Below are positions 1 to 64,000 of a DNA stretch of 64,000 bases, in pieces. A model generated the notes under the pieces. It made no database searches. It worked only from the letters and a program-made list of their open reading frames with translations, and was not told where the DNA came from. Source of the DNA: Candidatus Laterigemmans baculatus (GTDB taxonomy: Bacteria; Planctomycetota; Planctomycetia; Pirellulales; Pirellulaceae); assembly GCF_010367455.1 (NCBI RefSeq), contig NZ_WRPR01000042.1, forward strand, positions 124,001 to 188,000, given 5' to 3'. The position numbers and the translations under genes are program-made. Numbering within the stretch: the stretch's first letter is position 1; every line of letters begins with the position of its first letter.

Positions 1-626
1 GCAGCGTCTACGGGGCCAACACGACGATGCCCTTCTCGGTCCACCAGAACGTGGACCATCCGCTGAGCCTCTACGCGGCGACCAAGAAGTCGAACGAACT
101 GATGGCCCACACCTACAGCCATCTGTACGGGCTGCCGACGACCGGGCTGCGGTTCTTCACCGTCTACGGTCCCTGGGGCCGGCCGGACATGGCGCTGTTC
201 CTGTTCACCAAAGCGATCCTCGCGGGCGAACCGATTCAGGTCTTCAACGAAGGGCGGATGCGGCGCGACTTCACCTACATCGACGACATCGTCGAAGGGG
301 TCTTTCGGACCGCCGAACAAATTGCCACCCCCAACCCCGAATGGTCCTCGGCCGCTCCCGATCCCGGCAGTAGCGCCGTGCCCTACCGGATCTACAACAT
401 CGGCAACAACAACCCGGTCGAGCTCGGCGACTTCATCCAAGCCATCGAGCGGGCGATCGGCAAACCGGCCAAGAAAGAGCTGCTGCCGATGCAGCCCGGC
501 GACGTCCCGGCGACCTACGCTGATATCGAAGCCCTCGAGCAGGCGGTCGGCTTCCGCCCCCGCACGTCGATCGAGCACGGCGTCGAACAGTTCGTCCGCT
601 GGTACCGAGAGTACTACGGGGTCTAA
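1..626 (+). CDS. NAD-dependent epimerase (UDP-glucuronate 4-epimerase-like), 3' part
   Basis: This is the C-terminal two thirds of a short-chain dehydrogenase/reductase of the extended epimerase class. The frame is open from base 3 (SVYG, the usual end of the active-site Ser strand), so the start lies outside the window. The catalytic YxxxK appears as YAATK, followed by the substrate-binding block [16 protein letters not shown] and [13 protein letters not shown]. These blocks are typical of UDP-glucuronate or UDP-glucose 4-epimerases, which interconvert nucleotide sugars for surface polysaccharide. The exact substrate cannot be read from the sequence. No partner gene is visible because the upstream side is cut off. 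Confidence 0.85.
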
Positions 627-643
627 GGCCCGTTGAGTCCCTT

Positions 644-744
644 GAGCCGTAGGCGCTAGCCTCGGGTGAGCCGTAGGCGCTAGCCTCGGGCCTCGCAACC
701 CCGGAATCTGCGCTGCAGCACCCGCGGCTAGCGCCGTCGGCTCA
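644..744. repeat. Planctomycete-type intergenic palindromic repeat, copy 1
   Basis: Two direct copies of GAGCCGTAGGCGCTAGCC (from 644 and 668) are followed by the inverted arm GGCTAGCGCCGTCGGCTC near 727-744, so the segment can fold as a long hairpin. A second, single-armed version lies at 10366-10452. Both sit in gaps between core genes. The arms look like REP-type elements; no function is evident. Confidence 0.85.
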
Positions 745-853
745 AGAGGGCTGCCAGCCCCCCGAGCCCCGTTAGCCCTTCTGAGTTTTGGCTCGGGGAG
801 ATAAAGTAGAGGGTTCTCCAACCTCTCTACTCGCTTTAAGACTCCACACGCCA

Positions 854-2287
<1,434 letters not shown>

Positions 2288-2338
2288 CCCATACGTCAGT
2301 CCCACGTACGTCAGCCTTTCCAGGCTGACCCAAAACGC

Positions 2339-2383
2339 CACCCTCCCCCCCGGGAGGGTCGGGCTCTCAGGCCCGGGGAGGGC
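2339..2383. repeat. GC-rich intergenic repeat (CCCGGGAGGG family), copy 1
   Basis: A block containing CGGGAGGGTCGGGCTCTCAG with CCCGG..GAGGG recurs almost identically at 3151-3193, with a related inverted version at 3234-3278. It lies in the leuC-leuD gap. It is an intergenic repeat able to form hairpins; function unknown. Confidence 0.75.
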
Positions 2384-2461
2384 CGCCGGTCCTCTCCGCT
2401 CCTCCCGCGAAACCACCCGTCGCCGCGGACTCCCCTCATCCCTCAACACACCCCCTTTCCC

Positions 2462-3049
2462 ATGCAAGCCTTCACCGTGCACCAAGGCGTCGTCGCGACG
2501 CTCGATCGCGCCAACGTCGATACCGACCAGATCATCCCCAAGCAGTTCCTCAAACGCATTGAGCGGAGCGGGTTCGGGCAGTTCCTGTTTTTTGACTGGC
2601 GATTTGCCGCCGACGGCTCTCCGAACCCCGCCTTCGAGCTCAACCGGCCCGAGTGGTCCGAGGCGTCGATCCTGGTCACCCGCCGCAACTTCGGCAGCGG
2701 CAGCAGCCGGGAACACGCCGTCTGGGCGCTCGCCGATTACGGGTTCCGCTGCGTGATCGCTCCCTCGTTCGCCGACATCTTCTTCAACAACTGCTTCAAG
2801 AACGGCGTCCTGCCGATCGCCCTCACCGAAGCGGACATCGACGAACTGTTCGAGCGGGCCGAGACCCACCTGCCGTATCGCTTGACGGTCGATCTGGAGA
2901 ATTGCCGGATCCGCGACGAGCACGGTTTTGAGCGGCCGTTCGAGATCGAGCCGTTCCGCCGCGAATGCTTGCTGCACGGGCTGGATGACATCGGGCTGAC
3001 GCTTCAGCACGAAGACAAGATCACCGCCTTCGAAGCGGCCCAAGGCTGA
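2462..3049 (+). CDS. leuD: 3-isopropylmalate dehydratase, small subunit
   Basis: Small (swivel-domain) subunit, 195 residues, which is the normal bacterial length. Recognisable blocks are the [12 protein letters not shown] segment, [13 protein letters not shown] and the [16 protein letters not shown] block that binds substrate and closes the active site over the LeuC cluster. It acts in the cytoplasm with LeuC. It follows leuC on the same strand, separated by a gap that contains a palindromic repeat, so the two may be cotranscribed. Confidence 0.97.
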
Positions 3050-3611
3050 GAGCCGCGGTAGGGGTTGCGGCAGGCCGTCATGGAACAGTCTGTCAAATCA
3101 GCCGCCACGCTTCTTGCGTCCGGTTCTCCAATCCGCTGAGCGCTTCTATTACCCTCCCCCCGGGAGGGTCGGGCTCTCAGGCCCGGAGAGGGTCCGCTGA
3201 GTCTGTCCCTATCGAAGGCTCTCCGTCCCGCATTACCCTCCCCGCTCGTTCCTCGCGACCCTCCCGGGGGGAGGGTGTCATTCTTGTTTCCTGACAGCCC
3301 CTCTCTGCCTCCGCCCCCTCGAGCGAAACCGCGGGCGTTTCGCGGGGTTTCAACCGAAGCCCCGCCTCTCTTCTGCCGGTTTGGGAACTGGGTCTGGACT
3401 GCGGGGGTGGCTTTCGCCGCGCTGCGAAAGTGGAAGAACTCGGGAAATTGAACCGTGACTCGTTGCGGACCTTACAGTAGTTTGAAAGGAGTCGCTAAGT
3501 AGGCCTGCAGGAGTCGCGGGCCCACTTGGACCGATTCCCACCGGTGCGGAGCTGTCTGCCGCGCCAGCCCCTCCAATCGCTCCAATCTCGCCTCCGTGGG
3601 AGTGCCCCCAA
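3050..3611. other. Intergenic region with GC-rich repeats; no gene seen
   Basis: About 560 bases between leuD and the efflux adaptor. It contains the second copy of the CCCGGGAGGG repeat (3151-3193) and an inverted-repeat variant (3234-3278) whose arms are ACCCTCCCC and GGGGAGGGT. Short open frames are present but lack start signals and family resemblance. The efflux operon promoter should lie in the right-hand part. Confidence 0.6.
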
Positions 3612-5492
3612 ATGGCGCTATCTTCGATTTCGGACCCCGCGGCACGTCGTGGGGGAATCGTCTTCTCACTGTTGTTGCTGCTGTGCGTCGCATCGGTGGC
3701 GGCCGGCGGCTACTACTATTACCAGGGGTCGGCGGAGGAAGGGGTCCGCGAGTCGGAGCTGATCCTACAGCCGGTCTCCCGCGGCCGCTTCGATCACGTC
3801 GTGCTCGAGCAGGGGGAGATCGAGAGCAGCAGTAACACCGAGATCATCTGCGAAGTCGAGTCGCGCGGCGGCGCGGGGACGGCGATCCTGTGGGTGATCG
3901 ACGAAGGCTCGCGAGTCGAGAAGGGGGAGAAGCTGGTCGAACTCGACTCCTCGCAGCTCGAAACCGAACTGAAACAGCAAAAGATCATCGTCAGCAATGC
4001 TCAGGCCGCCTTGAGCAGCGCCGAAGCGACGGTCAAACAAGCCACGATCGCTCGCCAAGAATACCTTCAAGGGACCTACACGACCGAAGAAAAGGCGATC
4101 GAGAGCGAGATCGCCGTGGCCGAGCAGGAACTTCGCAAAGCCCAGCTGAATCTCCGCAGCACCGAGCGGATGGTTGCCAAGGGGCTGGTCAACTCGCTGC
4201 AGATGACCGGCGATCAATTCGGCGTCGTCAATGCCCAAAGCGTGCTCGAGGCGGCTCGCGGGCGGCTCAAAGTCCTCCAGGAACTGACCCGCGAGAAGAT
4301 GCTCGTCCAGTTCGACAGCGACATCAACGCCGCCCAAGCCGCCCAAGAAGCGGCTCGCAGCACCTTGCTCGAAGAGCAGGAGAAGCTGGCCGACCTCGAG
4401 CAGCAGATTACCGCCTGCGTGATCTACGCACCGTCGGATGGCGTGGTCGTGCACAGCAACCGCTACAGCAGCCGCGGTGGGAACGCCGAGTTCGTGGTCG
4501 AGCCCGGTGCGATCGTCCGCGAACGGCAAGCCATCATCCAGCTCCCCGACCCCAGCAAAATGCAGGTCGTTGCCAAAATCAACGAGTCGCGGATCACCCT
4601 CGTTCGCGAAGGCATGCCGGCTCGGATTCGCGTCGACGCGGCTGCCGGCATGGAATTGCTCGGACGCGTCAAAAAGGTCAATCGCTACGCCGAACCGGGC
4701 AGCTGGTTCAGCTCGTCGATCAAGGAGTACGCCTGTGCGATCGAGATCGTCGATCCGCCGGACGACATCCGGACCGGGATGACCGCCGAAGTGCGGATCT
4801 TCGTCGAGCAGCAGCCCGACGCCCTGCAGATGCCGATCCAAGGCATCTACGAGCACTTCGGTGACACCTTCACCCTGGTGCGGACGCCGCAAGGGAAATT
4901 CGAAACCCGGGAAGTCGACATCGGAGCCACCAACGACAGCATGGCGACGATCCGCGGCGGAGTCGAAGACGGCGAGTTGGTCGTCTTGAACCTCCGCAGC
5001 CACCTCGATCTGATGAACCTCCCGACCCCCGAGGAGTCTCCCGAAGAGCTACTCGCCGCCCAGTTGGAAAACCGCCGCAGTGGAGAGGCGGCCGACGCCG
5101 ATGGACCCTCCGACGCGAGCAGCCGCCCAGCTGCCAGTCCCGGTGCTGCGGGGGCTGGTGCTGCCAGTCCCGGTGCTGCGGGGGCCGGTGCTGCGGGGGC
5201 CGGTGCTGCGGGCCCCGGCGGGGGAGGCCCGCCCTCGGCCGCGGCGATGGTGGCGACGACGTTTGAAAAATTCGATACCGACGCCGACGGGACGCTCAGC
5301 AGCGAGGAGATCGCGGCGATGGACGAGCGGGCGAAGCGCCGGGCCGAAGGGGCTGACAGCGACGGCGACGGCGACGGGAAGGTCAGCCGCAGCGAGCTGA
5401 CCTCGGCCACGGCCAAATTCGTGGCCCGCCTCCAGCAGCAACCCGGCGGCGGATTTTCCGGCAACGACGGAGGAGGCTCGGGTGCCCAGTAA
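3612..5492 (+). CDS. Membrane-fusion (HlyD/MacA-like) efflux adaptor with C-terminal EF hands
   Basis: Periplasmic adaptor of a MacAB-type tripartite pump. Residues 1-35 hold a signal anchor rich in Leu, Val and Ala. A lipoyl-like half-motif follows, then a long coiled coil (about residues 105-260, Gln/Ala/Glu-rich), a second barrel half (VIYAPSDGVVVH) and beta-barrel domains (MQVVAKINESRI, GMTAEVRIFV). Beyond the normal adaptor end comes a Pro/Gly/Ala linker built from GAAGAGAA-like repeats (5145-5220). Two EF-hand loops follow (DTDADGTLSSEE and DSDGDGDGKVSRSE), which predict Ca2+ binding. At 626 residues it is longer than a usual MacA. The next gene starts inside its last codons, so the three genes form an operon. 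Confidence 0.88.
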   Translation: MALSSISDPAARRGGIVFSLLLLLCVASVAAGGYYYYQGSAEEGVRESELILQPVSRGRFDHVVLEQGEIESSSNTEIICEVESRGGAGTAILWVIDEGSRVEKGEKLVELDSSQLETELKQQKIIVSNAQAALSSAEATVKQATIARQEYLQGTYTTEEKAIESEIAVAEQELRKAQLNLRSTERMVAKGLVNSLQMTGDQFGVVNAQSVLEAARGRLKVLQELTREKMLVQFDSDINAAQAAQEAARSTLLEEQEKLADLEQQITACVIYAPSDGVVVHSNRYSSRGGNAEFVVEPGAIVRERQAIIQLPDPSKMQVVAKINESRITLVREGMPARIRVDAAAGMELLGRVKKVNRYAEPGSWFSSSIKEYACAIEIVDPPDDIRTGMTAEVRIFVEQQPDALQMPIQGIYEHFGDTFTLVRTPQGKFETREVDIGATNDSMATIRGGVEDGELVVLNLRSHLDLMNLPTPEESPEELLAAQLENRRSGEAADADGPSDASSRPAASPGAAGAGAASPGAAGAGAAGAGAAGPGGGGPPSAAAMVATTFEKFDTDADGTLSSEEIAAMDERAKRRAEGADSDGDGDGKVSRSELTSATAKFVARLQQQPGGGFSGNDGGGSGAQ

Positions 5493-6336
5493 CTTGCAGC
5501 CCTATCCGCCGCCGCACACGCCCGGTTCCGAGGGAGCTGAGGCTGCCAACGCTTCGTCGCACGCGGGCCAGCGACCGCTGGCGACTTCGATCCGCAATCT
5601 CACCAAAGAGTACGTGCTCAAGAGTGAGACGGTCCGGGCGCTTCGCGGCATCTCCTTCGACGTACCCGAAGGCGACTTCGTGGCCATCATGGGACCGTCG
5701 GGAAGCGGCAAGAGCACGTTGCTGAACCTGCTCGGTTGCCTCGACCAACCCTCCAGCGGCCAATTGCTGCTCGGCGACGACGACGTCTCGCGGATGAGCG
5801 ACGATCAGCTGGCCGAAGTTCGCAGCCGCCGGATCGGGTTTGTCTTTCAGTCGTACAATCTGATCCAGCAGTTGACGGTCGTCGAGAACATCCAAGTCCC
5901 GCTGTACTACCAAGGCCGGCTGGGAAACCATGAACGGCAGCGGTGCATCGAGCTGGCCAAGCTGGTCGGACTCGGGGAACGGCTCGACCACCGTCCCGCG
6001 CAGCTCTCCGGTGGTCAGCAGCAACGCGTCGCGATCGCCCGCTCGCTGGTCAACGATCCCTACTTCGTGTTGGCCGACGAAGCGACCGGTAACCTCGATT
6101 CGAAAACGACCGAAGAGATCCTCTCGCTGTTCGATGATCTGAACGAGAAAGAGGGGCGGACGATCATCATGGTCACCCACGAGGACGAAGTGGCGGCTCG
6201 CGCCAAACGCGTGGTCCGCCTCAAGGACGGGTTGCTGCAGTCGGACAAGACGAACTCCGAAGCCGACCGGACCGTGGCCCGCGAGCGTCAACGGCAAGCC
6301 GTGCTCGAGCTGATCGCCCGCGAGGAAAGCGAGTAA
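5482..6336 (+). CDS. MacB-type ABC transporter ATP-binding protein
   Basis: ATPase subunit of the LolD/MacB class. Walker A is GPSGSGKST, the Q-loop lies in FVFQSYNLI, the signature is LSGGQQQRVAIARSL, Walker B is YFVLADEATGNLD and the H-loop is MVTHEDEVA. It starts at GTG 5482, which overlaps the adaptor stop by 11 bases. A strong GGAGGAGG ribosome site at about 5470 supports this start. It should power export or periplasmic mechanotransmission with the adjacent permease and adaptor. Residues 1-35 are a non-conserved Pro/Ala-rich extension. Confidence 0.95.
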   Translation: MPSNLQPYPPPHTPGSEGAEAANASSHAGQRPLATSIRNLTKEYVLKSETVRALRGISFDVPEGDFVAIMGPSGSGKSTLLNLLGCLDQPSSGQLLLGDDDVSRMSDDQLAEVRSRRIGFVFQSYNLIQQLTVVENIQVPLYYQGRLGNHERQRCIELAKLVGLGERLDHRPAQLSGGQQQRVAIARSLVNDPYFVLADEATGNLDSKTTEEILSLFDDLNEKEGRTIIMVTHEDEVAARAKRVVRLKDGLLQSDKTNSEADRTVARERQRQAVLELIAREESE

Positions 6337-6341
6337 CCGCC

Positions 6342-7676
6342 ATGCTCTGGCTTCGCACCGTCCAGCTCGGCGTCAAAAGTCTGCTGCTGCATCCGCTCCG
6401 CAGCGGGCTGACCATGCTCGGCATCATGATCGGTGTCTGGGCAGTGATCGTGCTCGCCGCGGTCAGCCAGGGAGCCAGCAACCAAGTCGTCAGGCAGATC
6501 GAATCGCTCGGGGCCGACACGATCATCGTGCGGAGCGTCAAACCGCCGAGCGAAAAAATGCAGGGTTCGGCGGCCAGCCAGTATGGACTCCGCCGCGCCG
6601 AGCTCGACAAGCTGCTCTCGACCGTCCCGACGATCCGCAACGCGGTGCCGATCCGCGAGATCCGTCGCCAGTTCACCTACAAAGACCGCGTCGTCGATGG
6701 TCGCTTGGTGGGCTGCACGCCGGAGTACGCCGACGTCAATCGCTTGCATCTGGTCGACCCCGATACGATGTCGTTCATCACCGACATCCATAACTATCAG
6801 CGGGCCACGGTCTGCGTCTTGGCAGCCAGCGTGGCTGAAGAGCTGTTCCCCTACGAGAACCCGATCGGGCTGCGAGTCTACGTTCCCGAGCACACCGACT
6901 ACTACACCGTGATCGGCGTCCTCCAGCATCGCGATCCCTCAGCGGCGATCGGCGGCTCGCTCGACTCGCAAGACTTTTCCGGCGACATCTACATTCCGAT
7001 CAAGACGCTCCAGCAGCGGATCGGCGACACGATCTACACTCGCCGCAGCGGATCGCGCGAGATGGAGATCATGGAGCTGAATCAGATCACGCTCAAAGTC
7101 GATTCGGTCGACAACGTCGAATCGACCGCCGAACTGGTCAAGAACACGCTGATGCCGGCCCACGAAGCGATGAGCGACGTGGCGGTCGTGGTCCCCAAGG
7201 AGCTGCTCAAGCAAGCCGAAAACCTGCGGGTGATGTTCCTCGGGATCGGGATCCTGATCGCCTGCATCTCGCTGCTCGTCGGCGGCATCGGGATCATGAA
7301 CATCATGCTCGCCAGCGTCACCGAACGGACGCGCGAGATCGGCATCCGCCGCGCTCTGGGGGCCAAGCGGAGGGACATCACGCGGCAGTTCTTGGTCGAG
7401 ACGTTCGTCCTCAGCTTGGCCGGAGCCGTCCTCGGAACGCTGCTCGGGTTGCTTGGACCGATGATGTATTCCGGCTTGATCTGGGGCGTGAAGTACTTTG
7501 CCGCCGATAAGTTTGCGGCCCTGCCGGAGACGATTCGCGAGGCTCAGCCGACGATCGTGCTGATCACGATCCCGGTGGCGATCGCGATCGCCGTCGGCGT
7601 GGGGCTGATCAGCGGCCTCTATCCGGCCGTCCGCGCCGCCCGAATGAACCCGATCGAAGCCCTCCGCCACGAGTAA
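6342..7676 (+). CDS. MacB/FtsX-family ABC permease
   Basis: Permease of 444 residues with the MacB topology. There is one TM helix near the N-terminus (about residues 20-42, GLTMLGIMIGVWAVIVLAAVS), then a large periplasmic domain (about 60-290), then three C-terminal TM helices in the FtsX domain. The hallmark VGGIGIMNIMLASVTERTRE, IGIRRALGAKRRDI and YPAVRAARMNPIEALRHE segments are all present. It begins 5 bases after the ATPase stop, completing a three-gene efflux operon. The substrate cannot be inferred. Confidence 0.95.
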   Translation: MLWLRTVQLGVKSLLLHPLRSGLTMLGIMIGVWAVIVLAAVSQGASNQVVRQIESLGADTIIVRSVKPPSEKMQGSAASQYGLRRAELDKLLSTVPTIRNAVPIREIRRQFTYKDRVVDGRLVGCTPEYADVNRLHLVDPDTMSFITDIHNYQRATVCVLAASVAEELFPYENPIGLRVYVPEHTDYYTVIGVLQHRDPSAAIGGSLDSQDFSGDIYIPIKTLQQRIGDTIYTRRSGSREMEIMELNQITLKVDSVDNVESTAELVKNTLMPAHEAMSDVAVVVPKELLKQAENLRVMFLGIGILIACISLLVGGIGIMNIMLASVTERTREIGIRRALGAKRRDITRQFLVETFVLSLAGAVLGTLLGLLGPMMYSGLIWGVKYFAADKFAALPETIREAQPTIVLITIPVAIAIAVGVGLISGLYPAVRAARMNPIEALRHE

Positions 7677-7678
7677 GA

Positions 7679-7785
7679 TAGTCGCCTTTCGCTCCGCGAA
7701 AGTAGCGGTCCCATAGTCGCCTTTCGCTCCGCGAAAGTTGGGCAGGCTCGCTACTTTCGCGGAGCGAAAGGCGACTATAGGCGAC
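7679..7785. repeat. REP-like palindromic repeat cluster
   Basis: ATAGTCGCCTTTCGCTCCGCGAAAGT occurs twice in direct orientation (7679 and 7713) and once inverted (about 7759-7783), giving a long hairpin directly between the convergent permease gene and the minus-strand hypothetical gene. Its position suggests a bidirectional terminator or REP element. Confidence 0.85.
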
Positions 7786-9410
7786 TAACCCCGCAGCAAC
7801 CGCTCGAACTCTTTTGTCATCCACTCGAGCGGATAGACCGGGAATGAGTGTTCGCGGGAGGCGGTGATCTGGGCTTCGCGGGCCGCTTCGCGAGCCGCTT
7901 GCAATTGCTCGTCGAGCTCGTGGTGCAGTCCGCTCAAATAGCTCGACAGCTCGTGGTTGATCGCTTCGAGTTCGCGATGCCAAGCGGCTTTGGCCTCGAG
8001 CGGTGGAATCGAGGCGAGCAGCGAACGTTTCCGCTCGAGCAAATCGCTGGGCAGATCGATGCGGTCGGCGAACCGCTCGGGAGCGAACTGCACATCGCGC
8101 TGCCGTTGCTGAAGATCGCGGATCGCCTGCTCGGCTTCGCCGCGGCGGGGCCAGCTCGCCGCGGCCCGCGGAGGCAGCAGCACGGTCGCGCTCAGGACGC
8201 CGTATTCGGGCGGCTGGATGCCAAAGAAACGCTGGATGATGATGTCGCCGAGCTGATCGTACTTGGCTCCGCCGATACCATGCAAAAACAGGTCGCTCAG
8301 GACCAAACGGGCATACATCGTGGTGACCAGCGCCCGAGGACGCAGTTTGAACTGCGGGCCGCCCGCGGCAAACAGCTGTTCGGCAGCCGCAGCCGACTCG
8401 GCCGCAGCACTGATCGCCACGCAGCGACCCTCGCGGTCGCTGATCTCCAGCCGATCGCGATGCAGCCGCACCCAGGCCGAGCGTCGCCGCGGATCGTCGT
8501 CGCCGTAGATCCACAGCGGTGCTTCGAACCAGCCATCCTCCTCGGCCAGCTCGGGGACCGGATGGGCGCTGCTGCGAATCCCGTGGGCTCGCCGGTATTC
8601 GATCAGCGACTGGTTGTAGCAGCTGTGCAGCCGCGGCAGATCAGCCACCAACGACAGCACGAACGCAGAAAAACTGTGAGTTCGGCAAGCGACGCTCATC
8701 GGCAGCTCGAGCGTCTGCACCCCGAGCTCCCCTTCGAGGGCGTGGCGGGCTTGGGCGACCGAACAGCCGATGTTTTGGCAGCGATCGGCCGCTCGGCGGG
8801 CGTGCCCCCAGAGCCGGTCGACCGCCGGGTGCTCGACGACTCCCCGAAGCGACTGGGCGAGCCGACGATCGAATGAATCGAACGCCCCCCGGTCCACGAT
8901 CCATCGCTGCTCAAAAGGGACCGAGAGCGCGGCCGGAGCGTCGATCGGAACCGCTTCTCGGACGAGCCGGCCGTCGCGGAAGCTCGGTGCCACGACCGAC
9001 GAACCGCCGCACAGGTCGTTGTCGATGATGAGGTTGACCGCCAGCGCGTCCTGCTCGGCGGCGACTGCCGAGAGGGCGAAATTCTTAAACCACACCCCGG
9101 GGTGAAACAGCTCCGGCTGGTGCCCGGCCATGACGATCGCCCGTGAGCCGACCTGTGACCGTAAATCGGCAGGCACTTGGCGATAGGCCGACGTGTACCG
9201 CGTCGCCGCCTGGACCAACTCCTCGCGGGCTGCTTGCCGGAGGTCCGCCAGCGGTCGTTCGCCGATCTCCACGTCCCAAGTGTCGGCCAAAGCGCGATTG
9301 GCCGCGAGCCGCTGACCCGCTTCGCCGAGCGGCGGATCGATTAGCGCCGTCCCATGCTCCCGAGGAGCGGTGAAGTCGCGGAATCGAGCGAGGGGAGGGG
9401 CTGGAGTCAT
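7785..9410 (-). CDS. Conserved hypothetical protein, function unknown
   Basis: A 541-residue cytoplasmic protein, with no TM helix or signal peptide. Recognisable but unassigned blocks are AGHQPELFHPGVWFKN (about residues 105-120), HGIGGAKYDQLGDIIIQRFFG (about 395-415) and a coiled-coil-prone C-terminal region. The AGHQP/GxGG layout faintly recalls BshC-type ligases, but the resemblance is too weak to name it. The start at 9410 is chosen because it overlaps the stop of the upstream glycosyltransferase gene as ATGA, and because sequence further upstream reads as low-complexity. The coupling suggests a related role with that glycosyltransferase. Confidence 0.8.
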   Translation of the reverse strand: MTPAPPLARFRDFTAPREHGTALIDPPLGEAGQRLAANRALADTWDVEIGERPLADLRQAAREELVQAATRYTSAYRQVPADLRSQVGSRAIVMAGHQPELFHPGVWFKNFALSAVAAEQDALAVNLIIDNDLCGGSSVVAPSFRDGRLVREAVPIDAPAALSVPFEQRWIVDRGAFDSFDRRLAQSLRGVVEHPAVDRLWGHARRAADRCQNIGCSVAQARHALEGELGVQTLELPMSVACRTHSFSAFVLSLVADLPRLHSCYNQSLIEYRRAHGIRSSAHPVPELAEEDGWFEAPLWIYGDDDPRRRSAWVRLHRDRLEISDREGRCVAISAAAESAAAAEQLFAAGGPQFKLRPRALVTTMYARLVLSDLFLHGIGGAKYDQLGDIIIQRFFGIQPPEYGVLSATVLLPPRAAASWPRRGEAEQAIRDLQQRQRDVQFAPERFADRIDLPSDLLERKRSLLASIPPLEAKAAWHRELEAINHELSSYLSGLHHELDEQLQAAREAAREAQITASREHSFPVYPLEWMTKEFERLLRG

Positions 9411-10171
9411 CCGTGAGCGTTCTGACAGAGATCGCGGTGGCGGGGGAGTTCCCGACCATCGGCACACACGCGAGCGATGGCCGCATCGAGTACCTGATTG
9501 TAATACCGCAACCGCGTCTCTGCGTGATCGAGCGAGCCGCCAAACGATCGGCTCAGATCGATATAGATCCGCGGGACCGGAAGCTCGATCACCCGCAGCC
9601 CCGCCGCCGCCGCTTCGACCCACAGTTCAAGCGGCATCGCATAGCCATCGTCGGTGATCCGCAGCTCCCGCAGCCCCTCGGTCCGGTACGCCTTGAACCC
9701 GCAAAAGGCATCGGTCAGCTGAAAGCCGAGGCGACGGTTGAGCTCGCCGGTGATGCGGCGGTTGATGAACAACCGCTGGGCCGGTGGCTCGCTGTCGCCG
9801 GGGTATTGCTTGGCGTAGCGGCTGCCCGAGACGATGTCGGCCGACTCGGCCGCTTTGATGAAGCGGGGGATCCGCATCGGCTGGTGCTGGCCGTCACAGT
9901 CGAGCGTCACCACGCCGGCAAAACCCTCGGCGGTCGTGTACTCGAACGCCGTCCGCAGCGCCGCTCCGTAGCCACGGTTCTGCTCGTGGCGAAGCACCGT
10001 GATGTCGCTCCGCCGGGCTAAGACTTCCGAGGTTCCGTCGTTCGAGCCATCGTCGACCACCAGCACATGGTCCGCGTACCGCCGCACCTCGCTCAGTACG
10101 TCATCCACGTAAGCGACTTCGTTGTACACCGGCAGAGCAGCGAGCCAGCGGTTTGCATTCATAACGGACAA
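9407..10171 (-). CDS. Family 2 glycosyltransferase (dolichol-phosphate mannose synthase-like)
   Basis: GT-A fold transferase, 254 residues. It shows the N-terminal ALPVYNEVAYVDDVL segment, VVDDGSNDGT, and the metal-binding VVTLDCDGQH (DxD-type DCD). It also has the GSRYA and DAFCGFKAYR blocks typical of polyprenyl-phosphate sugar transferases. No C-terminal TM segment is present, so it is probably soluble or peripheral. Its stop overlaps the start of the following conserved gene by 4 bases, so the two are translationally coupled. Donor and acceptor are unknown. Confidence 0.92.
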   Translation of the reverse strand: MSVMNANRWLAALPVYNEVAYVDDVLSEVRRYADHVLVVDDGSNDGTSEVLARRSDITVLRHEQNRGYGAALRTAFEYTTAEGFAGVVTLDCDGQHQPMRIPRFIKAAESADIVSGSRYAKQYPGDSEPPAQRLFINRRITGELNRRLGFQLTDAFCGFKAYRTEGLRELRITDDGYAMPLELWVEAAAAGLRVIELPVPRIYIDLSRSFGGSLDHAETRLRYYNQVLDAAIARVCADGRELPRHRDLCQNAHG

Positions 10172-10365
10172 CCTTTCAAGGCCGGACGGATGTCAGCGAG
10201 GCGAAGCCGACGCGCGCAACGGGCAGGCTCAACAGCCCGACGCCGCTGCGCTAGCAGAGAATGCCCGCCTAAGGAGCAAACTCCAGGCCGGCCACCAATT
10301 CTAGACGTCTTTCGATGATCGTCAATGAATCGCCGTGCGTTCGGGCTTTCCAGCCCCGTCCTGCC

Positions 10366-10452
10366 TTCTTGAGCCGTAGGCGCTAGCCTCGGGCCTCGCA
10401 ACCCTGAATGTCCCGCTGTAGAACCCGCGGCTAGCGCCGTCGGCTCAGGGGT
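10366..10452. repeat. Planctomycete-type intergenic palindromic repeat, copy 2
   Basis: GAGCCGTAGGCGCTAGCCTC near 10370 and GGCTAGCGCCGTCGGCTC near 10430 are inverted arms of the same family as 644-744, including the shared spacer start CGGGCCTCGCAACCC. It lies between the glycosyltransferase and NIF3-like genes. Confidence 0.85.
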
Positions 10453-10526
10453 TTCTGGCAGAGCCTAAAACACCGCCAGCTGGCAGGTCGCCCTGGAAAG
10501 GCTGCCCTACGTTGGGCTGACGTACG

Positions 10527-11378
10527 TTAGAGCGTCCACAGCGGATCGCGGTCCGCTTCGCTCGCCCACGCGTCCAGCTCCGGGAACTGCTCTGCGAGCT
10601 GCTCGGCCAGCCGCTCCATCGCAAACCGTTCGCTGGCGAAGTGGCCGAGGAGGATCAGCCCGACGCCGGTGGCTCGAGCTTCGAGGCAGGCGTGGAAGTT
10701 GGCTTCGCCGGTGACGAGCCCATCGCAGCCACGCCTCGCGGCGGCCCCCAAAAAGCTGCCGCCGCTGCCGCAGGCGATCGCGACTTTGCGGACCCTTTGC
10801 TCGGCGTCACCCACCACGCGGACGCTCGCTGCGGCGACCGCCTGCTGGGCCCGACGAGCGAGATTTTGCAGCGTTTCGCCTGCCGCCGGAATCCCCACGC
10901 GGCCCGCACCGAGCACAGCGTCTGGCCCGTTTGCCTTGGGGGAAGCGTTCGCCTTGGGCGAAGCGTTCGTCTCGAGCGGCTGCAGAGGGGTGATCGACTC
11001 GAGCTGCAGGGCTTCGGCCCACTGTTGGTTGATCCCGCCGGCGGCTGAATCCATCGCCGTGTGGGCGCTGTAGACTGCGACGCCGGCAGCGATCAGCTCC
11101 AGCAGCATGCGGCCGGTCGTTGAATCGGCCGTGATCCGCTTCAGCGGCTGGAAGGGAAGGGGATGGTGGACGATGACCAGCTCGGCTTGGCGGCGGACTG
11201 CCTCGGCGACGACCGGCGGGGTGATCGTCAGGCAAGTCATCGCCCGTTGCACGCGGCGGCTGCGGTCACCGACCAGCAAGCCGACGTTATCCCACGATTC
11301 GGCCAGCGCAAGCGGAGCGAGCTGGGCTAGGAACTGAGCCAAGGCGTCGACGGTCAGCGGCCGCTCGGGAGCACCCAT
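10527..11378 (-). CDS. NIF3-like dinuclear metal-centre protein (GTP cyclohydrolase I type 2 homologue)
   Basis: NIF3/YbgI family, 283 residues. Signature blocks are PLALAESWDNVGLLVGD at the N-terminus, the metal-ligand motif ELVIVHHPLPFQPLKRI and AYSAHTAMDSAAGGIN-like text. The C-terminal block is DGLVTGEANFHACLEARATGVGLILLGHFASERF. The central region carries a short low-complexity duplication (NASPKA twice, about 10940-10965). Family members are widespread and poorly understood; a hydrolase role is often proposed. It is next to infC on the same strand, 27 bases downstream of it. Confidence 0.9.
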   Translation of the reverse strand: MGAPERPLTVDALAQFLAQLAPLALAESWDNVGLLVGDRSRRVQRAMTCLTITPPVVAEAVRRQAELVIVHHPLPFQPLKRITADSTTGRMLLELIAAGVAVYSAHTAMDSAAGGINQQWAEALQLESITPLQPLETNASPKANASPKANGPDAVLGAGRVGIPAAGETLQNLARRAQQAVAAASVRVVGDAEQRVRKVAIACGSGGSFLGAAARRGCDGLVTGEANFHACLEARATGVGLILLGHFASERFAMERLAEQLAEQFPELDAWASEADRDPLWTL

Positions 11379-11405
11379 CGCTGGTGAATTGCCGATTGCG
11401 CGAGG

Positions 11406-11936
11406 CTAGCGGGGAGCGATCATGGCGATCATCCGCCGCCCGTGCTGCTGCGGCGCGGTTTCCACTTTGCCGACGGCCGAGAGGGTCGCGATCACCGATT
11501 CCATGACCTTGCGTCCCTCTTCGATGTGGGCCATCTCGCGACCGCGAAACAGCACCGACACTTGCACTTTGTCTTTGTGCTCGAGGAATTTCTCGGCCCG
11601 CTTGACCTTCGTATCGATATCGGCCTGGCCAGTTTTGGGGCGGAGGCGGATTTCTTTGGTCTTGGTGTGCGAGCTGCCCTGGTTCTTCTTCTTGTTCTTG
11701 TCGTACTTGAATTTGCCGTAATCCATGATTCGGCAAACCGGGGGCCGCTCATTCGGTGCGACTTCGACCAGATCGAGGCCAGCGTCGCGGGCCCGCGTGA
11801 GTGCTTCTTCGGTCGGGATGATCCCGTACTGGTCCCCTTCGGGGCCAATCACGCGGACCGGAGAGATTCGGATTTGCCCGTTGACGCGGGTGGTGTCGCG
11901 TTCGGGGAGTTGAAAGCCTCGTCGTGCCAGTGCCAT
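11406..11936 (-). CDS. infC: Translation initiation factor IF-3
   Basis: IF-3 of 176 residues. The N-domain begins [24 protein letters not shown] and leads to [26 protein letters not shown]. The lysine-rich linker reads [21 protein letters not shown], and the C-domain holds [15 protein letters not shown]. It binds the 30S subunit and proofreads start-codon and initiator tRNA choice. The start at 11936 is an ATG after GGACGATAA. No rpmI or rplT is next to it, unlike the common bacterial infC-rpmI-rplT operon. Confidence 0.97.
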
Positions 11937-12355
11937 TTATCGTCCTCGGCCGGGTGGCATTCCCGGACCAATCGTGGAAGGGAGGGGGATCGGCGAGTAC
12001 ACCCCGCCGGCCAGTTGCCAGTGTCAAAACTCGCCGCGATGCGGCGCCGAGTCTATCCCCACAGTCCGCAAGAGTATCGACCACTGCAACGCCTAAAGTC
12101 AACACAGTTTACCGCGGTTTTGGCCAGGGCGGCCCAGCAAGCCACCCCCAGGCGAAGGGAACCGAATGCCGGAAATCCGGCCGGCCCCGCACCCTCCGGC
12201 AGCTCCCAACCGCGGCCGCCGCGGGAAAAACGGGGCGGCGGACCAGCAGGCCTTGACGAGTTAGAAAACCCAGCCCAGACTACCGAAAGCTGAAACGGAA
12301 ACCGGCCTCCAGTTTTGCAACTGACGTGCCGATACTCAAAGTCAGCCAAACTCGA
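11937..12355. other. Intergenic region between infC and tRNA-Val; no gene seen
   Basis: About 420 GC-rich bases with no convincing coding frame. It should contain the infC promoter on the minus strand and the tRNA promoter on the plus strand. I could not place -35/-10 boxes with confidence. Confidence 0.5.
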
Positions 12356-12429
12356 GGGCGATTAGCTCAGTTGGTTAGAGCGCCACGTTGACATCGTGGA
12401 GGTCACAGATTCGAGTTCTGTATCGCCCA
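12356..12429 (+). tRNA. tRNA-Val (anticodon GAC)
   Basis: A cloverleaf can be drawn by eye. The acceptor GGGCGAT (12356-12362) pairs with ATCGCCC (12422-12428), followed by discriminator A. The D arm is GCTCAGTTGGTTAGAGC. The anticodon arm CCACG-TTGACAT-CGTGG has the GAC anticodon, and the T arm contains GATTCGAGTTC. CCA is not encoded. It marks the boundary between core genes on the left and accessory genes on the right, so it is a plausible integration target. Confidence 0.97.
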
Positions 12430-12470
12430 CTTTTAAATCCTTAAATACCAAGCACTTACGGCAATTCGGC

Positions 12471-12521
12471 TTACACACAAAAGCACACACAACCGCCTCC
12501 CACACAAATTTACACACAAAA
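12471..12521. repeat. Paired direct repeat beside tRNA-Val, possible recombinase arm sites
   Basis: TTACACACAAAA occurs at 12471-12482 and 12510-12521, with further CACACAA units between. Short direct repeats just downstream of a tRNA 3' end often mark att sites of tyrosine integrases, but no integrase gene and no second tRNA 3'-end copy was found in this window. Confidence 0.45.
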
Positions 12522-12565
12522 GGGAGGCTGGTCGGGACTGCCAGCCAGTTGGCACTGCCAAACAA

Positions 12566-12601
12566 AGCCCCACCGGTCACTTGATCGGCTGGGGTTTTTT
12601 T
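12566..12601 (+). terminator. Rho-independent terminator after tRNA-Val
   Basis: CCCCA-CCG (12568-12575) pairs with CGG-C-TGGGG (12586-12594) through one bulge and is followed by seven T residues (12595-12601). It is oriented to end plus-strand transcription coming from the tRNA. Confidence 0.7.
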
Positions 12602-12871
12602 GTGCTCGCTCCCACCGCTCAATCGGCCACGCTGGCCAGTCGGCTGTTCATCCTGCTTCGAGCGTGTGTGGTTGCCTCCTCCGGATGTCTCAATTTTTGA
12701 GTTCCCCTTCTCATGGGGGCGATGCATCAAAGGTGTCGGCATCCAGGCTCTCTTTCTCGGCGTCATCCAGGTTGGCCAGTCGGCTCTCCATCCTGAAAGC
12801 TGTCGCTAGTCGCTTCTCTTTCAGTATTTCGTCGCCGTCTTGTTCGCGTTGCTGAACCTCCTGGGCGGGCG

Positions 12872-13225
12872 TTGAAAAATGCACCTGCGGTCGACAGGTT
12901 CGGTCACGCGTCGACATTCGCTAAGCGGCTAATTCCCCGCCGGTGGACGCTTAAAAGGCTTGGGCTGGCTCGCACCCAGAATGCCACCGGCGGGGCTGCT
13001 TTCGATCCCTTTGCCGCTCGCATTCCCCTTTTGCGGCGACGACTTTTGGAAGAGCAAGAAGAAAGAAAGCACCAAGTTGCTGCGGTCGCTGCCGCCGGGT
13101 CTGCTGCTCCAGAGGCACTGGAGCAAATCCACGCGGTGCGGGTAAAAGTGGGGCACTCGGCGGCACAATCTGCAAACCTCATGTGTGAAGGGTCGACACA
13201 ATGCTTGGAGAGGCAATCGGCGTGA
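12872..13225 (+). CDS. Possible small hypothetical protein (uncertain)
   Basis: An open frame from TTG 12872 with acceptable codon use and a Glu/Lys/Arg/Ala-rich helical stretch in its second half. It overlaps the following gene by 25 bases. There is no recognisable domain and no strong ribosome site. The rest of 12602-13200 holds nothing else I can support. I list it as a weak candidate only. Confidence 0.22.
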   Translation: MKNAPAVDRFGHASTFAKRLIPRRWTLKRLGLARTQNATGGAAFDPFAARIPLLRRRLLEEQEERKHQVAAVAAAGSAAPEALEQIHAVRVKVGHSAAQSANLMCEGSTQCLERQSA

Positions 13226-13563
13226 CTGCGACGGTCGCGACATTCGCAAGTCTTGGAGTAGGGATTGCTGCCTGGCGGTATCCCGATTTTTGGACGCGAC
13301 GTTGGCGAACGGATGTCCGGCCAAGCCCGCCTAGATCTGCCGTAGGAAAGATGGACTGCCGGTGTTGCAGGGGCACGGGAAGGCTCGGAAAGCCAAAATT
13401 CCGGGCGTGTAACATGTGCAGGGGAGTCGGACAGGTTGTGACTGACCGCATCGGCCAACCCGATTGCAGGTTTTGCCGTGGGAACGGTTGGGTGCTAACC
13501 GTGCAGAAATATCGCCAAGTCTGCGATGTATGCGATGGGATCGGTTTGCAGCGTCACTCTTAG
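13201..13563 (+). CDS. Small protein with DnaJ-type cysteine-rich (CxxCxGxG) domain
   Basis: 120 residues. It has one N-terminal hydrophobic helix (IGVTATVATFASLGVGIAAW), then four zinc-binding CxxCxGxG-like repeats: CRCCRGTG, CNMCRGVG, CRFCRGNG and CDVCDGIG. These match the spacing of the DnaJ zinc domain, which normally holds two Zn2+ ions, but the J domain and substrate-binding domains are absent. It is probably membrane-anchored with the zinc domain on one side. Related stand-alone modules are known as chaperone- or assembly-like factors; the client here is unknown. Confidence 0.7.
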   Translation: MLGEAIGVTATVATFASLGVGIAAWRYPDFWTRRWRTDVRPSPPRSAVGKMDCRCCRGTGRLGKPKFRACNMCRGVGQVVTDRIGQPDCRFCRGNGWVLTVQKYRQVCDVCDGIGLQRHS

Positions 13564-13800
13564 GGTGGGGCGTCTTTTGGAAGAACCCGAGAATGCCCGG
13601 CTTTGCACCCAACGGCTTTCATTCAGACCACGGTCTGGGACCTTGGTAAACCCCGCTGATTTGCATTCCCCTGCCGTGGGGTCGACTGCCGGGATGAAGG
13701 GCGTGGCGACTCACAGGGATGTCTGGGCGGTTCAGTCATCGCGTGCCAGCTCGTGTGGTAATGCCTCCGCACCCTTGGATCGCGGCGAGCATTCGTTCTA
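13564..13800. other. Intergenic; nothing supported
   Basis: Short frames are present but none has a start signal or recognisable product. Confidence 0.4.
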
Positions 13801-14154
13801 TCAATCGATCAACCAAAAGTGGTAGCCGAAGGCAATAACGGACGCCAACAGAGAAAGAGCCGCTAATGCACGATGCCGTGTGTTTCGCGTAGTGACAAAT
13901 GCAACGATCCCGGAACACGCGGTGACCGCCGCGGAAAAGAAAATGAAGCCCACGAACCTCGTCATCGCCGTGTGCTCCCATGGGTCGTTTCCAGTTCGCT
14001 CGAAACGAGCGATCGCGTCAGCATCGGGAATTTCACCGCTCATCCAGGCGTAGGCCCAGGTAAGGATGACCACCGCGAACAGTTGAGCAACCGCACCGAC
14101 ATTCAGGATGAATGGCCAAAGGGAATCGGGAGGAAGCGGAGGGATGTTGTTCAT
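13801..14154 (-). CDS. Small integral membrane protein, unknown function
   Basis: 117 residues from the preferred start MNNIPPLPPDSLW at 14154; a longer form from 14229 is possible. Three TM helices are visible: FILNVGAVAQLFAVVILTWAYAW, FVGFIFFSAAVTACSGIVAFV and ALAALSLLASVIAFGYHFW. An acidic loop (EIPDADAIARFERTGNDPWEH) lies between helices 1 and 2. It is 120 bases downstream of the regulator at 14275-14838 on the same strand. No family was recognised. Confidence 0.6.
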   Translation of the reverse strand: MNNIPPLPPDSLWPFILNVGAVAQLFAVVILTWAYAWMSGEIPDADAIARFERTGNDPWEHTAMTRFVGFIFFSAAVTACSGIVAFVTTRNTRHRALAALSLLASVIAFGYHFWLID

Positions 14155-14274
14155 GGCTGTGGTCAGAGATAGCAGATTCCCTGGAGCGGAGCGGCGGCTG
14201 CGGGGCGGGAGGAACTGGAGCAACACCAATCCTCCCCGAACGGCCTTTGCTGACGCTCTTGTCCGCCGCTGCCG

Positions 14275-14838
14275 TCAGCGTCCTTTCGCCGAGGTGTAGA
14301 GAGAGTCAATCAGTGGCACGAGGTAGTCGTGACCACTTTCGAGAAGGACCCTCAGCTTCTCGCAGATTGCCTCAGTGTCTTCGCTGGTTGCTCTACCGGA
14401 GCCATCCTGCTCCGACTGCCACTCGGAATCGTCACCGAAGGCTCCCCAAGCACGGAGTTCCGCCACTCGCTGCTGGAAGAAAGGGGACAGCATTACGGTG
14501 CGTGCCAAACCAAACTCTTCGCGGAAATAGCGACGCACTTCGGGCAAGTGGCCTCCCTCCCATATCAGGTACAGGAGTCCGGGCGTCCAGAGTTCCTCTA
14601 CAGGCAGCCGAAAGTAACCCGCCAATGCACGAAGCTTCTCTTCGTTCTTTCGGTCCATTCGCGTCAGCCCGGCGGAGCAGATTTTATTCACCCAGTTGGG
14701 ATCGACCCCGATTGCTCCAGCCGCCGACCGCTTGCTCTTCCGGAGCACCAAGGAAAACAAGTTATCCAGATTCTCACGAAAAATCTCTCGCCGCTCTTCG
14801 CGACTGAAAAGATTGGCCGAGGTGGATTCCGCCGCCAT
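14275..14838 (-). CDS. XRE-like helix-turn-helix protein
   Basis: 187 residues with an N-terminal Cro/C1-type HTH. RENLDNLFSLVLRKSKRSAAGAIGV is followed by the recognition segment DPNWVNKICSAGLTRMDRKNEEKL and LRALAGYFRLPVEELW. The C-terminal half is acidic and unassigned. It lies divergent from the ParB-methyltransferase gene, with a 133-base gap between start codons, and is the most likely local regulator of that gene and of itself. Confidence 0.7.
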   Translation of the reverse strand: MAAESTSANLFSREERREIFRENLDNLFSLVLRKSKRSAAGAIGVDPNWVNKICSAGLTRMDRKNEEKLRALAGYFRLPVEELWTPGLLYLIWEGGHLPEVRRYFREEFGLARTVMLSPFFQQRVAELRAWGAFGDDSEWQSEQDGSGRATSEDTEAICEKLRVLLESGHDYLVPLIDSLYTSAKGR

Positions 14839-14971
14839 TACACCCGCTCCGATTTGTTGCCGACTCTTTTCCCACTTTTTGCCCGCTCACCCTTGACCCC
14901 GAGCAGTCACGCCATATGCTACCACATCCGACAGTTTGCCGATAGTTTTCCCGAGGATTTCTTGTTCAGCC

Positions 14972-16288
14972 ATGCCTCCCTCGCCCTACAACCTCTTTCC
15001 GCCCCTCGACCGCGAGGCCCTCGACGCCCTCCGCGGGTCGATCGCGACTGAGGGCCAGCTCGACCCGATCATCAAGGATGAGCAGGGCGTCACGGTGATC
15101 GGGCACCATCGCGAGATGATCTGCAGAGAGCTGGGCGTCGCCCCAAAAATCGAGGTGCGTGAGTTCCGCTCAGAGGCGGAAAAGTACCTCGCCGCCATTC
15201 AGTCCAATCTCGCCCGTCGCCACCTGGACCAAGCGGCCCGTGAAGAAGTGATCAAGCGATATCTCTGTTCGCTGGAGGAGACAGGGGATTTCGTCTCGGC
15301 ACGCGAGATCGGTCGGCGTTTCGATGTCAGCCACAACACCGTCCGAAGGTACCAAGCCGAGCTGGAAGCGAGTGGTCGGATTGACCAGTTGCCGGAGAGA
15401 GCCCGCGGCAAGGACGGAAAGCTGCGACCAACCAAGAGACATTCCATCGCCGTTTCCGGCCCGGCCAGCATTGCCAGGGCTGCCAAACTGCTCCCGGACC
15501 TCCCTAACCGCCTGGCGGGAAAAACACTCGATTTCCGCTCGGCGAGGCGGGCAGTCCAACGGGAGCAAAGTAAGGAAAAATACAGCGAGTGGGATCGCAT
15601 CGCCAAGAGTTCGGTGACTGCTGAAAACGTCCGGCTACACCACTCCTCTTTCCAGGGGTTGCAGGACTCGTGGATCGGCCCCGAAGAGGTCGACCTCCTT
15701 CTCAGCGATGTTCCCTATGACGCCAAATTTATCGACTCTGGCCAACTGAAGGAACTCGTCGACCTTGCCCAACGATGGCTCAAGCCCGGCGGGCTCTTGG
15801 TCCTGTACGTCGGAAGCATTCACCTGCCGAGGTCAGTCGCAGTGGTGCAGACGCAATTCGAGTGGGTGGACATGATCGTCTCGGTCAACGCATCTAAAGG
15901 CCAGCCCTACCACCCTCACAAATCGCTGATTGGCTATCGTCCCGTCCTGGTTTGGAGCAAGAGCCCATTCGCAGCAATTAGGCCATGGAGCAATCTGCTC
16001 TCACGGTGTGGCAAGGAAAAAGATGCCCATGAATGGCAGCAGCCGCTGACTGAAGCGAAACAGCTAGCCGAGTGGTTTTCAAAGCCGGGTGATCTGATCG
16101 TGGACCCTTGTGGAGGATCTTTCACGACCGCGATCGCCGCGTACCAACTTGGCCGCCGATGCGTCTCGTGCGAGCGGGATGAGCGGCGGTACTCCCGCGG
16201 CACTGATCGCCGGAAGCAAGTGACCAGCAATCCGGAAGCCGGGTCCACCGCTGCAGAGCCTCTGATCCTCCAGCATCCAGCGAAATAG
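14972..16288 (+). CDS. ParB-like nuclease domain fused to DNA methyltransferase
   Basis: 438 residues. An N-terminal ParB/sulfiredoxin-like domain (LREALDAL, GQLDPIIKDEQGVTVIGHHREMI) leads into an HTH region (VSAREIGRRFDVSHNTVRRYQAEL). The C-terminal domain is a beta-class amino-methyltransferase. The usual catalytic DPPY appears as SDVPYD (about residue 245) and the SAM-binding FxGxG as DPCGGSFTT near the end. Such ParB-methyltransferase fusions occur on phages and mobile elements and modify adenine or cytosine amino groups. Start 14972 (MPPSPYN) is preferred over 14936. It is followed after 9 bases by the P-loop gene, so they form an operon. Confidence 0.82.
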   Translation: MPPSPYNLFPPLDREALDALRGSIATEGQLDPIIKDEQGVTVIGHHREMICRELGVAPKIEVREFRSEAEKYLAAIQSNLARRHLDQAAREEVIKRYLCSLEETGDFVSAREIGRRFDVSHNTVRRYQAELEASGRIDQLPERARGKDGKLRPTKRHSIAVSGPASIARAAKLLPDLPNRLAGKTLDFRSARRAVQREQSKEKYSEWDRIAKSSVTAENVRLHHSSFQGLQDSWIGPEEVDLLLSDVPYDAKFIDSGQLKELVDLAQRWLKPGGLLVLYVGSIHLPRSVAVVQTQFEWVDMIVSVNASKGQPYHPHKSLIGYRPVLVWSKSPFAAIRPWSNLLSRCGKEKDAHEWQQPLTEAKQLAEWFSKPGDLIVDPCGGSFTTAIAAYQLGRRCVSCERDERRYSRGTDRRKQVTSNPEAGSTAAEPLILQHPAK

Positions 16289-16297
16289 GCGACATCC

Positions 16298-17299
16298 ATG
16301 AGATCCCCAAAAATCCCACCCGGTGCCGAGCTTGTCACGAGCTTCGCGGACATGCACAAGCTGTACGCTGCATTCATGTCAGGCTACTTCCCGTTGCTCA
16401 TCGTGGTGGGCGATCCTGGACGTTCGAAATCGTGGTATTTCGAACAGCAGGACGCTGAATCCCTGCAAATCATCAAGGGCAATGCGTCTCCATTCCAGAC
16501 CTACAGGACGCTGTGGGAGCACCGCAACAAGTTGATCGTGCTGGATGACGCTGAAGTCCTATGGGCGAACCTCGAAGGACGGAGATTGATCAGGCAGGCG
16601 ACGGAACTCAAATCCTGCAAAACAATCTACTGGGAAAAAGCATCCCGACAGCTCGAAAAGGACGGTATCCCTCGTTCTTTTCAAACGAAGAGCCGGTTCT
16701 GCATCATCTGCAACAGGTTCGTCTCGTCTCAGGCCGAAGACCAAGCAGCAATCCTCGACCGTGCCCACTTCATCTATTTTGATCCTACGAATGCAGAGCT
16801 GCATAAGTATGTAGGGAGCTGGTACTGGGACCAAGCTATCTACGACTTCATTGGTCATCATCTAGGGAATCTTCAGGGGCTCTCCGTACGATCATACGTA
16901 CGGGCCTATCACCGCAAGCAAGCAGGTATCGAATGGAAGCAATGGGTATTGGAGACCTTTGCCCTGGATCTGCATATTGCCGTGCTACAGGATCTGGAGA
17001 GACGCGAAGAGCTTACGCCAACGGATCGCGTAAGGCAATTCACCCAACGCACGGGACTCAAAAAGTCCAGCTACTACAGCTTACGGAAGCGACTGCCGAC
17101 AGCCGATCTTGACCACGATCCTGCCCCCGCGATCAGGCTGACAGCTAAACCGCCACGCCCACCCGACCTCCGAGCGGAACTCGCACAGATACGCGAGGAG
17201 GCTCTCGATGACGACCAGCATTCCGCTGGAATTCGGAATCCACCACCCTCAATTGTCAAGTTCGATTCCAGCAAAGGAGACAGACGGTGTAATAAGTGA
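16298..17299 (+). CDS. P-loop ATPase-like protein with C-terminal HTH
   Basis: 333 residues. The Walker A-like GDPGRSKS (about residues 45-52) lacks the usual Gly before Lys. Walker B is LIVLDDAEVL, followed by a sensor-like FCIICNR and a LDRAHFIYFDP block. The C-terminal part ends with RTGLKKSSYYSLRKRLP, a probable HTH. The same order of blocks (LxEHR..DD, PxSFxxxSR, a Ser-Met/Val-Arg helix, GxxWxxWV) appears in the gene at 49129-50031, so the two are distant paralogues on the same island. A role in element maintenance is a guess. Confidence 0.6.
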   Translation: MRSPKIPPGAELVTSFADMHKLYAAFMSGYFPLLIVVGDPGRSKSWYFEQQDAESLQIIKGNASPFQTYRTLWEHRNKLIVLDDAEVLWANLEGRRLIRQATELKSCKTIYWEKASRQLEKDGIPRSFQTKSRFCIICNRFVSSQAEDQAAILDRAHFIYFDPTNAELHKYVGSWYWDQAIYDFIGHHLGNLQGLSVRSYVRAYHRKQAGIEWKQWVLETFALDLHIAVLQDLERREELTPTDRVRQFTQRTGLKKSSYYSLRKRLPTADLDHDPAPAIRLTAKPPRPPDLRAELAQIREEALDDDQHSAGIRNPPPSIVKFDSSKGDRRCNK

Positions 17300-17405
17300 A
17301 TCAACGAATCGACGAGCAGGAATGAACATATCCGCAGGCGTAAGCTCGCCTGTGGCAATGCACTCTGACGCCGCGAAGTTCGCTTCGCATTTCCCCCAAA
17401 CCTGA
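17208..17405 (+). CDS. Possible small hypothetical protein overlapping the P-loop gene
   Basis: A 65-residue frame starting inside the end of the preceding gene, with AGGAGG placed 8 bases before ATG 17208 and with the next gene starting 11 bases after its stop. The good ribosome site and operon-like spacing are the only support; no domain is seen. Confidence 0.35.
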   Translation: MTTSIPLEFGIHHPQLSSSIPAKETDGVISESTNRRAGMNISAGVSSPVAMHSDAAKFASHFPQT

Positions 17406-17415
17406 GAAGAAAACG

Positions 17416-17931
17416 ATGTCTGAAAAAGCCACGACCGCAGCTAGCCGCTCACTCACCCTCACTCCCTACTGGGGAAACGATGGAACCGCTGCTGCAGACC
17501 TCTTTGCTGTCGAAGAGGCTGGCACTCTATACGACCCAGACGGCACATTGACTGAGCCGACGGATTATCCGGATGGTGATCCAAAAGAGAACTCGGACCT
17601 TCGGAAATGCAGCACCCACACGTCGTTCACCGTCAATCCCGACCAAGGCTCTGAAGAGATATTCGAGTCCCTCGCCGACTATTGCGACCTCGATAAGGGC
17701 GGAGACTGCTGGGAAATCTACCGCCAGACCAAGAGATACCTTGAGCTACGCCGCTATCTCCTCGCCAGGGGCTTGGTCACTGTCGAGGACATCGAACAAG
17801 AGAACAGATCTTGGAGCGTTATACCTGGATTGAATCAGTTACCACAGGATCTATACGATCTGCTCGCCGAAATCAGCCCGGACCTGGCGGAGCGTCAGCG
17901 ACAGCAAACACCTGCCGATCCTGAAGCCTGA
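17416..17931 (+). CDS. Hypothetical acidic protein
   Basis: 171 residues, rich in Asp and Glu, starting ATG 17416 after GAGAAGAAAACG. The C-terminal half is helical (YRQTKRYLELRRYLLARGLVTVEDIEQEN) and resembles the small helical domains found in element-borne proteins, but I recognise no family. It is on the same strand as the ParB-methyltransferase and P-loop genes with short gaps, and is probably part of the same transcription unit. Confidence 0.6.
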   Translation: MSEKATTAASRSLTLTPYWGNDGTAAADLFAVEEAGTLYDPDGTLTEPTDYPDGDPKENSDLRKCSTHTSFTVNPDQGSEEIFESLADYCDLDKGGDCWEIYRQTKRYLELRRYLLARGLVTVEDIEQENRSWSVIPGLNQLPQDLYDLLAEISPDLAERQRQQTPADPEA

Positions 17932-17988
17932 CGTTTGCCCTCGACACTTCCCCGCTTGCGTTAACCGCTTACGTCCCGTTGAGACTAA

Positions 17989-18297
17989 ATGGACGATTTG
18001 CAGCTTTCTCAGATGTCCGGACAGCAGTTGCTTGGGCATGTCGTTCTCCGTCAGACGGTCCTGCCCGAGCAACTCCTCCGGAAACTTTCGGCACAGGAGC
18101 TTCTGGAGTACGCGGTTTTGACGCAAAGAAACCTGCCGATGTCCCAATTAGCCCGACTGTCCGGCGACGATTTGCTTCAATACGTTGTACTCCGAAGAGA
18201 AGAGCCGCCAGACTCGCTGATCCAAAAGCTGACGCCGCAGCAAGTTTGCGAATACGAAGTCCTGAGGGCACGGCCAAGCCAGAGCCCACAATCGTGA
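17989..18297 (+). CDS. Small leucine-rich repeat protein with 24-residue repeats
   Basis: 102 residues consisting almost wholly of four tandem repeats of 24 residues, starting near residues 6, 30, 54 and 77. The consensus is LxxLSxxELLxYxVLxxxxLP. Two amphipathic helices per repeat are predicted by eye. It starts at ATG 17989, and a 57-base gap separates it from the upstream gene. The repeat is too short for TPR. I do not recognise the family; the fold would be a small alpha-solenoid, probably a binding scaffold. Confidence 0.6.
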   Translation: MDDLQLSQMSGQQLLGHVVLRQTVLPEQLLRKLSAQELLEYAVLTQRNLPMSQLARLSGDDLLQYVVLRREEPPDSLIQKLTPQQVCEYEVLRARPSQSPQS

Positions 18298-18388
18298 CCG
18301 GGGCCACTGCCTTCAGACACAGCCGAAAACTGCTCGAAGGCAGCACCAGGCGAGCCGCAGATCGCGTCGGCCTCCCAGGTCCGTCCCC

Positions 18389-18934
18389 TCAATCCATCTC
18401 ATAGACGGTCGAAACAGCAAAATGATCTGAGCCAAAGGTGCTGCTGCTCTTTTCGGCGTCTTCAAATTTGTCCTCATCCGCCCCGGTCACGTAGATGTTG
18501 TCGATCGGCCCGGTCCCTGGAAAATCAGTGCTGTCGTACGTCTCGCCCACACCAATTGTCAGATTCTTCATCTGGAGGCCGTGGACTAGACCTTCGCCCA
18601 GCAAGGCATGTGTTTCGTCATAACGATCGCCAGAAGCCCCGCTTCCCATCGCGTCGACATCCAAGTCGGTGCCGTTCTTTGACGCGTCGGTGGCTCCCAC
18701 GTTCAAGTCGCCGATGACCATCATCGAGTGCTCGGCGAACTTGTGAAGGTCATCAACGACGCTCAGGGCCATGGCAGCAGCGAGGTACTCCCGCTCCATC
18801 GCATTTTCCCGCTCGTTTCCGGAGCGGGATGACTTCAGGTGGGTGGTGCACAGCAAGTAGATTGCCGCACTGCCTCCTGCACCGTATGGTAGCGGTTCTG
18901 ACCGGTGAGAAGACGATGAACTCCCAAGGTTTTG
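18389..18934 (-). pseudogene. Endonuclease/exonuclease/phosphatase (EEP) family fragment, 5'-truncated
   Basis: The last ~180 codons of an EEP-superfamily enzyme. AAIYLLCTTHLKSS gives the metal/active-site Thr-His region, MVIGDLNV carries the catalytic Asp and Asn, and FGSDHFAV gives the C-terminal Asp-His. The frame runs open to about 18934, where it meets TGA with no ATG, and the N-terminal domain with the first catalytic Glu is missing. The plus-strand KAP gene starts 39 bases further on. It appears truncated by a rearrangement that brought in the KAP gene. If translated at all, it would use TTG 18856 and give an inactive product. Confidence 0.65.
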
Positions 18935-18972
18935 GCGTCATCGCAAGCGTCAACTGAGATGGATCCATCTGA

Positions 18973-21648
18973 ATGCCAGAGGCAGAAAACGCGACAGCAA
19001 GTACAGACACGGTGGTTCTTGGGCCGTCGAACCCTCGCTCGGGAGCTTGGGCTCGCTTCGAGAGCTGGGCGAGCAAGAGGCTCACTCCACACCGGATTCA
19101 CGCCGGGCTGATACTTTTTATCACGATTCTTGCCGCAGGAATTTTGCTTCCTTTGGTGCGGGCTCATCCGAAACCCGTCCACGCGTACTTCCACGCGTTG
19201 GCCGACTGGCTGAGGGTAGGGTTTGCGTTCTTTCTGTGCGTCCTATTCACGGTGGCGATGTTCAGGCTGCTCTCGCCACGACGGTCGCACCTTGCCCACT
19301 GGAGATCGCACCCTCCCGCTTGGCTGGCTGCTCTCGTCGCATGGGCTGTGGTTGCATGCATCGATGTTCTGTATGGCTTCACCGCCCGGGGGTATCGTGC
19401 GACTGCGTGGGAATGGCTCGGCTACGCAGGCGGCTCGCTACTGATTGTGGGCTGGTACTACCAACTGTGGCCGGGCACCACTCAGAGCGTCCGAGAACCA
19501 GGGGAACCGGACTCGGTGGATGTGGTGTCGACGACGCTCCAAGACGTAAAAAATGCACCTTGGAACGAGATTGAGGCGTGGCTTGAGTCAGATGCACCGG
19601 CACAATATGACTTTCTCGACCACCAAATCGTGGCTGACCGTGTGAGCCGCCTGATTTCCCGCGGAACTCGATCAGTGGGGATCGTGGGCCCGTTTGGAGC
19701 GGGAAAGACAAGTCTGATCGCGAGGATTATCCGCCGGTTACTTATCAGCGAAAGACTCGGTGGCAGGCACTTCGTCTGCCACCATAGCTGCTGGGGATTC
19801 GAGACCTCTGCGTCTGCCATCCACGAAATGCTTGGAGCGGCCGTTTCAAAGCTTAGATCTGAGGTGGACACCTTTCAGGTCGACTCACTTCCAGAGTCCT
19901 ATCGAACGACGTTTTCAGCGGGTGGCGATTGGATTGAGGCCATCGCGAATCTGATCCTACGTAACCCGAACCCCATGGAACAGTTTGAACGCCTGTCGAA
20001 CCTGCTAGGGGACGTGGGTGGAACTATCGTTTTTATCGTCGAGGACCTAGACCGCAACGACACACAAAGCTTCGAGGTCCAGGAAGTATTAGCCTTCCTT
20101 GAGCGACTGAAGCAGTTCTCCAATTTACGTTTCATCCTCACCGGAGGTCTTTCTTCCTCAACCGGCATCGACTATGCAAAGCTTTGCGATCACATTGAGT
20201 ACCTAAAAGCCATTGAGCCGACACTTTCTTCGGAACTCGTTGCACGCGTCAGCGATAGATGCCTGGATGAATCTGAATTTCCCCATATAAAGGTCGCCAA
20301 TCCCGACCGCGTGTATGAGTGGCATGCAGTCACTGGATTTCTAATGAGGGACTACGAGCAACTGTCGCTTGTGGAAGCATTCGCATCGTTGCTCAACACC
20401 CCTCGGTCGCTGCGACATACTCTCGGACGCACCTACGCGGCATGGGGCACGCTTGCCGGAGAGATCGATTTCAACCAACTGCTCGCAGTGAATGCGTTAC
20501 GGTCCGGCTCGCCCGAATGCTTTCAGTTCCTCATCCGACGTTGGAGCCGAATTCATTCTCTTCCTAAGCAGGACCCGGCGTTCGGGAGGGATCGGATAGA
20601 GATGATCCGGAAAGCGATTATTGAAGACTGGGACCGAACATCCCGAGACGTAGAGTGGAATCCTGCGGCAGCTTTACGGATCATGAAATTCATTCTGCCT
20701 GCGACAGAATACTGGTTGTCCGACAGTTCTAGGCAACCATCTTCGAGCGGCGTGCAGCAAGGCATCCACCAGGAGCGATATTGGCGTCGTGCAGTGAACG
20801 AGGCGATCGACAGAGACGAGGTCCGAGACCAACGTGTCTTCGAAGAGACGCAAGATTGGCTTCACTTGCCCCGGCAAGACTCACCCTTTGTCGAAAGCAT
20901 CTGCACTTCAGAGACATTCTGCATGGTATGGCAAGATCTCGCCGGGATTTTTTTTCGTGGCGATTCGGACCGGATACTACTTCTCTGCGAACATGTTCTA
21001 GACCGCATTCGCAGCGAGCAGGGTGTGCGAGCGACATCTGACAGCACTGGCTTCGCAGCCGTCTTCCAATTTGCATATCGTTACCTCTCGACAGATGAAA
21101 GGAACACTGAGTGGCTACGGCACCGCATCCGTGATGCATGTTCGGTTAGCCTTGAGCTTGTGAATGGCATGTGGTATTACTGGGCTACGGGACCGGCACC
21201 GGTTCCGCGACAGGACCGGCAGGGCATTCGTCACTGCATTCTTGAAGAGGTGAAGAGAACGGTCACCGACGCTGACGCCTTGCGAGCAAGGCTTAATCCT
21301 GAGGAGCCAAATACGCTATACCACCTCGTGTTTGCTCCAGGGGGTGACGACGGTGTGATAGTCGTGAGTGTGCGTTCATGGTCCTGGCTTGGCCCAATAA
21401 TCCTTGAAGGCTTGCGGTGCCAAGACTTACCGACAGTAGCGAACTGCGTTGTTCTCATCGGTGCCCGTGCCGCAAGAGAAGTGCAGGCCGCCGTTGACAC
21501 GGAAGTCCTCAACGCGTTTTTTGGCGATAATGCACGCGAGGTCGTCGAGTTGCTTGCGGCGATGGTTGACCAGCTTCCCGATAAGGACCAGGCGTTCGCT
21601 AACCGAATGGTTGATGCCGCCCGAGCTGCAGTGCGTGCGGCACAATAA
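18973..21648 (+). CDS. KAP-family P-loop NTPase, membrane-anchored
   Basis: 891 residues. Four TM helices lie in the first 165 residues (ILFITILAAGILLPLV, VGFAFFLCVLFTVAMF, WLAALVAWAVVACIDVLY, GGSLLIVGWYYQLW). A KAP domain follows, with Walker A GPFGAGKTS (about 238-246), Walker B IVFIVEDLDRND (about 352) and a sensor region RFILTGGLSSS. The C-terminal 400 residues are helical and unassigned. KAP ATPases are often membrane-tethered and are found in phage-defence neighbourhoods, which fits this location. It reads toward the graspetide cluster (convergent). Function otherwise unknown. Confidence 0.8.
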   Translation: MPEAENATASTDTVVLGPSNPRSGAWARFESWASKRLTPHRIHAGLILFITILAAGILLPLVRAHPKPVHAYFHALADWLRVGFAFFLCVLFTVAMFRLLSPRRSHLAHWRSHPPAWLAALVAWAVVACIDVLYGFTARGYRATAWEWLGYAGGSLLIVGWYYQLWPGTTQSVREPGEPDSVDVVSTTLQDVKNAPWNEIEAWLESDAPAQYDFLDHQIVADRVSRLISRGTRSVGIVGPFGAGKTSLIARIIRRLLISERLGGRHFVCHHSCWGFETSASAIHEMLGAAVSKLRSEVDTFQVDSLPESYRTTFSAGGDWIEAIANLILRNPNPMEQFERLSNLLGDVGGTIVFIVEDLDRNDTQSFEVQEVLAFLERLKQFSNLRFILTGGLSSSTGIDYAKLCDHIEYLKAIEPTLSSELVARVSDRCLDESEFPHIKVANPDRVYEWHAVTGFLMRDYEQLSLVEAFASLLNTPRSLRHTLGRTYAAWGTLAGEIDFNQLLAVNALRSGSPECFQFLIRRWSRIHSLPKQDPAFGRDRIEMIRKAIIEDWDRTSRDVEWNPAAALRIMKFILPATEYWLSDSSRQPSSSGVQQGIHQERYWRRAVNEAIDRDEVRDQRVFEETQDWLHLPRQDSPFVESICTSETFCMVWQDLAGIFFRGDSDRILLLCEHVLDRIRSEQGVRATSDSTGFAAVFQFAYRYLSTDERNTEWLRHRIRDACSVSLELVNGMWYYWATGPAPVPRQDRQGIRHCILEEVKRTVTDADALRARLNPEEPNTLYHLVFAPGGDDGVIVVSVRSWSWLGPIILEGLRCQDLPTVANCVVLIGARAAREVQAAVDTEVLNAFFGDNAREVVELLAAMVDQLPDKDQAFANRMVDAARAAVRAAQ

Positions 21649-21866
21649 ACGACCACGCCTTCTCAGCCTACGGCATGGGAGCCGCTGCTCACCGCGGGAC
21701 AGATTCACTTGGCCGCACTCAGATTGGTCCTGATCATGCCGACGCATACCGGCATGCACGCGATTAGCTGGCCGAGGGGGCCATGAAGCAAAAAGAGCAG
21801 GCCTGAGGTGAGTGGACATCGCAGACCTGCTCGCACAGTTCAATCCCCGTGTCGATCAGGTTTCCC

Positions 21867-22721
21867 CTAAATCGGGCCGGTTGGCCCGGCCTCACCCCTC
21901 GGCCCAGCCTCACCCCTCGGCCCAACCTCACCCCTCGGCCCAACCTCACCCCTCGGCCCAACCTCACCCCTCGGCCCTCGAAGCAACTCCACAAGTGTGG
22001 CATCACTTCGAATCTCCCGGACGAGTCTCTCCGCTTGATCCTTTGGCGAGGACTGCACGACGTTAGCTACAAACAGGCCAACGAAAATCGTGAAGGCTGA
22101 AAGTGAAAAGAATCGTGCTGCTCTGTATAGGTCAACCAAATATTGGGTATGGTTGTTCAGGTCGACCTGGCATCGCATATACAGGTTGATGATGCTTTTC
22201 TTGAAATTGTCAGAATCCAGGGCCGCATCATACTGGTCGAGTGCAATTTCAGTGCGATGCCCAACATCGAAGAATACCATCAGGAGCGTGATAGCATTCA
22301 TTAGAGCAAGCATCGCCAGGACGCCCAGGACCCTCATCCACTCGGCGTCAAAAGCAAAAGCTCTTGGCATCAGCAACCCAACAAAGCCCAGCAGCAGGGA
22401 GCTGACCGTAAGTAAAGTTTTGCACTTATCTGCGACTGCGGCACAGCGAGATCCGGCGTTGTCCAGGCACTCTTTTGACACCCGCACCAGGGCGTCAAGA
22501 TTCGTGGAGTCCTCAAGGCTAAGGTCCTTGTGCTGCTGGTGGGAATAGCTCCGGCGACTCACCTCCTCCAGCGTGATTTCCAGCCCGTAAAGACGAAGCG
22601 AGTAGTAGGCGAGCCTTGTAACGAGCCATCGGCGTGCTGAATAGAACTTATCCAGCAGTTTCTGGGCTACACTGATCTCCGACTTCGTGTCTCCGCCATC
22701 GCTAACATTGGTCATTCGCAA
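21867..22721 (-). CDS. Membrane protein with collagen-like C-terminal tail, in graspetide operon
   Basis: 284 residues. The N-terminal 85 residues are soluble. Two or three TM helices follow ([38 protein letters not shown], and [22 protein letters not shown] after an intervening loop). The tail is a collagen-like run of Gly-X-Y triplets (GPRGEV repeated, ending GPTGPI) encoded by an 18-base tandem repeat. Its start overlaps the ATP-grasp stop by 20 bases on the same strand, so it belongs to the cluster. A transport, immunity or anchoring role for the peptide product is inferred from position only. Confidence 0.75.
21883..21972. repeat. Five tandem 18-base repeats encoding Gly-X-Y triplets
   Basis: Five abutting units GGCCC(A/G)(A/G)CCTCACCCCTC at 21883, 21901, 21919, 21937 and 21955. 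On the minus strand each encodes GPRGEV/A. Because the unit is a multiple of three, slippage would change tail length without shifting the frame. Confidence 0.95.
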
Positions 22722-23661
22722 ACGATCTCACAAAGGAACTAGCGATTGCCGTGCCACCCGATAAGTCGAGCCACGCCCACTGCCCATTGGGATTTACTTC
22801 GAAGAAGTACCACTCTCCATCACGCCCGACAGCCATGTCTATTGCGGCAAAACGGAGCTCGTAATGAGCGACCAGCTTCCGCAGCAGTGAATCAACAGCC
22901 TGCGGTAGCTCGATATCTGCGTACGTCACGTCAGACATGTTATTGCGTCGAATGTCGCAGCGTTGCATGCCGTCTTCCCCTACGGCTCGAAGCTCAACGG
23001 CGTGAACGTCGCTGTCGACCACCGTGACTCGCACGTCCGAACGCTTGGGAACGAACTGCTGAAACAGTGTCGGGCAATGAACAAGGTCGCCGCTCGAATC
23101 AAGATGGTGCCTCTCGACCTTGTTCGTGTAAATCAATGAGTCATTGGCTCCATCCCGTTCCACGTATCCAGTGGACATGGGTTTTGCGATCACCCGTCCG
23201 CCGCAACGATCAAAGAATGCCCGTGCAGCAGTAGCATCCTGTGTCACAAGCGTTTCGGGAACAGTAAACCCCAGGGATGCTGCCGTTGATAGCTGTTCAA
23301 GCTTGTGCGAGGCGGATGCGTTCGCCGATGGATGGTTCATCCAGCGGCACTTGGGGATATGAGCGAGAAAACCCTCGACGGCCTCCGACCACTCGCTCAG
23401 TGCGTACCGACCTTCTGGTGATTCTCCGAACCGCTCGTCCCGCAGTTGTTCTGGACGACGGTACCAAACGTTTTTTACCTGCTTCGGGTATAGCTCGTGC
23501 TCACCGATGCTGATCCTAGGTTCGCCCAGCCGGAAGGAGAGCATGCATCCGCCGAGGAGGCTGTCGGTATCGAGACGTACAAGGGGGATGCCGGAAGCGG
23601 CGAGAATCGGCTCAAGATAATCCACGGTAGCATCGCGACTGTTCGTCAGGATTAGGAGCAT
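22702..23661 (-). CDS. ATP-grasp macrocyclase of graspetide (omega-ester peptide) type
   Basis: 319 residues with the layout of MvdD-like ATP-grasp RiPP ligases. An N-terminal pre-ATP-grasp domain contains VWYRRPEQ. A central lid has GGRVIAKPMSTGYVER. The Mg2+-binding C-terminal region reads FAAIDMAVGRDGEWYFFEVNPNGQWAWLD (Glu288, Asn290 by count); NPNGQW is characteristic of this group rather than of RimK or D-Ala ligases. It would activate Asp/Glu side chains of the precursor as acyl phosphates and join them to Thr hydroxyls as esters. Its start lies 10 bases inside the end of precursor 1, so the genes are tightly coupled. Confidence 0.85.
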   Translation of the reverse strand: MLLILTNSRDATVDYLEPILAASGIPLVRLDTDSLLGGCMLSFRLGEPRISIGEHELYPKQVKNVWYRRPEQLRDERFGESPEGRYALSEWSEAVEGFLAHIPKCRWMNHPSANASASHKLEQLSTAASLGFTVPETLVTQDATAARAFFDRCGGRVIAKPMSTGYVERDGANDSLIYTNKVERHHLDSSGDLVHCPTLFQQFVPKRSDVRVTVVDSDVHAVELRAVGEDGMQRCDIRRNNMSDVTYADIELPQAVDSLLRKLVAHYELRFAAIDMAVGRDGEWYFFEVNPNGQWAWLDLSGGTAIASSFVRSFANDQC

Positions 23662-23984
23662 CTGGGAAACGTCCCGTTGCGAATTCGCCCAGCGTCCGCG
23701 TCGGACATTTCGGCTTGAACCGCCGTCATCGTCTTGGTTCCCGCCATCAGCATCCGCCGGGGAGCCAAGGCGGATTTAGCCGAATAATCCCTGTCGTCCT
23801 GTTCCGTTGCGATTCTCGTGGCTGTTAAAGTTCCCGACTGCAAGGCCGAATGCGATGGCCGCGACGAGTCCCCGTCCGGCTGCTCTGCACGGATGAGCGT
23901 ATGGGTCTGCGTACCTGCCGCAGTGCCCGCTGCCGATCCATCGTCGCAAGCCTCTTGGAACTGAAGAATGAAGGCTTTAGCCAT
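23652..23984 (-). CDS. Graspetide precursor 1, three core repeats
   Basis: 110 residues. The leader has MAKAFILQFQE, shared with precursor 2. Three core repeats follow the pattern GTxTxTxxxxExxDxD: Thr25/27/29 with Glu34, Asp37, Asp39; Thr52/54/56 with Glu61, Asp64, Asp66; and Thr83/85/87 with Glu92, Asp95, Asp97. Spacing of the Thr and acidic residues is identical in all copies, while the intervening residues vary. That is what selection on cross-linking positions would produce. The start is preceded by AAAAGGAAAGC, and the ATG begins directly after the precursor 2 stop codon and one base. Confidence 0.8.
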   Translation of the reverse strand: MAKAFILQFQEACDDGSAAGTAAGTQTHTLIRAEQPDGDSSRPSHSALQSGTLTATRIATEQDDRDYSAKSALAPRRMLMAGTKTMTAVQAEMSDADAGRIRNGTFPRCS

Positions 23985-23985
23985 A

Positions 23986-24204
23986 TCATGCTTTCCTTTT
24001 GATGGCGAAGTGAGTCTCTGTCCCCTGATCGGCGTCGGAATCCTCGGATGCCACTTCCGTGACCGTTCTCGTGCCCGCCTGGACTGCAGCTCGCTCCCGA
24101 GAGCCTGATGCCGACAATTGCCGCTCCTGAAACCGCAGCAGAAACGCTGCAGCCGGTGTTTTGCTTCCAGGCGAGTCGTGCGGTAGCTGAGTGTTTATGC
24201 CCAT
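23986..24204 (-). CDS. Graspetide precursor 2, one core repeat
   Basis: 72 residues, first gene of the cluster. It has the leader motif AFLLRFQE (compare AFILQFQE in precursor 1) and one core, GTRTVTEVASEDSDAD, with Thr45/47/49, Glu54, Asp57 and Asp59 at exactly the same spacing as the three cores of precursor 1. A partial GTETH follows near the C-terminus. The ATG at 24204 is preceded by GAAAGAGA. Stop and next start are separated by one base. Confidence 0.75.
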   Translation of the reverse strand: MGINTQLPHDSPGSKTPAAAFLLRFQERQLSASGSRERAAVQAGTRTVTEVASEDSDADQGTETHFAIKRKA

Positions 24205-24503
24205 TTCGGTCTCTTTCGATGCGGCCTCAGGCGTTGAGGCTGCTTTCCAGCGGTGCAGCCGGTGATCGCATCAGACCTGCCTCAGGCGTGTCTTCCCCTG
24301 CCGCGGTACGCCGCAGCAAGGGAGATCCAGAAGTTGCTCGTTAGTGGAAGAGCTGGGCTAAATGCAAGCAAATCCAAGTTTTCCTCCTAGTTTATCGCTC
24401 GGTCGCGGCGAGGTACACTGCCTGCCGTCCCCGACCGGGGCTTGAAGCCGAATGCGGCAAAATCTTCTGAACGGCTTCGCCACGACGAGCAGGACCAGTA
24501 GGA
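24205..24503. promoter_or_regulatory. Divergent control region between graspetide and BREX clusters
   Basis: About 300 bases separating the minus-strand graspetide operon from the plus-strand BREX operon. It must hold promoters for both. I see no regulator gene, no clear operator palindrome and no BREX-associated WYL regulator here. Confidence 0.5.
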
Positions 24504-25094
24504 ATGCGGTACAGTGCCGACCTCACGGCGGGGGCTCTCAAGGTCCCCGAGAGCCGGATTCTGGCCGATCTGATGCTCCGCGGCATCGATGACGCTGGTT
24601 GGCGGGAGGCAATTTACGAACGGAACGTCCTCCAGGCCCGCAGCCTCAAGACCGCGAAGCGGCTCCGCACGCTGATCCGGAACCGCCTGGAGACGATGAC
24701 CGAGGAGATCTGGCTTTTGGTGCGGGACGGGACCGGCGACGAGGCAACCCACGCCTGCCTGGCGGCAGCGGTTAAGCAGAGCAATTTGCTGGGCGACTAC
24801 CTCGATCTGGTGGTGCGGGAGCAGTATCGGCTATACGCGGACTCGCTGCCGAAAAAGCAGTGGGAGCGATTCATCGATGACTGCCGTGGCCGCGATCCGG
24901 ACATGCCCCAGTGGAGCCAATCCACGGTCCAGCGGCTTCGATCATCGGTGTTCCAAGTCCTCGCCGAGGCGGGGTACATCGAGAGCACCCGTACCACAAA
25001 ACTTCAGGCCGTTCACATCGCCCGTCCCGTGTTGCGTTACCTCCAGAATCATGACGAGAAGCACGTCCTCCGATGCATCCAGGTGGGACCATGA
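24504..25094 (+). CDS. brxA: BREX protein BrxA (DUF1819)
   Basis: 196 residues. First gene of a type 1 BREX operon. The N-terminal MRYSADLTAGALKVPESRILADLML and the internal REAIYERNVLQARSLKTAKRLRTLIRNRLE are typical of BrxA, a small helical DNA-binding protein needed for defence in some systems. GTAGGA precedes the ATG. The stop codon overlaps the brxB start as ATGA, so translation is coupled. Confidence 0.92.
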   Translation: MRYSADLTAGALKVPESRILADLMLRGIDDAGWREAIYERNVLQARSLKTAKRLRTLIRNRLETMTEEIWLLVRDGTGDEATHACLAAAVKQSNLLGDYLDLVVREQYRLYADSLPKKQWERFIDDCRGRDPDMPQWSQSTVQRLRSSVFQVLAEAGYIESTRTTKLQAVHIARPVLRYLQNHDEKHVLRCIQVGP

Positions 25095-25666
25095 GCGATT
25101 CGCTCACTGAACGACTGGATGCGATCCTCCCGCGAATCACCTCGGAAGAATTCCTCGAAGCGAAGGGACTCGGAAACGAGATCGCATTCTTCATCTTCGA
25201 TTACCCGCCGGAATCAGAGCTGGTGGTCCGCCAGCATATTCGCTTTCTGCTCGACCAGATCCCAAAGCGGAAACCGCACATCCGGCTCATGCACATAAAT
25301 CTCTTCGAGTTCGTCATCAATCACCTGCGAAGCCGCAAGCTGCTGGACAAGACATTCGAGCTGCAGCGGCAAAAAGGAGACGAGTTCGTCCTCAAGCAGC
25401 TCGAAAAGGTTCTGCATCCAGAGAAGCTGGCCCCGCTTCTCGCTGAAGCCATCCAGCCGCACGACCAGGACCTAGTGCTTGTCTCGGGTATCGGGAGCGT
25501 CTGGCCACTGCTGCGGACACATTCGCTGCTGAACAACCTACATCCGATCATGGGCCGCACACCGCTCGTGATCTTCTATCCCGGCAGATACGACCAGAAA
25601 ACGCTGCGGCTCTTCAACAAGATCAAAAGCAACAACTACTACCGAGCGTTTCGGCTCATCCCGTAG
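25091..25666 (+). CDS. brxB: BREX protein BrxB (DUF1788)
   Basis: 191 residues from ATG 25091. Typical BrxB blocks include GNEIAFFIFDYPPESELVVR near the N-terminus, HINLFEFVINHLRSRKLL, and the C-terminal LVLVSGIGSVWPLLRTHSLLNNL and PLVIFYPGRYDQ. Second gene of the BREX operon; it overlaps brxA by four bases and is preceded by AGGTGGGA. Its biochemical role is not settled. The length agrees with known BrxB proteins. Confidence 0.93.
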   Translation: MSDSLTERLDAILPRITSEEFLEAKGLGNEIAFFIFDYPPESELVVRQHIRFLLDQIPKRKPHIRLMHINLFEFVINHLRSRKLLDKTFELQRQKGDEFVLKQLEKVLHPEKLAPLLAEAIQPHDQDLVLVSGIGSVWPLLRTHSLLNNLHPIMGRTPLVIFYPGRYDQKTLRLFNKIKSNNYYRAFRLIP

Positions 25667-25678
25667 GCAAGACCGACG

Positions 25679-28600
25679 ATGAAAGTAAAGCAACTCTTCG
25701 AGCGTGACATCTTTCGGTCCATCAATGGCGTCGTGAAGGCGGACCAACTGGATGAGTCGTCGGTATGGCAGGAGTTGGACGAGTTCGTCATTACTCAGGA
25801 ACTCGACAAACACCTCCGGAAGTTCTTCGCCTCCTACCTAGAGGCGATCGACCGACCGAACGATCCCGACGTAGCGGGTAACATTGGCGTCTGGGTTTCC
25901 GGTTTCTTCGGCTCTGGCAAGTCGCACTTCATCAAGGTTCTCTCGTATCTGCTGGAGAACAAGCCGCACTCGCACAACGGGCAATCGAAAGAGGCCGTCG
26001 AGTTCTTCGAGCCGAAGATCCAGGACGCGATGCTCTTTGGCGACATCAAGCGAGCGGTGGCCTCGAACACCGATGTCATTCTCTTCAACATCGACAGCAA
26101 GGCGGACACCAAGGCAGGCCGGGACGCGATCCTGACCGTCTTCCTCAAAGTGCTCAATGACATGCAGGGCTTCTGTCCTGATCATCCACACATTGCCCAC
26201 ATGGAGCGGTACCTCAAATCCAAGGGAAAGCTCCAGACGTTCGAAGACGCATTCCGAGAGTTCAGCGGCAGCGACTGGAAGGACGAGCGGGACGCCTACC
26301 AGTTCCATCACGACCAGACGGTGGATGCATTCAGTGCCGCTACTGGCCAAAGCAAAGACGCTGCCGAAAAATGGATCGACGGTGCCGAGGAGAAGTTTTC
26401 ACTCACGGTTGAAAATTTCTGCCGCTGGGTGAAGGAGTATCTCGATTCCCAGGGCTCAGACCACCGGGTCATCTTTTTGGTTGATGAGGTAGGGCAGTTC
26501 ATCGGTGGCGACACACACCTGATGCTCAACCTGCAGACTATCGCCGAAGACTTGGGGACGATGTGCCAGGGCAGGGCGTGGATCGTTGTGACCTCCCAGG
26601 AGGATATCGACGCCGTTTTGGGCGAGATGCGGACAACGAAATCGCACGACTTCTCTAAAATCCAGGGTCGCTTCAAGACCCGGCTGTCACTCTCCAGTGC
26701 AAATGTGGACGAAGTCATCCAGGAGCGTCTGCTGGCGAAGGAAAAGGCAAACGGCTCGATTGAACAGCTCGAAGGGCTCTTCAGCGATAAAGGGGACATC
26801 CTTCGGCACCAACTGACGTTTCATAACGTCGGCATGACCTTCAAGAACTTCCGGGATGCCGACGATTTTGTCCGGAACTATCCGTTCGCCCCATACCAGT
26901 TCCAGCTCGTCCAGAGGATCTTCGAAGCGATCCGCAAGGCGGGAGCCACTGGTCTGCACCTTTCCCGCGGAGAGCGGTCCATTCTCGATGCATTCCAGTC
27001 AGCCGGGCAGGTCGTGGCCGACTGCGACGTAGGCGTTTTGGTGCCGCTGTATCATTTCTACCCGTCAATCGAGAGTTTCCTCGATACCGCGGTCAAGCGG
27101 ACAATTGATCAAGCCGCCGAAAATCCCGGTCTTCAGTCGTTCGACATCCCTATCCTCCAGGTCCTGTTCCTGATCCGCTACGTCGATGAGATCAAAGGAA
27201 ACGTCGACAACCTAGTTACATTATGCCTGAACGAAATCGACGCCGACCGGCTGGCCCTGCGGAAGCAGATCGAGGAGACCCTGCAGCGGCTAGAAAAAGA
27301 GACGCTGATCAGCCGCAGCGGAGACGTCTACTTCTTCCTGACCAACGAAGAACGGGACATCAACCGCGAAATCAAACTCGTTGAACTCAGCGGTCACGAA
27401 GAGGCCGACCTGCTTGGGGAAATCATTTTTGGCGATGTGGTGAAAGGGCAGCCCAAGCATCGCTTCACTGAAAACAAGATGGATTTCGCCTACAACCGTC
27501 TCTGCGATGGATTCCCTGTTGGACGACGGGCGGAGGGGGGGCTGGCGGTGTCGATTATTACTCCGCTGGCTGATGACTACGAACTCTACCGGGACGAGAG
27601 ATGCGTTCTCGAAAGTAGCAGCGACGGCGGTCAGGTCCTCATTCGGCTCGACGACACCCCAGCTCTGGGGCGTGAGATCCGAACATACCTCAAGACTGAC
27701 AAGTACGTCCGCAACAAGGATGACGGCACTCTTCCGGCGACGACTAAACGCATCCACCGCGATCTGGCGGATGACAACCGGGAACGCCGTGTCCGGTTGG
27801 CGAACCTCTTGAGCGACATGTTCAGAGAGGCTGGCTATTTCGTCGCAGGCAACCGGCTTGATGTGAAAGGTGCCGCACCTTCGACGTGTCTCGATGAGGC
27901 TCTGGAGTACCTCATTCAGAATACGTTCACCAAGATGGGTTACATCAAGAAGCTCAGCGACAACCCGCTAAAGGAGCTTCAGGCGATCCTCCGCAGCAAC
28001 GATATCGGTCAGCAAGCACTCGCCCTTACGCTGGAGGAGGGAAATCCGAAAGCCATCGCTGAGGTCCGCAGTTACATCGAACTGGCGACTAAGGCCAGTC
28101 GTCCGATAGTGCTGTACGACACTGTTGAACGTTTCGCCCAGCGGCCCTACGGATGGCCCGCCGACGAGGTGTTGATCCTGGTGGCACGGCTGCTGGTCCT
28201 GCAGGAAATACAGCTCGTCATGGACGCGGCTCCACTTCCGCAGGATCGAGTCTACGAGAACATCACCAAATCGGCTAAGCAGCGGAAAATCACCATCGTT
28301 CGCCGCAAGACGACCGATCCGCGAGCGATCCAATCGGCCCGTGGTCTCGGCAAGCAGGTTTTTGCCGAGATGGGACCAGATGGGGAAGACGCCCTTTTTA
28401 CTTTCCTCACCAAGAAGCTGCAAAGCTGGGAAAAGAACCTCGGAGAATACAAGCTGCTCGCGGCAACTGGTGGCTACCCCGGCAAAGACGAGATCGCCGA
28501 TGGGGTATCCCTCTGCAAAGCACTATTGGCCTGCGACGACAGCTATGCCTTTCTAGAACGTTTCAACGACCGCAAGGACGACCTGCTCGATTTCTCTGAC

Positions 28601-29269
28601 ATCTACGCGGAGATCGAGCACTTTTACGAGCATCAGCGGCCCACCTGGGAAACGCTCCGGCGGGAGTCCAGCCGTTTCGGGCTGAACCGCATGGAACTGG
28701 AGCGGGACGATACTGCTGGACCGGCTTTGCAGCGGATACAGGAAATCCTCGCCGCCCCCAGTCCCTACCGACTCATCAAGGAAGCCGATGGGCTAATCGC
28801 CACGGTGGAGGGAGTCAACACGAAGCTGGTGACGGACCGCCGTGCCGAAGCTCTGAAGGCACTCGACACACTCTCTGCCCAAGTCGAGCAAGAAGTTGCC
28901 ACTGCCCAAGGCGACGCGTCGCTCAAGTCGACTTGCCTCTCCCGATTTCGGTCGCTCCGAGAGCAGATCGAACGCCAGGAGAGCGTGGCTCATATTACCC
29001 AGGCCGAGCAAGAGGCCAAGCAAGCCTTCGAAGATGCCTTGAGCAACATCGAACGGTGGGCCGATAAGCAGCAGCCGCAGCAGACAAGCGGCGGTAAGCA
29101 GGATGAACCGCCGAAGCCGACAATCAAGCCCCGCAAGGTGGTCGAACCGTCGAAGCTCGTAGCCAGTCCCTACCTGGAATCGATCGAGGAGGTGAATAGC
29201 TTTCTTGAGAAACTCAGAGGGCAGCTTGAAGAGGCAATTCAGCAGGGCCAACGCATTCAGATACGGTAG
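25679..29269 (+). CDS. brxC: BREX ATPase BrxC
   Basis: 1196 residues, the usual size of this large AAA+ protein. Walker A is GFFGSGKSHF (about residues 74-83) and a Walker B-like VIFLVDEVGQFIG lies near residue 262. The N-terminus MKVKQLFERDIFRSINGVVKADQLDE is typical of the family. The C-terminal third holds long helical and Gln/Glu/Lys-rich stretches. It starts 12 bases after brxB. BrxC is an essential BREX component thought to remodel or regulate DNA-bound complexes. No frameshift or truncation is seen. Confidence 0.95.
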   Translation: MKVKQLFERDIFRSINGVVKADQLDESSVWQELDEFVITQELDKHLRKFFASYLEAIDRPNDPDVAGNIGVWVSGFFGSGKSHFIKVLSYLLENKPHSHNGQSKEAVEFFEPKIQDAMLFGDIKRAVASNTDVILFNIDSKADTKAGRDAILTVFLKVLNDMQGFCPDHPHIAHMERYLKSKGKLQTFEDAFREFSGSDWKDERDAYQFHHDQTVDAFSAATGQSKDAAEKWIDGAEEKFSLTVENFCRWVKEYLDSQGSDHRVIFLVDEVGQFIGGDTHLMLNLQTIAEDLGTMCQGRAWIVVTSQEDIDAVLGEMRTTKSHDFSKIQGRFKTRLSLSSANVDEVIQERLLAKEKANGSIEQLEGLFSDKGDILRHQLTFHNVGMTFKNFRDADDFVRNYPFAPYQFQLVQRIFEAIRKAGATGLHLSRGERSILDAFQSAGQVVADCDVGVLVPLYHFYPSIESFLDTAVKRTIDQAAENPGLQSFDIPILQVLFLIRYVDEIKGNVDNLVTLCLNEIDADRLALRKQIEETLQRLEKETLISRSGDVYFFLTNEERDINREIKLVELSGHEEADLLGEIIFGDVVKGQPKHRFTENKMDFAYNRLCDGFPVGRRAEGGLAVSIITPLADDYELYRDERCVLESSSDGGQVLIRLDDTPALGREIRTYLKTDKYVRNKDDGTLPATTKRIHRDLADDNRERRVRLANLLSDMFREAGYFVAGNRLDVKGAAPSTCLDEALEYLIQNTFTKMGYIKKLSDNPLKELQAILRSNDIGQQALALTLEEGNPKAIAEVRSYIELATKASRPIVLYDTVERFAQRPYGWPADEVLILVARLLVLQEIQLVMDAAPLPQDRVYENITKSAKQRKITIVRRKTTDPRAIQSARGLGKQVFAEMGPDGEDALFTFLTKKLQSWEKNLGEYKLLAATGGYPGKDEIADGVSLCKALLACDDSYAFLERFNDRKDDLLDFSDIYAEIEHFYEHQRPTWETLRRESSRFGLNRMELERDDTAGPALQRIQEILAAPSPYRLIKEADGLIATVEGVNTKLVTDRRAEALKALDTLSAQVEQEVATAQGDASLKSTCLSRFRSLREQIERQESVAHITQAEQEAKQAFEDALSNIERWADKQQPQQTSGGKQDEPPKPTIKPRKVVEPSKLVASPYLESIEEVNSFLEKLRGQLEEAIQQGQRIQIR

Positions 29270-29284
29270 TCGAAGAGGCAGATC

Positions 29285-30211
29285 GTGGAGTATTACATCG
29301 GCTGGGACGTTGGGACCTGGAAGTGCCGAAGCGGCAATAAAAAAAGCTGCGATGCCCTCGTGGTTATGGACGAGAGTGGAATCGTTGGGCATCACCGTGA
29401 AAACTTGAGCAAGTCGCTTGTCCTCACTCAGCAAAGCGAGCCCGAAACAAAAGCAAAAGCTTTGGTCGACTCCTGGTTCTCGCAATGTGGCCTGCCGAAC
29501 CGCTTCCAGTCTTCGGACTCTTACTTTATCGCGATCGACACGCCTCTCGGTTGGCCAGCCGGATGTAAAGGCTTTCTTGACGGGAAGCTTCCAGATGAGT
29601 GGGAATTTTGCGGCGAACAGCCGGACATTGCCAACCCGCTCTTGTTTAGGAGAACCGAACGCAATCTCGATTCCGGCTTCTCCGTTGTCACCCACAGCAT
29701 CGGAAACCAATCAACCAAAGGCATGGCGTTGATTAAAGCCCTGTGTGCGAAGGACGACACATGGGGCGTCTGGGAAAGTGAGAACATCACGTTGCTGGAA
29801 ACCTATCCGACAGCGTGTCTTCGTTCTGCTGCTTTTGTGGAGTGGATGACTTCGCTCCCGTTGGAACGTGACATCAGGGAATGGTACAGGCCGGTCAACA
29901 AGGAGTTACGCAGGAGGGAAACCAAGCTCAAGAAGCAGGGTGACACCTTCGACGCTGCCGTCTGTGCCTGTCTTGCCAAAGCATTTTCCGACGGGTCGCC
30001 CGAACTGGTTTCACCGCCCGGTATCGGCAGTGACAACGAGAAAGCGGAAGGGTGGATTTTCTATCCTGCTGGCGACGACCTCATTCATAAATCTTTAGCA
30101 GAAAACCACTCTGCGATCACGAATTCCATGGCCGCCTCCACGTTTGGCGAAGCTGTGAAGGCATTTCAGGCATACGTCAGCCGCAACTCAAGCAAGAAGT
30201 CGCTGAATTAG
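29285..30211 (+). CDS. DUF429 (RNase H-fold) accessory protein inside BREX operon
   Basis: 308 residues. The DUF429 pattern is visible: GWDVGTWK with an early Asp, YFIAIDTPLGWP in the middle, LLETYPTACLRS, and DTFDAAVCACLAKAF near the C-terminus, together offering acidic residues in the RNase H arrangement. These proteins are predicted nucleases of unknown substrate. It lies between brxC (15-base gap) and pglX (29-base gap), a place normally empty in type 1 BREX. Cotranscription is certain from spacing; participation in defence is inferred. Confidence 0.75.
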   Translation: MEYYIGWDVGTWKCRSGNKKSCDALVVMDESGIVGHHRENLSKSLVLTQQSEPETKAKALVDSWFSQCGLPNRFQSSDSYFIAIDTPLGWPAGCKGFLDGKLPDEWEFCGEQPDIANPLLFRRTERNLDSGFSVVTHSIGNQSTKGMALIKALCAKDDTWGVWESENITLLETYPTACLRSAAFVEWMTSLPLERDIREWYRPVNKELRRRETKLKKQGDTFDAAVCACLAKAFSDGSPELVSPPGIGSDNEKAEGWIFYPAGDDLIHKSLAENHSAITNSMAASTFGEAVKAFQAYVSRNSSKKSLN

Positions 30212-30240
30212 GCACCGTCAGAGAAAATAGGCAGCACACT

Positions 30241-33200
30241 ATGAACTGCAACATTCTTAAAAAATATGCTCCCCAGGCTCGACGTGAGTTCCTTCAGGCG
30301 GTCACCGACCGTGCGTCCTATTACGGCCTGACCAAGAAGAAAACGGAGCCCGTCACGGTCCAGGGGGATACTGCACTCATCGGTGGTCGGGCGTTTCCCA
30401 AGAAGGTCGCTGACCAACGGAAGCGGTTGGAGGAGCGGATCGCCCGGCGTGGCTTCGATCAGGTCATGGAGGCGGTCGCCTACACTTGGTTCAACCGGCT
30501 GGTCGCTATCCGATTCATGGAACTGCATGGCTACCTGGAGCACGGCTACCGCGTGCTGAGTCATCCGTCAGGCGGAGGCACGCCGGAAATTCTGGAACAC
30601 GCCGACTCGGCGGATCTGCCGGGGCTCGATTCGCAGCAGGTCATCGACCTCAAGCTTGCCGGGGACAGGGACGCCGAACTTTACCGAACGCTACTGATCG
30701 CTCAGTGCAACGCTCTGCACTCGGCGATGCCGTTCCTGTTCGAGCGGATCGACGACGAGACGGAACTGCTGCTCCCCGACAACCTGCTGCATTCCGATTC
30801 GCTGATCCGCACGCTGGTCAGCGAAATTCCCGAAGAAGACTGGCGGGAAGTCGAGATCATCGGCTGGCTGTACCAGTTCTACATCTCGGAGAAGAAGGAT
30901 CAGGTCATCGGCAAGGTGGTCAAGAGCGAGGACATCCCCGCCGCCACGCAGCTTTTCACGCCGAACTGGATCGTCAAGTATCTGGTGCAGAACAGCCTGG
31001 GCCGTCAGTGGGTGGCAACTTACCCGAACTCGCGGCTCAAGGGAGAGATGGAGTATTACATCGAACCTGCTGAGCAGACGCCGGAGGTCCAGGAACAACT
31101 CAAGGCGATCACGCCCGACAGCCTCGATCCCGAAGAACTCACGCTGCTCGATCCGGCCTGCGGTTCCGGTCACATTCTGGTGGAAGCCTACGACCTGCTG
31201 AAAGCGATCTACCAGGAGCGGGGCTATTCGAAGAAGGATATTCCCCGGCTGATCCTCACGAAGAACCTGTACGGCCTGGAGATCGACGACCGGGCCGCCC
31301 AGCTTGCGGCCTTCGCCCTGATGATGAAGGCCCGTGCTGACGACCGCCGCATCTTTACCCAGGGCATCCCGCCGCACGTCCTCTCGATCCAGGAAAGCAA
31401 GGGGCTGGATGTGAAGGAGATCACCGAAGCTCTTAACGCTCCGCTCGGCGGCAATGGTGCGAACGGCGACATTTCCCAGACGGACGTGGTTCACCTGATC
31501 GAACTATTCGAGCATGGGAAGACGCTGGGATCACTGATCCAGGTGCCGGAGAAGCTGGCAGAGAAGTTGCCTGCAATTGCTCAGCGAGTTGAAGATGTGA
31601 TCGCACATGGCGGGATGTTAGAACAGCCGTCGGCAAGATCACTGAAGCCGCTTGTGGAGCAGGTTCGGCTGTTGGTATTGCGGTACAATGCGGTTGTGAT
31701 GAACCCGCCGTATATGGGGGGCCGCAGCGGAATGAATTCGATTCTAAAAGACTACGTGGAGAATACCTTTCCGCTCGGCAAAGCTGATCTCTTCGGTGCA
31801 TTCATCGAGCGAGGTTCCTGGTTCACGGGCACCACTGGGACCTTAGCGATGATCACAATGGAGTCCTGGATGTTCCTTCCATCGTTCAAGGAACTGCGGC
31901 CCTTTTTACTGGAGGCATTTGCTCCATCCTCAATGCTTCATCTTGGTCCCCGTGCCTTCGATACAATTTCTGGGGAAATCGTCCGCACGACGGCGTTTTC
32001 ACTCCTCAAATCGACTGTTGGAAATATGAATGGGGTATATCGACGGTTGGTACGAGGCAAGAGTGAAGAGCAGAAAAGGCAGTTGCTGAAAGATGAATCG
32101 ACGCTTTTCAGCTTCTTCGCAAGCGATTTTTGTCGGGTGCCGGAATCCCGCTGGGCCTACTGGCTCAGCAACGCTGTATTGGCCTGCTTCGACAAAGGGG
32201 AAGACCTTGAGTCAGTCGCCCCCGTGCGACAAGGATTTCAAACGGGCAACAACGATTATTTCATGAGGTACTGGCATGAAGTAGTGGCCGACAAATTGAA
32301 ACTGGATGCCAAACGGAAGGAAGATGTTTTCGATTCAGGAAAGAAGTGGGTTCCTTACAACAAAGGTGGCGACTTCCGGAAGTGGTACGGCAATAACGAA
32401 TACGTCGTTGCCTTCGACTTCGAACACTATGAGATGCTCCTAGTTTCTGGCAATTGTCTCCCGTCGAGGCATCTCTATTTTCAAGAATCCGTCACTTGGT
32501 CGGCGATGGGCGGGACGTTCGGAGCAAGGCTCAGCCCAGAAGGCTTTACATTCAGTGCGAAAGGAGCTTGTGCATTTCCAAACCAGCGTTCCGCTGCGTT
32601 TGTAATCGGCTTGCTCAATTCGAAGGTGTCATGGGCAATGTTCGAGTTCCTCGCTCCAACACTCGATTTCAACGTCGGATCAATTCGCCAGATTCCTCTA
32701 GTGTCGCTGGCCGCAACAACGGCAGCCGAAGTGGAAGCTGCGAGCAATGAACTCATAGAACTAGCACGGCAGGATTGGGATTCGCATGAGGAGTCTTGGG
32801 ATTTCCGGGGACCATGCTTGCTCGCCCTTGGCGGACGTCTGGTGGAAGCGGCATTTGAGTCGTGGTCGCAGAGAGCCTCGCAAGCAATCCAGACATCGTG
32901 CGAACTTGAAACTAAAATAAACTCATTGCTCCTTGCAGCTTATGGCTTAGATACCGAAATGTCGCCTGAGGTACCTGAGGATCAAATCACCCTCTGCCGT
33001 CCGGATCAAGAACAAGACATTCAAAGGCTGATCTCCTACGCCATCGGGTGCATGATGGGGCGGTTCAGCCTCGATAAGCCGGGATTGATCTACGCCAACA
33101 GCAGCGGCGAAGGCTTCGATCCCAGTCAGTACCCGACGTTCCCCGCCGACAGTGATGGTATCATTCCGATCACCGAGTTCGAGTGGTTCGAGGACGACGC

Positions 33201-34956
33201 CGCCAACCGCCTGGAAGATTTCATTGCCACCGCTTGGCCGCACGACCACCTGGAAGAGAACCTGAAGTTCATCGCCGAAAGTATCGGCCAGAAGAAGAGT
33301 GAGTCGGCACGGGACGCCATTCGCCGTTACCTCTCCATTGGGTTCTACAAGCAACACCTGTCGCTCTACAAGAAGCGGCCCATCTACTGGCTCTTCTCCA
33401 GCGGCAAGGAACGGGCCTTCCAGTGCCTCGTCTATCTACACCGCTACAACGCAGGCACCCTTTCCCGAATGCGAACCGAATACGTCATCCCGCTCCAGGG
33501 CAAGGTTGAATCCCGCATCGACCAACTCGAACTCGACATCGAAGCTGCCTCCTCGACTTCACATCAGAAGAGGCTGGCCAAGGAACGAGACGCACTCGTT
33601 AAACACAGGGAAGAATTGCAATCCTTTGACGAGAAACTCCGGCACCATGCAGACAGACGTATTTCCCTCGAATTAGACGAAGGCGTCAAGAGCAATTACC
33701 GCAGGTTCGGGGACCTGCTGGCGGAAGTCAAGGCGGTCACAGGCTGTCCGCCTGAAGAGATCGAAGTCGTCGAGTCAAAAAAAAAAGGACATGAAGCAAT
33801 GAGGATCAGGAATGTATCGGTGAAAAACTTCAAGTCCCTTGTTGACTTCGACATTGAACTCGCCCCCTTCACCTGTCTCATTGGCCTGAATGGTTCTGGA
33901 AAGACAAGCGTTCTGCAATTTCTAGATTTCCTTGCAGCACAAGCAAATGGGACGGTCACTGACTGGCTACAAGACCATCAGTGGGAGGCAAAAGACCTCA
34001 AGTCAAAGTTTTCCAGAAAGAACAATATCGAATTTGTGGTCACGCTTGCTGGCGAGGGTTCGGAAACGGAGGCTCGATGGGAGGGAACATTCAACCCCCA
34101 AACCCTGAATTGCACAAGCGAGACACTTACAATCGGTGGTTCAGCAATTGAGGTTCGTGGTGGTCGCTACAGTGTCACTTCAGAGAAGCAAGAGCGTAAG
34201 GAAGCCCGTGCTACTGACATTACATTCACGTACGAAGGGTCAATTCTTTCGGCCTTAAAGGAATCAGCACTACCTCCGGCGGTATCCGAGTGCAGAAAGG
34301 CTCTCCGGGGTATCAAATCTCTCGAACTGCTGTCGCCTGACGAGATGCGTCAGCGGACGAAGGGGGGGCGTACGTCAATCGGGCGGGGAGGTCGAGGACT
34401 ATCTGCCGTCCTGCATGAAGTTGGCCCGACAACGAGGGAAAAAATTGCGGGACAATTGCAATCGATCTACAAGCAATTATCACGCATCGAATCACGCTCA
34501 CTTCAGTCCGGACTTACCCAGCTAGAGATCACAGAGGCATTTGGCAACTCTGAAGTCAATATAGAAGCATTTCACATCAACGATGGGATACTGCGTCTGA
34601 TTGCCATACTAGCTGAGTTGCAGGCGGAACGCCATGTTCTTCTCTTTGACGAGATAGAGAATGGCATCAATCCAGAGATCGTCGAATTTCTCGTCGATAC
34701 ACTCGTTGCGGCAGAACAGCAAATTGTGATTACCACGCACAACCCGATGGTCTTAAACTATCTGCATGACGATGTAGCTTTTCAAGGCGTGATGTATGTT
34801 TATCGCAATCGGTTGGGGCACTCGAAGGCAGTGCCGTTCTTTCGGATTCCATCCCTCCAAGAAAAGCTAACAATGATGGGACCGGGGGAGGTATTTATCG
34901 ACACCGATCTTCCTGCCCTCCTCACCGAGATCGAAGAAAGTGTGGAGGGAAAGTGA
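30241..34956 (+). CDS. pglX: BREX methyltransferase PglX (BrxX) fused in frame to an AAA ATPase
   Basis: 1571 residues as read. Residues 1-1180 are PglX. They hold SAM motif I DPACGSGH (about 304-311), catalytic NPPYMGG (Asn488), a target-recognition region (about 640-930) and a helical C-terminal part with HREELQSFDEKLRHHADRRISLELDEGVKSNYRRFGDLL in place. PglX methylates an adenine in a non-palindromic site to mark self DNA. At codons 1180-1182 the frame passes through ten A residues and continues into a 386-residue AAA_21-type ATPase that has its own ATG (33799). PglX alone normally ends about here (1180-1230 residues), so the joined form is unusual. It could be a true fusion, a slippage-controlled pair, or two genes with one base lost or gained. 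Confidence 0.9.
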   Translation: MNCNILKKYAPQARREFLQAVTDRASYYGLTKKKTEPVTVQGDTALIGGRAFPKKVADQRKRLEERIARRGFDQVMEAVAYTWFNRLVAIRFMELHGYLEHGYRVLSHPSGGGTPEILEHADSADLPGLDSQQVIDLKLAGDRDAELYRTLLIAQCNALHSAMPFLFERIDDETELLLPDNLLHSDSLIRTLVSEIPEEDWREVEIIGWLYQFYISEKKDQVIGKVVKSEDIPAATQLFTPNWIVKYLVQNSLGRQWVATYPNSRLKGEMEYYIEPAEQTPEVQEQLKAITPDSLDPEELTLLDPACGSGHILVEAYDLLKAIYQERGYSKKDIPRLILTKNLYGLEIDDRAAQLAAFALMMKARADDRRIFTQGIPPHVLSIQESKGLDVKEITEALNAPLGGNGANGDISQTDVVHLIELFEHGKTLGSLIQVPEKLAEKLPAIAQRVEDVIAHGGMLEQPSARSLKPLVEQVRLLVLRYNAVVMNPPYMGGRSGMNSILKDYVENTFPLGKADLFGAFIERGSWFTGTTGTLAMITMESWMFLPSFKELRPFLLEAFAPSSMLHLGPRAFDTISGEIVRTTAFSLLKSTVGNMNGVYRRLVRGKSEEQKRQLLKDESTLFSFFASDFCRVPESRWAYWLSNAVLACFDKGEDLESVAPVRQGFQTGNNDYFMRYWHEVVADKLKLDAKRKEDVFDSGKKWVPYNKGGDFRKWYGNNEYVVAFDFEHYEMLLVSGNCLPSRHLYFQESVTWSAMGGTFGARLSPEGFTFSAKGACAFPNQRSAAFVIGLLNSKVSWAMFEFLAPTLDFNVGSIRQIPLVSLAATTAAEVEAASNELIELARQDWDSHEESWDFRGPCLLALGGRLVEAAFESWSQRASQAIQTSCELETKINSLLLAAYGLDTEMSPEVPEDQITLCRPDQEQDIQRLISYAIGCMMGRFSLDKPGLIYANSSGEGFDPSQYPTFPADSDGIIPITEFEWFEDDAANRLEDFIATAWPHDHLEENLKFIAESIGQKKSESARDAIRRYLSIGFYKQHLSLYKKRPIYWLFSSGKERAFQCLVYLHRYNAGTLSRMRTEYVIPLQGKVESRIDQLELDIEAASSTSHQKRLAKERDALVKHREELQSFDEKLRHHADRRISLELDEGVKSNYRRFGDLLAEVKAVTGCPPEEIEVVESKKKGHEAMRIRNVSVKNFKSLVDFDIELAPFTCLIGLNGSGKTSVLQFLDFLAAQANGTVTDWLQDHQWEAKDLKSKFSRKNNIEFVVTLAGEGSETEARWEGTFNPQTLNCTSETLTIGGSAIEVRGGRYSVTSEKQERKEARATDITFTYEGSILSALKESALPPAVSECRKALRGIKSLELLSPDEMRQRTKGGRTSIGRGGRGLSAVLHEVGPTTREKIAGQLQSIYKQLSRIESRSLQSGLTQLEITEAFGNSEVNIEAFHINDGILRLIAILAELQAERHVLLFDEIENGINPEIVEFLVDTLVAAEQQIVITTHNPMVLNYLHDDVAFQGVMYVYRNRLGHSKAVPFFRIPSLQEKLTMMGPGEVFIDTDLPALLTEIEESVEGK
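33777..33786 (+). other. A10 run at the PglX/ATPase junction, candidate slippage site
   Basis: Ten consecutive A residues. In the open frame they encode part of SKKKGHEAM. A shift adding one base gives SKKKRT and TGA (33792-33794). Removing one base gives SKKDMKQ and TGA (33800-33802). Thus both alternative frames release PglX within seven codons. AAGGA at 33785-33789 also serves as a ribosome site for ATG 33799. Confidence 0.7.
33799..34956 (+). CDS. AAA_21/OLD-like ATPase domain, possibly also made as a separate protein
   Basis: 386 residues from the internal ATG 33799. It begins MRIRNVSVKNFKSLVDFDIEL, the standard opening of ABC-like AAA ATPases. Walker A is GLNGSGKTS. The signature-like and Walker B/D-loop region LLFDEIENGINPEIVEFLVDTL and the H-loop VITTHNPMVL are intact. 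AAGGA lies 9 bases before the ATG. One base separates its stop from the next gene, a TOPRIM/DUF4276-like protein. The pair has the gene order and domain pairing of PARIS (AriA ATPase and AriB nuclease) or of OLD-type systems. The N-terminal coupling to PglX is described in the entry for the whole frame. Confidence 0.7.
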   Translation: MRIRNVSVKNFKSLVDFDIELAPFTCLIGLNGSGKTSVLQFLDFLAAQANGTVTDWLQDHQWEAKDLKSKFSRKNNIEFVVTLAGEGSETEARWEGTFNPQTLNCTSETLTIGGSAIEVRGGRYSVTSEKQERKEARATDITFTYEGSILSALKESALPPAVSECRKALRGIKSLELLSPDEMRQRTKGGRTSIGRGGRGLSAVLHEVGPTTREKIAGQLQSIYKQLSRIESRSLQSGLTQLEITEAFGNSEVNIEAFHINDGILRLIAILAELQAERHVLLFDEIENGINPEIVEFLVDTLVAAEQQIVITTHNPMVLNYLHDDVAFQGVMYVYRNRLGHSKAVPFFRIPSLQEKLTMMGPGEVFIDTDLPALLTEIEESVEGK

Positions 34957-34957
34957 A

Positions 34958-35668
34958 ATGTTTTTTCTCTTTTCAGGCGAAGGTCCGACAGACCTTGGGG
35001 TCGAGCAAGCAAAAGCAAGAGTGTGCAACGCTCATCAATTCAGAATCGGCCCTCTCGCTGTGATGGTGGACCAGCTTGTGCAACGCCAATGCAAATACAG
35101 CGTGCTGCATGGTACTCATTTCGGCTACGTCCCGAAAAGTGTAGTTAAGGAACTGGAATCTGGACTGAGAAAGCCGCCGAAAAGCATGAGGCTCAGTGGA
35201 AAGAAACGGGCAAGAGAGACGCTGTATTTCTTCAGCGGTGCAAGAGTTTTAGCGGTAATCGCAAAAGAAGTTGTCGAGGAAACAGGTAAGGAAGTTGTCG
35301 TCATCTTCTTTAGAGACGCTGATAAGTCGTCGGCGGGTCGTGGTGGATTCTTGGATAAACGGAAGTCGATGGAAGCAGGGTTTGAATTAGAATCATTTGC
35401 CAAGGGTGTGCCCATGATTCCGGTGCCGACTTCAGAGGCGTGGTTAATATGTGCGTTGAGTAAAAGCAATCCTGCCAAATCACCTCCTTCAAAATATGCA
35501 GGTGTTAAGAAGTCGAAAGCATTGAAAATGGAGCTTGAGGAGTTGCTGGGGGAACATCCATCGGGTGAACGCCTGCGTGAGCTCGTCTCAAATCAGACAA
35601 TTGATGTGGAGAAGATCGACATGGAATGCTTCATTCAATTCAGACGCCGGCTGGAAGAAGTGGTTTAG
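34958..35668 (+). CDS. TOPRIM/DUF4276-like protein paired with the ATPase
   Basis: 236 residues from ATG 34958. FLFSGEGPTDLG supplies an early Glu (Glu8) followed by PTD. VVVIFFRDADKSS supplies Asp120 and Asp122, and PTSEAWLICAL follows. This E...DxD...EAW arrangement is that of DUF4276 and related TOPRIM-like nucleases that partner AAA ATPases. Two bases after the ATPase stop, so translationally coupled. An AriB-like effector nuclease role is the most likely reading. DUF4435 (true AriB) and DUF4276 cannot be separated by eye. Confidence 0.65.
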   Translation: MFFLFSGEGPTDLGVEQAKARVCNAHQFRIGPLAVMVDQLVQRQCKYSVLHGTHFGYVPKSVVKELESGLRKPPKSMRLSGKKRARETLYFFSGARVLAVIAKEVVEETGKEVVVIFFRDADKSSAGRGGFLDKRKSMEAGFELESFAKGVPMIPVPTSEAWLICALSKSNPAKSPPSKYAGVKKSKALKMELEELLGEHPSGERLRELVSNQTIDVEKIDMECFIQFRRRLEEVV

Positions 35669-35713
35669 ATTGGAGAGGCGGACGGAAGTGAGGCAAGTGA
35701 ACTGGGAAAGCTG

Positions 35714-38338
35714 ATGGACACCAAGCAACTCACCGACGCTCTGGAACGCCTCTTCGATGAGGAAGGGGAACGGATCGTCTTTTGGAATGACCCGGAGAAA
35801 GAATTCCTGAACTTTTTCGAGGGCCAACTCTTCTCGCCGCTGGCCAATGTCGAAGTGGTCCGCCTCGATCAAATCGGCGGACTGGAAGCCAAGCTCCGCA
35901 TCGAACAGGAGCAGCCGAACACCCGCTTTCTGCTCTACTCGCCCGCTGAGGAGCCGGAGTTCGAGAAGGACTGGCTGCTGGATGTCCGCCTTTATAGCCG
36001 CAGTTTCCGGGCCGACCGAGCATCGATCATTCTTGACGAGTTAAAGCTGAACAATCAGCATCTTCGTGGCCACGTCGCCGATCGCCGCAAATTCTTCGAC
36101 AACAAGGACCGGCTGGCGAAGCTCAAAGGGTTGACCACGCCCGATGACAATGAGGGCGACCTCGACCGCAAGATGCTGGCCGTGGTGACCAAGGCGGATC
36201 AGCCCGAACTCTTCAACATTATTCGCACGCTATTCCATGCGTTCACCGACGAGAGCGAACTCGACATCCGTCAGCCGCCCGCGGTGTGGGAGCAGATTGC
36301 GAAGTTCGAACTCGACAAGTCATTCTGGCAGATGGTGAAGGTCGCCTTCGGATATGAGGAAGAGACGCCGAGTCTGGGTAATTTCCTGACCAGGCTGCTG
36401 GTCACGGACTATGCACAGCATCTCAAATCCGAGTTGCCGGGGTCGCTCCTGCACCTGCAACTTCCCGCAACCGGTCGAGCCAACACCGTTGTCTGCCTAG
36501 CTCAGTGGCGGGACAGCAGTAGTCGAGCTGCTAGCTACGATCTGCTTTCGGAACAGGTCGCCGCCTCCATCCACTTGAGCGAGCACCTCCACGACTTGGA
36601 AATCGACGCCCTCATCGACGCAATGACCTTTCTGGATGTCGAAAAGGCGATCTGCCGGGGTCTTCGCGATCGGGTCGAGTCGACACCCGACACAATCAAC
36701 GTCGATGACGTTCAGGAGATCGCTGGCCGCCGCAGTAATGGACATTGGGTCTCGCCCAGCGTGCAGGGAGCCCCGCATATTTTCCGCAAGGCACTCCGGG
36801 CTGTATATGAGGCTCTCGTGGCGGCGGCGGATTTCTTCAATTTGAGAAATCAGCACCAGGACGGGTTTGAGTTCGACACTGCCTCGGCCATGTACCGGGC
36901 GTACGAACAAGACCTGTTCCGATTCGATCAGCTCTACCGCCACTTCTGCGAAGCCGCGGATACAGCCGAGGCCCACAGCTTCGACGTGCTGAAGAACCTG
37001 CGTGAGCAGGTCGAAGCTGCCTACGTCAACTGGTATATCACCCAGATGTCCCTCGCCTGGGGCAAGTTCGTCGATCGGGATCTCCTGTCCAGTTGGAAGA
37101 TTGCCGAAGTGCCCAACCAGCAGCAGTTCTTCGCTCGGCACGTTCAGCCCCGGCTGAAGGAATCCGATAAGCGGAAGGCGTTCGTCATCATCAGTGACGC
37201 CTTTCGCTACGAGGCTGCCGAAGAGCTGGCTCGCCAACTGAATGGGCAGTATCGGTTCGAGGCGGAGCTTTCGTCGCAACTTGGCGTGCTTCCTTCCTAC
37301 ACGCGGCTGGGCATGGCTAGCTTGCTGCCGCACAAGTCGCTCTCCTACAACGCCAAAGGGGACGTGCTGTGCGACGGCAGGCCGACCATGTCGTCCGACC
37401 AGCGGAGCGAGATCCTGGCACCGCTGGAGGGAATCGTCGTAAAAGCGGATACGCTGCTGGGGATGAAAAAGAGAGAAGGTCGCGAGTTGGTTGGAGGGCA
37501 CCGTGTCGTCTACGCCTACCACGACCGTATCGATTCCACCGGCGACGACCGCAAGAGCGAAGGTGAGACGTTCGAAGCGGTGCGGAGGACCATTGGGGAG
37601 TTGTGCGATTTGGTCCGGCACGCAATCAATAGCCTGAACTTCAACTATGTCGTCGTCACGGCGGATCACGGCTTCCTGTTCACCGAAACGCCGCCGGGCG
37701 AGACCGACAAGAGCAAGCTTTCCGACACGCCGCCTGGCACCGTGGTCGCGAAGAAGCGATACCTGATCGGACACAACCTCGGGAACTCCGAAGAGGCTTG
37801 GCACGGAGATACCAAGACCACTGCCGGTGCCGATGGCGGAATGGAGTTCTGGGTTCCAAAGGGAGCTAACCGCTTCCACTTCATGGGCGGGGCCCGATTT
37901 ATCCACGGCGGAGCGATGCCACAGGAGATCTGCGTACCGGTGCTGACGGTGCGACACCGCAAAGACGAAAAAACGCGGGAGCGGACCAAGGAAAAGACCG
38001 TCACGGTCCACCTGCTGGGGACGAAGCACCGGATTACGACCCCTCGCCATCGCTTCGAGTTCATTCAGATGGAGCCAGTTAGCGAGCGAGTAAAATCGGC
38101 CACATACAAAGTGGCCGTTTACGAAGCCAACGAACCTGTCACGAACATCGAAAAGATCTCCTTCGACAGCACTTCGGACAACATGGAAGACCGCAAGCGA
38201 TCGGTGACGCTGGTGCTTCAGGACCGGAAATACGACAAAAAGACGAAATACCGTCTCGTTCTGCGGGATGCCGACACTGACATCGAACGGCAGAGCGTGG
38301 ACATAATCATCGACAGGGCATTCACAGATGACTTCTGA
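35714..38338 (+). CDS. pglZ: BREX protein PglZ (alkaline phosphatase superfamily)
   Basis: 874 residues. The alkaline-phosphatase-like core is in the second half: AFVIISDAFRYEAAEELARQL (metal Asp, about residue 495) and NYVVVTADHGFLFTE (Asp-His, about 650). SWHGDTKT-like text and an HGGAMPQEICVPVL block follow. The N-terminal half is the BREX-specific helical region (DALERLFDEEGERIVFWNDPEKEF is a typical start). It is a core BREX component with a possible metallohydrolase activity and has no defect. The gene ends 11 bases inside brxL. Confidence 0.95.
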   Translation: MDTKQLTDALERLFDEEGERIVFWNDPEKEFLNFFEGQLFSPLANVEVVRLDQIGGLEAKLRIEQEQPNTRFLLYSPAEEPEFEKDWLLDVRLYSRSFRADRASIILDELKLNNQHLRGHVADRRKFFDNKDRLAKLKGLTTPDDNEGDLDRKMLAVVTKADQPELFNIIRTLFHAFTDESELDIRQPPAVWEQIAKFELDKSFWQMVKVAFGYEEETPSLGNFLTRLLVTDYAQHLKSELPGSLLHLQLPATGRANTVVCLAQWRDSSSRAASYDLLSEQVAASIHLSEHLHDLEIDALIDAMTFLDVEKAICRGLRDRVESTPDTINVDDVQEIAGRRSNGHWVSPSVQGAPHIFRKALRAVYEALVAAADFFNLRNQHQDGFEFDTASAMYRAYEQDLFRFDQLYRHFCEAADTAEAHSFDVLKNLREQVEAAYVNWYITQMSLAWGKFVDRDLLSSWKIAEVPNQQQFFARHVQPRLKESDKRKAFVIISDAFRYEAAEELARQLNGQYRFEAELSSQLGVLPSYTRLGMASLLPHKSLSYNAKGDVLCDGRPTMSSDQRSEILAPLEGIVVKADTLLGMKKREGRELVGGHRVVYAYHDRIDSTGDDRKSEGETFEAVRRTIGELCDLVRHAINSLNFNYVVVTADHGFLFTETPPGETDKSKLSDTPPGTVVAKKRYLIGHNLGNSEEAWHGDTKTTAGADGGMEFWVPKGANRFHFMGGARFIHGGAMPQEICVPVLTVRHRKDEKTRERTKEKTVTVHLLGTKHRITTPRHRFEFIQMEPVSERVKSATYKVAVYEANEPVTNIEKISFDSTSDNMEDRKRSVTLVLQDRKYDKKTKYRLVLRDADTDIERQSVDIIIDRAFTDDF

Positions 38339-40373
38339 ATCCACCATCGACTCTAGCCTCGATAGCCTGCTGAACGAACATTTCGCCGGGAAGGTCGTTC
38401 GCAAAGACCTCACGAAGCTGGTAAAGGAAGGGGCGAATGTTCCCGTCTACGTATTGGAATACCTTCTTGGCTCGTATTGTGCCTCCGACGACGAGGAGAC
38501 AATCCAGGATGGCTTGAAGACAGTCAAGAAGATCCTTTCGGAGAACTATGTCCGACCCGACGAGGCCGAGAAGGTGAAGTCGCTGATCCGGGAGCGGGGC
38601 AGCTACAAGGTAATCGACAAGGTGACCGTCCGCTTGAATGAGAAGCGGGACGTATACGAGGCCCTGTTGTCGAATCTCGGTGTGAAAGGAGCCGAAATCC
38701 CGACTGGGACGGTCAAGAAGTTCGAAAAGCTGCTCGCTGGCGGCATCTGGTCCATCATCACGATGGAGTACTTCTTTGAGGAAAACCAGAAGGGGTCGCC
38801 GTTCATCGTCAGCGAACTAAAGCCGATCCAGATGCCGGGCTTGGACATGGAGGAGCTGTTCGAGGCACGGCGGCAATTCACTGAGGAACAATGGATCGAC
38901 GTGCTCCTGCGGTCCTGCGGATACGAGCCGACGCAGTTCCCGGAGCGGGTGAAGTGGCACATTCTCTGCCGGATGGTCCCACTGGTCGAAAACAACTTCA
39001 ATGTCTGCGAGCTGGGCCCCCGAGGTACCGGCAAGAGCCACATCTACAAAGAGATCAGCCCCAACAGCATTCTGGTTTCGGGCGGCCAGACGACAGTTGC
39101 CAACCTGTTCTACAATCTCGCAAGCCGCACCGTCGGCCTTGTCGGCATGTGGGATACGGTAGCCTTCGACGAAGTGGCGGGGATCTCCTTCAAAGACAAC
39201 GACGGCGTCCAGATTATGAAGGACTACATGGCCAGCGGGTCGTTCGCCCGTGGCCGTGACTCGATCGCCGCTTCAGCCTCAATGGTCTTCGTCGGCAACA
39301 TCAACCAGTCGGTCGACACCCTGGTAAAGACGAGCCATTTACTGGCTCCGTTTCCCGACGCGATGATCGATTCCGCGTTCTTCGACCGCTTCCATGCCTA
39401 TATTCCAGGATGGGAGATTCCGAAGATGCGGCCTGAGTTCTTCACGAACCAGTACGGCCTGATCGTGGACTACCTGGCCGAATGGATGCGGGAGATGCGG
39501 AAGCGGACCTTTGGAGACGCCATCGACAAGTACTTCAAGCTCGGTCGCGACTTGAACCAGCGGGACACAATCGCCGTCAAGCACACCGTCTCCGGCCTCC
39601 TAAAGCTGCTCTACCCGCACGAGGACTACCCCAAAGAAGCCGTAGCCCGCTGTCTGGAGTACGCCCTGGAGACTCGCCGCCGCGTGAAGGAGCAGCTCAA
39701 GAAGATCGGCGGGATGGAGTTCTACGATGTTCACTTTAGTTTCATCGACCAGGAGACGCGGGAGGAAAAGTTCATCAGCGTCCCGGAGCAGGGCGGTGGC
39801 GGCCTGATTCCCGAGGGGCCACTCAGTCCCGGCGTCCTCCACACGATCGCCACCGGGAGCAATGGCCACCTCGGCCTGTATCGCCTGGAGACACAAGTCA
39901 CGGGGGGCAACGGCAAACCAACTCTCTCTGGTCTCGGTTCGAATTCCCAGGCGAAAGAGGCGATTAAAGTCGGATTCGACTTTTTCAAGGCCAATGCCTC
40001 CCGCGTAAGTGCATCAATCAAAGCCGGTGAACACGACTACCACATCCATATCATCGAGCTTCACAATACCGGGCCGACCACTGCGATGACGCTCGCCGCC
40101 TTTGTCGCTCTTTGCTCCGGCGTCCTGGGCAAGCCGCTCCAGTCGCAACTGGTAATCCTGGGGAGCATGAGCCTCGGCGGCAACATAATCCCAGTCGAAA
40201 ACTTAGCCGAATCGCTCCAGGTCGCCTTTGACTCCGGAGCCAAGCGGGTCCTGCTCCCCATGGCAAGCGTCACGGACATTCCCACCGTCCCCGGAGAGCT
40301 ATTCGCCAAGTTCCAAATCAGCTTCTACTCCGATCCCACCGACGCGACGTTCAAAGCGTTAGGGGCGGAGTGA
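38328..40373 (+). CDS. brxL: BREX Lon-like ATPase BrxL
   Basis: 681 residues. An N-terminal DNA-binding region precedes a AAA+ domain with Walker A GPRGTGKSH (about 230) and MWDTVAFDEVAG as Walker B. A C-terminal Lon-protease-like fold includes VILGSMSLGGNIIPVENLAES and GAKRVLLPMAS. The Lon catalytic GPSAG is replaced by GPTTA, and the Lys of the Ser-Lys dyad appears to be missing from NLAESLQ, so proteolysis is unlikely. BrxL forms barrels on DNA in known systems. It overlaps pglZ by 11 bases, closing the type 1 BREX set. Confidence 0.94.
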   Translation: MTSESTIDSSLDSLLNEHFAGKVVRKDLTKLVKEGANVPVYVLEYLLGSYCASDDEETIQDGLKTVKKILSENYVRPDEAEKVKSLIRERGSYKVIDKVTVRLNEKRDVYEALLSNLGVKGAEIPTGTVKKFEKLLAGGIWSIITMEYFFEENQKGSPFIVSELKPIQMPGLDMEELFEARRQFTEEQWIDVLLRSCGYEPTQFPERVKWHILCRMVPLVENNFNVCELGPRGTGKSHIYKEISPNSILVSGGQTTVANLFYNLASRTVGLVGMWDTVAFDEVAGISFKDNDGVQIMKDYMASGSFARGRDSIAASASMVFVGNINQSVDTLVKTSHLLAPFPDAMIDSAFFDRFHAYIPGWEIPKMRPEFFTNQYGLIVDYLAEWMREMRKRTFGDAIDKYFKLGRDLNQRDTIAVKHTVSGLLKLLYPHEDYPKEAVARCLEYALETRRRVKEQLKKIGGMEFYDVHFSFIDQETREEKFISVPEQGGGGLIPEGPLSPGVLHTIATGSNGHLGLYRLETQVTGGNGKPTLSGLGSNSQAKEAIKVGFDFFKANASRVSASIKAGEHDYHIHIIELHNTGPTTAMTLAAFVALCSGVLGKPLQSQLVILGSMSLGGNIIPVENLAESLQVAFDSGAKRVLLPMASVTDIPTVPGELFAKFQISFYSDPTDATFKALGAE

Positions 40374-40398
40374 GATCCGCAGTCAGAGGGAGCCATTC

Positions 40399-41262
40399 AT
40401 GGCGACAACCATCAACCAAGGTTTCCAAATCCTGAGACAGAATCTTGAGATCACCGATCTTCAAGCGGGAACGGTATCAACACGACACACAAACGTTCGG
40501 GCGGCGGTCGAAGACGAAATGACCGTTCTTGAAACCTTTCTTACCGGCTCCTACAAGCGAAGCACCATGATCGCTCCCCTGAAGGATGCCGACATTGACG
40601 TGTTCGTTGTCCTTGATCCCTCGTATTACAAGCCTGACGGGCAGGCATCTCTACTCGACAAAGTGAAGCGGGTGTTGAAGAAAGAGTACCCCAAGTCTCC
40701 TCGGATCAGCCGCAACGGCCAAGCCGTGACGATCACTTTTACTGATTTTCAAGTCGATGTCGTGCCTGGATTTCGACGACAAGGGGGAGGGTTTCTGATC
40801 CCTGACTCGATCAAGGGCCGGTGGATTGGTACTAATCCAAGAAAGCACGTTGAGATTTGGAGCGTACACAACAAGACCCACAACGGCAGCCTTGTTCCGG
40901 TTTTGAAAATGCTCAAGGGCTGGAACGTCAAGCATAGCAGCACATTCCGCTCCTTCCACCTTGAGGTCACGGCTCTAAACGTGTTTCAGGGGGTAAATAT
41001 CCATACCTATCCATCAGGCGTGCGGCACTTCTTTGACAAGGCCAGAAACCAGTATAGCTTTCAATATGATCCTGCCGGTTACGGAGGCAACGTCGCTGAC
41101 TACCTCGACAGCCAAGCGAAACGAGATGCCGTCAAGCAGCGTTTGCAGGCCGCATACGAGAAGGCGATCAAAGCAGAGCAGTTCGCCAGGGACGGATATA
41201 TCGAGTCAGCCTTCAAGCAGTGGCAGATAATCTTTGGCAGCTATTTCCCGGCTTACGGGTGA
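40399..41262 (+). CDS. CBASS CD-NTase (cGAS/DncV-like nucleotidyltransferase)
   Basis: 287 residues of the SMODS nucleotidyltransferase class. The active site is GSYKRST (Gly50-Ser51), DADID with Asp65 and Asp67, and the third acidic residue in DFQVDVVPGF (Asp120). A C-terminal helical domain follows (FHLEVTALNVFQG). Such enzymes make cyclic di- or trinucleotides on phage infection and activate a partner effector. It starts 25 bases after brxL with GAGGGAGCC before the ATG, so it is probably read from the BREX transcript. No Cap2/Cap3 genes are present, indicating a minimal type I CBASS. Confidence 0.85.
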   Translation: MATTINQGFQILRQNLEITDLQAGTVSTRHTNVRAAVEDEMTVLETFLTGSYKRSTMIAPLKDADIDVFVVLDPSYYKPDGQASLLDKVKRVLKKEYPKSPRISRNGQAVTITFTDFQVDVVPGFRRQGGGFLIPDSIKGRWIGTNPRKHVEIWSVHNKTHNGSLVPVLKMLKGWNVKHSSTFRSFHLEVTALNVFQGVNIHTYPSGVRHFFDKARNQYSFQYDPAGYGGNVADYLDSQAKRDAVKQRLQAAYEKAIKAEQFARDGYIESAFKQWQIIFGSYFPAYG

Positions 41263-41265
41263 TCT

Positions 41266-42162
41266 ATGAATGCGAACGGCGAGCCACAGACTACAGCATC
41301 AGCCTCCCATTACGGTCCACGATCCATCTCTCGGCACCTTTACGACAATGCAAAAAGGTGGCACGGCTTCGCCTCATGCCTCACGTTTGCTGGATTTCTT
41401 GCCGGAGCATTGGCCGTGGTGGGTCTGGCACCCAGCAAACCAATCCCGTTTGTGGTGGCTGCTTTGGCGGTCGCCGGAGAAGCTGCCTCATATTTCGCTC
41501 GCTCTCGGTATTCAAATGCGGAATGGCTGCAACGAAAACTGGACATGCTCGACTCGCTTGGTTGGGAAGTTACTGCCAAAGAGTGGACGGACTTTCTAGC
41601 TCGGTGCCCGAAAAGCGTGAAAGGCAAAAGCAGAACGGACCCCGCAGGCGGTGCGTTCTTCGCATCGCAAGACTCCCCAGGGGCTCGCAAAGCGTTTCAG
41701 AATATGTTGGAATCAGCGTGGTGGAGCAAGCACCTATGCGAACGAATGTACCAGTTATACTTCTTTTTGCTTGGCGTGGCCATTTTGGGGTCTATCGCTG
41801 CTCTCATTGTTTCACTTGAAGTCGCTCCAATTCGAGATGAAGCGGGCAGGGTAAATCGTGACGCATTGTCTGCCGTGGCTAACGCCGTAACGTCAGTGTT
41901 GATGCTCGTCATCTCGCTCCGGCTAGCAGAAGCGGCACTTGGGTTCCTCCAGTTCTCAAGAGAGGCTGAACGCTGCGAAGATGAGGCCGAAGCTGCTCTT
42001 GCAGCACAGTCGGAGGATACAATCAAGGCCGCAAAGTTGTGGCATGAGTACCAGTTAGAACGTGCAATTGCTCCAGTTCTTCCAACATGGATTTGGAAAA
42101 TGCGGCGTGACGAACTAAATGATCTTTGGCGTACCCATCGCCAGAACCAAAAATTGGAATGA
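41266..42162 (+). CDS. Four-TM CBASS effector (SLATT-like)
   Basis: 298 residues, starting 3 bases after the CD-NTase. Four TM helices form two hairpins: SCLTFAGFLAGALAVVGL with PIPFVVAALAVAGEAASYFA, and YFFLLGVAILGSIAALIVSL with ALSAVANAVTSVLMLVISL. Cytoplasmic helical segments flank them, and the C-terminal region is charged. The layout fits SLATT-type or similar pore-forming effectors that open on cyclic nucleotide and depolarise the membrane. The family name is my best match, not certain; the partnership with the CD-NTase is strongly supported by position. Confidence 0.7.
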   Translation: MNANGEPQTTASASHYGPRSISRHLYDNAKRWHGFASCLTFAGFLAGALAVVGLAPSKPIPFVVAALAVAGEAASYFARSRYSNAEWLQRKLDMLDSLGWEVTAKEWTDFLARCPKSVKGKSRTDPAGGAFFASQDSPGARKAFQNMLESAWWSKHLCERMYQLYFFLLGVAILGSIAALIVSLEVAPIRDEAGRVNRDALSAVANAVTSVLMLVISLRLAEAALGFLQFSREAERCEDEAEAALAAQSEDTIKAAKLWHEYQLERAIAPVLPTWIWKMRRDELNDLWRTHRQNQKLE

Positions 42163-42523
42163 GGCAGCTCTTCAATAAACTGAGGGCGAAAACGACCATT
42201 TGCGACTGCCGGGCTACTTAATTAGCTAGAACCGGCCGACCGTCGCAGTGCCTTAGCCCCGGAGTCAACAAGCGGAATGACGACGGGAGAGATTGGCACA
42301 TTGCGTAGCAGGGGCAAACACGAAAGATCAGCCTGACGGGAAAGGCTGTCCAAGATTTAAAGAGAAGGGAGTGGAAGTCCTCCAGGTGGGTAAACGCCTC
42401 GATCACGGGGAACTGGCTGCGTACCGGATAATTTGAGGTACGCAGCCAATTCCTCATGGTTCCCCTTCCAGTAGCTACTCCCCGATCCTGCAGCAGCCGG
42501 TGGTGTCAAATCTCTTCCGCTAC
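42163..42523. other. Intergenic; no gene supported
   Basis: Convergent gap between the CBASS effector (plus) and a minus-strand pair. Short frames have no start signals. Confidence 0.4.
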
Positions 42524-42892
42524 CTAGCTGCTTATGTCCTCGGGTGCTCCAGCAATGCTGAGCTTCGCCCCTCCGTTTGGCTGGTGTTCGAGACTCCACC
42601 GCTGAACATCTTTGGTTGCATTCCACCAATGTAGTGACCTCTCCTCGCTGTCAAAATGGACAATCGTCTCCATTCGACATTCCTGGCCATCAATGAAGAG
42701 TGGAATCATACACCGGAGAGCATGCCCAATCGAAGAGCCAATCGGGACACCGATACTCTCACAGAGCCGCTCGGGTAGCGGCTCCGCGGAATTGGTGAGA
42801 GCCGTCTGGTAGTGCGGGAGCGTGAGCAGCGGCTGGTCATCGTCGAGCCACCGAAAAAAATCGTGTTGAATCTCCTCTGTGGTCATCAGCAT
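42524..42892 (-). CDS. Hypothetical protein
   Basis: 122 residues from MLMTTEEIQHDFFRWLDDDQP, preceded by GAGAGGAAG, which decides this start over the longer form at 42958. The C-terminal half is predicted beta-rich (CRMETIVHFDSEERSLHWWN). Unrecognised. Second gene of a minus-strand pair with the gene at 42958-43560. Confidence 0.55.
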   Translation of the reverse strand: MLMTTEEIQHDFFRWLDDDQPLLTLPHYQTALTNSAEPLPERLCESIGVPIGSSIGHALRCMIPLFIDGQECRMETIVHFDSEERSLHWWNATKDVQRWSLEHQPNGGAKLSIAGAPEDISS

Positions 42893-42957
42893 CTTGCTTC
42901 CTCTCTCGTTGAAGTCGTTCCCGCAAACGCGAAGCCGCGTATTCTGTCCTCTGGCCA

Positions 42958-43560
42958 TCAGAATCCCACCTCCGCCCAGTTCACCGAACCTAAGTCCGCT
43001 CGAGGAAGACGAGGGCTACACATCTCCTGAGCGAGAGCTACGAGCGAGGCAAGATCAGTTGAATCGGACTCCGTCCAGTCCTGCAGCCAATCAGTCAAGC
43101 AACCTGTAAGCAGCAAGGATATGTTAGCCCCAATTTCAAGGGCGACCATTGCCATGTCGACGAGAGCCTGTATCAGGTGGCATTGGTCCTCATCATCAAG
43201 GCATTGCAACGCGTTTGGATCAAGGGCCTCTGACCGGAGCACATCGCCTATTGCTGCTCCCATGTATTCCGAATGGTGTTCAGCCAGATGAGCCCAAGTA
43301 ACGCGATTGAGCAGCCGCTCCTCCACCGACTGCCACCCCTTTGCTCCGGGGAGGACACCATCCGTCAAATCGAGCACCTGGAGTCGCACATCTGCCAGCA
43401 CCGCCTGGACCAACCCGCGTAGCTGCTCCATTTGCTGACTCCCGAGCTGCCTCACAAGCCAACACTCTTCATTTATCTGGCCCTCTTCCTGCTCGGGAGC
43501 GAGAAAAACGAGACGCCATTGCCAGCGTTTTGCAACTTCTGACCTCATGCTTCGCTGCAT
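42958..43560 (-). CDS. Hypothetical helical protein
   Basis: 200 residues from MQRSMRSEVAKRWQWRLVFLA. AAGGTAGGTCA directly before the ATG at 43560 gives the best ribosome site of the several in-frame ATGs. Leu- and Glu-rich, mostly helical, with no TM helix or motif that I recognise. It is followed by the gene at 42524-42892. Confidence 0.55.
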   Translation of the reverse strand: MQRSMRSEVAKRWQWRLVFLAPEQEEGQINEECWLVRQLGSQQMEQLRGLVQAVLADVRLQVLDLTDGVLPGAKGWQSVEERLLNRVTWAHLAEHHSEYMGAAIGDVLRSEALDPNALQCLDDEDQCHLIQALVDMAMVALEIGANISLLLTGCLTDWLQDWTESDSTDLASLVALAQEMCSPRLPRADLGSVNWAEVGF

Positions 43561-43653
43561 TGACCTACCTTCCATGTTCATTGCTTGCCATCCTTGGTCG
43601 AGTGTGATGAATATTACATCCAACATTATAAGTCGGCGACTCATGCACTGCAA

Positions 43654-44590
43654 GGTTCCGAAAGTACTGTTTTGCAGATTGCTTGCAATCTAAGTTGAAG
43701 ACCGGCGATGCCCTGCAAGCCAATTCCGACTGGTGAATCATCAGAAGAACCGCCAGACATCCATCGATCTATTCGCTCGCTGTCCGCGAACGCGGCAGTT
43801 GCTTCACTGGATACCGTGCTCCGGTACCCTCAACAGTACGGAAACACCCTCCGTGTACCAGCATGCCCGCTGTGCCAGTGTCAGCGAAACCCGTTGACCC
43901 GCCAGGCCTGAAACATCACAAGTACCGCTTGTAGCTCGACTTCCGCGTCCGTGCTGGATATGCGAGCGGATCTAATCGACTCGCCCACCAAAGTCCTATC
44001 TTATCTCCATGCTTCCGGGTCGCCGCCACGGCAACCCAACTTTTTGGCAGAAAATATGAAGCCGCTCCGCCGTGCTCCTCAATGTCAACGTCTGCGTGTT
44101 TTAGCCAACTGCATTTGCAATAGAGATTCTGCGTCGCCCCAGCCTCCAAAACGCCAGGTCAACGCTAATTTCCGATGACTCGCAATCAGGCGAATGATCA
44201 GCAGGCCCCTGGGAGGCTCTCTGTGCGACGATTGAGCCGCCGTAGCAATTACCGCTACATCCAAAACGAAGTAGGTCTACGAGGCCGCCAGAGGCCTTGT
44301 CGGCGTTGCAAGCATTAGACGCCGGGCGAGATAAGCGAACTGGATCGTGAAGGCACTGCACACCACCTTTGTATCAAAAACTTTTAACACTGCTAGTTTG
44401 CTGCGAAATTCACCTCCCGACCTGTTGCTTTCCTATTTTTCGCTTGCTTGCCTGTTCTGGTTGTATTTGTTGATTCTTCGGTTATTAACCCTTCCTTCCA
44501 GGCCGCACTTCCACTAATTCGCTAACCTCTTGTGTTTCTAGCACCTGAAGTAAAACCTTACTCGTATAGGGAAGGAGCAACTACAGGATG
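43654..44590. other. Gene-poor, partly AT-rich region; one weak frame
   Basis: About 940 bases. The only frame with coding character is 43916-44149 on the minus strand (77 residues, TTG start, containing SYFLPKSWVAVAATRKHGDK), listed separately. The part at 44361-44590 is clearly more AT-rich than its surroundings and lies just beyond the 3' end of the polymerase-like gene. A replication origin or transfer origin could be here, but I found no iterons. Confidence 0.4.
43916..44149 (-). CDS. Possible small protein fragment
   Basis: 77-residue frame with TTG start. Codon use is acceptable and the segment LPKSWVAVAATRKHGDKIGLWW reads like real protein, but there is no ribosome site and no known family. 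It may be a remnant of a larger gene. Confidence 0.25.
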   Translation of the reverse strand: MEAGATQNLYCKCSWLKHADVDIEEHGGAASYFLPKSWVAVAATRKHGDKIGLWWASRLDPLAYPARTRKSSYKRYL

Positions 44591-45946
44591 CTACAGTGAA
44601 TACAAGAAGAAGAACAAGAGGTAACTTTTTGTGTTCTTTCTTTCTTGTGCTGCGGGAGAACTAACAACTGAAGAACAATAGCTTTCTTTACGTAACATAG
44701 GACTCAATCCCAAGCAATTGAACTCTTCAATCAATACGTCTCGAACAATATTTACAAAACCTGGCAAAGTCATGATTGAATCATGGATTGTAAACAACGG
44801 AACACCTGGATGCTCATCGGCTAGCCGTTTGCAAACACGGTGCAAAACAAATCCGCTCTCCACACGCTGTAGAGTATGAGCCAGATGGCGGTAGTCCCGC
44901 CTTTTCACTTCATCGATTACCATCCGAACAGTAGGAAAACGCCTCGTGAATTCTCTTAACTGCCTGCTACCACGTTTCCCCCGCGTGTCGCCAAAAAGCA
45001 CCTCGGCGAAAAACGACTCTTTCACCTCCCTCCTGGAGCCCACTTTTCCATCCGCAAGCTCTTCATAGATCCTGCCATTTTGGCAGAGCCGGGCGTATTC
45101 TCTGACATCGGGTTCAGTTAATAACGATGCAACCAGATCAAGATCCTCCGACTTCTTCCCTACTTCGCAGTGGCTTACCAAATCACCGCGGTACCGCCCC
45201 ATTAGCACACACAAAAACAGTGGCTGGCTGTTGGCGATGTCAATATTTACAAGCTGCCTTCCCTCAAGCCGAAGGAAGGGGCGAAGCTCCGTCTCCAAGT
45301 TAGTGACGTTGGAGTGCAAGCGGCCATACTTCTTATCGCCCACAAAAAAGAAGTCACCATCAGCGATACGGGTCACCGAGGCATGAGCATGCAGATACCG
45401 CTGTTGCGACTTTTTGGCCAAAAGTTCACTCGGGGCACCCCATTCCTCCTGCTGGCGGCGGTAGTCCAGGAAATCCACGGCCGCGTCTCGGTCAATTTCC
45501 AGCCTCTCCAGCCAACCCCTGAGATGCTGGTGTACCGGCTGGAACGACTGAAGCCGCTTCATTTTCTCGTGATACTTCGTCAGTTTGTGTCGCAAAACAG
45601 ACTTTTTGGCCAAAACCACCGTGCTCGGCTCCTGGAGCAAATGCTCGGCGAGCTTGTACCCGAAACTTTTGTTACCTGCAGTGTAATAGCCGTCGCACTC
45701 GACCTGCCCACTTTCGATCAGAAAGTTGCGGACGGGCTTGTAAGCGTCCTGCGGGATGAACACTGGGGATATGTGTTTCCGCTTAACCGGCACAAATTCG
45801 CGGTACATCACCTGGCGATCGAATATCCGCCTCCGAATCAGCTCGCTGCAGAAAAATACCGCATATTCGTGGTGCTTCTCCGCCAACCCGCTCAGATCCA
45901 ATCCTGCGGGCCGGTACATCCGCCACTTCATTTCTTTTTTCTTCAT
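44591..45946 (-). CDS. Divergent family A polymerase-like palm protein
   Basis: 451 residues. The ATG at 45946 is preceded by AAGGAGGGGATC, a strong ribosome site that rules out the longer upstream reading. KKYGRLHSNVTNLETELRPFL and LVNIDIANSQPLFL resemble the template-binding strand and motif A (catalytic Asp) of DNA polymerase I-type enzymes. LFTIHDSIMT resembles motif C, with its conserved His-Asp. The fingers region between them is short. Such proteins occur on plasmids and phages and may be replication proteins. The gene is lower in GC than its neighbours and is transcribed away from the array at 46123. Confidence 0.5.
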   Translation of the reverse strand: MKKKEMKWRMYRPAGLDLSGLAEKHHEYAVFFCSELIRRRIFDRQVMYREFVPVKRKHISPVFIPQDAYKPVRNFLIESGQVECDGYYTAGNKSFGYKLAEHLLQEPSTVVLAKKSVLRHKLTKYHEKMKRLQSFQPVHQHLRGWLERLEIDRDAAVDFLDYRRQQEEWGAPSELLAKKSQQRYLHAHASVTRIADGDFFFVGDKKYGRLHSNVTNLETELRPFLRLEGRQLVNIDIANSQPLFLCVLMGRYRGDLVSHCEVGKKSEDLDLVASLLTEPDVREYARLCQNGRIYEELADGKVGSRREVKESFFAEVLFGDTRGKRGSRQLREFTRRFPTVRMVIDEVKRRDYRHLAHTLQRVESGFVLHRVCKRLADEHPGVPLFTIHDSIMTLPGFVNIVRDVLIEEFNCLGLSPMLRKESYCSSVVSSPAAQERKNTKSYLLFFFLYSL

Positions 45947-46054
45947 GATCCCCTCCTTGGGCATCTGTATTATACCTTTCACGCAATTTAGGCACAGTCC
46001 TTTTGCTAGTTTTTCTGCTTGTTGTCGTGCCTGACCCTCCCGGAGATCCCCGAC

Positions 46055-46110
46055 AGCCTCTTGTATATATTTACGTAGAACGCTAAGATTTCTGCTGCCG
46101 TATAAGAGGC
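46055..46110 (+). promoter_or_regulatory. Stem flush to the ribosome site of the first array gene
   Basis: GCCTCTTGTA (46055-46064) pairs with TATAAGAGGC (46101-46110) over ten positions with one G-U. AAGGAG starts at the next base (46111). The arms differ in sequence from the CACCTGTT elements downstream but the architecture is the same. Confidence 0.5.
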
Positions 46111-46122
46111 AAGGAGATCCAG

Positions 46123-46302
46123 ATGGCATGCGGACTGAATCCGCACATGAGCTGCACCCATGTGGACGGCAGCCTCATCCACGTGACGCACCGCCTGTCC
46201 GACCAGGAGTATCTTGGATGCGACGAGGATGGTGATTGGCGGGTTGTTCTGCGAGACGACCTGCAGGCATTCGCCGCGGTCGATCCCGATCCAGAAGTCT
46301 AG
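46123..46302 (+). CDS. Small acidic hypothetical protein, first gene of the array
   Basis: 59 residues, starting MACGLNPHMSCTHVDG and ending VDPDPEV. AAGGAG lies 6 bases before the ATG at 46123 and codon use is GC-rich at third positions. It contains CDEDGDWRVVL and many Asp residues. Unknown family. It is divergent from the polymerase-like gene (177-base gap), which probably contains both promoters. Confidence 0.6.
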   Translation: MACGLNPHMSCTHVDGSLIHVTHRLSDQEYLGCDEDGDWRVVLRDDLQAFAAVDPDPEV

Positions 46303-46526
46303 TGATGTTGCCCGCGGTAAGCCGCGACTCGTAGCTGATGGTGGGGTTCGGCGGATCCCGAGGGCAACTAGTCGGTTTGACCAGTTGAATACTCCTCTTC
46401 TTGGGAACGCGAGCCGGTGATCGTCTCTTGGTCGGCTGGTTCTTCCAGATTCCAGCGGAATAGCTGTCGTGTGCATGTTCACATGGGGGAGCTGGCAGCG
46501 GGCGAGGATGCCTATTTCGCCGGAAA

Positions 46527-46883
46527 ATGGAATCCGTTCTCGCGTCAACTGGTCAGTTTGACCGGTTGGCCGCTTCGATCCATCGACTTGGTTACCAGGT
46601 GTGGGATGCCGGAACACCGCTCGATCGCCTAGCTCTCTTCGAGGCGTCGACGGACCGCCCCCGATCCGCTCCTGTCATCGGCGTACGCGTTCTTGGACAA
46701 TCTCGTGAGACACGAGACCAGCCAGCCCTGCTTACCCTCCGGAAGCCATCGATCAGGCCGCTACAGCTTTTTTCAACTAAACGGTTCCATCAGCGGTGGC
46801 ATCCCGACTGGCCGACGCTCTGCTGCCCCCGATGCGACGGCCAGTCAAACTGCGACACCGGAACCCGGTCGATCACCTGTTAG
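46527..46883 (+). CDS. Possible hypothetical protein ending in a CACCTGTTAG element
   Basis: 118 residues. Codon use is plausible, and near the C-terminus CCPRCDGQSNC could bind zinc. Its stop codon is the TAG of the CACCTGTTAG element at 46874-46883, giving the C-terminal ITC, which parallels three other array genes ending NTC, DTC and NIC. The start is uncertain and an overlapping frame (46486-46632) cannot be excluded. The stretch 46303-46526 holds nothing else I can support. Confidence 0.4.
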   Translation: MESVLASTGQFDRLAASIHRLGYQVWDAGTPLDRLALFEASTDRPRSAPVIGVRVLGQSRETRDQPALLTLRKPSIRPLQLFSTKRFHQRWHPDWPTLCCPRCDGQSNCDTGTRSITC

Positions 46884-46932
46884 AGAAAGAAGAAATCCAC
46901 CACACGTGGATTCTTCTCATTTCCAGAACGGG
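46874..46932 (+). promoter_or_regulatory. CACCTGTT element 1 with SD-pairing arm
   Basis: CCTGTT (46876-46881) pairs with AACGGG (46927-46932) using one U-G. Inside, AGAAGAAATCCAC and GTGGATTCTTCT form a 12-pair stem with one bulge. The 3' arm is the ribosome site (AACGGGAAG) of the gene at 46942. Confidence 0.65.
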
Positions 46933-46941
46933 AAGTCAATC

Positions 46942-47142
46942 ATGTTCAGAGCAGTCGTCCGTCACGTCAATTGCACGATCACCACTCACCCGCTCGCCAC
47001 CCCAGAGGAAGCTAATGACCTTCTGGATGAGTTGGTGGTTTTGCCCCAGTTTTCCGGTGGTCATCTAGAAGAATTCATTCCAGAGATCGGCTGGGTCTGC
47101 TCGGCTCCCCAGGCGGCCAGGGCAAACTTCGGTGACTGCTGA
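46942..47142 (+). CDS. Small hypothetical protein
   Basis: 66 residues (MFRAVVRHVNCTITTHPLAT at the N-terminus). GGGAAG lies 8 bases before ATG 46942. It includes a Pro-Glu-Glu-Ala helix start and LLDELVVLPQFSGGHLEEF. No family recognised. Preceded by element 1. Confidence 0.55.
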   Translation: MFRAVVRHVNCTITTHPLATPEEANDLLDELVVLPQFSGGHLEEFIPEIGWVCSAPQAARANFGDC

Positions 47143-47398
47143 TCCGAGAGTCCCGGCGGCGATGCCTCTGGTGTCGGCGTAGGCGTTTCTCTTCGGTCAC
47201 ATGATAGTTGAGACATTCTGGCCGGTCGGCCGATTTCCGCCCCTGCCTACCCGCTGGATTCTGTGGCTTCCACTGTCGCCGACCAGAAACATTCGTGTCT
47301 CAAGAACGCTGTCTTTTATATTGATGCCGCCGCCGGTTGCGATATGGTCAGAACAGTCCGTCTCGAATCTCATGCGACGTTCATTTAGCTCGCTCAGA
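47143..47398. other. Intergenic; no gene supported
   Basis: About 255 bases between a small gene and the ArdC element. No start-supported frame. It may carry an internal promoter for ardC, but I cannot identify boxes. Confidence 0.4.
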
Positions 47399-47440
47399 CA
47401 CCTGTTAGTTGGGCATCAGTTGATCGCCCCGCGTAACAGG
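47399..47440 (+). promoter_or_regulatory. CACCTGTT element 2 with SD-pairing arm (before ardC)
   Basis: CCTGTTA (47401-47407) is the exact complement of TAACAGG (47434-47440); inside, GGGC pairs with GCCC. ACAGGAG in the 3' arm is the ribosome site for GTG 47450. Confidence 0.7.
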
Positions 47441-47449
47441 AGAGAGAAA

Positions 47450-48346
47450 GTGAAAAGCCAAAACGAGATTCGCGAAGAGATCACACAGCAGATCGTCGAC
47501 GCTCTGGAGGATGGCACGCTGCCGTGGCGGCGTAACTGGATCTGTGATGCGAACAGCGGAATTCCGGCGAGTTTGTCCACAAGCGTGCCATACAGGGGCA
47601 TCAACCAGATTCTTCTGTTGCTCGCTGGAATGAAACGCGATTTCCAAAGTCGGTGGTGGGGCACTTACAACCAAATACAGACCCTGGGCGGCCAGGTTCG
47701 CAAGGGGGAGAAGGGAACGAATGTTGTTCTATACAAAGCCGTACGAAAGAAGAAAAGCGAGCGGACCGGTGAGGAAAAAGACGACGTGTTTTTCATGATG
47801 CGGACCTTTCGCGTTTTCAATGCGGAGCAGGCAGACGGCCTGGAGAGATTCCAGATCGGGCACTCAAAAGCAGAATGGAGCGATATCGAGCGATTCGAGC
47901 ACGCAGATCGTGTGATTGAAGCTACTGGAGCTGAAATTCGCCACAGGGGAAACCAGCCCTGTTACGACACTCGCGAGGATGTGATTCGCCTGCCGTTTCC
48001 GCATCAATTTGCGTCGTCCGAGGCATACTATGCGACGGCATTCCATGAATTGATCCACTGGACTGAGCACCCGACTCGCCTGGACTGGGATCGAAAGAAC
48101 GAAGGGTATGCGATGGGTGAACTGATCGCGGAGCTGGGGGCGTGTTTCGTCCTTGGGCAACTGGGAATCGCGAACCCAGGCCTGGGCAACCATGCCGCGT
48201 ATCTGCAGAGTTGGCTGTCTGAAATGAAAAAAAACCCTCGGTTCATCTTCCAGGCTTCGTCCCAGGCCAGCAGAGCCGCTGAGTATATCCTCAATTTTTG
48301 CCCGATGGAGCAAGAGCGGGTCGAGGAGACCGCGGCCACCGCCTGA
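47450..48346 (+). CDS. ardC: ArdC-type antirestriction protein (ssDNA-binding, zincin-like)
   Basis: 298 residues from GTG 47450, which follows ACAGGAGAG; the longer upstream frame has no family match. The N-terminal ArdC_N domain (EEITQQIVDALEDGTLPWRRNW, PYRGINQILLLL, WWGTYNQIQTLGGQVRKGEKG) binds single-stranded DNA. The C-terminal zincin-like domain has the metalloprotease motif FHELIHWTEH, with a downstream Glu in ELIAELGACFVLG. ArdC proteins are delivered by plasmids and protect incoming single-stranded DNA from restriction. This places the array on a conjugative or mobilizable element. Confidence 0.92.
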   Translation: MKSQNEIREEITQQIVDALEDGTLPWRRNWICDANSGIPASLSTSVPYRGINQILLLLAGMKRDFQSRWWGTYNQIQTLGGQVRKGEKGTNVVLYKAVRKKKSERTGEEKDDVFFMMRTFRVFNAEQADGLERFQIGHSKAEWSDIERFEHADRVIEATGAEIRHRGNQPCYDTREDVIRLPFPHQFASSEAYYATAFHELIHWTEHPTRLDWDRKNEGYAMGELIAELGACFVLGQLGIANPGLGNHAAYLQSWLSEMKKNPRFIFQASSQASRAAEYILNFCPMEQERVEETAATA

Positions 48347-48380
48347 CGCCACTTGAGGGGCACGGAAGCCCTCCCGGCGA

Positions 48381-48425
48381 CACCTGTTAGTGGGCTGTTG
48401 CAATCGATCAGAGCCCGCTAATAGG
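48381..48425 (+). promoter_or_regulatory. CACCTGTT element 3, 14-pair hairpin over the SD
   Basis: CCTGTTAGTGGGCT (48383-48396) and AGCCCGCTAATAGG (48412-48425) form 14 pairs, two of them G-U, around a 15-base loop. The 3' arm ends in TAGGAG, the ribosome site of ATG 48433. Confidence 0.75.
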
Positions 48426-48432
48426 AGACACA

Positions 48433-49023
48433 ATGACCGCTCAAATCGGCGAATGGACGCTCGAAGACGCGGCCAAACAGGCCGCGGGCAACTGGCGGAA
48501 GTTCGAGAGCTTCGCCTGGTTCCGGCGTGACGACATAGATGACCCTGAAAACTGGGCGATCATTTACACGCACAACCGCGACAGCGGACTGCTCGATCAG
48601 AGCAACGCCGCCGCGATCGCGAAGGCTCTCGAACCATTCGAGGGCGATGTCGTCTTCGAAAGCCACTCCCACTGGGCAGTGGGATACGTGGACGGATTCT
48701 CTATTCGTGTTTTCAGCAATGGCGAGATTACGGACGCCTTTCGGCGATACCACGAGCTAAGCGAATCACTCGCAGATTACCCAGTTCTCGACGAGACGGA
48801 CTACTCGAGTCGAGAGTTGGAGGCGACACTTGTTAATATCGCCGACGCGATCTTCCAAGTAGAGGAAGAATACGAGCTTCCGGACCAGTGGGAGTCGGAA
48901 GTCTACCACTGGCTGTCGGACAACCGCCCATCCGCAATCGAGAATTGCGACGATTACGGCGGCTATCCCAGCGGCGAAGAGCTGAAAGCCGCGTTCGACG
49001 CCTTGGGATTCGCTCAGAAATAG
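48433..49023 (+). CDS. Acidic protein of a mobile-element family, unknown function
   Basis: 196 residues, strongly acidic. It has ENWAIIYTHNRDSGLLDQSN, VFESHSHWAVGYVDGFSIRVF and YPVLDETDYSSRELEATLVNI. I recognise these blocks as belonging to a family often seen on plasmids and integrative elements beside antirestriction genes, without an assigned role. High Asp/Glu content raises the possibility of DNA mimicry, which is inference. ATAGGAG precedes the ATG. A short GC-rich hairpin follows the stop (GGCTCTC..GGAGCC region). Confidence 0.7.
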   Translation: MTAQIGEWTLEDAAKQAAGNWRKFESFAWFRRDDIDDPENWAIIYTHNRDSGLLDQSNAAAIAKALEPFEGDVVFESHSHWAVGYVDGFSIRVFSNGEITDAFRRYHELSESLADYPVLDETDYSSRELEATLVNIADAIFQVEEEYELPDQWESEVYHWLSDNRPSAIENCDDYGGYPSGEELKAAFDALGFAQK

Positions 49024-49083
49024 CGGCTCTCTCAACTCAGGCGGCTCCCATCAACGGGAGCCGCCGTATCTGCCGAGTTCCAA

Positions 49084-49127
49084 CACCTGTTAAGCGGGCA
49101 CGATAACCCGCCCCCTCGGAGAAACAG
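49084..49127 (+). promoter_or_regulatory. CACCTGTT element 4
   Basis: CTGTT (49087-49091) pairs with AACAG (49123-49127); inside, GCGGG (49094-49098) pairs with CCCGC (49107-49111). The ribosome site GGAGA is in the internal loop, directly before ATG 49129. Confidence 0.6.
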
Positions 49128-49128
49128 C

Positions 49129-50031
49129 ATGGCCGATGACGTAACCCTCACAAGCCTCGCTAGAAAGCAGGAACTGCTGTCCCATCACGTGCGGTTGGTG
49201 GCACGAAAGCACAGTCATGCTCTCTTCGTATTCGGGGCCCAAGGCGGGCTTGGCAAGAGCCGCACGATCCTGCAAACGTTGAGCCAGGAAGGAATTGACC
49301 CGGTGCTGATCAACAGCCATGTCACTCCACTGGCACTCTTTGGGCTGCTATATGAACACCGCGAAGACGAGGTGATGTTTTTCGATGATGTGGACAGCAT
49401 GCTCAGCAGCATGGCCCACCTTGGCCTGCTGCGGTCTGCATTGTGGGGGAACCCGCGGACGGTAACGTACAACAGCTCTCAAGCTCCCGAGCACCTGCCC
49501 ACTAGCTTCGAATTCACAAGCCGCATCATTATCGCGGCGAATGTCATTCCGAAGAGAAATGACGCGTTCAATGCCGTTCTATCACGCTGCGACCAGTTCG
49601 AGCTTTCGGCGACGAACGACGAAGTAATCGAGCTGATGCGGGCAATTTCCGCCTATGGGTTCCAGAACCTCAGCATAGACGAATGCAGCTCGGTGATCGA
49701 TTACATCGACGAGAACTGCGGCGACCGGCAACTGTCGATGCGATTATTGACGCCGAGCCTGCGTAAGCTCCAGTATGCCCGCCAGGAGGGGCTCGACTGG
49801 AGGCCGATGGTAAAGAGCCAGCTTTCGACCCTCGGACGCAAGGGCACACCGGCGAAACGGCTCGACAATAAGTCTCGGGACCTCCGGGTGCTGCGAGAGG
49901 CGATCCGGCTACATCCCGACTCGGCCAAGGACCAGCAGGTCTACTGGTGCGGCAAAACGAGCAAGAGTAGAGCCAGTTTCTATCGCCTGCTTTCACGTCA
50001 CCGAGATGAGCTTGAGGCGAACACCTGTTAG
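49129..50031 (+). CDS. P-loop ATPase-like protein with C-terminal HTH, paralogue of 16298-17299
   Basis: 300 residues. Walker A is GAQGGLGKSRT (about residues 37-47), intact, unlike its paralogue. Walker B is VMFFDDVDSML, a sensor-like RIIIAANVIPKR follows, and LSRCDQFEL comes next. The C-terminal region (RLHPDSAKDQQVYWCGKTSKSRASFYRLLSRHRDEL) looks like an HTH with a SKSRASFYR recognition helix. The final codons ACC TGT TAG are part of the next CACCTGTTAG element. A role in plasmid maintenance or transfer is possible but unproven. Confidence 0.65.
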   Translation: MADDVTLTSLARKQELLSHHVRLVARKHSHALFVFGAQGGLGKSRTILQTLSQEGIDPVLINSHVTPLALFGLLYEHREDEVMFFDDVDSMLSSMAHLGLLRSALWGNPRTVTYNSSQAPEHLPTSFEFTSRIIIAANVIPKRNDAFNAVLSRCDQFELSATNDEVIELMRAISAYGFQNLSIDECSSVIDYIDENCGDRQLSMRLLTPSLRKLQYARQEGLDWRPMVKSQLSTLGRKGTPAKRLDNKSRDLRVLREAIRLHPDSAKDQQVYWCGKTSKSRASFYRLLSRHRDELEANTC

Positions 50032-50066
50032 GGCGTTGTAGCATTCACCACAACGGCAAGAACAGG
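50022..50066 (+). promoter_or_regulatory. CACCTGTT element 5
   Basis: CCTGTT (50024-50029) is the exact complement of AACAGG (50061-50066); inside, CGTTGT pairs with ACAACG. The TAG in the 5' arm is the stop codon of the preceding gene. ATG 50074 follows the 3' arm by 7 bases. Confidence 0.7.
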
Positions 50067-50073
50067 CTCAGTT

Positions 50074-50481
50074 ATGACGCAGATCACCGCGAGCGGCAGC
50101 TTTCACGGGCATGACCTTGAAGACCTTCCCGTTTTGAATCTCGGCGACTGGTTCGGGAAGACTTGGTTGATCGAAATCGGCGGAAGTTACTCGCCGCTTT
50201 TCTTGGTCGTCGAGGCCGACAGCTTCTGCTCCGCCATCGAAGAGCTGGCCGACAATGAGAAGTACGGCCACCTGATCACGGTGGCGGATGAGGATTTGGG
50301 CGATTACGACCCGAATGACTGCCATTACGGGCCAAGCGGGCAAATCCTGGAACTCGATCACATCATGATCCACGGCGACGAACAGAGCAAAATGCCGTGG
50401 CCGTGCCGCTATCACGGCGAAGGGCTGACGGAAGAGGGCGTGCTTCCCACTGCATTCGAGCATTGTGACGACACCTGTTAG
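50074..50481 (+). CDS. Acidic hypothetical protein
   Basis: 135 residues, rich in Asp/Glu. It contains DWFGKTWLIEIGGSYSPLFLVVEADSFCSAIEELAD and a C-terminal region with His and Cys (CHYGPSGQ, PWPCRYHGEG). Unrecognised by name but of the kind common in plasmid accessory arrays. Its last codons (GAC ACC TGT TAG) overlap the next element. Confidence 0.65.
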   Translation: MTQITASGSFHGHDLEDLPVLNLGDWFGKTWLIEIGGSYSPLFLVVEADSFCSAIEELADNEKYGHLITVADEDLGDYDPNDCHYGPSGQILELDHIMIHGDEQSKMPWPCRYHGEGLTEEGVLPTAFEHCDDTC

Positions 50482-50505
50482 TCGAATGAAACGACCTCGA
50501 ACAGG
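50472..50505 (+). promoter_or_regulatory. CACCTGTT element 6
   Basis: CCTGTT (50474-50479) complements AACAGG (50500-50505); GTCG pairs with CGAC inside. ACAGGAG in the 3' arm is the ribosome site for ATG 50514. The 5' TAG is the stop codon of the preceding gene. Confidence 0.7.
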
Positions 50506-50513
50506 AGAAGCCG

Positions 50514-50792
50514 ATGCCCGTAGCAAATTTCGAATTGGGCCAGATCGTGGCCACGCCGGGTGCCCTTGAAGCGTTGGCAAAGGCAGGCCGAACTGCCGCC
50601 GAACTCCTCAGCCGCCACGCCAGTGGCGACTGGGGGAGCGTGTGCGACGAGGACGGAGCAGCAAACGATAGTGCTCTTGAAGACGGCACAAGAATTCTCT
50701 CGGTCTACGAGCTGGCGAGCGAAGTAAAAGTCTGGGCAATCACCGAGGCAGATCGGAGTTCTACCTGCATCCTGCTGCCTGAGGAGTATTGA
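50514..50792 (+). CDS. Small mobile-element protein
   Basis: 92 residues. FELGQIVATPGALEALAKAGRTAAELLSRHASGDWG with a terminal VWAITEADRSSTCILLPEEY is a compact family that I recognise from plasmids and genomic islands, function unknown. ACAGGAG precedes ATG 50514. Confidence 0.8.
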   Translation: MPVANFELGQIVATPGALEALAKAGRTAAELLSRHASGDWGSVCDEDGAANDSALEDGTRILSVYELASEVKVWAITEADRSSTCILLPEEY

Positions 50793-50823
50793 CCAGCACC
50801 ATCTGGTTCTCGATGTCTCACCA

Positions 50824-50866
50824 CACCTGTTAGATCCGATGTAAGGCATCGAACATTCGAGACAGG
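50824..50866 (+). promoter_or_regulatory. CACCTGTT element 7
   Basis: CCTGT (50826-50830) pairs with ACAGG (50862-50866); CGATG and CATCG form an inner hairpin around TAAGG. ACAGGAG is the ribosome site for ATG 50875. Confidence 0.7.
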
Positions 50867-50874
50867 AGAGAACA

Positions 50875-51294
50875 ATGGGCTGGCTATTCTGCGACGGCTT
50901 CACACGGAAAGAGTTGATCGCCGACCGCACAAAAAGCTGGATGAGATCGCTTCCGGACGGTCAGGTTGTGCAAACGACCTGTCTCGCCCACTGCTATCGA
51001 GGTGCATCCTTTTCCGGTGTGCTGTGGGCGGTGTGGGAACGGACCTTCACGAGCGATGGCGAGGCCGTGGAACCGCCGCACCGTTGGATTACATGCGACC
51101 TACTGCGATACCAGCGGGACGCGTGGGGCTACAAAGACATGGATGAGTCCGTGCATCCCTATTTCTACTCATGCCCGCAGAAGTACTTGGCCTTGGTGCC
51201 GCTGGACGTTTATGGCGGCAACGCGGAATGGCGTGAGATTGTCCAGCAGCATCACGAGCGTCGGCGGCTGAAGCGACAAGCGAACATCTGTTAA
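50875..51294 (+). CDS. DUF6927-like mobile-element protein
   Basis: 139 residues beginning MGWLFCDGFTRKELIADRT, with TCLAHCYRGASFSGVLWAVWERTF, RWITCDLLRY, GYKDMDESVHPYFYSCP and YGGNAEWREIV. These blocks match a family common on plasmids and genomic islands (to my recollection DUF6927), without known function. The last codons (AAC ATC TGT TAA) overlap a variant element. An IS lies 13 bases after the stop. Confidence 0.8.
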   Translation: MGWLFCDGFTRKELIADRTKSWMRSLPDGQVVQTTCLAHCYRGASFSGVLWAVWERTFTSDGEAVEPPHRWITCDLLRYQRDAWGYKDMDESVHPYFYSCPQKYLALVPLDVYGGNAEWREIVQQHHERRRLKRQANIC

Positions 51295-51307
51295 TCACGT
51301 ATCACTA

Positions 51308-52263
51308 GGCTCTGTCTGAAAACCCTCGGCGGCACCGATTCGTACTGAATTCAGGTCAACTTGGTTCGTACGAGCACGGAGGAAACCGGTGGTACGTCGG
51401 CACTGTTTAACGGACGATCAATGGGAATTGGTTTCGGATCTTTTCGGGGAGCCAAAAGCAGTCGGGCGCCCGCCCAAGGACCGCCGACTGATTTTGGACG
51501 GCATTTTCTGGATACTCCGCACCGGAGCGGGCTGGCGTGATCTTCCTGAGCGTTTCGGCCCTTGGCAGTCGGTCTACCACTACTTCCGCGCGTGGACAGC
51601 CGATGGAACATTCGACGCAATTCTTCGCAGGCTGCAGGGGGCGATGGTCGATGCGGAAGAACTCGACGACGATCTGTGGTGTGTCGACGGCACAGTTGTC
51701 CGGGCGGCCCGCTGTGCCGCCGGGGCCAAAAAAGGGGGTCGGAAGGGTCAAATGCTAGCAATGAGGCGTTAGGACGTTCTCGCGGGGGTTTTAGCACAAA
51801 AATTCACCTGCTTTGCGATAGCCACGGACATCCGCTGACCGCGGTGCTTTCGCCCGGCCAGAGCCACGAATCGAAGTCGCTGAGCGAAGTGATGAAGCAA
51901 GTGGACGTGCATGGCACTGGCGATTCGATCCCAATCGTTCCGGCAAAGCTCGCTGGTGACAAAGGCTACCGCTACGACTGGATCGACAAGTGGTTGATCG
52001 ACGAGGGGATCACGCCGGTGATTCCGAGCAAACAAAATGAAGACCGGACGGCGCGCCCCGTCGAGTTCGACAAGCCGTCGTATCGAAAGCGCGCCATCAT
52101 TGAACAGTTGATCGGTTGGCTGAAAGAATGCCGCCGTGTAGCGACGCGATACGAGAAGCTGGCACGCCACTATCTCAGCATGGTTAAGCTGTCGATGATC
52201 GGACGCTACTTGCGACTGATTGCACCGGCAGATTCAAGGGTTTAGTAGTTTTCAGACAGAGCC
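51308..52263 (+). mobile_element. IS5-family insertion sequence (IS427-like group)
   Basis: 956 bases bounded by perfect 15-base inverted repeats: GGCTCTGTCTGAAAA (51308-51322) and TTTTCAGACAGAGCC (52249-52263). A TA target duplication flanks it (51306-51307 and 52264-52265). Length, ends and a two-frame transposase fit the IS427 group. It has landed between the stop and start codons of two array genes, in the intergenic element, without breaking either frame. Confidence 0.93.
51389..52245 (+). CDS. IS transposase made by -1 frameshift (two frames)
   Basis: The first frame runs from GTG 51389 to TAG 51770-51772 and holds the N-terminal domain (LTDDQWELVSDLFGEP, GRPPKDRRLILDGIFWILRTGAGWRDLPERFGPW). 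The second frame, -1 relative to it, runs to TAG 52243-52245. It carries the DDE core (STKIHLLCDSHGHPL, LAGDKGYRYDWIDKWLID, RAIIEQLIGWLKECRRVATRYEKLA). The slippery A AAA AAG lies at 51728-51734. This is the normal control of IS427-group transposases, so the element is probably intact. GGAGGAAAC precedes the GTG. Confidence 0.9.
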
Positions 52264-52293
52264 TAGTCCACACCACACACACTGGAGAGATGT

Positions 52294-52542
52294 ATGAACG
52301 ATCCGACTGAAACCATTCGCCGCGAGCAGGTCCGCAAGATTAACGCCGACCCCGGCAGCCGCGAGGCTCTTGAGGACAAGCACGGTCAGGTCTGGGACAC
52401 TGCTCAGCTCCAGCAGGACTTCGAGGTGACGGGGTTCGCAGCTCCGTACGTGATCGCACGTCGAAAAGCAGACGAGAAGCAGGGGTCGCTGATGTTCCAG
52501 CATTCGCCACGGTTCTACTTCCGCTTTGAACCAGCCGAGTAA
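52294..52542 (+). CDS. Small mobile-element protein, last gene of the array
   Basis: 82 residues. RREQVRKINADPGSREALEDKHGQVWDTAQLQQDFEV..GFAAPYVIARRK..GSLMFQHSPRFYF is a family that I recognise from plasmids and islands; function unknown. GGAGAG lies 5 bases before the ATG. It is followed by a strong hairpin at 52560-52592 that would end the array transcript. Confidence 0.8.
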   Translation: MNDPTETIRREQVRKINADPGSREALEDKHGQVWDTAQLQQDFEVTGFAAPYVIARRKADEKQGSLMFQHSPRFYFRFEPAE

Positions 52543-52559
52543 CTGCGGCAGGTGAGTGC

Positions 52560-52592
52560 AACGTCACGCTCCAAGGGAGGGAGCGTGACGTT
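52560..52592 (+). terminator. Terminator-like hairpin closing the array
   Basis: AACGTCACGCTCC and GGAGCGTGACGTT form a perfect 13-pair stem around a 7-base loop, 17 bases after the stop of the last array gene. The T tract is weak (TTCTT), so termination may be Rho-assisted. Confidence 0.7.
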
Positions 52593-52648
52593 CTTCGCGT
52601 CGGGCAACTTGTGTCGCAAAGATAAAAACCCGGAAATTTCGAGCGAAA

Positions 52649-52658
52649 CACCTGTTAG
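52649..52658 (+). repeat. CACCTGTT element 9, without a clear gene
   Basis: AACACCTGTTAG followed by GGGCAGGGCAGGG. No start-supported gene lies directly downstream before the recombinase. It could be the remnant of a lost array gene. Confidence 0.6.
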
Positions 52659-52957
52659 GGCAGGGCAGGGACGCCCCCCTGGCGGCTCTGCCACGGTTTC
52701 TTTTTGTATGCGTGACGACCGTTCTCGGCTGGACGCCTGGGTTTCAGCCCGAACCGATTTGCCAAAATCCGCGGCGTCAAAATTTCCGCCGTGCCCCAGG
52801 GTTTTCACGGCCCCTAAAACGCCGCCACCCGGTCCCCGAGGGTGACAAAAAGGATCTCCGTCTACTCGGCCCAAAATCGCGGCGTTTTTCCCAGCGTTTT
52901 CGCCCTCCCCGATTACGTCAAAAAGCCTTTACCCTAATTGTCACAAAGATCTGCCCC
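52659..52957. other. Recombinase upstream region with short repeats
   Basis: No supported gene. CAAAATC(C)GCGGCGT occurs near 52762 and again near 52875, and the inverse AAAACGCCGCC occurs near 52817. These lie just upstream of the serine recombinase and could be its res or crossover subsites. Confidence 0.4.
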
Positions 52958-53536
52958 ATGATCGCAGCATATTGCCGAGTTAGCACCGCCCAGCAAAAAG
53001 CCGATAGCCAAGTCGCAGAAATTCAGAAGTGGCTTAAGGCACATGGTTTCGACGAGAACCAGGTAGAGTGGTACATAGACAAGGAATCCGGAAAGTCGCT
53101 TCGGCGTCTAGAATTCCAGCGACTCCAGGCCGATATCTTCAGTGGCAGCGTGAGAACGGTAGTGTGCTGGAAGCTGGATCGGCTTTCACGCCGCCTGAGA
53201 GACGGCGTGACCCTCCTCGCCGACTGGTGCGAGCGAGATATTAAAGTGGTTGTCGTCACTCAACAGATAGAGCTTGGGGGGGCGGTGGGCCGCATGCTGG
53301 CTGCCCTGTTGCTTGGGCTTGCGGAAATCGAGCTGGAGTACCGCAGCCAGCGGCAGATGGCCGGGATCGAGGTCGCAAAAAAACGGGGCATCTACAAGGG
53401 GCGAGAGCGTGGCACGTTCAAGGCCGAGCCGAGACGGGCCGTCGAGCTGCGGTCCAGAGGCCTGAAAATCGCCGAGATCGCGACGGCATTGGGAACGAGT
53501 GCAAGAACGGTTCAGCGGTACTTGAGGGCAGGCTGA
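52958..53536 (+). CDS. Serine recombinase (resolvase/invertase type)
   Basis: 192 residues from ATG 52958. The catalytic N-terminal domain begins MIAAYCRVSTAQQKADSQ with the nucleophilic Ser in RVST. VVCWKLDRLSRRLRDGVTLL supplies the conserved Arg residues, and GGAVGRMLAALLLGLAEIE is the long dimer helix. The C-terminal HTH is LRSRGLKIAEIATALGTSARTVQRYL. Size fits small resolvases or invertases rather than large serine integrases. It may resolve multimers or move the element; candidate subsites lie upstream. Confidence 0.92.
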   Translation: MIAAYCRVSTAQQKADSQVAEIQKWLKAHGFDENQVEWYIDKESGKSLRRLEFQRLQADIFSGSVRTVVCWKLDRLSRRLRDGVTLLADWCERDIKVVVVTQQIELGGAVGRMLAALLLGLAEIELEYRSQRQMAGIEVAKKRGIYKGRERGTFKAEPRRAVELRSRGLKIAEIATALGTSARTVQRYLRAG

Positions 53537-53634
53537 TTGGCCGGTAATGTTCATTCCCCCCCATCAGCTATGGATCGCCGGACCGACGGTGCGGCCAAGT
53601 TAACTCCTTCTCTAGAAGACGCGTAGGCAACGAA

Positions 53635-54618
53635 TTGAATGGAAATAAGCTGAATGCCGCTGCAAATGCGAACGATCCGCAGAAGTCGGACTGGCCCGAT
53701 ACCGTCTATCATTACTGCGACCTCGGGGCGGCAGTATCCATTTTGCAGAACAAGCGGCTATGGGCAACTCATCTCCGCTACGTGAATGATTTTTCCGAGA
53801 TCGATTTCGGGCTTAGTCAGGCGTTCAAAGAGATTCAGGTGCTTCGAGCTGAGTTTCAAGGCGAAGCGATGGCCACAGTGTTTGTAAATGCCTGCGAAGA
53901 TGGGCTGAAGGACCACCAGTCGTGGCACTTTTATGCATGCTGCTTCTCACGAGAGAAAGATCTGCTGAGCCAGTGGCGTGCGTATGCGGACGATGGTGCG
54001 GGTGTGGCACTTGGATTTAGCACCAGACACCTTCAAGATTGCTGGATATCGAATTACGAGCTTCACCTTGCTGAAGATACATCGATTTGCAAGGTCAGCT
54101 ACGAGTTCGATCCTATTCGCCAGCTTCTCCGCGACCAACTGGGCACGCTCGATGCCCATCTTTCTTCACCGGCTGCCGACGACCAAGAGGCCTGCATCAA
54201 ATCGGGGCGGTTGGCGGCTGACCGGGTATTGAGGGCGTGTGCGGCTCACAAGTCGGCTGCTTTCGCTGAAGAAAAGGAGTATCGGCTGTTTGCCCAGCTC
54301 CGTCACATTGAGCAGCTTGGCAGCACGAAAAGTCCTGGTTCCTCTCCAGCAAGACCAGTCATTGCAGAAAACATATGGGACCAAATCGATAGGGCGATGC
54401 AGTCTAACCGGGCCGCGTGCCGACGTTATCGCATCGGCCGCTTTGGGATGACGCCTTATGTAGAGCTAGAGTTTCAGCCAATCTGCGTCCAAAAGATCAT
54501 TCTCGGCCCGCGTTGCAAATTTGTTCGGCAGGCGGAGGCAGTGCAAATGATGCTAGAAACGTTCGGCTACCCGACTGGCTCCGTCTCGATTGACCGATCG
54601 GCAGCCACCTATCAGTAG
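53635..54618 (+). CDS. DUF2971 family protein
   Basis: 327 residues from TTG 53635. The DUF2971 layout is clear: YHYCDLGAAVSILQNKRLWATHLRYVNDFSE at the N-terminus, FYACCFSREKDLLSQWRAYADDGAGVALGF, then FAEEKEYRLFAQL and IILGPRC. Members are widespread in accessory regions, sometimes in defence islands; the activity is unknown. The gene has no ACACCTGTTAG element before it, so it may be a separate acquisition. Confidence 0.8.
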   Translation: MNGNKLNAAANANDPQKSDWPDTVYHYCDLGAAVSILQNKRLWATHLRYVNDFSEIDFGLSQAFKEIQVLRAEFQGEAMATVFVNACEDGLKDHQSWHFYACCFSREKDLLSQWRAYADDGAGVALGFSTRHLQDCWISNYELHLAEDTSICKVSYEFDPIRQLLRDQLGTLDAHLSSPAADDQEACIKSGRLAADRVLRACAAHKSAAFAEEKEYRLFAQLRHIEQLGSTKSPGSSPARPVIAENIWDQIDRAMQSNRAACRRYRIGRFGMTPYVELEFQPICVQKIILGPRCKFVRQAEAVQMMLETFGYPTGSVSIDRSAATYQ

Positions 54619-54728
54619 CCTATGCCGACAGCCGCTGCTTCCGTAGAGAAGCAGGGGAGACCGGAAGATGGGCTAGAACATGGCAGGGCGTTTGAGAGCA
54701 TTCCCAGGCCTTCAGAATCTCCGAGAGA

Positions 54729-55277
54729 TTAGTCATCTCCACCAGCCGGTAGCCGATCGTCGGGATCCACGACCGCCGTCGCTGCCAACGCCTCGGCGAC
54801 ACCGCGAACCGCCGCCAACCGGACCACCAGAGACCCAGCCTCAAAGAATTCCTGGCTACAGAGCGTCAGCACTCGCGGATCGTCGACGACATCGGCGAGG
54901 ACGTAGAGTGCCCGCTCGCGACGCTCCAGTGGCAGGACTCGGTACTCCTCCAGGCAGACAGTCGCGTGCCGCAAATCACTGGTAATGCTGCACAACGCCG
55001 CCGACGCTAGAAATCGCGTCCATTCGTCGTCGCTAGCCAACAATCCCTGCAGGTGAGGATTCGCCGACGATACATCTATCTCACGCTCTGCGATGATCGG
55101 CAGGTATGCCAGTGCTTCGACCGCCGCCGGTCGCCGCTCTCCCTCCTCCAGGGCAGCGACCAGCCACTGGATGTCCGCCTGGTCCAGATCGGCGAGCCCT
55201 GATAGGACCCGTTCACGGTCGTCAGAGTCGACCGCAGCAATGCCATCTAGAAGCGTTTTCAGTCTGTGATCCGACAT
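54729..55277 (-). CDS. HEAT-like repeat protein
   Basis: 182 residues, all-helical, Ala/Leu/Asp-rich, with repeating pairs such as RPAAVEALAYLPIIAE, FLASAALCSITSDL and VVRLAAVRGVAEALA. It resembles the short HEAT or PBS-lyase repeat proteins. The gene at 55380-55721 is a shorter relative (compare VRMAAVALIAKGAPVA and IRRVAVEALMQRG). A CACCTGATT/AATCAGGTG pairing covers its ribosome site. Likely a protein-protein adaptor. Confidence 0.65.
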   Translation of the reverse strand: MSDHRLKTLLDGIAAVDSDDRERVLSGLADLDQADIQWLVAALEEGERRPAAVEALAYLPIIAEREIDVSSANPHLQGLLASDDEWTRFLASAALCSITSDLRHATVCLEEYRVLPLERRERALYVLADVVDDPRVLTLCSQEFFEAGSLVVRLAAVRGVAEALAATAVVDPDDRLPAGGDD

Positions 55278-55281
55278 TTTT

Positions 55282-55360
55282 CACCTGATTTTCGTGCGAG
55301 GGAGATCGTCTACCGGTTCGCCATAACAGGTGTTATTCCCGGGCGATCGCCAATCAGGTG
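55282..55360 (-). promoter_or_regulatory. CACCTG elements 10 and 11 before the HEAT-like gene
   Basis: On the minus strand CACCTGATT (55360-55352) is the exact complement of AATCAGGTG (55290-55282), which holds the ribosome site AGGTG four bases before ATG 55277. A second core copy, TAACACCTGTTA, lies between them (about 55323-55335). Compared with other copies, both arms have changed together (GTT to GATT, AAC to AATC). Confidence 0.7.
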
Positions 55361-55379
55361 TTGCCCGAATTTGGGGACA

Positions 55380-55721
55380 TTAAAATCGCGGCAAGATCAC
55401 CCCACGTTGCATCAGTGCCTCTACGGCGACTCTGCGAATTTCCAAATTTTCATCCGCCGCGGCGGCGAGCATCACCGGCAGTGCACGGAGATCGGCAACG
55501 GGGGCTCCCTTTGCGATCAGTGCGACAGCCGCCATCCGGACCGCTTCATCCTCTGCATTGAAGAACTCGTGGGCAATCGCGGTCAGCACGCCGGGCTCGT
55601 CCCAATTGATCTTGGACATCTCCAGGCTAGCCAACTCGCTGATCGCCTCCCGCCTCTCCGTTTCGCTGGCCCCCGGAGCGGTAAGCCGATTGATTATCCA
55701 CCTCGCCAAGAGTTTTGACAT
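55380..55721 (-). CDS. Short HEAT-like repeat protein
   Basis: 113 residues from MSKLLARWIINRL at 55721; a longer upstream reading would run through the regulatory element. Helical pairs include GVLTAIAHEFFNAEDEAVRMAAVALIAKG and LEIRRVAVEALMQRGV. It is related to the gene at 54729-55277, the next gene on this strand, so the pair probably arose by duplication. AGTAGGTG five bases before the ATG is the ribosome site. Confidence 0.6.
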   Translation of the reverse strand: MSKLLARWIINRLTAPGASETERREAISELASLEMSKINWDEPGVLTAIAHEFFNAEDEAVRMAAVALIAKGAPVADLRALPVMLAAAADENLEIRRVAVEALMQRGVILPRF

Positions 55722-55725
55722 GTCC

Positions 55726-55772
55726 CACCTACTCTTTGCGTGGAAAGAATCTATGACTACGCATAGCAGGTG
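55726..55772 (-). promoter_or_regulatory. CACCTG element 12 before the short HEAT-like gene
   Basis: On the minus strand CACCTGCT (55772-55765) pairs with AGTAGGTG (55733-55726) over eight positions, one G-U. The 3' arm is the ribosome site of ATG 55721. The last two bases of the 5' arm differ from other copies and the 3' arm differs to match. Confidence 0.7.
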
Positions 55773-55868
55773 TAAAATCCCCCCGGTTAAAGTTCTCCGC
55801 TTTGCGGATGGCACATGTCTCTTTCGCCGCCGGTCCCGGTCAGCCCTGTTTCCGGCTCGCCCGCGGAG

Positions 55869-56594
55869 CTAGCCGAGACGGTCTGACCGCCTTCGCTCCG
55901 CGGCGATGTCATTGTCCCAGAAGTCCCCTTGGCTCCGCCAATCCACTCGTTCGGGCTCGGGCGAAATAAGCAGTTGGCCGCACCGGAAACAGGGCCGGTC
56001 GTCCACCGGATTGTTCGATCCACAGTTGTTGCAAACCACTGGCCGCCCGCCGTACGGGCCGGACGTGTCAGGGGTGAGGTCAACTTCAAACTTTGGGTAG
56101 TGCTCCCTCCGACTCTTAGTCATGTATTTAACTGCGTTAGAATCGGATGTAAGGAATGGGGACACGATGTCGTCCCAATAAATGCTGTACCCATCTGCCT
56201 CGGCGTCCCTCAGCCACGCAAGATAGTCCGGATCTCCATCAAGTGTCGCCAACATGAACGGGCGAGACACGATGTGTGCCAGCCAGCCAAAGCCAAGAAC
56301 AACGGGGCAGCCAAGGAAGGGTACCGCCACCGCCAGCAGGAAAGCGTCCAGGAAAATAGGATCAACAAGAAAATGAAACAGCCCGAGAAGCAGCATCAAC
56401 GGGACCAGACAAACAAGAATCAGTCGAAGCAACATGTAGTGCCTCGGAGTCCTGCCGTTTCGATGTTCCTTGTGGAAAATGATCAGGGTAGCGAAAATAG
56501 TGATCGATAGCCAGAGCATCTGATATTCGCCGGTTCTGGAGGCCAGTATAAAAATTGGCAGCAGAAAGATACCTTTGGTAAACAAGTAATTCAT
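55869..56594 (-). CDS. Membrane protein with C-terminal zinc ribbon
   Basis: 241 residues. About four TM helices lie in the first 120 residues (YLFTKGIFLLPIFILAS, MLWLSITIFATLIIF, LRLILVCLVPLMLLLGLFHFLV, AFLLAVAVPFLGCPVVLGFGWLA). A cytoplasmic tail ends in a CxxC..CxxC zinc ribbon (CNNCGSNNPVDDRPCFRCG). No family recognised. AACGAGAAAG precedes the ATG. It has no CACCTG element close upstream. Confidence 0.65.
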   Translation of the reverse strand: MNYLFTKGIFLLPIFILASRTGEYQMLWLSITIFATLIIFHKEHRNGRTPRHYMLLRLILVCLVPLMLLLGLFHFLVDPIFLDAFLLAVAVPFLGCPVVLGFGWLAHIVSRPFMLATLDGDPDYLAWLRDAEADGYSIYWDDIVSPFLTSDSNAVKYMTKSRREHYPKFEVDLTPDTSGPYGGRPVVCNNCGSNNPVDDRPCFRCGQLLISPEPERVDWRSQGDFWDNDIAAERRRSDRLG

Positions 56595-56780
56595 TGCTTT
56601 CTCGTTGGTTGCAAACGGTCGACGTAAATAGTGTCCACTGCAACGTTGGCGGGTCCAACTCCATGCACTTGAGTGTCCACCGGTCGCTCGTGTGTGGCCG
56701 TCGGTCGGGAGGCAGCCCCGGATTAGATTGAGCAGGTCCGAACCCTGCTTCCGCGGGTGGAATTGCTCTGCAGCTTCCGC

Positions 56781-56790
56781 CTAACAGGTG
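56781..56790 (-). repeat. CACCTGTTAG element 13 (orphan)
   Basis: On the minus strand AACACCTGTTAG, the consensus core with the dyad AACA-CC-TGTT. No supported gene follows. Confidence 0.6.
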
Positions 56791-56971
56791 TTGCTTGTTC
56801 CGAATACCAGCCGCCCGAGAGAATCCGAAGCGTTATAGGCACCGATAGAGCAGGAGTCCCGCTAGCAGTTGCTTCTGAAGTGCTGCTGCTCAACCGGCCA
56901 GGCACAGCGGCTCGCCGATTCCGGTGCCCCTGCTCGCTACCCGCCGGGCCGATGGCCGAACCGAACCTCTT

Positions 56972-56981
56972 CTAACAGGTG
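56972..56981 (-). repeat. CACCTGTTAG element 14 (orphan)
   Basis: On the minus strand ACACCTGTTAG followed by AAGAGGTTCGG. No supported gene follows. It is the last copy seen to the right. Confidence 0.6.
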
Positions 56982-57069
56982 TCGTCTTAACCGTCGTGCA
57001 TCGCACGCCTGATGAAGGCGATCAAATCCGACGCTTGCCTCTGCCCGCCGAACGGGGGATAATCGAAGG

Positions 57070-57402
57070 ATGCACCGGGGCAGCAGCCCCACACCCATGA
57101 TCGACGCGACCGCCAGCATGAACAAAACGCCTGAAGAGCTGAGCCAAGCAGAGGTGCACCGTATCTGCGGCGTGCTCGGAGGCATCGTGGACCGGTGCGA
57201 GCTCACCGAATCTGAGGTCGAGGCGATGGAGCACGCTGCGATCGCCATAATGGCGGTCAACATAGGGCGAGCCAGTCAGCGGGCGTATGCCTCGCTCATG
57301 AACGCCCACAATGGCTGCATATCTCAGTCGGTGATGGCAGGCCTGAGAGCCCGCGGGATCGACGTTGACGCACTGGAATCTGACACTGGTACTGCTGGCT
57401 GA
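57070..57402 (+). CDS. Hypothetical protein
   Basis: 110 residues; ATG 57070 follows GAAGG, with alternatives at 57097 and 57118 (MNKTPEELSQAEVHR). Helical, with ELTESEVEAMEHAAIAIMAVN and a C-terminal MAGLRARGIDVDAL. No family recognised. First of a row of short plus-strand genes. Confidence 0.5.
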   Translation: MHRGSSPTPMIDATASMNKTPEELSQAEVHRICGVLGGIVDRCELTESEVEAMEHAAIAIMAVNIGRASQRAYASLMNAHNGCISQSVMAGLRARGIDVDALESDTGTAG

Positions 57403-57442
57403 AAAATCGGGGCGGCGTCAGCACCTCGTATTTGCGATTTGC

Positions 57443-57634
57443 GTGACAAACTTTCTAGACTCAGCGGATCTGTTCGCCGCCTTTGTTCTTTCAATCATAC
57501 CGGCACTGACCTTCGTGCTTGCCGTCACAATTTTGATCAGTCAAACGCGTCGGTACCTGACCGCGATGCGTCACACCGGGCACCATCATCCTGAGCTGCC
57601 TGTCGCGGAGCCCGAAAGCGAGAATGGCGAGTGA
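57443..57634 (+). CDS. Possible single-TM small protein
   Basis: 63 residues from GTG 57443. It has one long TM helix (LFAAFVLSIIPALTFVLAVTILIS) and a charged, His-rich tail. The frame is open further upstream into the previous gene. No clear ribosome site, so this is tentative. The gap 57635-57892 holds nothing supported. Confidence 0.35.
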   Translation: MTNFLDSADLFAAFVLSIIPALTFVLAVTILISQTRRYLTAMRHTGHHHPELPVAEPESENGE

Positions 57635-57892
57635 CAGCCACATCGCTCGCCCTCTGTACAGCACCTGGGACGCGAGTCCAAGCAAGGCAGTTCGGTGAAA
57701 CTGCCGCCCCGATTTAGGCACTATTGCGTCGGACCACCCATGATAGCCCCTGAAGGCCTCCTCGTCCCATTCTTGCCTGGCCACGGCCAACCGGCGACAA
57801 TACTGTGACGGACGGCAGCGGAAGGGGCTGGTTCGCTCAAATGGCGGCAATCATCCCTTCGCCGGATTGGACTGCGGCAAGAACACGTTTGT

Positions 57893-58606
57893 ATGTCAAT
57901 AGGAATAGATTTGGAACTCGCGATTTCTGTACTCACCTCGACGGCAGTAAGCGGAACGTTCGTGGCGTTGCTTGTATTTGCGACGAAGTCTTGGATATCA
58001 GAGCGTCTCAAGAACGCCATCAAACACGAATACGATCAGAGATTGGAGTCTCTTAAAGCCACTCTGAAGGCCCAACACGATGTTGAACTCGAAAGATTGC
58101 GATCGCAACTGGCAATGACAGCGACCGAGCATCAGGTTCGCTTTGCTAATCAACATGATCGAATGGCTACGGTCATCGCGGACGTGTACAGGCAGACTTC
58201 GCAGTTGTACGATGCGGTTGCGAGATACATTACGCCAGCGGAGTTTGATTCCGATGGTTCGCAATCGGAGCGTCGCGAGAGGGTCAATTACTTCCTCAAG
58301 GAGTTCAGCGAGTACTTCTATGTAAAACGCATCTATCTGCCGAGCCATACCGCGGAGCAGGTCGAGAGCTTTCGAGTAAAGCTACACGAGGTAGCCCAGG
58401 AGTTCGCGAACAAGGTAGAGATACCGAAAGAAAAGACTGGCAACTGGGAATCGATGGCGTGGTCGAAGACCTGGGACACGCTGACCTGTGAAATCAAGCC
58501 GCTGCGTGCTGAACTCGAAAATGAATTCAGAGTTCTACTCGGCGTGACTTCTCGGTCGACGAAGCAGGGCACACATCAAGGCAACGAACGCGGAGAGTCG
58601 GCTTGA
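57893..58606 (+). CDS. Membrane-anchored coiled-coil protein
   Basis: 237 residues. One N-terminal TM helix (AISVLTSTAVSGTFVALLVFA) is followed by a coiled coil (residues about 38-90, ERLKNAIKHEYDQRLESLKA onward) and a helical soluble domain. This layout recurs in uncharacterised single-TM proteins and suggests a membrane-attached oligomer. No family name can be given. Confidence 0.6.
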   Translation: MSIGIDLELAISVLTSTAVSGTFVALLVFATKSWISERLKNAIKHEYDQRLESLKATLKAQHDVELERLRSQLAMTATEHQVRFANQHDRMATVIADVYRQTSQLYDAVARYITPAEFDSDGSQSERRERVNYFLKEFSEYFYVKRIYLPSHTAEQVESFRVKLHEVAQEFANKVEIPKEKTGNWESMAWSKTWDTLTCEIKPLRAELENEFRVLLGVTSRSTKQGTHQGNERGESA

Positions 58607-58671
58607 AGTGTGGTTCAGTCGGTCCCTGCAATCGCTTCCAAATCAGCATCGAGACTTTTTGCCGATCTCAA

Positions 58672-59052
58672 ATGCCCTCGCCTCAAGGTCAGCTATCGCG
58701 TTTGCTTCCGGTCGCTCTCATGACGCTCGGTGGTGCTGTCGGCTTCGGGCTGGTACTGCTCTATCCGCCTCGACACCCGGAGGACCGGCTCTTCGCGGTC
58801 GCCATTGCTGGAGGCGGGCTAGCGATGCTGGGGCTGCTTGCCGGAACGCTCGTCTCGCTTTGGATTCGCGGTCGCATAAACACGATTTTTGCTCTGTCCG
58901 CGGTCGCAATTCCGCTTGCGTCCTTTGGATGGTTTATCAACGCCAAGGGAGGTCAGCGAGACGTTGCGTTTGTGTTCGCCTGCATCGGCTGGCTGGCGGT
59001 TCTCGTTTTCCTCGTAAACGCAGCAGCTCTACTATCGCGGGATCGGAGGTAA
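58672..59052 (+). CDS. Small integral membrane protein
   Basis: 126 residues from ATG 58672. Four TM helices: LLPVALMTLGGAVGFGLVLLY, LFAVAIAGGGLAMLGLLAGTLVSLW, TIFALSAVAIPLASFGWFI and VAFVFACIGWLAVLVFLVNAAALL. Loops are short. Unknown function. The longer reading from 58603 uses TTG and adds unlikely residues. Confidence 0.55.
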   Translation: MPSPQGQLSRLLPVALMTLGGAVGFGLVLLYPPRHPEDRLFAVAIAGGGLAMLGLLAGTLVSLWIRGRINTIFALSAVAIPLASFGWFINAKGGQRDVAFVFACIGWLAVLVFLVNAAALLSRDRR

Positions 59053-59219
59053 TGAGCCACCGCTGGGTCGAACCGTTCGCCGCGGTTGTTGTCTTCGATG
59101 CAGCTTGCCTCTCGCGGGTGGACTTGGGACAATCCGGGCGAACTTGAGCGTACCGGCGTCCTCTACCGAGAGTGGCAGACTCAGCCGACCCTGTGCCAGT
59201 CTCCTCTGGATGTCGGGCC

Positions 59220-59789
59220 ATGACACACACAGCAGCGGGAGACCGTCCGCACAGCTTGAAACTGAAGTGGAAGGAACCACGATGGGCTTACTTGCCGCGT
59301 CTTTGGAGGGAATTTCGTAAGATTCTTAATTCGCGTTCGCTTCTCATGATCGGCTCCGTGTCAACTCTGGCGGGTGCTGCTCTCGTTGCCGCATTCAAGC
59401 TCGCTTTTCCATCACTGGACATCGCCAGTCTTTGGCCCATGTTGCTCGCTGTTCCGGGCGTGTTTCTCTATCTATGGATGTACCTGGCGATCCTGGCCGT
59501 GTTCCCACCGACCATTATCGTTCGCAACCAATCTTTGCAACGCATACACGCGAGTGCCGGGCCAAAGGTCAAACCCGAACACGTTCGCTTTGCTTATCTG
59601 ACAGTTCACTCTCAAAATCGGATCCGCTTGAAGATGCGATACCGCCTCGGAAACGTTGAGCGGACCGTGGTGTACGGCATTGCGAATGACATTGACTTGT
59701 CGACGCTTTTTGCTCTGCTGCCTCGCGAACCGATCGTGCGGGACGCTCGGCAACGGCAGATACAGGCAAGGACCACCGAAAACTGGTGA
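59220..59789 (+). CDS. Small membrane protein
   Basis: 189 residues from ATG 59220. Two TM helices (LLMIGSVSTLAGAALVAAFKLAF and LWPMLLAVPGVFLYLWMYLAILAVFPP) are followed by a soluble domain (about 100 residues) of predicted beta strands, including RFAYLTVHSQNRIRLKMRYRLG. Unrecognised family. Confidence 0.55.
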   Translation: MTHTAAGDRPHSLKLKWKEPRWAYLPRLWREFRKILNSRSLLMIGSVSTLAGAALVAAFKLAFPSLDIASLWPMLLAVPGVFLYLWMYLAILAVFPPTIIVRNQSLQRIHASAGPKVKPEHVRFAYLTVHSQNRIRLKMRYRLGNVERTVVYGIANDIDLSTLFALLPREPIVRDARQRQIQARTTENW

Positions 59790-60028
59790 GACACTGAGAG
59801 CGACAAGAGAGTTCTTCTGGAACGGGCTGGCTGGCACTTTCCGCGGGAGCAACGGAAAGCTTGCCTCACGGCCACCAAGCGTGGACAATCGAGTCACGCA
59901 TTGGACGTACCAGCCTGCCGAACAGGACCAAATCCTGCTATGCCCCGTGCCGCTGGCCCCACCGACGACAGGAAGCCGGTATCAACCGGGGAAATCAGAT
60001 TCCCGCCCTGCTGGTCGCGAGCATCCGA

Positions 60029-60484
60029 ATGATCGACGCGAATCCGTACGCTCCCCTCTGCCCCACAAAGGGCACACTCGACAGCGACAACCATGCCGTC
60101 ATCCGCGTATCCCGGTCAACAAGCTACCCTGATCGACTCCGGGCGTATCGAATCTTCGTGGACGGGCACGAGATGGCACGGGTGAACGCTGGACAGTGCG
60201 TGGAAATCCCAGTGCCGTCCGGCACGCATGAAGTGGTCGCGAAAGTCGATTGGTGCGGCAGTCCAACGTTGAGCTGCACCGCCGGTGCTGGAGAGACTCA
60301 TTGTTTCGAAGTCGGCAGTAACCTTCGCGGGCTGAGGATTATGCTCATCTACATTTACATCTTTTTCCTGAAAGATGAGTACCTCACCTTCGCCTATACT
60401 GGCCCAGTTCGTCCGCTGCCCCAAAAGCAGGGCGTCCCGATTGCGATTAGCCGTCTCCCCACGTCTGCAGCCACCGAACCGTAG
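60029..60484 (+). CDS. NPY-motif protein with PEGA-like beta domain
   Basis: 151 residues starting MIDANPYAPL, the N-terminal signature seen in many planctomycete membrane proteins. A small beta domain (AVIRVSRS..AYRIFVDGHEMARVNAGQCVEIPVPSGTHEVVAKVDWCGS) resembles PEGA-like domains. One TM segment (LRIMLIYIYIFFLK) lies near the C-terminus. Function unknown. The interval 59790-60028 holds no gene. Confidence 0.6.
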   Translation: MIDANPYAPLCPTKGTLDSDNHAVIRVSRSTSYPDRLRAYRIFVDGHEMARVNAGQCVEIPVPSGTHEVVAKVDWCGSPTLSCTAGAGETHCFEVGSNLRGLRIMLIYIYIFFLKDEYLTFAYTGPVRPLPQKQGVPIAISRLPTSAATEP

Positions 60485-60542
60485 CCGTTCTGGACGCTGG
60501 TCTCAGTTGTTTTAGATGACCGTCAACCGGGAAATTTCTTCA

Positions 60543-61052
60543 ATGCTTCGCCTACGGTTTGTAATTCCAGCCATTCTCCTGACCCTTTCTGTTCTCATGA
60601 CATCCGCGTCTGCTCAGGAACCAAAGCTGGAAGGAACGTGGAAGTCGGACTGGCAGCTAACAAAAAAGCACATAGACGCGGAGTGCAAGCTGAGTGAAAA
60701 GCTGGTTCGTGGGCTACAGCAATTGATGGGCAAGATGACGGTCCGCTACGACGGCGGCAGGGCGGTGTTCACGATGCCGGAGAGCCACTTCGAGATCGAG
60801 GGGGAGAGTCGTTTGGCAGAGGGCTGGACCTTCGAGGCAAAGCTGAAGCTTCTCGGCAGAACGGGTTCGCAGATCGCTCTCATTACAGAGTCGGACGAGC
60901 CGTTCTTGGACGATTCAATCACGCTGATGAACTTCGAAGGTCCGGACATCTACTGGGTTTACCTCGGTCACTCGTCAATCGCAGACCATCACGTGCGAGA
61001 ATACTTCCGGAGGGTGCCGCCAGATCAGTCCGCCTCAACCAACGTGAAATAG
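60543..61052 (+). CDS. Secreted lipocalin-like protein
   Basis: 169 residues from ATG 60543. A signal peptide (LRLRFVIPAILLTLSVLMTSASAQ, cleavage after ASA) is followed by LEGTWKSDWQLT and alternating strands ending in DDSITLMNFEGPDIYWVYLG. The LEGTW opening suggests a small beta-barrel of the type found in many planctomycete exported proteins. No enzyme motif. Confidence 0.6.
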   Translation: MLRLRFVIPAILLTLSVLMTSASAQEPKLEGTWKSDWQLTKKHIDAECKLSEKLVRGLQQLMGKMTVRYDGGRAVFTMPESHFEIEGESRLAEGWTFEAKLKLLGRTGSQIALITESDEPFLDDSITLMNFEGPDIYWVYLGHSSIADHHVREYFRRVPPDQSASTNVK

Positions 61053-61155
61053 AACGCCGGACCGGCAACAGGGGACCTTTCGCATGAGACATGAGAGCTG
61101 GATAATCGGCCATGGTCCGCACAACGCTGACATTCACCGACCCGGGGCATTCTCC

Positions 61156-61767
61156 ATGAAGCGAAAAGTGGGTGACTATTCCAAATTCGTGAACCACCCG
61201 CGTTACGGTCGTGGCCCTCGGTTTACCGACGTTCGCCCACGAGAGAAACCGCTCGGCTACCGGCTGACGACCTACATCTCCGACGGCACCATCGGAGGTA
61301 CCGCTGTCGAGGCCGATCTTGACCGGCAAATACCTTCTCCCGTCCCTGTGCTTTACTATTTCGACCTGACGCGTGTTTGCGTCGAATGCCATCGCCCGTT
61401 TATCTTCTTTGCCGAGGAGCAGAAGTACTGGTACGAATCCCTTGGCTTCGTTTTGGACGCAGACTGCATTCGTTGCGTTGAATGCCGCAGGCTACAGCAG
61501 GGGCTGGACCGAAGACGCCAGCGGTACGAAGAGCTTTTTCGCCGCGAGGAACGTTCGGCAGAAGAGAATCTCGAAATGGCCGAGTGCTGCTTGGATCTTG
61601 TGGAGGGTGGTGTCTTCCATGGACGCCATACCGAACGCGTTCGGATGCTTCTGAACAAGTTCCCTCAGAATCAAGGTGACGCGGTCGCCCGGCGGATTCG
61701 GGATCTACGCGACCGGTTGCCACTAATTGAAGCCGGACGGAGCGGACATGACGTTCAGGAGACATGA
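61156..61767 (+). CDS. Zinc-ribbon protein
   Basis: 203 residues from ATG 61156 (MKRKVGDYSKFVNHPRYGRGPRFTDV). Centrally CVECHRPFIFFAEEQKYWYE and DADCIRCVECRR give a zinc ribbon with two CxxC pairs, of the kind described as probable zinc-ribbon domains. A helical C-terminal region follows. A longer start at 61084 is possible. Function unknown. Confidence 0.6.
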   Translation: MKRKVGDYSKFVNHPRYGRGPRFTDVRPREKPLGYRLTTYISDGTIGGTAVEADLDRQIPSPVPVLYYFDLTRVCVECHRPFIFFAEEQKYWYESLGFVLDADCIRCVECRRLQQGLDRRRQRYEELFRREERSAEENLEMAECCLDLVEGGVFHGRHTERVRMLLNKFPQNQGDAVARRIRDLRDRLPLIEAGRSGHDVQET

Positions 61768-61896
61768 TGTGACCACTTCTGCCGCGTTTGCCCCGCTGAA
61801 CCGAGTCTTCAGCGGCACTTTCGTCCCAGTCCGTCTGCAAAGGCTTCTGTCAGAGCTGAGTTCAGCGATCGGTTGCGTCCATCGCGAGAATACGGA

Positions 61897-62487
61897 ATGA
61901 AGAGTAGAGCACGGAGCGGCGGGCAACGCAGCCGGAGACGGAAAGGTGATGGGCAGCTGCCCGTCCGCCGCAGCAGTCCTGTCGCCTTCCCCATGCCGCC
62001 AGGCTACCTTCTGACCTGCGTAATAGCTGTTGCCTTCGTGGGTGCTGCAGCCTGGGCTTCTTGGCAGTTTGCGGAATCGTGCGTGCTGTTCGCCAGGCTC
62101 AGGAACGCGGTTTCCGCCCCAGCACGAATCGTGTCCTTGCGGCGTGAAGGCGGAAAGCGTCCCTATATCGTCGCGACCTATACATACGAGTTTGAAGGGA
62201 AGGCCTTCAGTTCGGACACGCGGGGCCACTTTTCGTGGAGCAAGTACCGGGACGGCGACCTGAAGCGTTTAAAGGAAAATAGAACGCCTCTGTCGTGCTT
62301 CGTGGACCCGGACGATCCCTCCGTGAGCGTGCTCGATAACACGTTTTCCCTCAGTCGCTTTGTCGTTAGTTTGGCCTTCGCATCTGTATTCCTGGGTGGG
62401 GCGTTGGTTACGTCCGTTGTCGCGTATAACGAGATTAGACATCAGTTGATACCGATGTCAGCTACGCGGCCTGAGGATGTGCCATGA
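61897..62487 (+). CDS. DUF3592-like membrane protein
   Basis: 196 residues. A basic N-terminus is followed by a TM helix (YLLTCVIAVAFVGAAAWASW), an extracytoplasmic beta domain (APARIVSLRREGGKRPYIVATYTYEFEGKAFSSDT and CFVDPDDPSVSVL) and a second TM helix (FVVSLAFASVFLGGALVTSVVAY). The YxYEFEG and xxDPxxP blocks fit DUF3592. Start is ATG 61897 or 61873. Function unknown. Confidence 0.65.
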   Translation: MKSRARSGGQRSRRRKGDGQLPVRRSSPVAFPMPPGYLLTCVIAVAFVGAAAWASWQFAESCVLFARLRNAVSAPARIVSLRREGGKRPYIVATYTYEFEGKAFSSDTRGHFSWSKYRDGDLKRLKENRTPLSCFVDPDDPSVSVLDNTFSLSRFVVSLAFASVFLGGALVTSVVAYNEIRHQLIPMSATRPEDVP

Positions 62488-62609
62488 CTTTGGCCGGGGC
62501 CCCTACGCACCGGTGTTGCTCGTCACCAGAGGGCAGGGCGATACCATGCACCAGAGCGGGCGGAACTTGGCACAGCGGAAATTAACCACCGCCGATCTGC
62601 GGCATTCGG

Positions 62610-63038
62610 ATGGTTGAAAACAAAAGCGGACGCATGTCCTCGATTGCTCGACGGTTGGTTTACATTGCTGCCGCAACGCTTCTGGTCGGTATGGCGATTG
62701 CCATCGTCGTTGTAGTTCGTGCTGTCAATAGGTCGCTCGTGGCGGAGGAGAATTTTCAAGCATTCTTCCATGCCCAGCAAGCGACCGTGGCATACGTAGA
62801 ACAATACGACGGGCGATGGCCCAGGTCATGGGACCATCTGCGTGCGGTGCGGCCAAAAGCGGATTTCGACTGGGTGGCCGAGCATGTGAGCTTTGATTTC
62901 GCCGCCGATCCAGACGAAGTCGTAGATCAGACTCCCGAAACGTTTACCGCAATTGAACCGGATCGCCCCTGTTTCAGAATTGACGACTTGGTCCAAAGCC
63001 TAATCGATACACTGAGGAAACATCGCAAAATTGATTGA
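62610..63038 (+). CDS. Single-TM pilin-like or anchored protein
   Basis: 142 residues (ATG 62610, or 62634). An N-terminal TM helix (LVYIAAATLLVGMAIAIVVVVRAV) is followed by helical QAFFHAQQATVAYVEQYDGRWPRSWDHLRAV, which recalls the post-pilin domain of type II secretion-like proteins (YxxxxGxWP..W). The glycine-rich leader of true pilins is missing. Unassigned. Confidence 0.5.
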   Translation: MVENKSGRMSSIARRLVYIAAATLLVGMAIAIVVVVRAVNRSLVAEENFQAFFHAQQATVAYVEQYDGRWPRSWDHLRAVRPKADFDWVAEHVSFDFAADPDEVVDQTPETFTAIEPDRPCFRIDDLVQSLIDTLRKHRKID

Positions 63039-63061
63039 CTTCAGCGGATTCAGCACCAGGC

Positions 63062-63268
63062 ATGACAAAGGGAGTACTCCTGGTTCCCGCCGACACCAGG
63101 AACGGAAAGGTGATGCTCGTTGGGACGACGTTGCTTTTTTCAGGCGTCGTGGCGTTGATTCACTACTGCCCGATGTTTTTCATGTCGCGACCAACAGCGT
63201 ATGTTTGGTCGCGGTCGCATGAAAATTTGAGAATACCCCCTTCACAGTCGGCATTCCTTGCTCCCTAG
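63062..63268 (+). CDS. Possible small membrane protein
   Basis: 68 residues from ATG 63062 with one hydrophobic stretch (VMLVGTTLLFSGVVALIHYCPMFF). It overlaps by four bases the end of the convergent membrane-protein gene. Weakly supported. Confidence 0.3.
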   Translation: MTKGVLLVPADTRNGKVMLVGTTLLFSGVVALIHYCPMFFMSRPTAYVWSRSHENLRIPPSQSAFLAP

Positions 63269-63753
63269 CGAGGAGTTCGTGCGGGGAGCCGGTCCCGAAA
63301 CCGGTCTCGGACGTGCCCCGGCCAAAGCACGATTACTGGGTAGGCGGATGCAGCGAAGAGAGCAAGGCAGGACAGCAGTTGAGACCGGAAGGATGAGCCA
63401 GCTTCTGAATCCGCAGAATCCATGGCGAGGGACAGCAGCACGGCCAATGCACCGCCAGTGGCCGTCGCGATCGCAAAAATCCCAACGAGCAAAGTGAATC
63501 GGCGAACCGGCCCCAGGCGAAAGTACAAACCGGTCGCGAAGGTCAGCCAAAGGAACGGGGAGAAATCCAGCGATGATTCGCCAAGCAGATGTGCTGGGAT
63601 GCTAACAAGCCCTATGTGGACCGCAAATAGGCCTACGAACCAGAGTGCCGTAGCGATTTCTGGGCGGGCGGGCCTGAGCAGCGAGGTTCCCGGAGTCGGT
63701 TCCGGTGCAGGCGTGGCCGGGGTTTCGTATGGGTTGAGCGTGGGGGCATTCAC
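63265..63753 (-). CDS. NPY-motif integral membrane protein
   Basis: 162 residues from GTG 63753, giving VNAPTLNPYETPATP, the planctomycete NPY-type N-terminus; the longer frame upstream has no such support. Four TM helices: IATALWFVGLFAVHIGLVSI, FSPFLWLTFATGLYF, FTLLVGIFAIATATGGALAVLL and LLSCLALFAASAYPVIVLW. Function unknown. Confidence 0.6.
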   Translation of the reverse strand: MNAPTLNPYETPATPAPEPTPGTSLLRPARPEIATALWFVGLFAVHIGLVSIPAHLLGESSLDFSPFLWLTFATGLYFRLGPVRRFTLLVGIFAIATATGGALAVLLSLAMDSADSEAGSSFRSQLLSCLALFAASAYPVIVLWPGHVRDRFRDRLPARTPR

Positions 63754-63868
63754 CTGGCGTTGATCATTGGCATCCGTCCTTTCAGCCAATTGTGTTCCTT
63801 CGGCCTGTCTGACTCGTTGCCTGGGCAAACAGGGCGGTAGGTATATGGCGTGCGACGGCCTCACAGGC

Positions 63869-64000
63869 TCATCGATCCTCTTCCGAACCATCCGAATCCC
63901 CCGTCGCAGGAGCGTTGGACGGAGGAGCGGTTGACGGAGGAGCGGTCGACGGAGGAGCGGTCGACGGAGGAGCGGGTCGGTATTGGCAGTGGGGGCCGCG
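63869..64000 (-). CDS. 3' end of a Pro/Ser/Thr-rich repeat protein (cut by window edge)
   Basis: On the minus strand an open frame enters from the window edge and stops at TGA 63871-63869. It encodes QYRP, then four APPST/APPSN repeats and ATGDSDGSEEDR. The repeats come from a 15-base tandem at 63914-63973. The tail looks like a disordered C-terminus. It is the next gene upstream of the NPY-motif membrane protein on the same strand. Confidence 0.55.
   Translation of the reverse strand, partial: RGPHCQYRPAPPSTAPPSTAPPSTAPPSNAPATGDSDGSEEDR
63914..63973. repeat. Four tandem 15-base repeats
   Basis: Units GG(T)(C/T)GACGGAGGAGC at 63914, 63929, 63944 and 63959. In frame on the minus strand each gives APPST. 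Length variation would preserve the frame. Confidence 0.9.

Follow-up and report, generated by a model that had tools for sequence, protein, structure and literature searches.

A short sequence stands before gene after gene in a 10-kb array within the 64-kb stretch of DNA analysed here (hereafter the window), which raises the question of what such an element does and whether it acts as DNA or as RNA. A sequence-only reading had listed 14 copies of its core and had proposed a shared RNA switch that hides ribosome sites, with a DNA operator as an alternative. All 14 copies were recovered when the window was searched, and those of the array are linked to genes and oriented with them, as had been described. 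The core CACCTGTTAG occurs exactly nine times in the window, at 46874, 47399, 48381, 50022, 50472, 50824 and 52649 on the plus strand and at 56781-56790 and 56972-56981 on the minus strand. Two copies have one mismatch (49084, plus; 55323-55332, minus), and the copies named at 51285 (plus), 55351-55360 (minus) and 55763-55772 (minus) have two. The claim that the window holds no other copy is valid at 0-1 mismatches, where 11 of 11 matches fall inside the array, but not at two mismatches: that search returned 40 matches against a shuffle mean of 30.8, and since 40 was reached in 6 of 100 shuffles, the total is uninformative. Within the genome, all eight exact copies of ACACCTGTTAG and 10 of the 11 exact copies of ACACCTGTTA (5.76 Mb searched) lie in the window array. 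A covariance model built for the window element (R1) found no match outside the window's own genome among 392 genomes of the phylum under strict filters, and a single weak one (E 0.28) among the first ten related loci, so the window's own core is private. The elements, genes and island end that the argument needs are as follows.

12385..12431, plus: left copy of a 47-bp direct repeat, the 3′ part of tRNA-Val 12356-12430
46873..46936, plus: element 1, TCACCTGTTAG with hairpin leader, before a 66-aa ORF starting at 46942
47398..47449, plus: element 2 and leader of ardC (GTG at 47450)
47450..48346, plus: ardC, ArdC N domain (ArdcN) and zincin-like domain (MPTase-PolyVal)
48380..48432, plus: element 3 and leader of gene 48433
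48433..49023, plus: conserved array gene without function by annotation, in 12 of 27 arrays
49083..49128, plus: element 4 and leader of gene 49129, with the weakest core-ribosome-site pairing
49129..50031, plus: putative ATPase (by eye; phrog_1250), type S backbone, in 13 of 27 arrays
50021..50073, plus: element 5 with the leader of gene 50074; its TAG serves as stop codon of gene 49129-50031
50074..50481, plus: conserved array gene, in 15 of 27 arrays
50471..50513, plus: element 6 with the leader of gene 50514; its TAG serves as stop codon of gene 50074-50481
50514..50792, plus: conserved array gene, in 27 of 27 arrays
50823..50874, plus: element 7 and leader of gene 50875
50875..51294, plus: conserved array gene, in 18 of 27 arrays
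51284..51304, plus: element 8, ACATCTGTTAA; contains the stop TAA of gene 50875-51294
52294..52542, plus: conserved array gene, the bait for finding related loci
52648..52658, plus: core copy 310 bp upstream of the serine recombinase, no clear leader
52958..53536, plus: small serine recombinase, Resolvase domain
55279..55333, minus: element and leader of gene 55277
55723..55773, minus: element and leader of gene 55721, with HEAT-like product
56744..56791, minus: core copy lying about 200 nt ahead of the start of gene 56594
56972..56982, minus: outermost core copy, not directly followed by a gene

The array lies on an island flanked by the 47-bp repeat of the tRNA-Val end, the right copy of which lies at the contig position corresponding to 71444-71490 in window numbering, beside an integrase-like gene. 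The leader of gene 52294 is interrupted by an insertion sequence of about 0.95 kb (about 51305-52265) with an IS4/5-type transposase domain (PF13340), and the serine recombinase is the sole match of that protein in the genome. A degenerate second core, ending at 55360 (minus), was also noticed near the element of gene 55277. Searches of plasmids by tblastn with proteins 48433 and 50074 gave no match.

Arrays of this kind were found in 30 of 51 loci (the window and L130-L179; the other 21 showed no clear enrichment or were too short), with 196 gene-linked elements and 3 to 15 per locus, three of the 30 loci holding only three. Four double-counted starts in L155 have been removed from an earlier total of 200, which the stem counts and some pairing counts below still use. 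The arrays are a homologous family on small mobile islands of planctomycetes built around the anti-restriction gene ardC, which is present in 26 of the 27 with at least four elements. Each array has its own core, ACACCTGTTAG in the window and ACACCGGCAAG, ACACCCGCAA or GCACCTGCTA in others, although motifs were chosen per locus after enrichment had been seen, so that uniformity within an array is partly by construction. Three genomes (G238, G350 and G595) each carry arrays with well-defined different cores, and G644 would be a fourth, provided that the weak GGACC core of L144 is counted. The 12-mer AGGCACCTGCTA has 10, 16, 17 and 20 copies in four genomes, compared with 0-4 for the reversed pattern. 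In three of these genomes the copies are confined to a single contig, and the fourth has them in two clusters on its one contig. Such differences between islands, even in one genome, look like a private on/off code for each island.

Within one mobile element, the same sequence stands upstream of ardC and of several other genes. The core is shared by genes that lie outside the main cluster: divergent genes upstream of ardC carry it in L157, L161, L179 and L171, as do convergent genes downstream in L157 and L179 and, in the window, at 55277 and 55721. The element is not found on every array gene: for instance, it precedes 23 of 28 ardC members and 9 of 16 members of the 50074 family, as well as 6 of 13 serine recombinases and 2 of 13 tyrosine recombinases. 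The core is kept between arrays that differ in a gene: L131, L153 and L160 form a 100/100 clade that does not include the ardC of L138, yet this ardC is preceded by their core.

The core is followed by a second block at a fixed spacing. Of 170 elements (24 loci; L130, L135, L144, L154, L152 and L155 left out), 100 have a YRT triplet whose first base is exactly 16 nt from that of the core, whereas no other offset from 11 to 39 accounts for more than 16 elements, and 2000 rounds of shuffling gave a mean of 9 and a maximum of 22. In the GGACC arrays the triplet lies at 17-18, in the GTACC arrays none was seen, and the window array is the weakest in this respect (three of eight elements). The distance from core to start codon is 46-56 nt in 163 of the 196 elements, with a median of 52, starts having been sought only at 38-75 nt from the core. 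The leader in between is poor in G: in the other arrays (158 elements, one duplicate included, the window left out) G makes up 2-13% at positions -30 to -17, compared with 14-36% in 78 control genes taken from these loci.

We consider it about an even chance that the element is a transcription-control site for individual genes (a promoter, or a promoter with an operator) in an establishment regulon private to the island. According to this model, an integrative island carrying ardC would bear, ahead of many of its genes and about 52 nt from the start codon, a bipartite site made of a core of about 11 bp and a YRT that begins 16 nt from where the core begins; next would come an untranslated leader, poor in G and rich in A and C, ending in a Shine-Dalgarno sequence. 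A putative island-specific factor would read the variable middle of the core, so that the genes of the island would be switched jointly, plausibly upon entry into a new cell and with no crossing with other islands in the genome; in the window's own array, the leaders would additionally fold back on the core. The linkage to genes, their orientation and spacing, the cores specific to each array, the homology between arrays and the module boundaries close to the core are observed; action on DNA, control of transcription, expression tied to entry and the private factor are what we infer. The DNA site proposed as an alternative in the sequence-only reading suits the family better than the RNA switch, the second block standing at one strict spacing and the cores being island-private; the dyad ACA-CC-TGT on which that proposal had leaned is not shared by the homologous cores. 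A more far-reaching version, which seems unlikely, is an orthogonal addressing code, in which the leader of about 52 nt would be a standard plug-in unit and some four core letters would name the island; an island-encoded factor of unrecognised type would read them, several islands per genome would run separate regulons, and captured genes would be re-addressed at the exchange joint by the core of the receiving host island.

The model has a likeness in the pLS20 family of plasmids, in which establishment genes including ardC are reported to share upstream regulatory sequences of two unrelated types, EGeRS1 and EGeRS2 (PMC8708921). As described there, these are conserved upstream of ardC and other putative establishment genes or operons and form the element's own regulon, different plasmids using one type or the other; EGeRS1 is 400-600 bp long with many inverted repeats and EGeRS2 comprises a promoter and a repressor operator, and both precede operons (PMC8708921). 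In contrast, the island element spans about 52 nt, precedes single genes and has a strict two-block core. Cluster K mycobacteriophages also have short repeats just upstream of some non-structural genes, namely the 13-bp SAS, located at the translation start, and ESAS, an imperfect inverted repeat of 17 bp whose consensus varies between subclusters, and their function in these phages is given as unknown (PMC3203893). Unlike these, the core studied here is asymmetric, stands some 52 nt upstream and belongs to chromosomal islands; the 13-bp SAS, GGGATAGGAGCCC, was found near the start codon in none of the 196 leaders, with up to two mismatches allowed.

A search for the reader of the core revealed no sigma factor, RNA polymerase or other clear candidate among the scanned array proteins (Pfam; NCBIfam for window proteins only), the lone hint being a sub-threshold match resembling sigma-70 region 4 at the helix-turn-helix end of the serine recombinase. 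To our knowledge, the distance between core and YRT matches no sigma-70, ECF or sigma-54 promoter. The serine recombinase itself was judged an unlikely reader because recombinase type and core are not linked; L132/L164 and L134/L137/L162 have one core type but different recombinases. The protein encoded at 44591-46129 has, by eye, stretches like the motifs of T7-like RNA polymerases. Such a polymerase was set aside as reader, no homologue of this protein having been found beside the arrays then examined, and a single-sequence structure model of it was useless (mean pLDDT 33). The conserved protein 50514 has a confidently predicted fold (pLDDT 92.4), for which Foldseek gave no match with E ≤0.001; in a second look at structure matches the best ones reached Z 4.9, many of them RelE/HigB-type toxins. 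Nothing convincing came from comparing profiles of 50514 and 52294 with solved structures. An antisense small RNA from the reverse core copy just upstream of the first element in L157, L161, L179 and L171 was also rejected, since this copy heads the divergent gene there (in this search the consensus of L155, and less so those of L144 and L152, was too weak, and their rows were ignored). The pattern core...ACAGGAG occurred in 21 stretches of viral contigs and 23 of genome contigs, with a single match in each stretch; the one inspected together with its ORFs (L045) is phage coding sequence, and the others were taken as chance from their number and isolation.

Instead of a DNA site, core and leader might act in the mRNA, where a protein or a small RNA would bind them or a hairpin would mask the ribosome site, and control translation gene by gene; this generalised form of the sequence-only proposal we regard as unlikely. 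The near-constant distance to the start codon would suit such an element, and in the window array the pairing is real: the core can pair with the ribosome site in seven of eight elements (runs of at least 6, GU allowed), compared with 25 of 188 when it is set against the ribosome sites of other arrays. The summed longest pairing run is 54, above all 2000 dinucleotide-keeping shuffles (mean 41.6, maximum 52), and 85.7% of cells are paired, compared with 37-53% after sliding the 3′ partner by 1-3 columns. Element 49084 is the weakest, with a tested run of only 4 and five pairs (CTGTT/AACAG) by eye. Leaders also fold more stably in the window array (mean z -2.6, n = 7) than elsewhere (-1.25, n = 174).

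The proposed switch is supported in part; as a mechanism shared by the family, however, it is not supported. Among the elements of four homologous arrays whose core, GCACCTGCTA, is nearly identical, only 5 of 38 can form this pairing (GU allowed; 4% expected with foreign ribosome sites); a core kept while its partner is lost is the outcome that the sequence-only reading had itself named as refuting. The covariance analysis it had proposed did not demonstrate covariation, since the observed score was reached in 69 of 500 shuffles of the 3′ letters and a single pair had changes on both of its sides, in a single sequence. With no fold common to the leaders, a strict distance from core to YRT is more typical of recognition as DNA, and Rfam gave only two matches in 44000-60000 (E 0.69 and 0.7), far below the gathering scores. 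When Watson-Crick pairs alone are counted, four of eight window elements pair, and in the other 29 loci together 12 of 192 do so against about 3 expected from permuted fractions, which indicates a weak pairing tendency outside the window array. Stems of any kind of at least 6 bp at the ribosome site are absent from 160 of 200 elements; the 40 that have them exceed the roughly 5% expected and are concentrated in particular genes (11 of 23 for ardC, 4 of 9 for gene 50074), so RNA structure may be an added layer.

The arrays may also be compared with cluster A mycobacteriophages, whose stoperators, as described for L5 and TipsytheTRex, are more than 20 asymmetric sites oriented with transcription, located in promoters and short intergenic spaces and bound by the element's own repressor (PMC9283540). 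The array cores are likewise asymmetric, oriented with transcription, located in short intergenic spaces and present in many copies per element, and they too are island-specific with conserved and variable positions; they differ in their near-fixed distance to the start codon and their distant second block. That an island repressor binds them, halts transcription and confers island-specific immunity is distinctly unlikely in our view: a roadblock needs neither a near-constant distance to the start codon nor a G-poor leader, and no repressor gene, including the element-encoded two-domain monomeric type, was recognised among the scanned array proteins, which are part of the island genes.

Module boundaries lie near the core, and units of core, leader and gene could accordingly be cassettes of a non-integron system, exchanged by recombination at the core through an island serine or tyrosine recombinase or through homologous recombination. 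When arrays that belong to the same core group are aligned, 58 of the 70 alignment starts counted fall at core offsets -7 to -1, and 8 of the 18 ends counted fall at +10 (pairs taken in both directions; only ends with equal offset in both loci, from -40 to +60 of the core). In 59 of the 135 cases in which an upstream stop was traced, it ends no more than 5 nt before or 1 nt after the beginning of the core. Many arrays include a recombinase and an ATPase, which is RuvB-like in type Y. But a leader inherited along with its gene yields the same boundaries, and recombinase type and core are not linked, which leaves this reading very unlikely. In integron cassette arrays, attC sites carry 5′ RYYYAAC and 3′ GTTRRRY. 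The island arrays resemble them in being built of modules of one gene each, joined at a conserved element and often near a recombinase; unlike in integrons, the recombinase type varies independently of the element, that of the window cluster being a serine recombinase, and the attC order RYYYAAC...GTTRRRY occurs in none of the 196 leaders plus 30 nt upstream. A further likeness is to the PeSL of T4-type phages, reportedly described by Arbiol et al. in 2010 as mobile regulatory cassettes of lytic phages with a promoter and a terminator stem-loop, in that a repeated intergenic regulatory cassette is tied to modular shuffling of small genes; in contrast to that reported design, terminator-like hairpins were seen in the islands only before certain genes.

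Finally, a host-wide promoter type or a motif enriched by chance is extremely improbable: CACC-type cores are short and the two-mismatch search alone is not significant, but the cores cluster in islands and differ between arrays of one genome, and in five genomes a looser bipartite pattern gave 1-7 matches per genome against 1-6 for the reversed control, with no genome-wide enrichment.

If the reading as a transcription-control site holds, these islands would represent a natural set of parallel, non-crossing regulons built on one scaffold in about thirty planctomycete loci, and would show private control of accessory genes in integrative elements. Establishment genes, both anti-restriction genes and their neighbours of unknown function, would then be recognisable by the leader alone, which would also provide a searchable handle for the missing regulator.

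All 14 copies of the repeated core (approximately 11 bp) that the sequence-only reading had listed between 46874 and 56981 were found at their positions, nine of them exact, two with one mismatch and three with two. All 11 matches with at most one mismatch in the 64-kb window fall within this array, whereas two-mismatch matches number 40 in the window, a count reached by 6 of 100 shuffles; the weight of the finding thus rests on the near-exact copies. Across the whole genome (5.76 Mb), the array contains all eight exact copies of ACACCTGTTAG and 10 of the 11 exact copies of ACACCTGTTA. An IS4/5-type insertion (approximately 51305-52265) splits the leader of gene 52294 directly after the core ACATCTGTTAA (genes are named here by their start coordinates in the window).

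The array is part of an integrated island of approximately 59 kb on a 300-kb contig, because a 47-bp direct repeat corresponding to the 3′ part of tRNA-Val lies on both sides (12385-12431 and window-equivalent 71444-71490), together with an integrase-like gene. Besides the array, BREX genes and a cyclase-4TM effector pair lie on the island:

L055 (fetched locus) 5837-7363, minus strand: integrase-like gene, 508 aa, adjoining the right 47-bp repeat copy; sole Pfam match an integrase SAM-like domain, slightly under the curated cut-off
Window 30241-34956, plus strand: BREX PglX ORF, 1571 aa, whose end (approximately 1189-1567) matches candidate defence family PDC-M25A, both parts forming a fused protein in a single frame
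Window 40399-42162, plus strand: oligonucleotide cyclase, then a 4TM effector-like gene, a CBASS-like pair directly after BrxL
Window 44591-46129, minus strand: 512-aa protein with, by eye, polymerase-palm-like motifs (NIDIANSQP, TIHDSIMT); the sole Pfam match is weak (Rep_1, E 0.0078), and a search of the first related loci turned up no relative

The sequence-only reading had proposed a shared RNA switch based on pairing between the core and a segment at or next to the ribosome site (the Shine-Dalgarno region of the leader). In its nine gene-linked copies, this pairing lies above all 2000 dinucleotide-keeping shuffles, with 85.7% of cells paired versus 37-53% when the partners are slid. Of the eight elements in the window's array, four have Watson-Crick runs of at least six between core and ribosome site, where foreign ribosome sites would give 7%; with GU allowed, 7 of 8 pair, and the window's core pairs with 25 of 188 ribosome sites taken from other arrays. 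The window's leaders, which by eye are folded and GC-richer, have a mean folding z of -2.6 (n = 7) versus -1.25 in other arrays (n = 174; Mann-Whitney p 0.016; leaders longer than 62 nt excluded). Covariation as such is not shown, since its score is matched by 69 of 500 shuffles of the 3′ letters; a two-sided change is seen in one pair of one sequence among the nine copies.

A model of the window's hairpins had no match in the remaining 391 genomes sampled from the phylum, and relatives were therefore sought through the 82-aa cargo protein of 52294-52542. This protein is matched in 8 of the 392 genomes sampled for the phylum and in 42 of the 397 for the class, both counts including the genome of the window. 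The stretches around 50 matches were retrieved for comparison. Of the 51 loci, the window among them, 30 yielded arrays, defined by k-mers enriched 36-62 nt before starts, and 21 yielded none; three of the 30 hold just three elements. Many loci have in common ardC and relatives of 48433, 50074, 50514, 50875 and 52294, to which type S, that of the window, adds an ATPase like 49129 and a serine recombinase, and type Y a RuvB-like ATPase, an AlpA-like gene and a tyrosine recombinase (L158 is a mixture of the two, and neither is seen in L140). Of the 27 arrays with at least four elements, all 27 contain 50514, 26 contain ardC, 18 contain 50875 and 15 contain 50074, the presence of 52294 in all 27 being an outcome of its selection as bait.

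L135 5357-6313: RuvB-like ATPase (RuvB_N, RuvB_C), with relatives in 12 of the 27 arrays, mostly alongside a tyrosine recombinase

A 52294 relative is also found on viral contig L092 (1-10620), where a palindromic element, CTCAACAC-TAAACGTTGAG, occurs in 10 copies plus one variant, mostly directly before ribosome sites; the design is as in the arrays and the core is unrelated.

Core types include ACACCTGTTAG (window), ACACCGGCAAG, ACACCCGCAA, GCACCTGCTA, GCACCCCCTAG, GGACCA, GTACC and others, GGACCA and GTACC being the least sharply defined. The most frequent frame is R-C-A-C-C followed by four variable letters and A, then G in many arrays. Since the motif was picked locus by locus after enrichment had been seen, core uniformity is partly built in, and the evidence is the number of separate pre-start places with an identical word: 10 for GGCACCC (L139), 14 for GGCACC (L159), 8 for AGGACAC (L131) and 8 for CACCCGC (L133). 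The element stands ahead of ardC in 23 of 28 cases, and of 48433 (12/12), 50875 (16/18), 50514 (20/27), 52294 (22/28), 50074 (9/16), 49129 (8/13), serine recombinases (6/13) and tyrosine recombinases (2/13).

Of 196 elements, 163 have the core 46-56 nt before the start; the median is 52 nt, starts having been sought at 38-75 nt only. Of 135 traceable upstream ORFs, 59 have a stop that ends between 5 nt ahead of the core start and 1 nt past it, and in 6 the stop overlaps the core. A second block, the triplet Y-R-T, played no part in choosing elements. In RCACC-type arrays, it starts exactly 16 nt from the core start in 100 of 170 elements (partly non-independent, as orthologous genes recur across arrays) and at any other offset from 11 to 39 in 0-16 of them; in 2000 rounds of shuffling, the leaders averaged 9 and never exceeded 22. 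It occurs at +16 across different genes of one array (6/10 in L139, 7/8 in L173), is weak there in the window's array (3/8) and L170 (1/5), and is displaced to 17-18 in GGACC arrays; none was seen in GTACC arrays. From -30 to -17 relative to the start, G content is 2-13% in 158 leaders from other arrays (one duplicate; the window's own excluded) versus 14-36% in 78 genes from the same loci that served as controls.

While the pairing holds in the window's array, the RNA switch lacks support as a mechanism common to the homologous arrays: in four GCACCTGCTA arrays, core and ribosome site pair in 5 of 38 elements (GU allowed; foreign sites 4%), three of the five belonging to 50875, so that the core is retained where its partner is mostly absent. 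Across the other 29 loci, Watson-Crick runs of at least six occur in 12 of 192 elements versus approximately 3 expected from permuted fractions. Counting every stem that links positions 6-28 to the ribosome region over 6 bp or more, 40 of 200 elements have one versus 5% expected, and since this excess is concentrated in particular genes (ardC 11/23, 50074 4/9, 50514 5/20, one small gene family 3/6), leader folding is a genuine but gene-by-gene extra layer. The ardC leaders of L132, L134, L133, L139, L157, L179, L173 and others bear a ribosome-site hairpin whose arms differ yet match (GCCGTC/GACGGC, GTCGTT/AACGAC, GTCGTC/GACGAC), which suggests translational control of ardC itself. In 50875 leaders of L132, L134, L137, L162, L164, L133 and L148, a terminator-like hairpin, beginning approximately 8-10 nt into the element, lies between core and ribosome site.

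Each island appears to use its own core. Genes just outside the main cluster also bear the array's core: in L157, L161, L179 and L171 these are divergent genes, not the same ones throughout, on the upstream side of ardC, and L157 and L179 additionally have convergent ones downstream (window counterparts 55277 and 55721). The 12-mer AGGCACCTGCTA has 10, 16, 17 and 20 copies in four genomes versus 0-4 for the reversed pattern, confined to one contig in three genomes and forming two clusters on the single contig of the fourth. Genomes G238, G350 and G595 each contain arrays with different well-defined cores, as does G644 provided that the weak L144 core is accepted. Trees of ardC, 50514, 52294, 49129 and 50875 conflict in places, with many forks open; L138 shares its core and other genes with L131, L153 and L160, yet its ardC, preceded by that core, lies outside the 100/100 clade formed by those three. 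Within one core group, 58 of the 70 alignment starts that were counted lie at offsets -7 to -1 relative to the core (the two loci had to agree in offset, and every pair entered twice).

The most economical reading is that the element is a putative DNA site controlling transcription gene by gene. Each gene would then have perhaps 25-30 nt of untranslated leader, and the reader of the site would be something island-specific. Among the array proteins scanned, no reader of the core was identified; for the serine recombinase helix-turn-helix as a sigma-like reader, the sigma-70 region 4-like match was sub-threshold and is not counted as evidence. The spacing of core and Y-R-T is not known to match any promoter class.

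Among the matches listed, no description of the element appeared in literature on planctomycete ardC or mobile elements, on cassette or junction promoters, or on planctomycete intergenic motifs or integrative elements, subscription journals being mostly outside coverage. In published work, ardC and other early genes of pLS20-family plasmids have common upstream sequences, and related plasmids of this family employ unrelated types (PMC8708921); when the recipient cell is a restricting host, conjugation into it requires R388 ArdC there (PMC7213743); and one element can bear more than 20 oriented asymmetric stoperators for its own repressor (PMC9283540). These precedents do not prove a function for the element of the planctomycete arrays. 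The likeness to the establishment regulons of pLS20-family plasmids is one of design. The known kinds to which the element comes closest are element-private establishment regulons or start-associated repeats.
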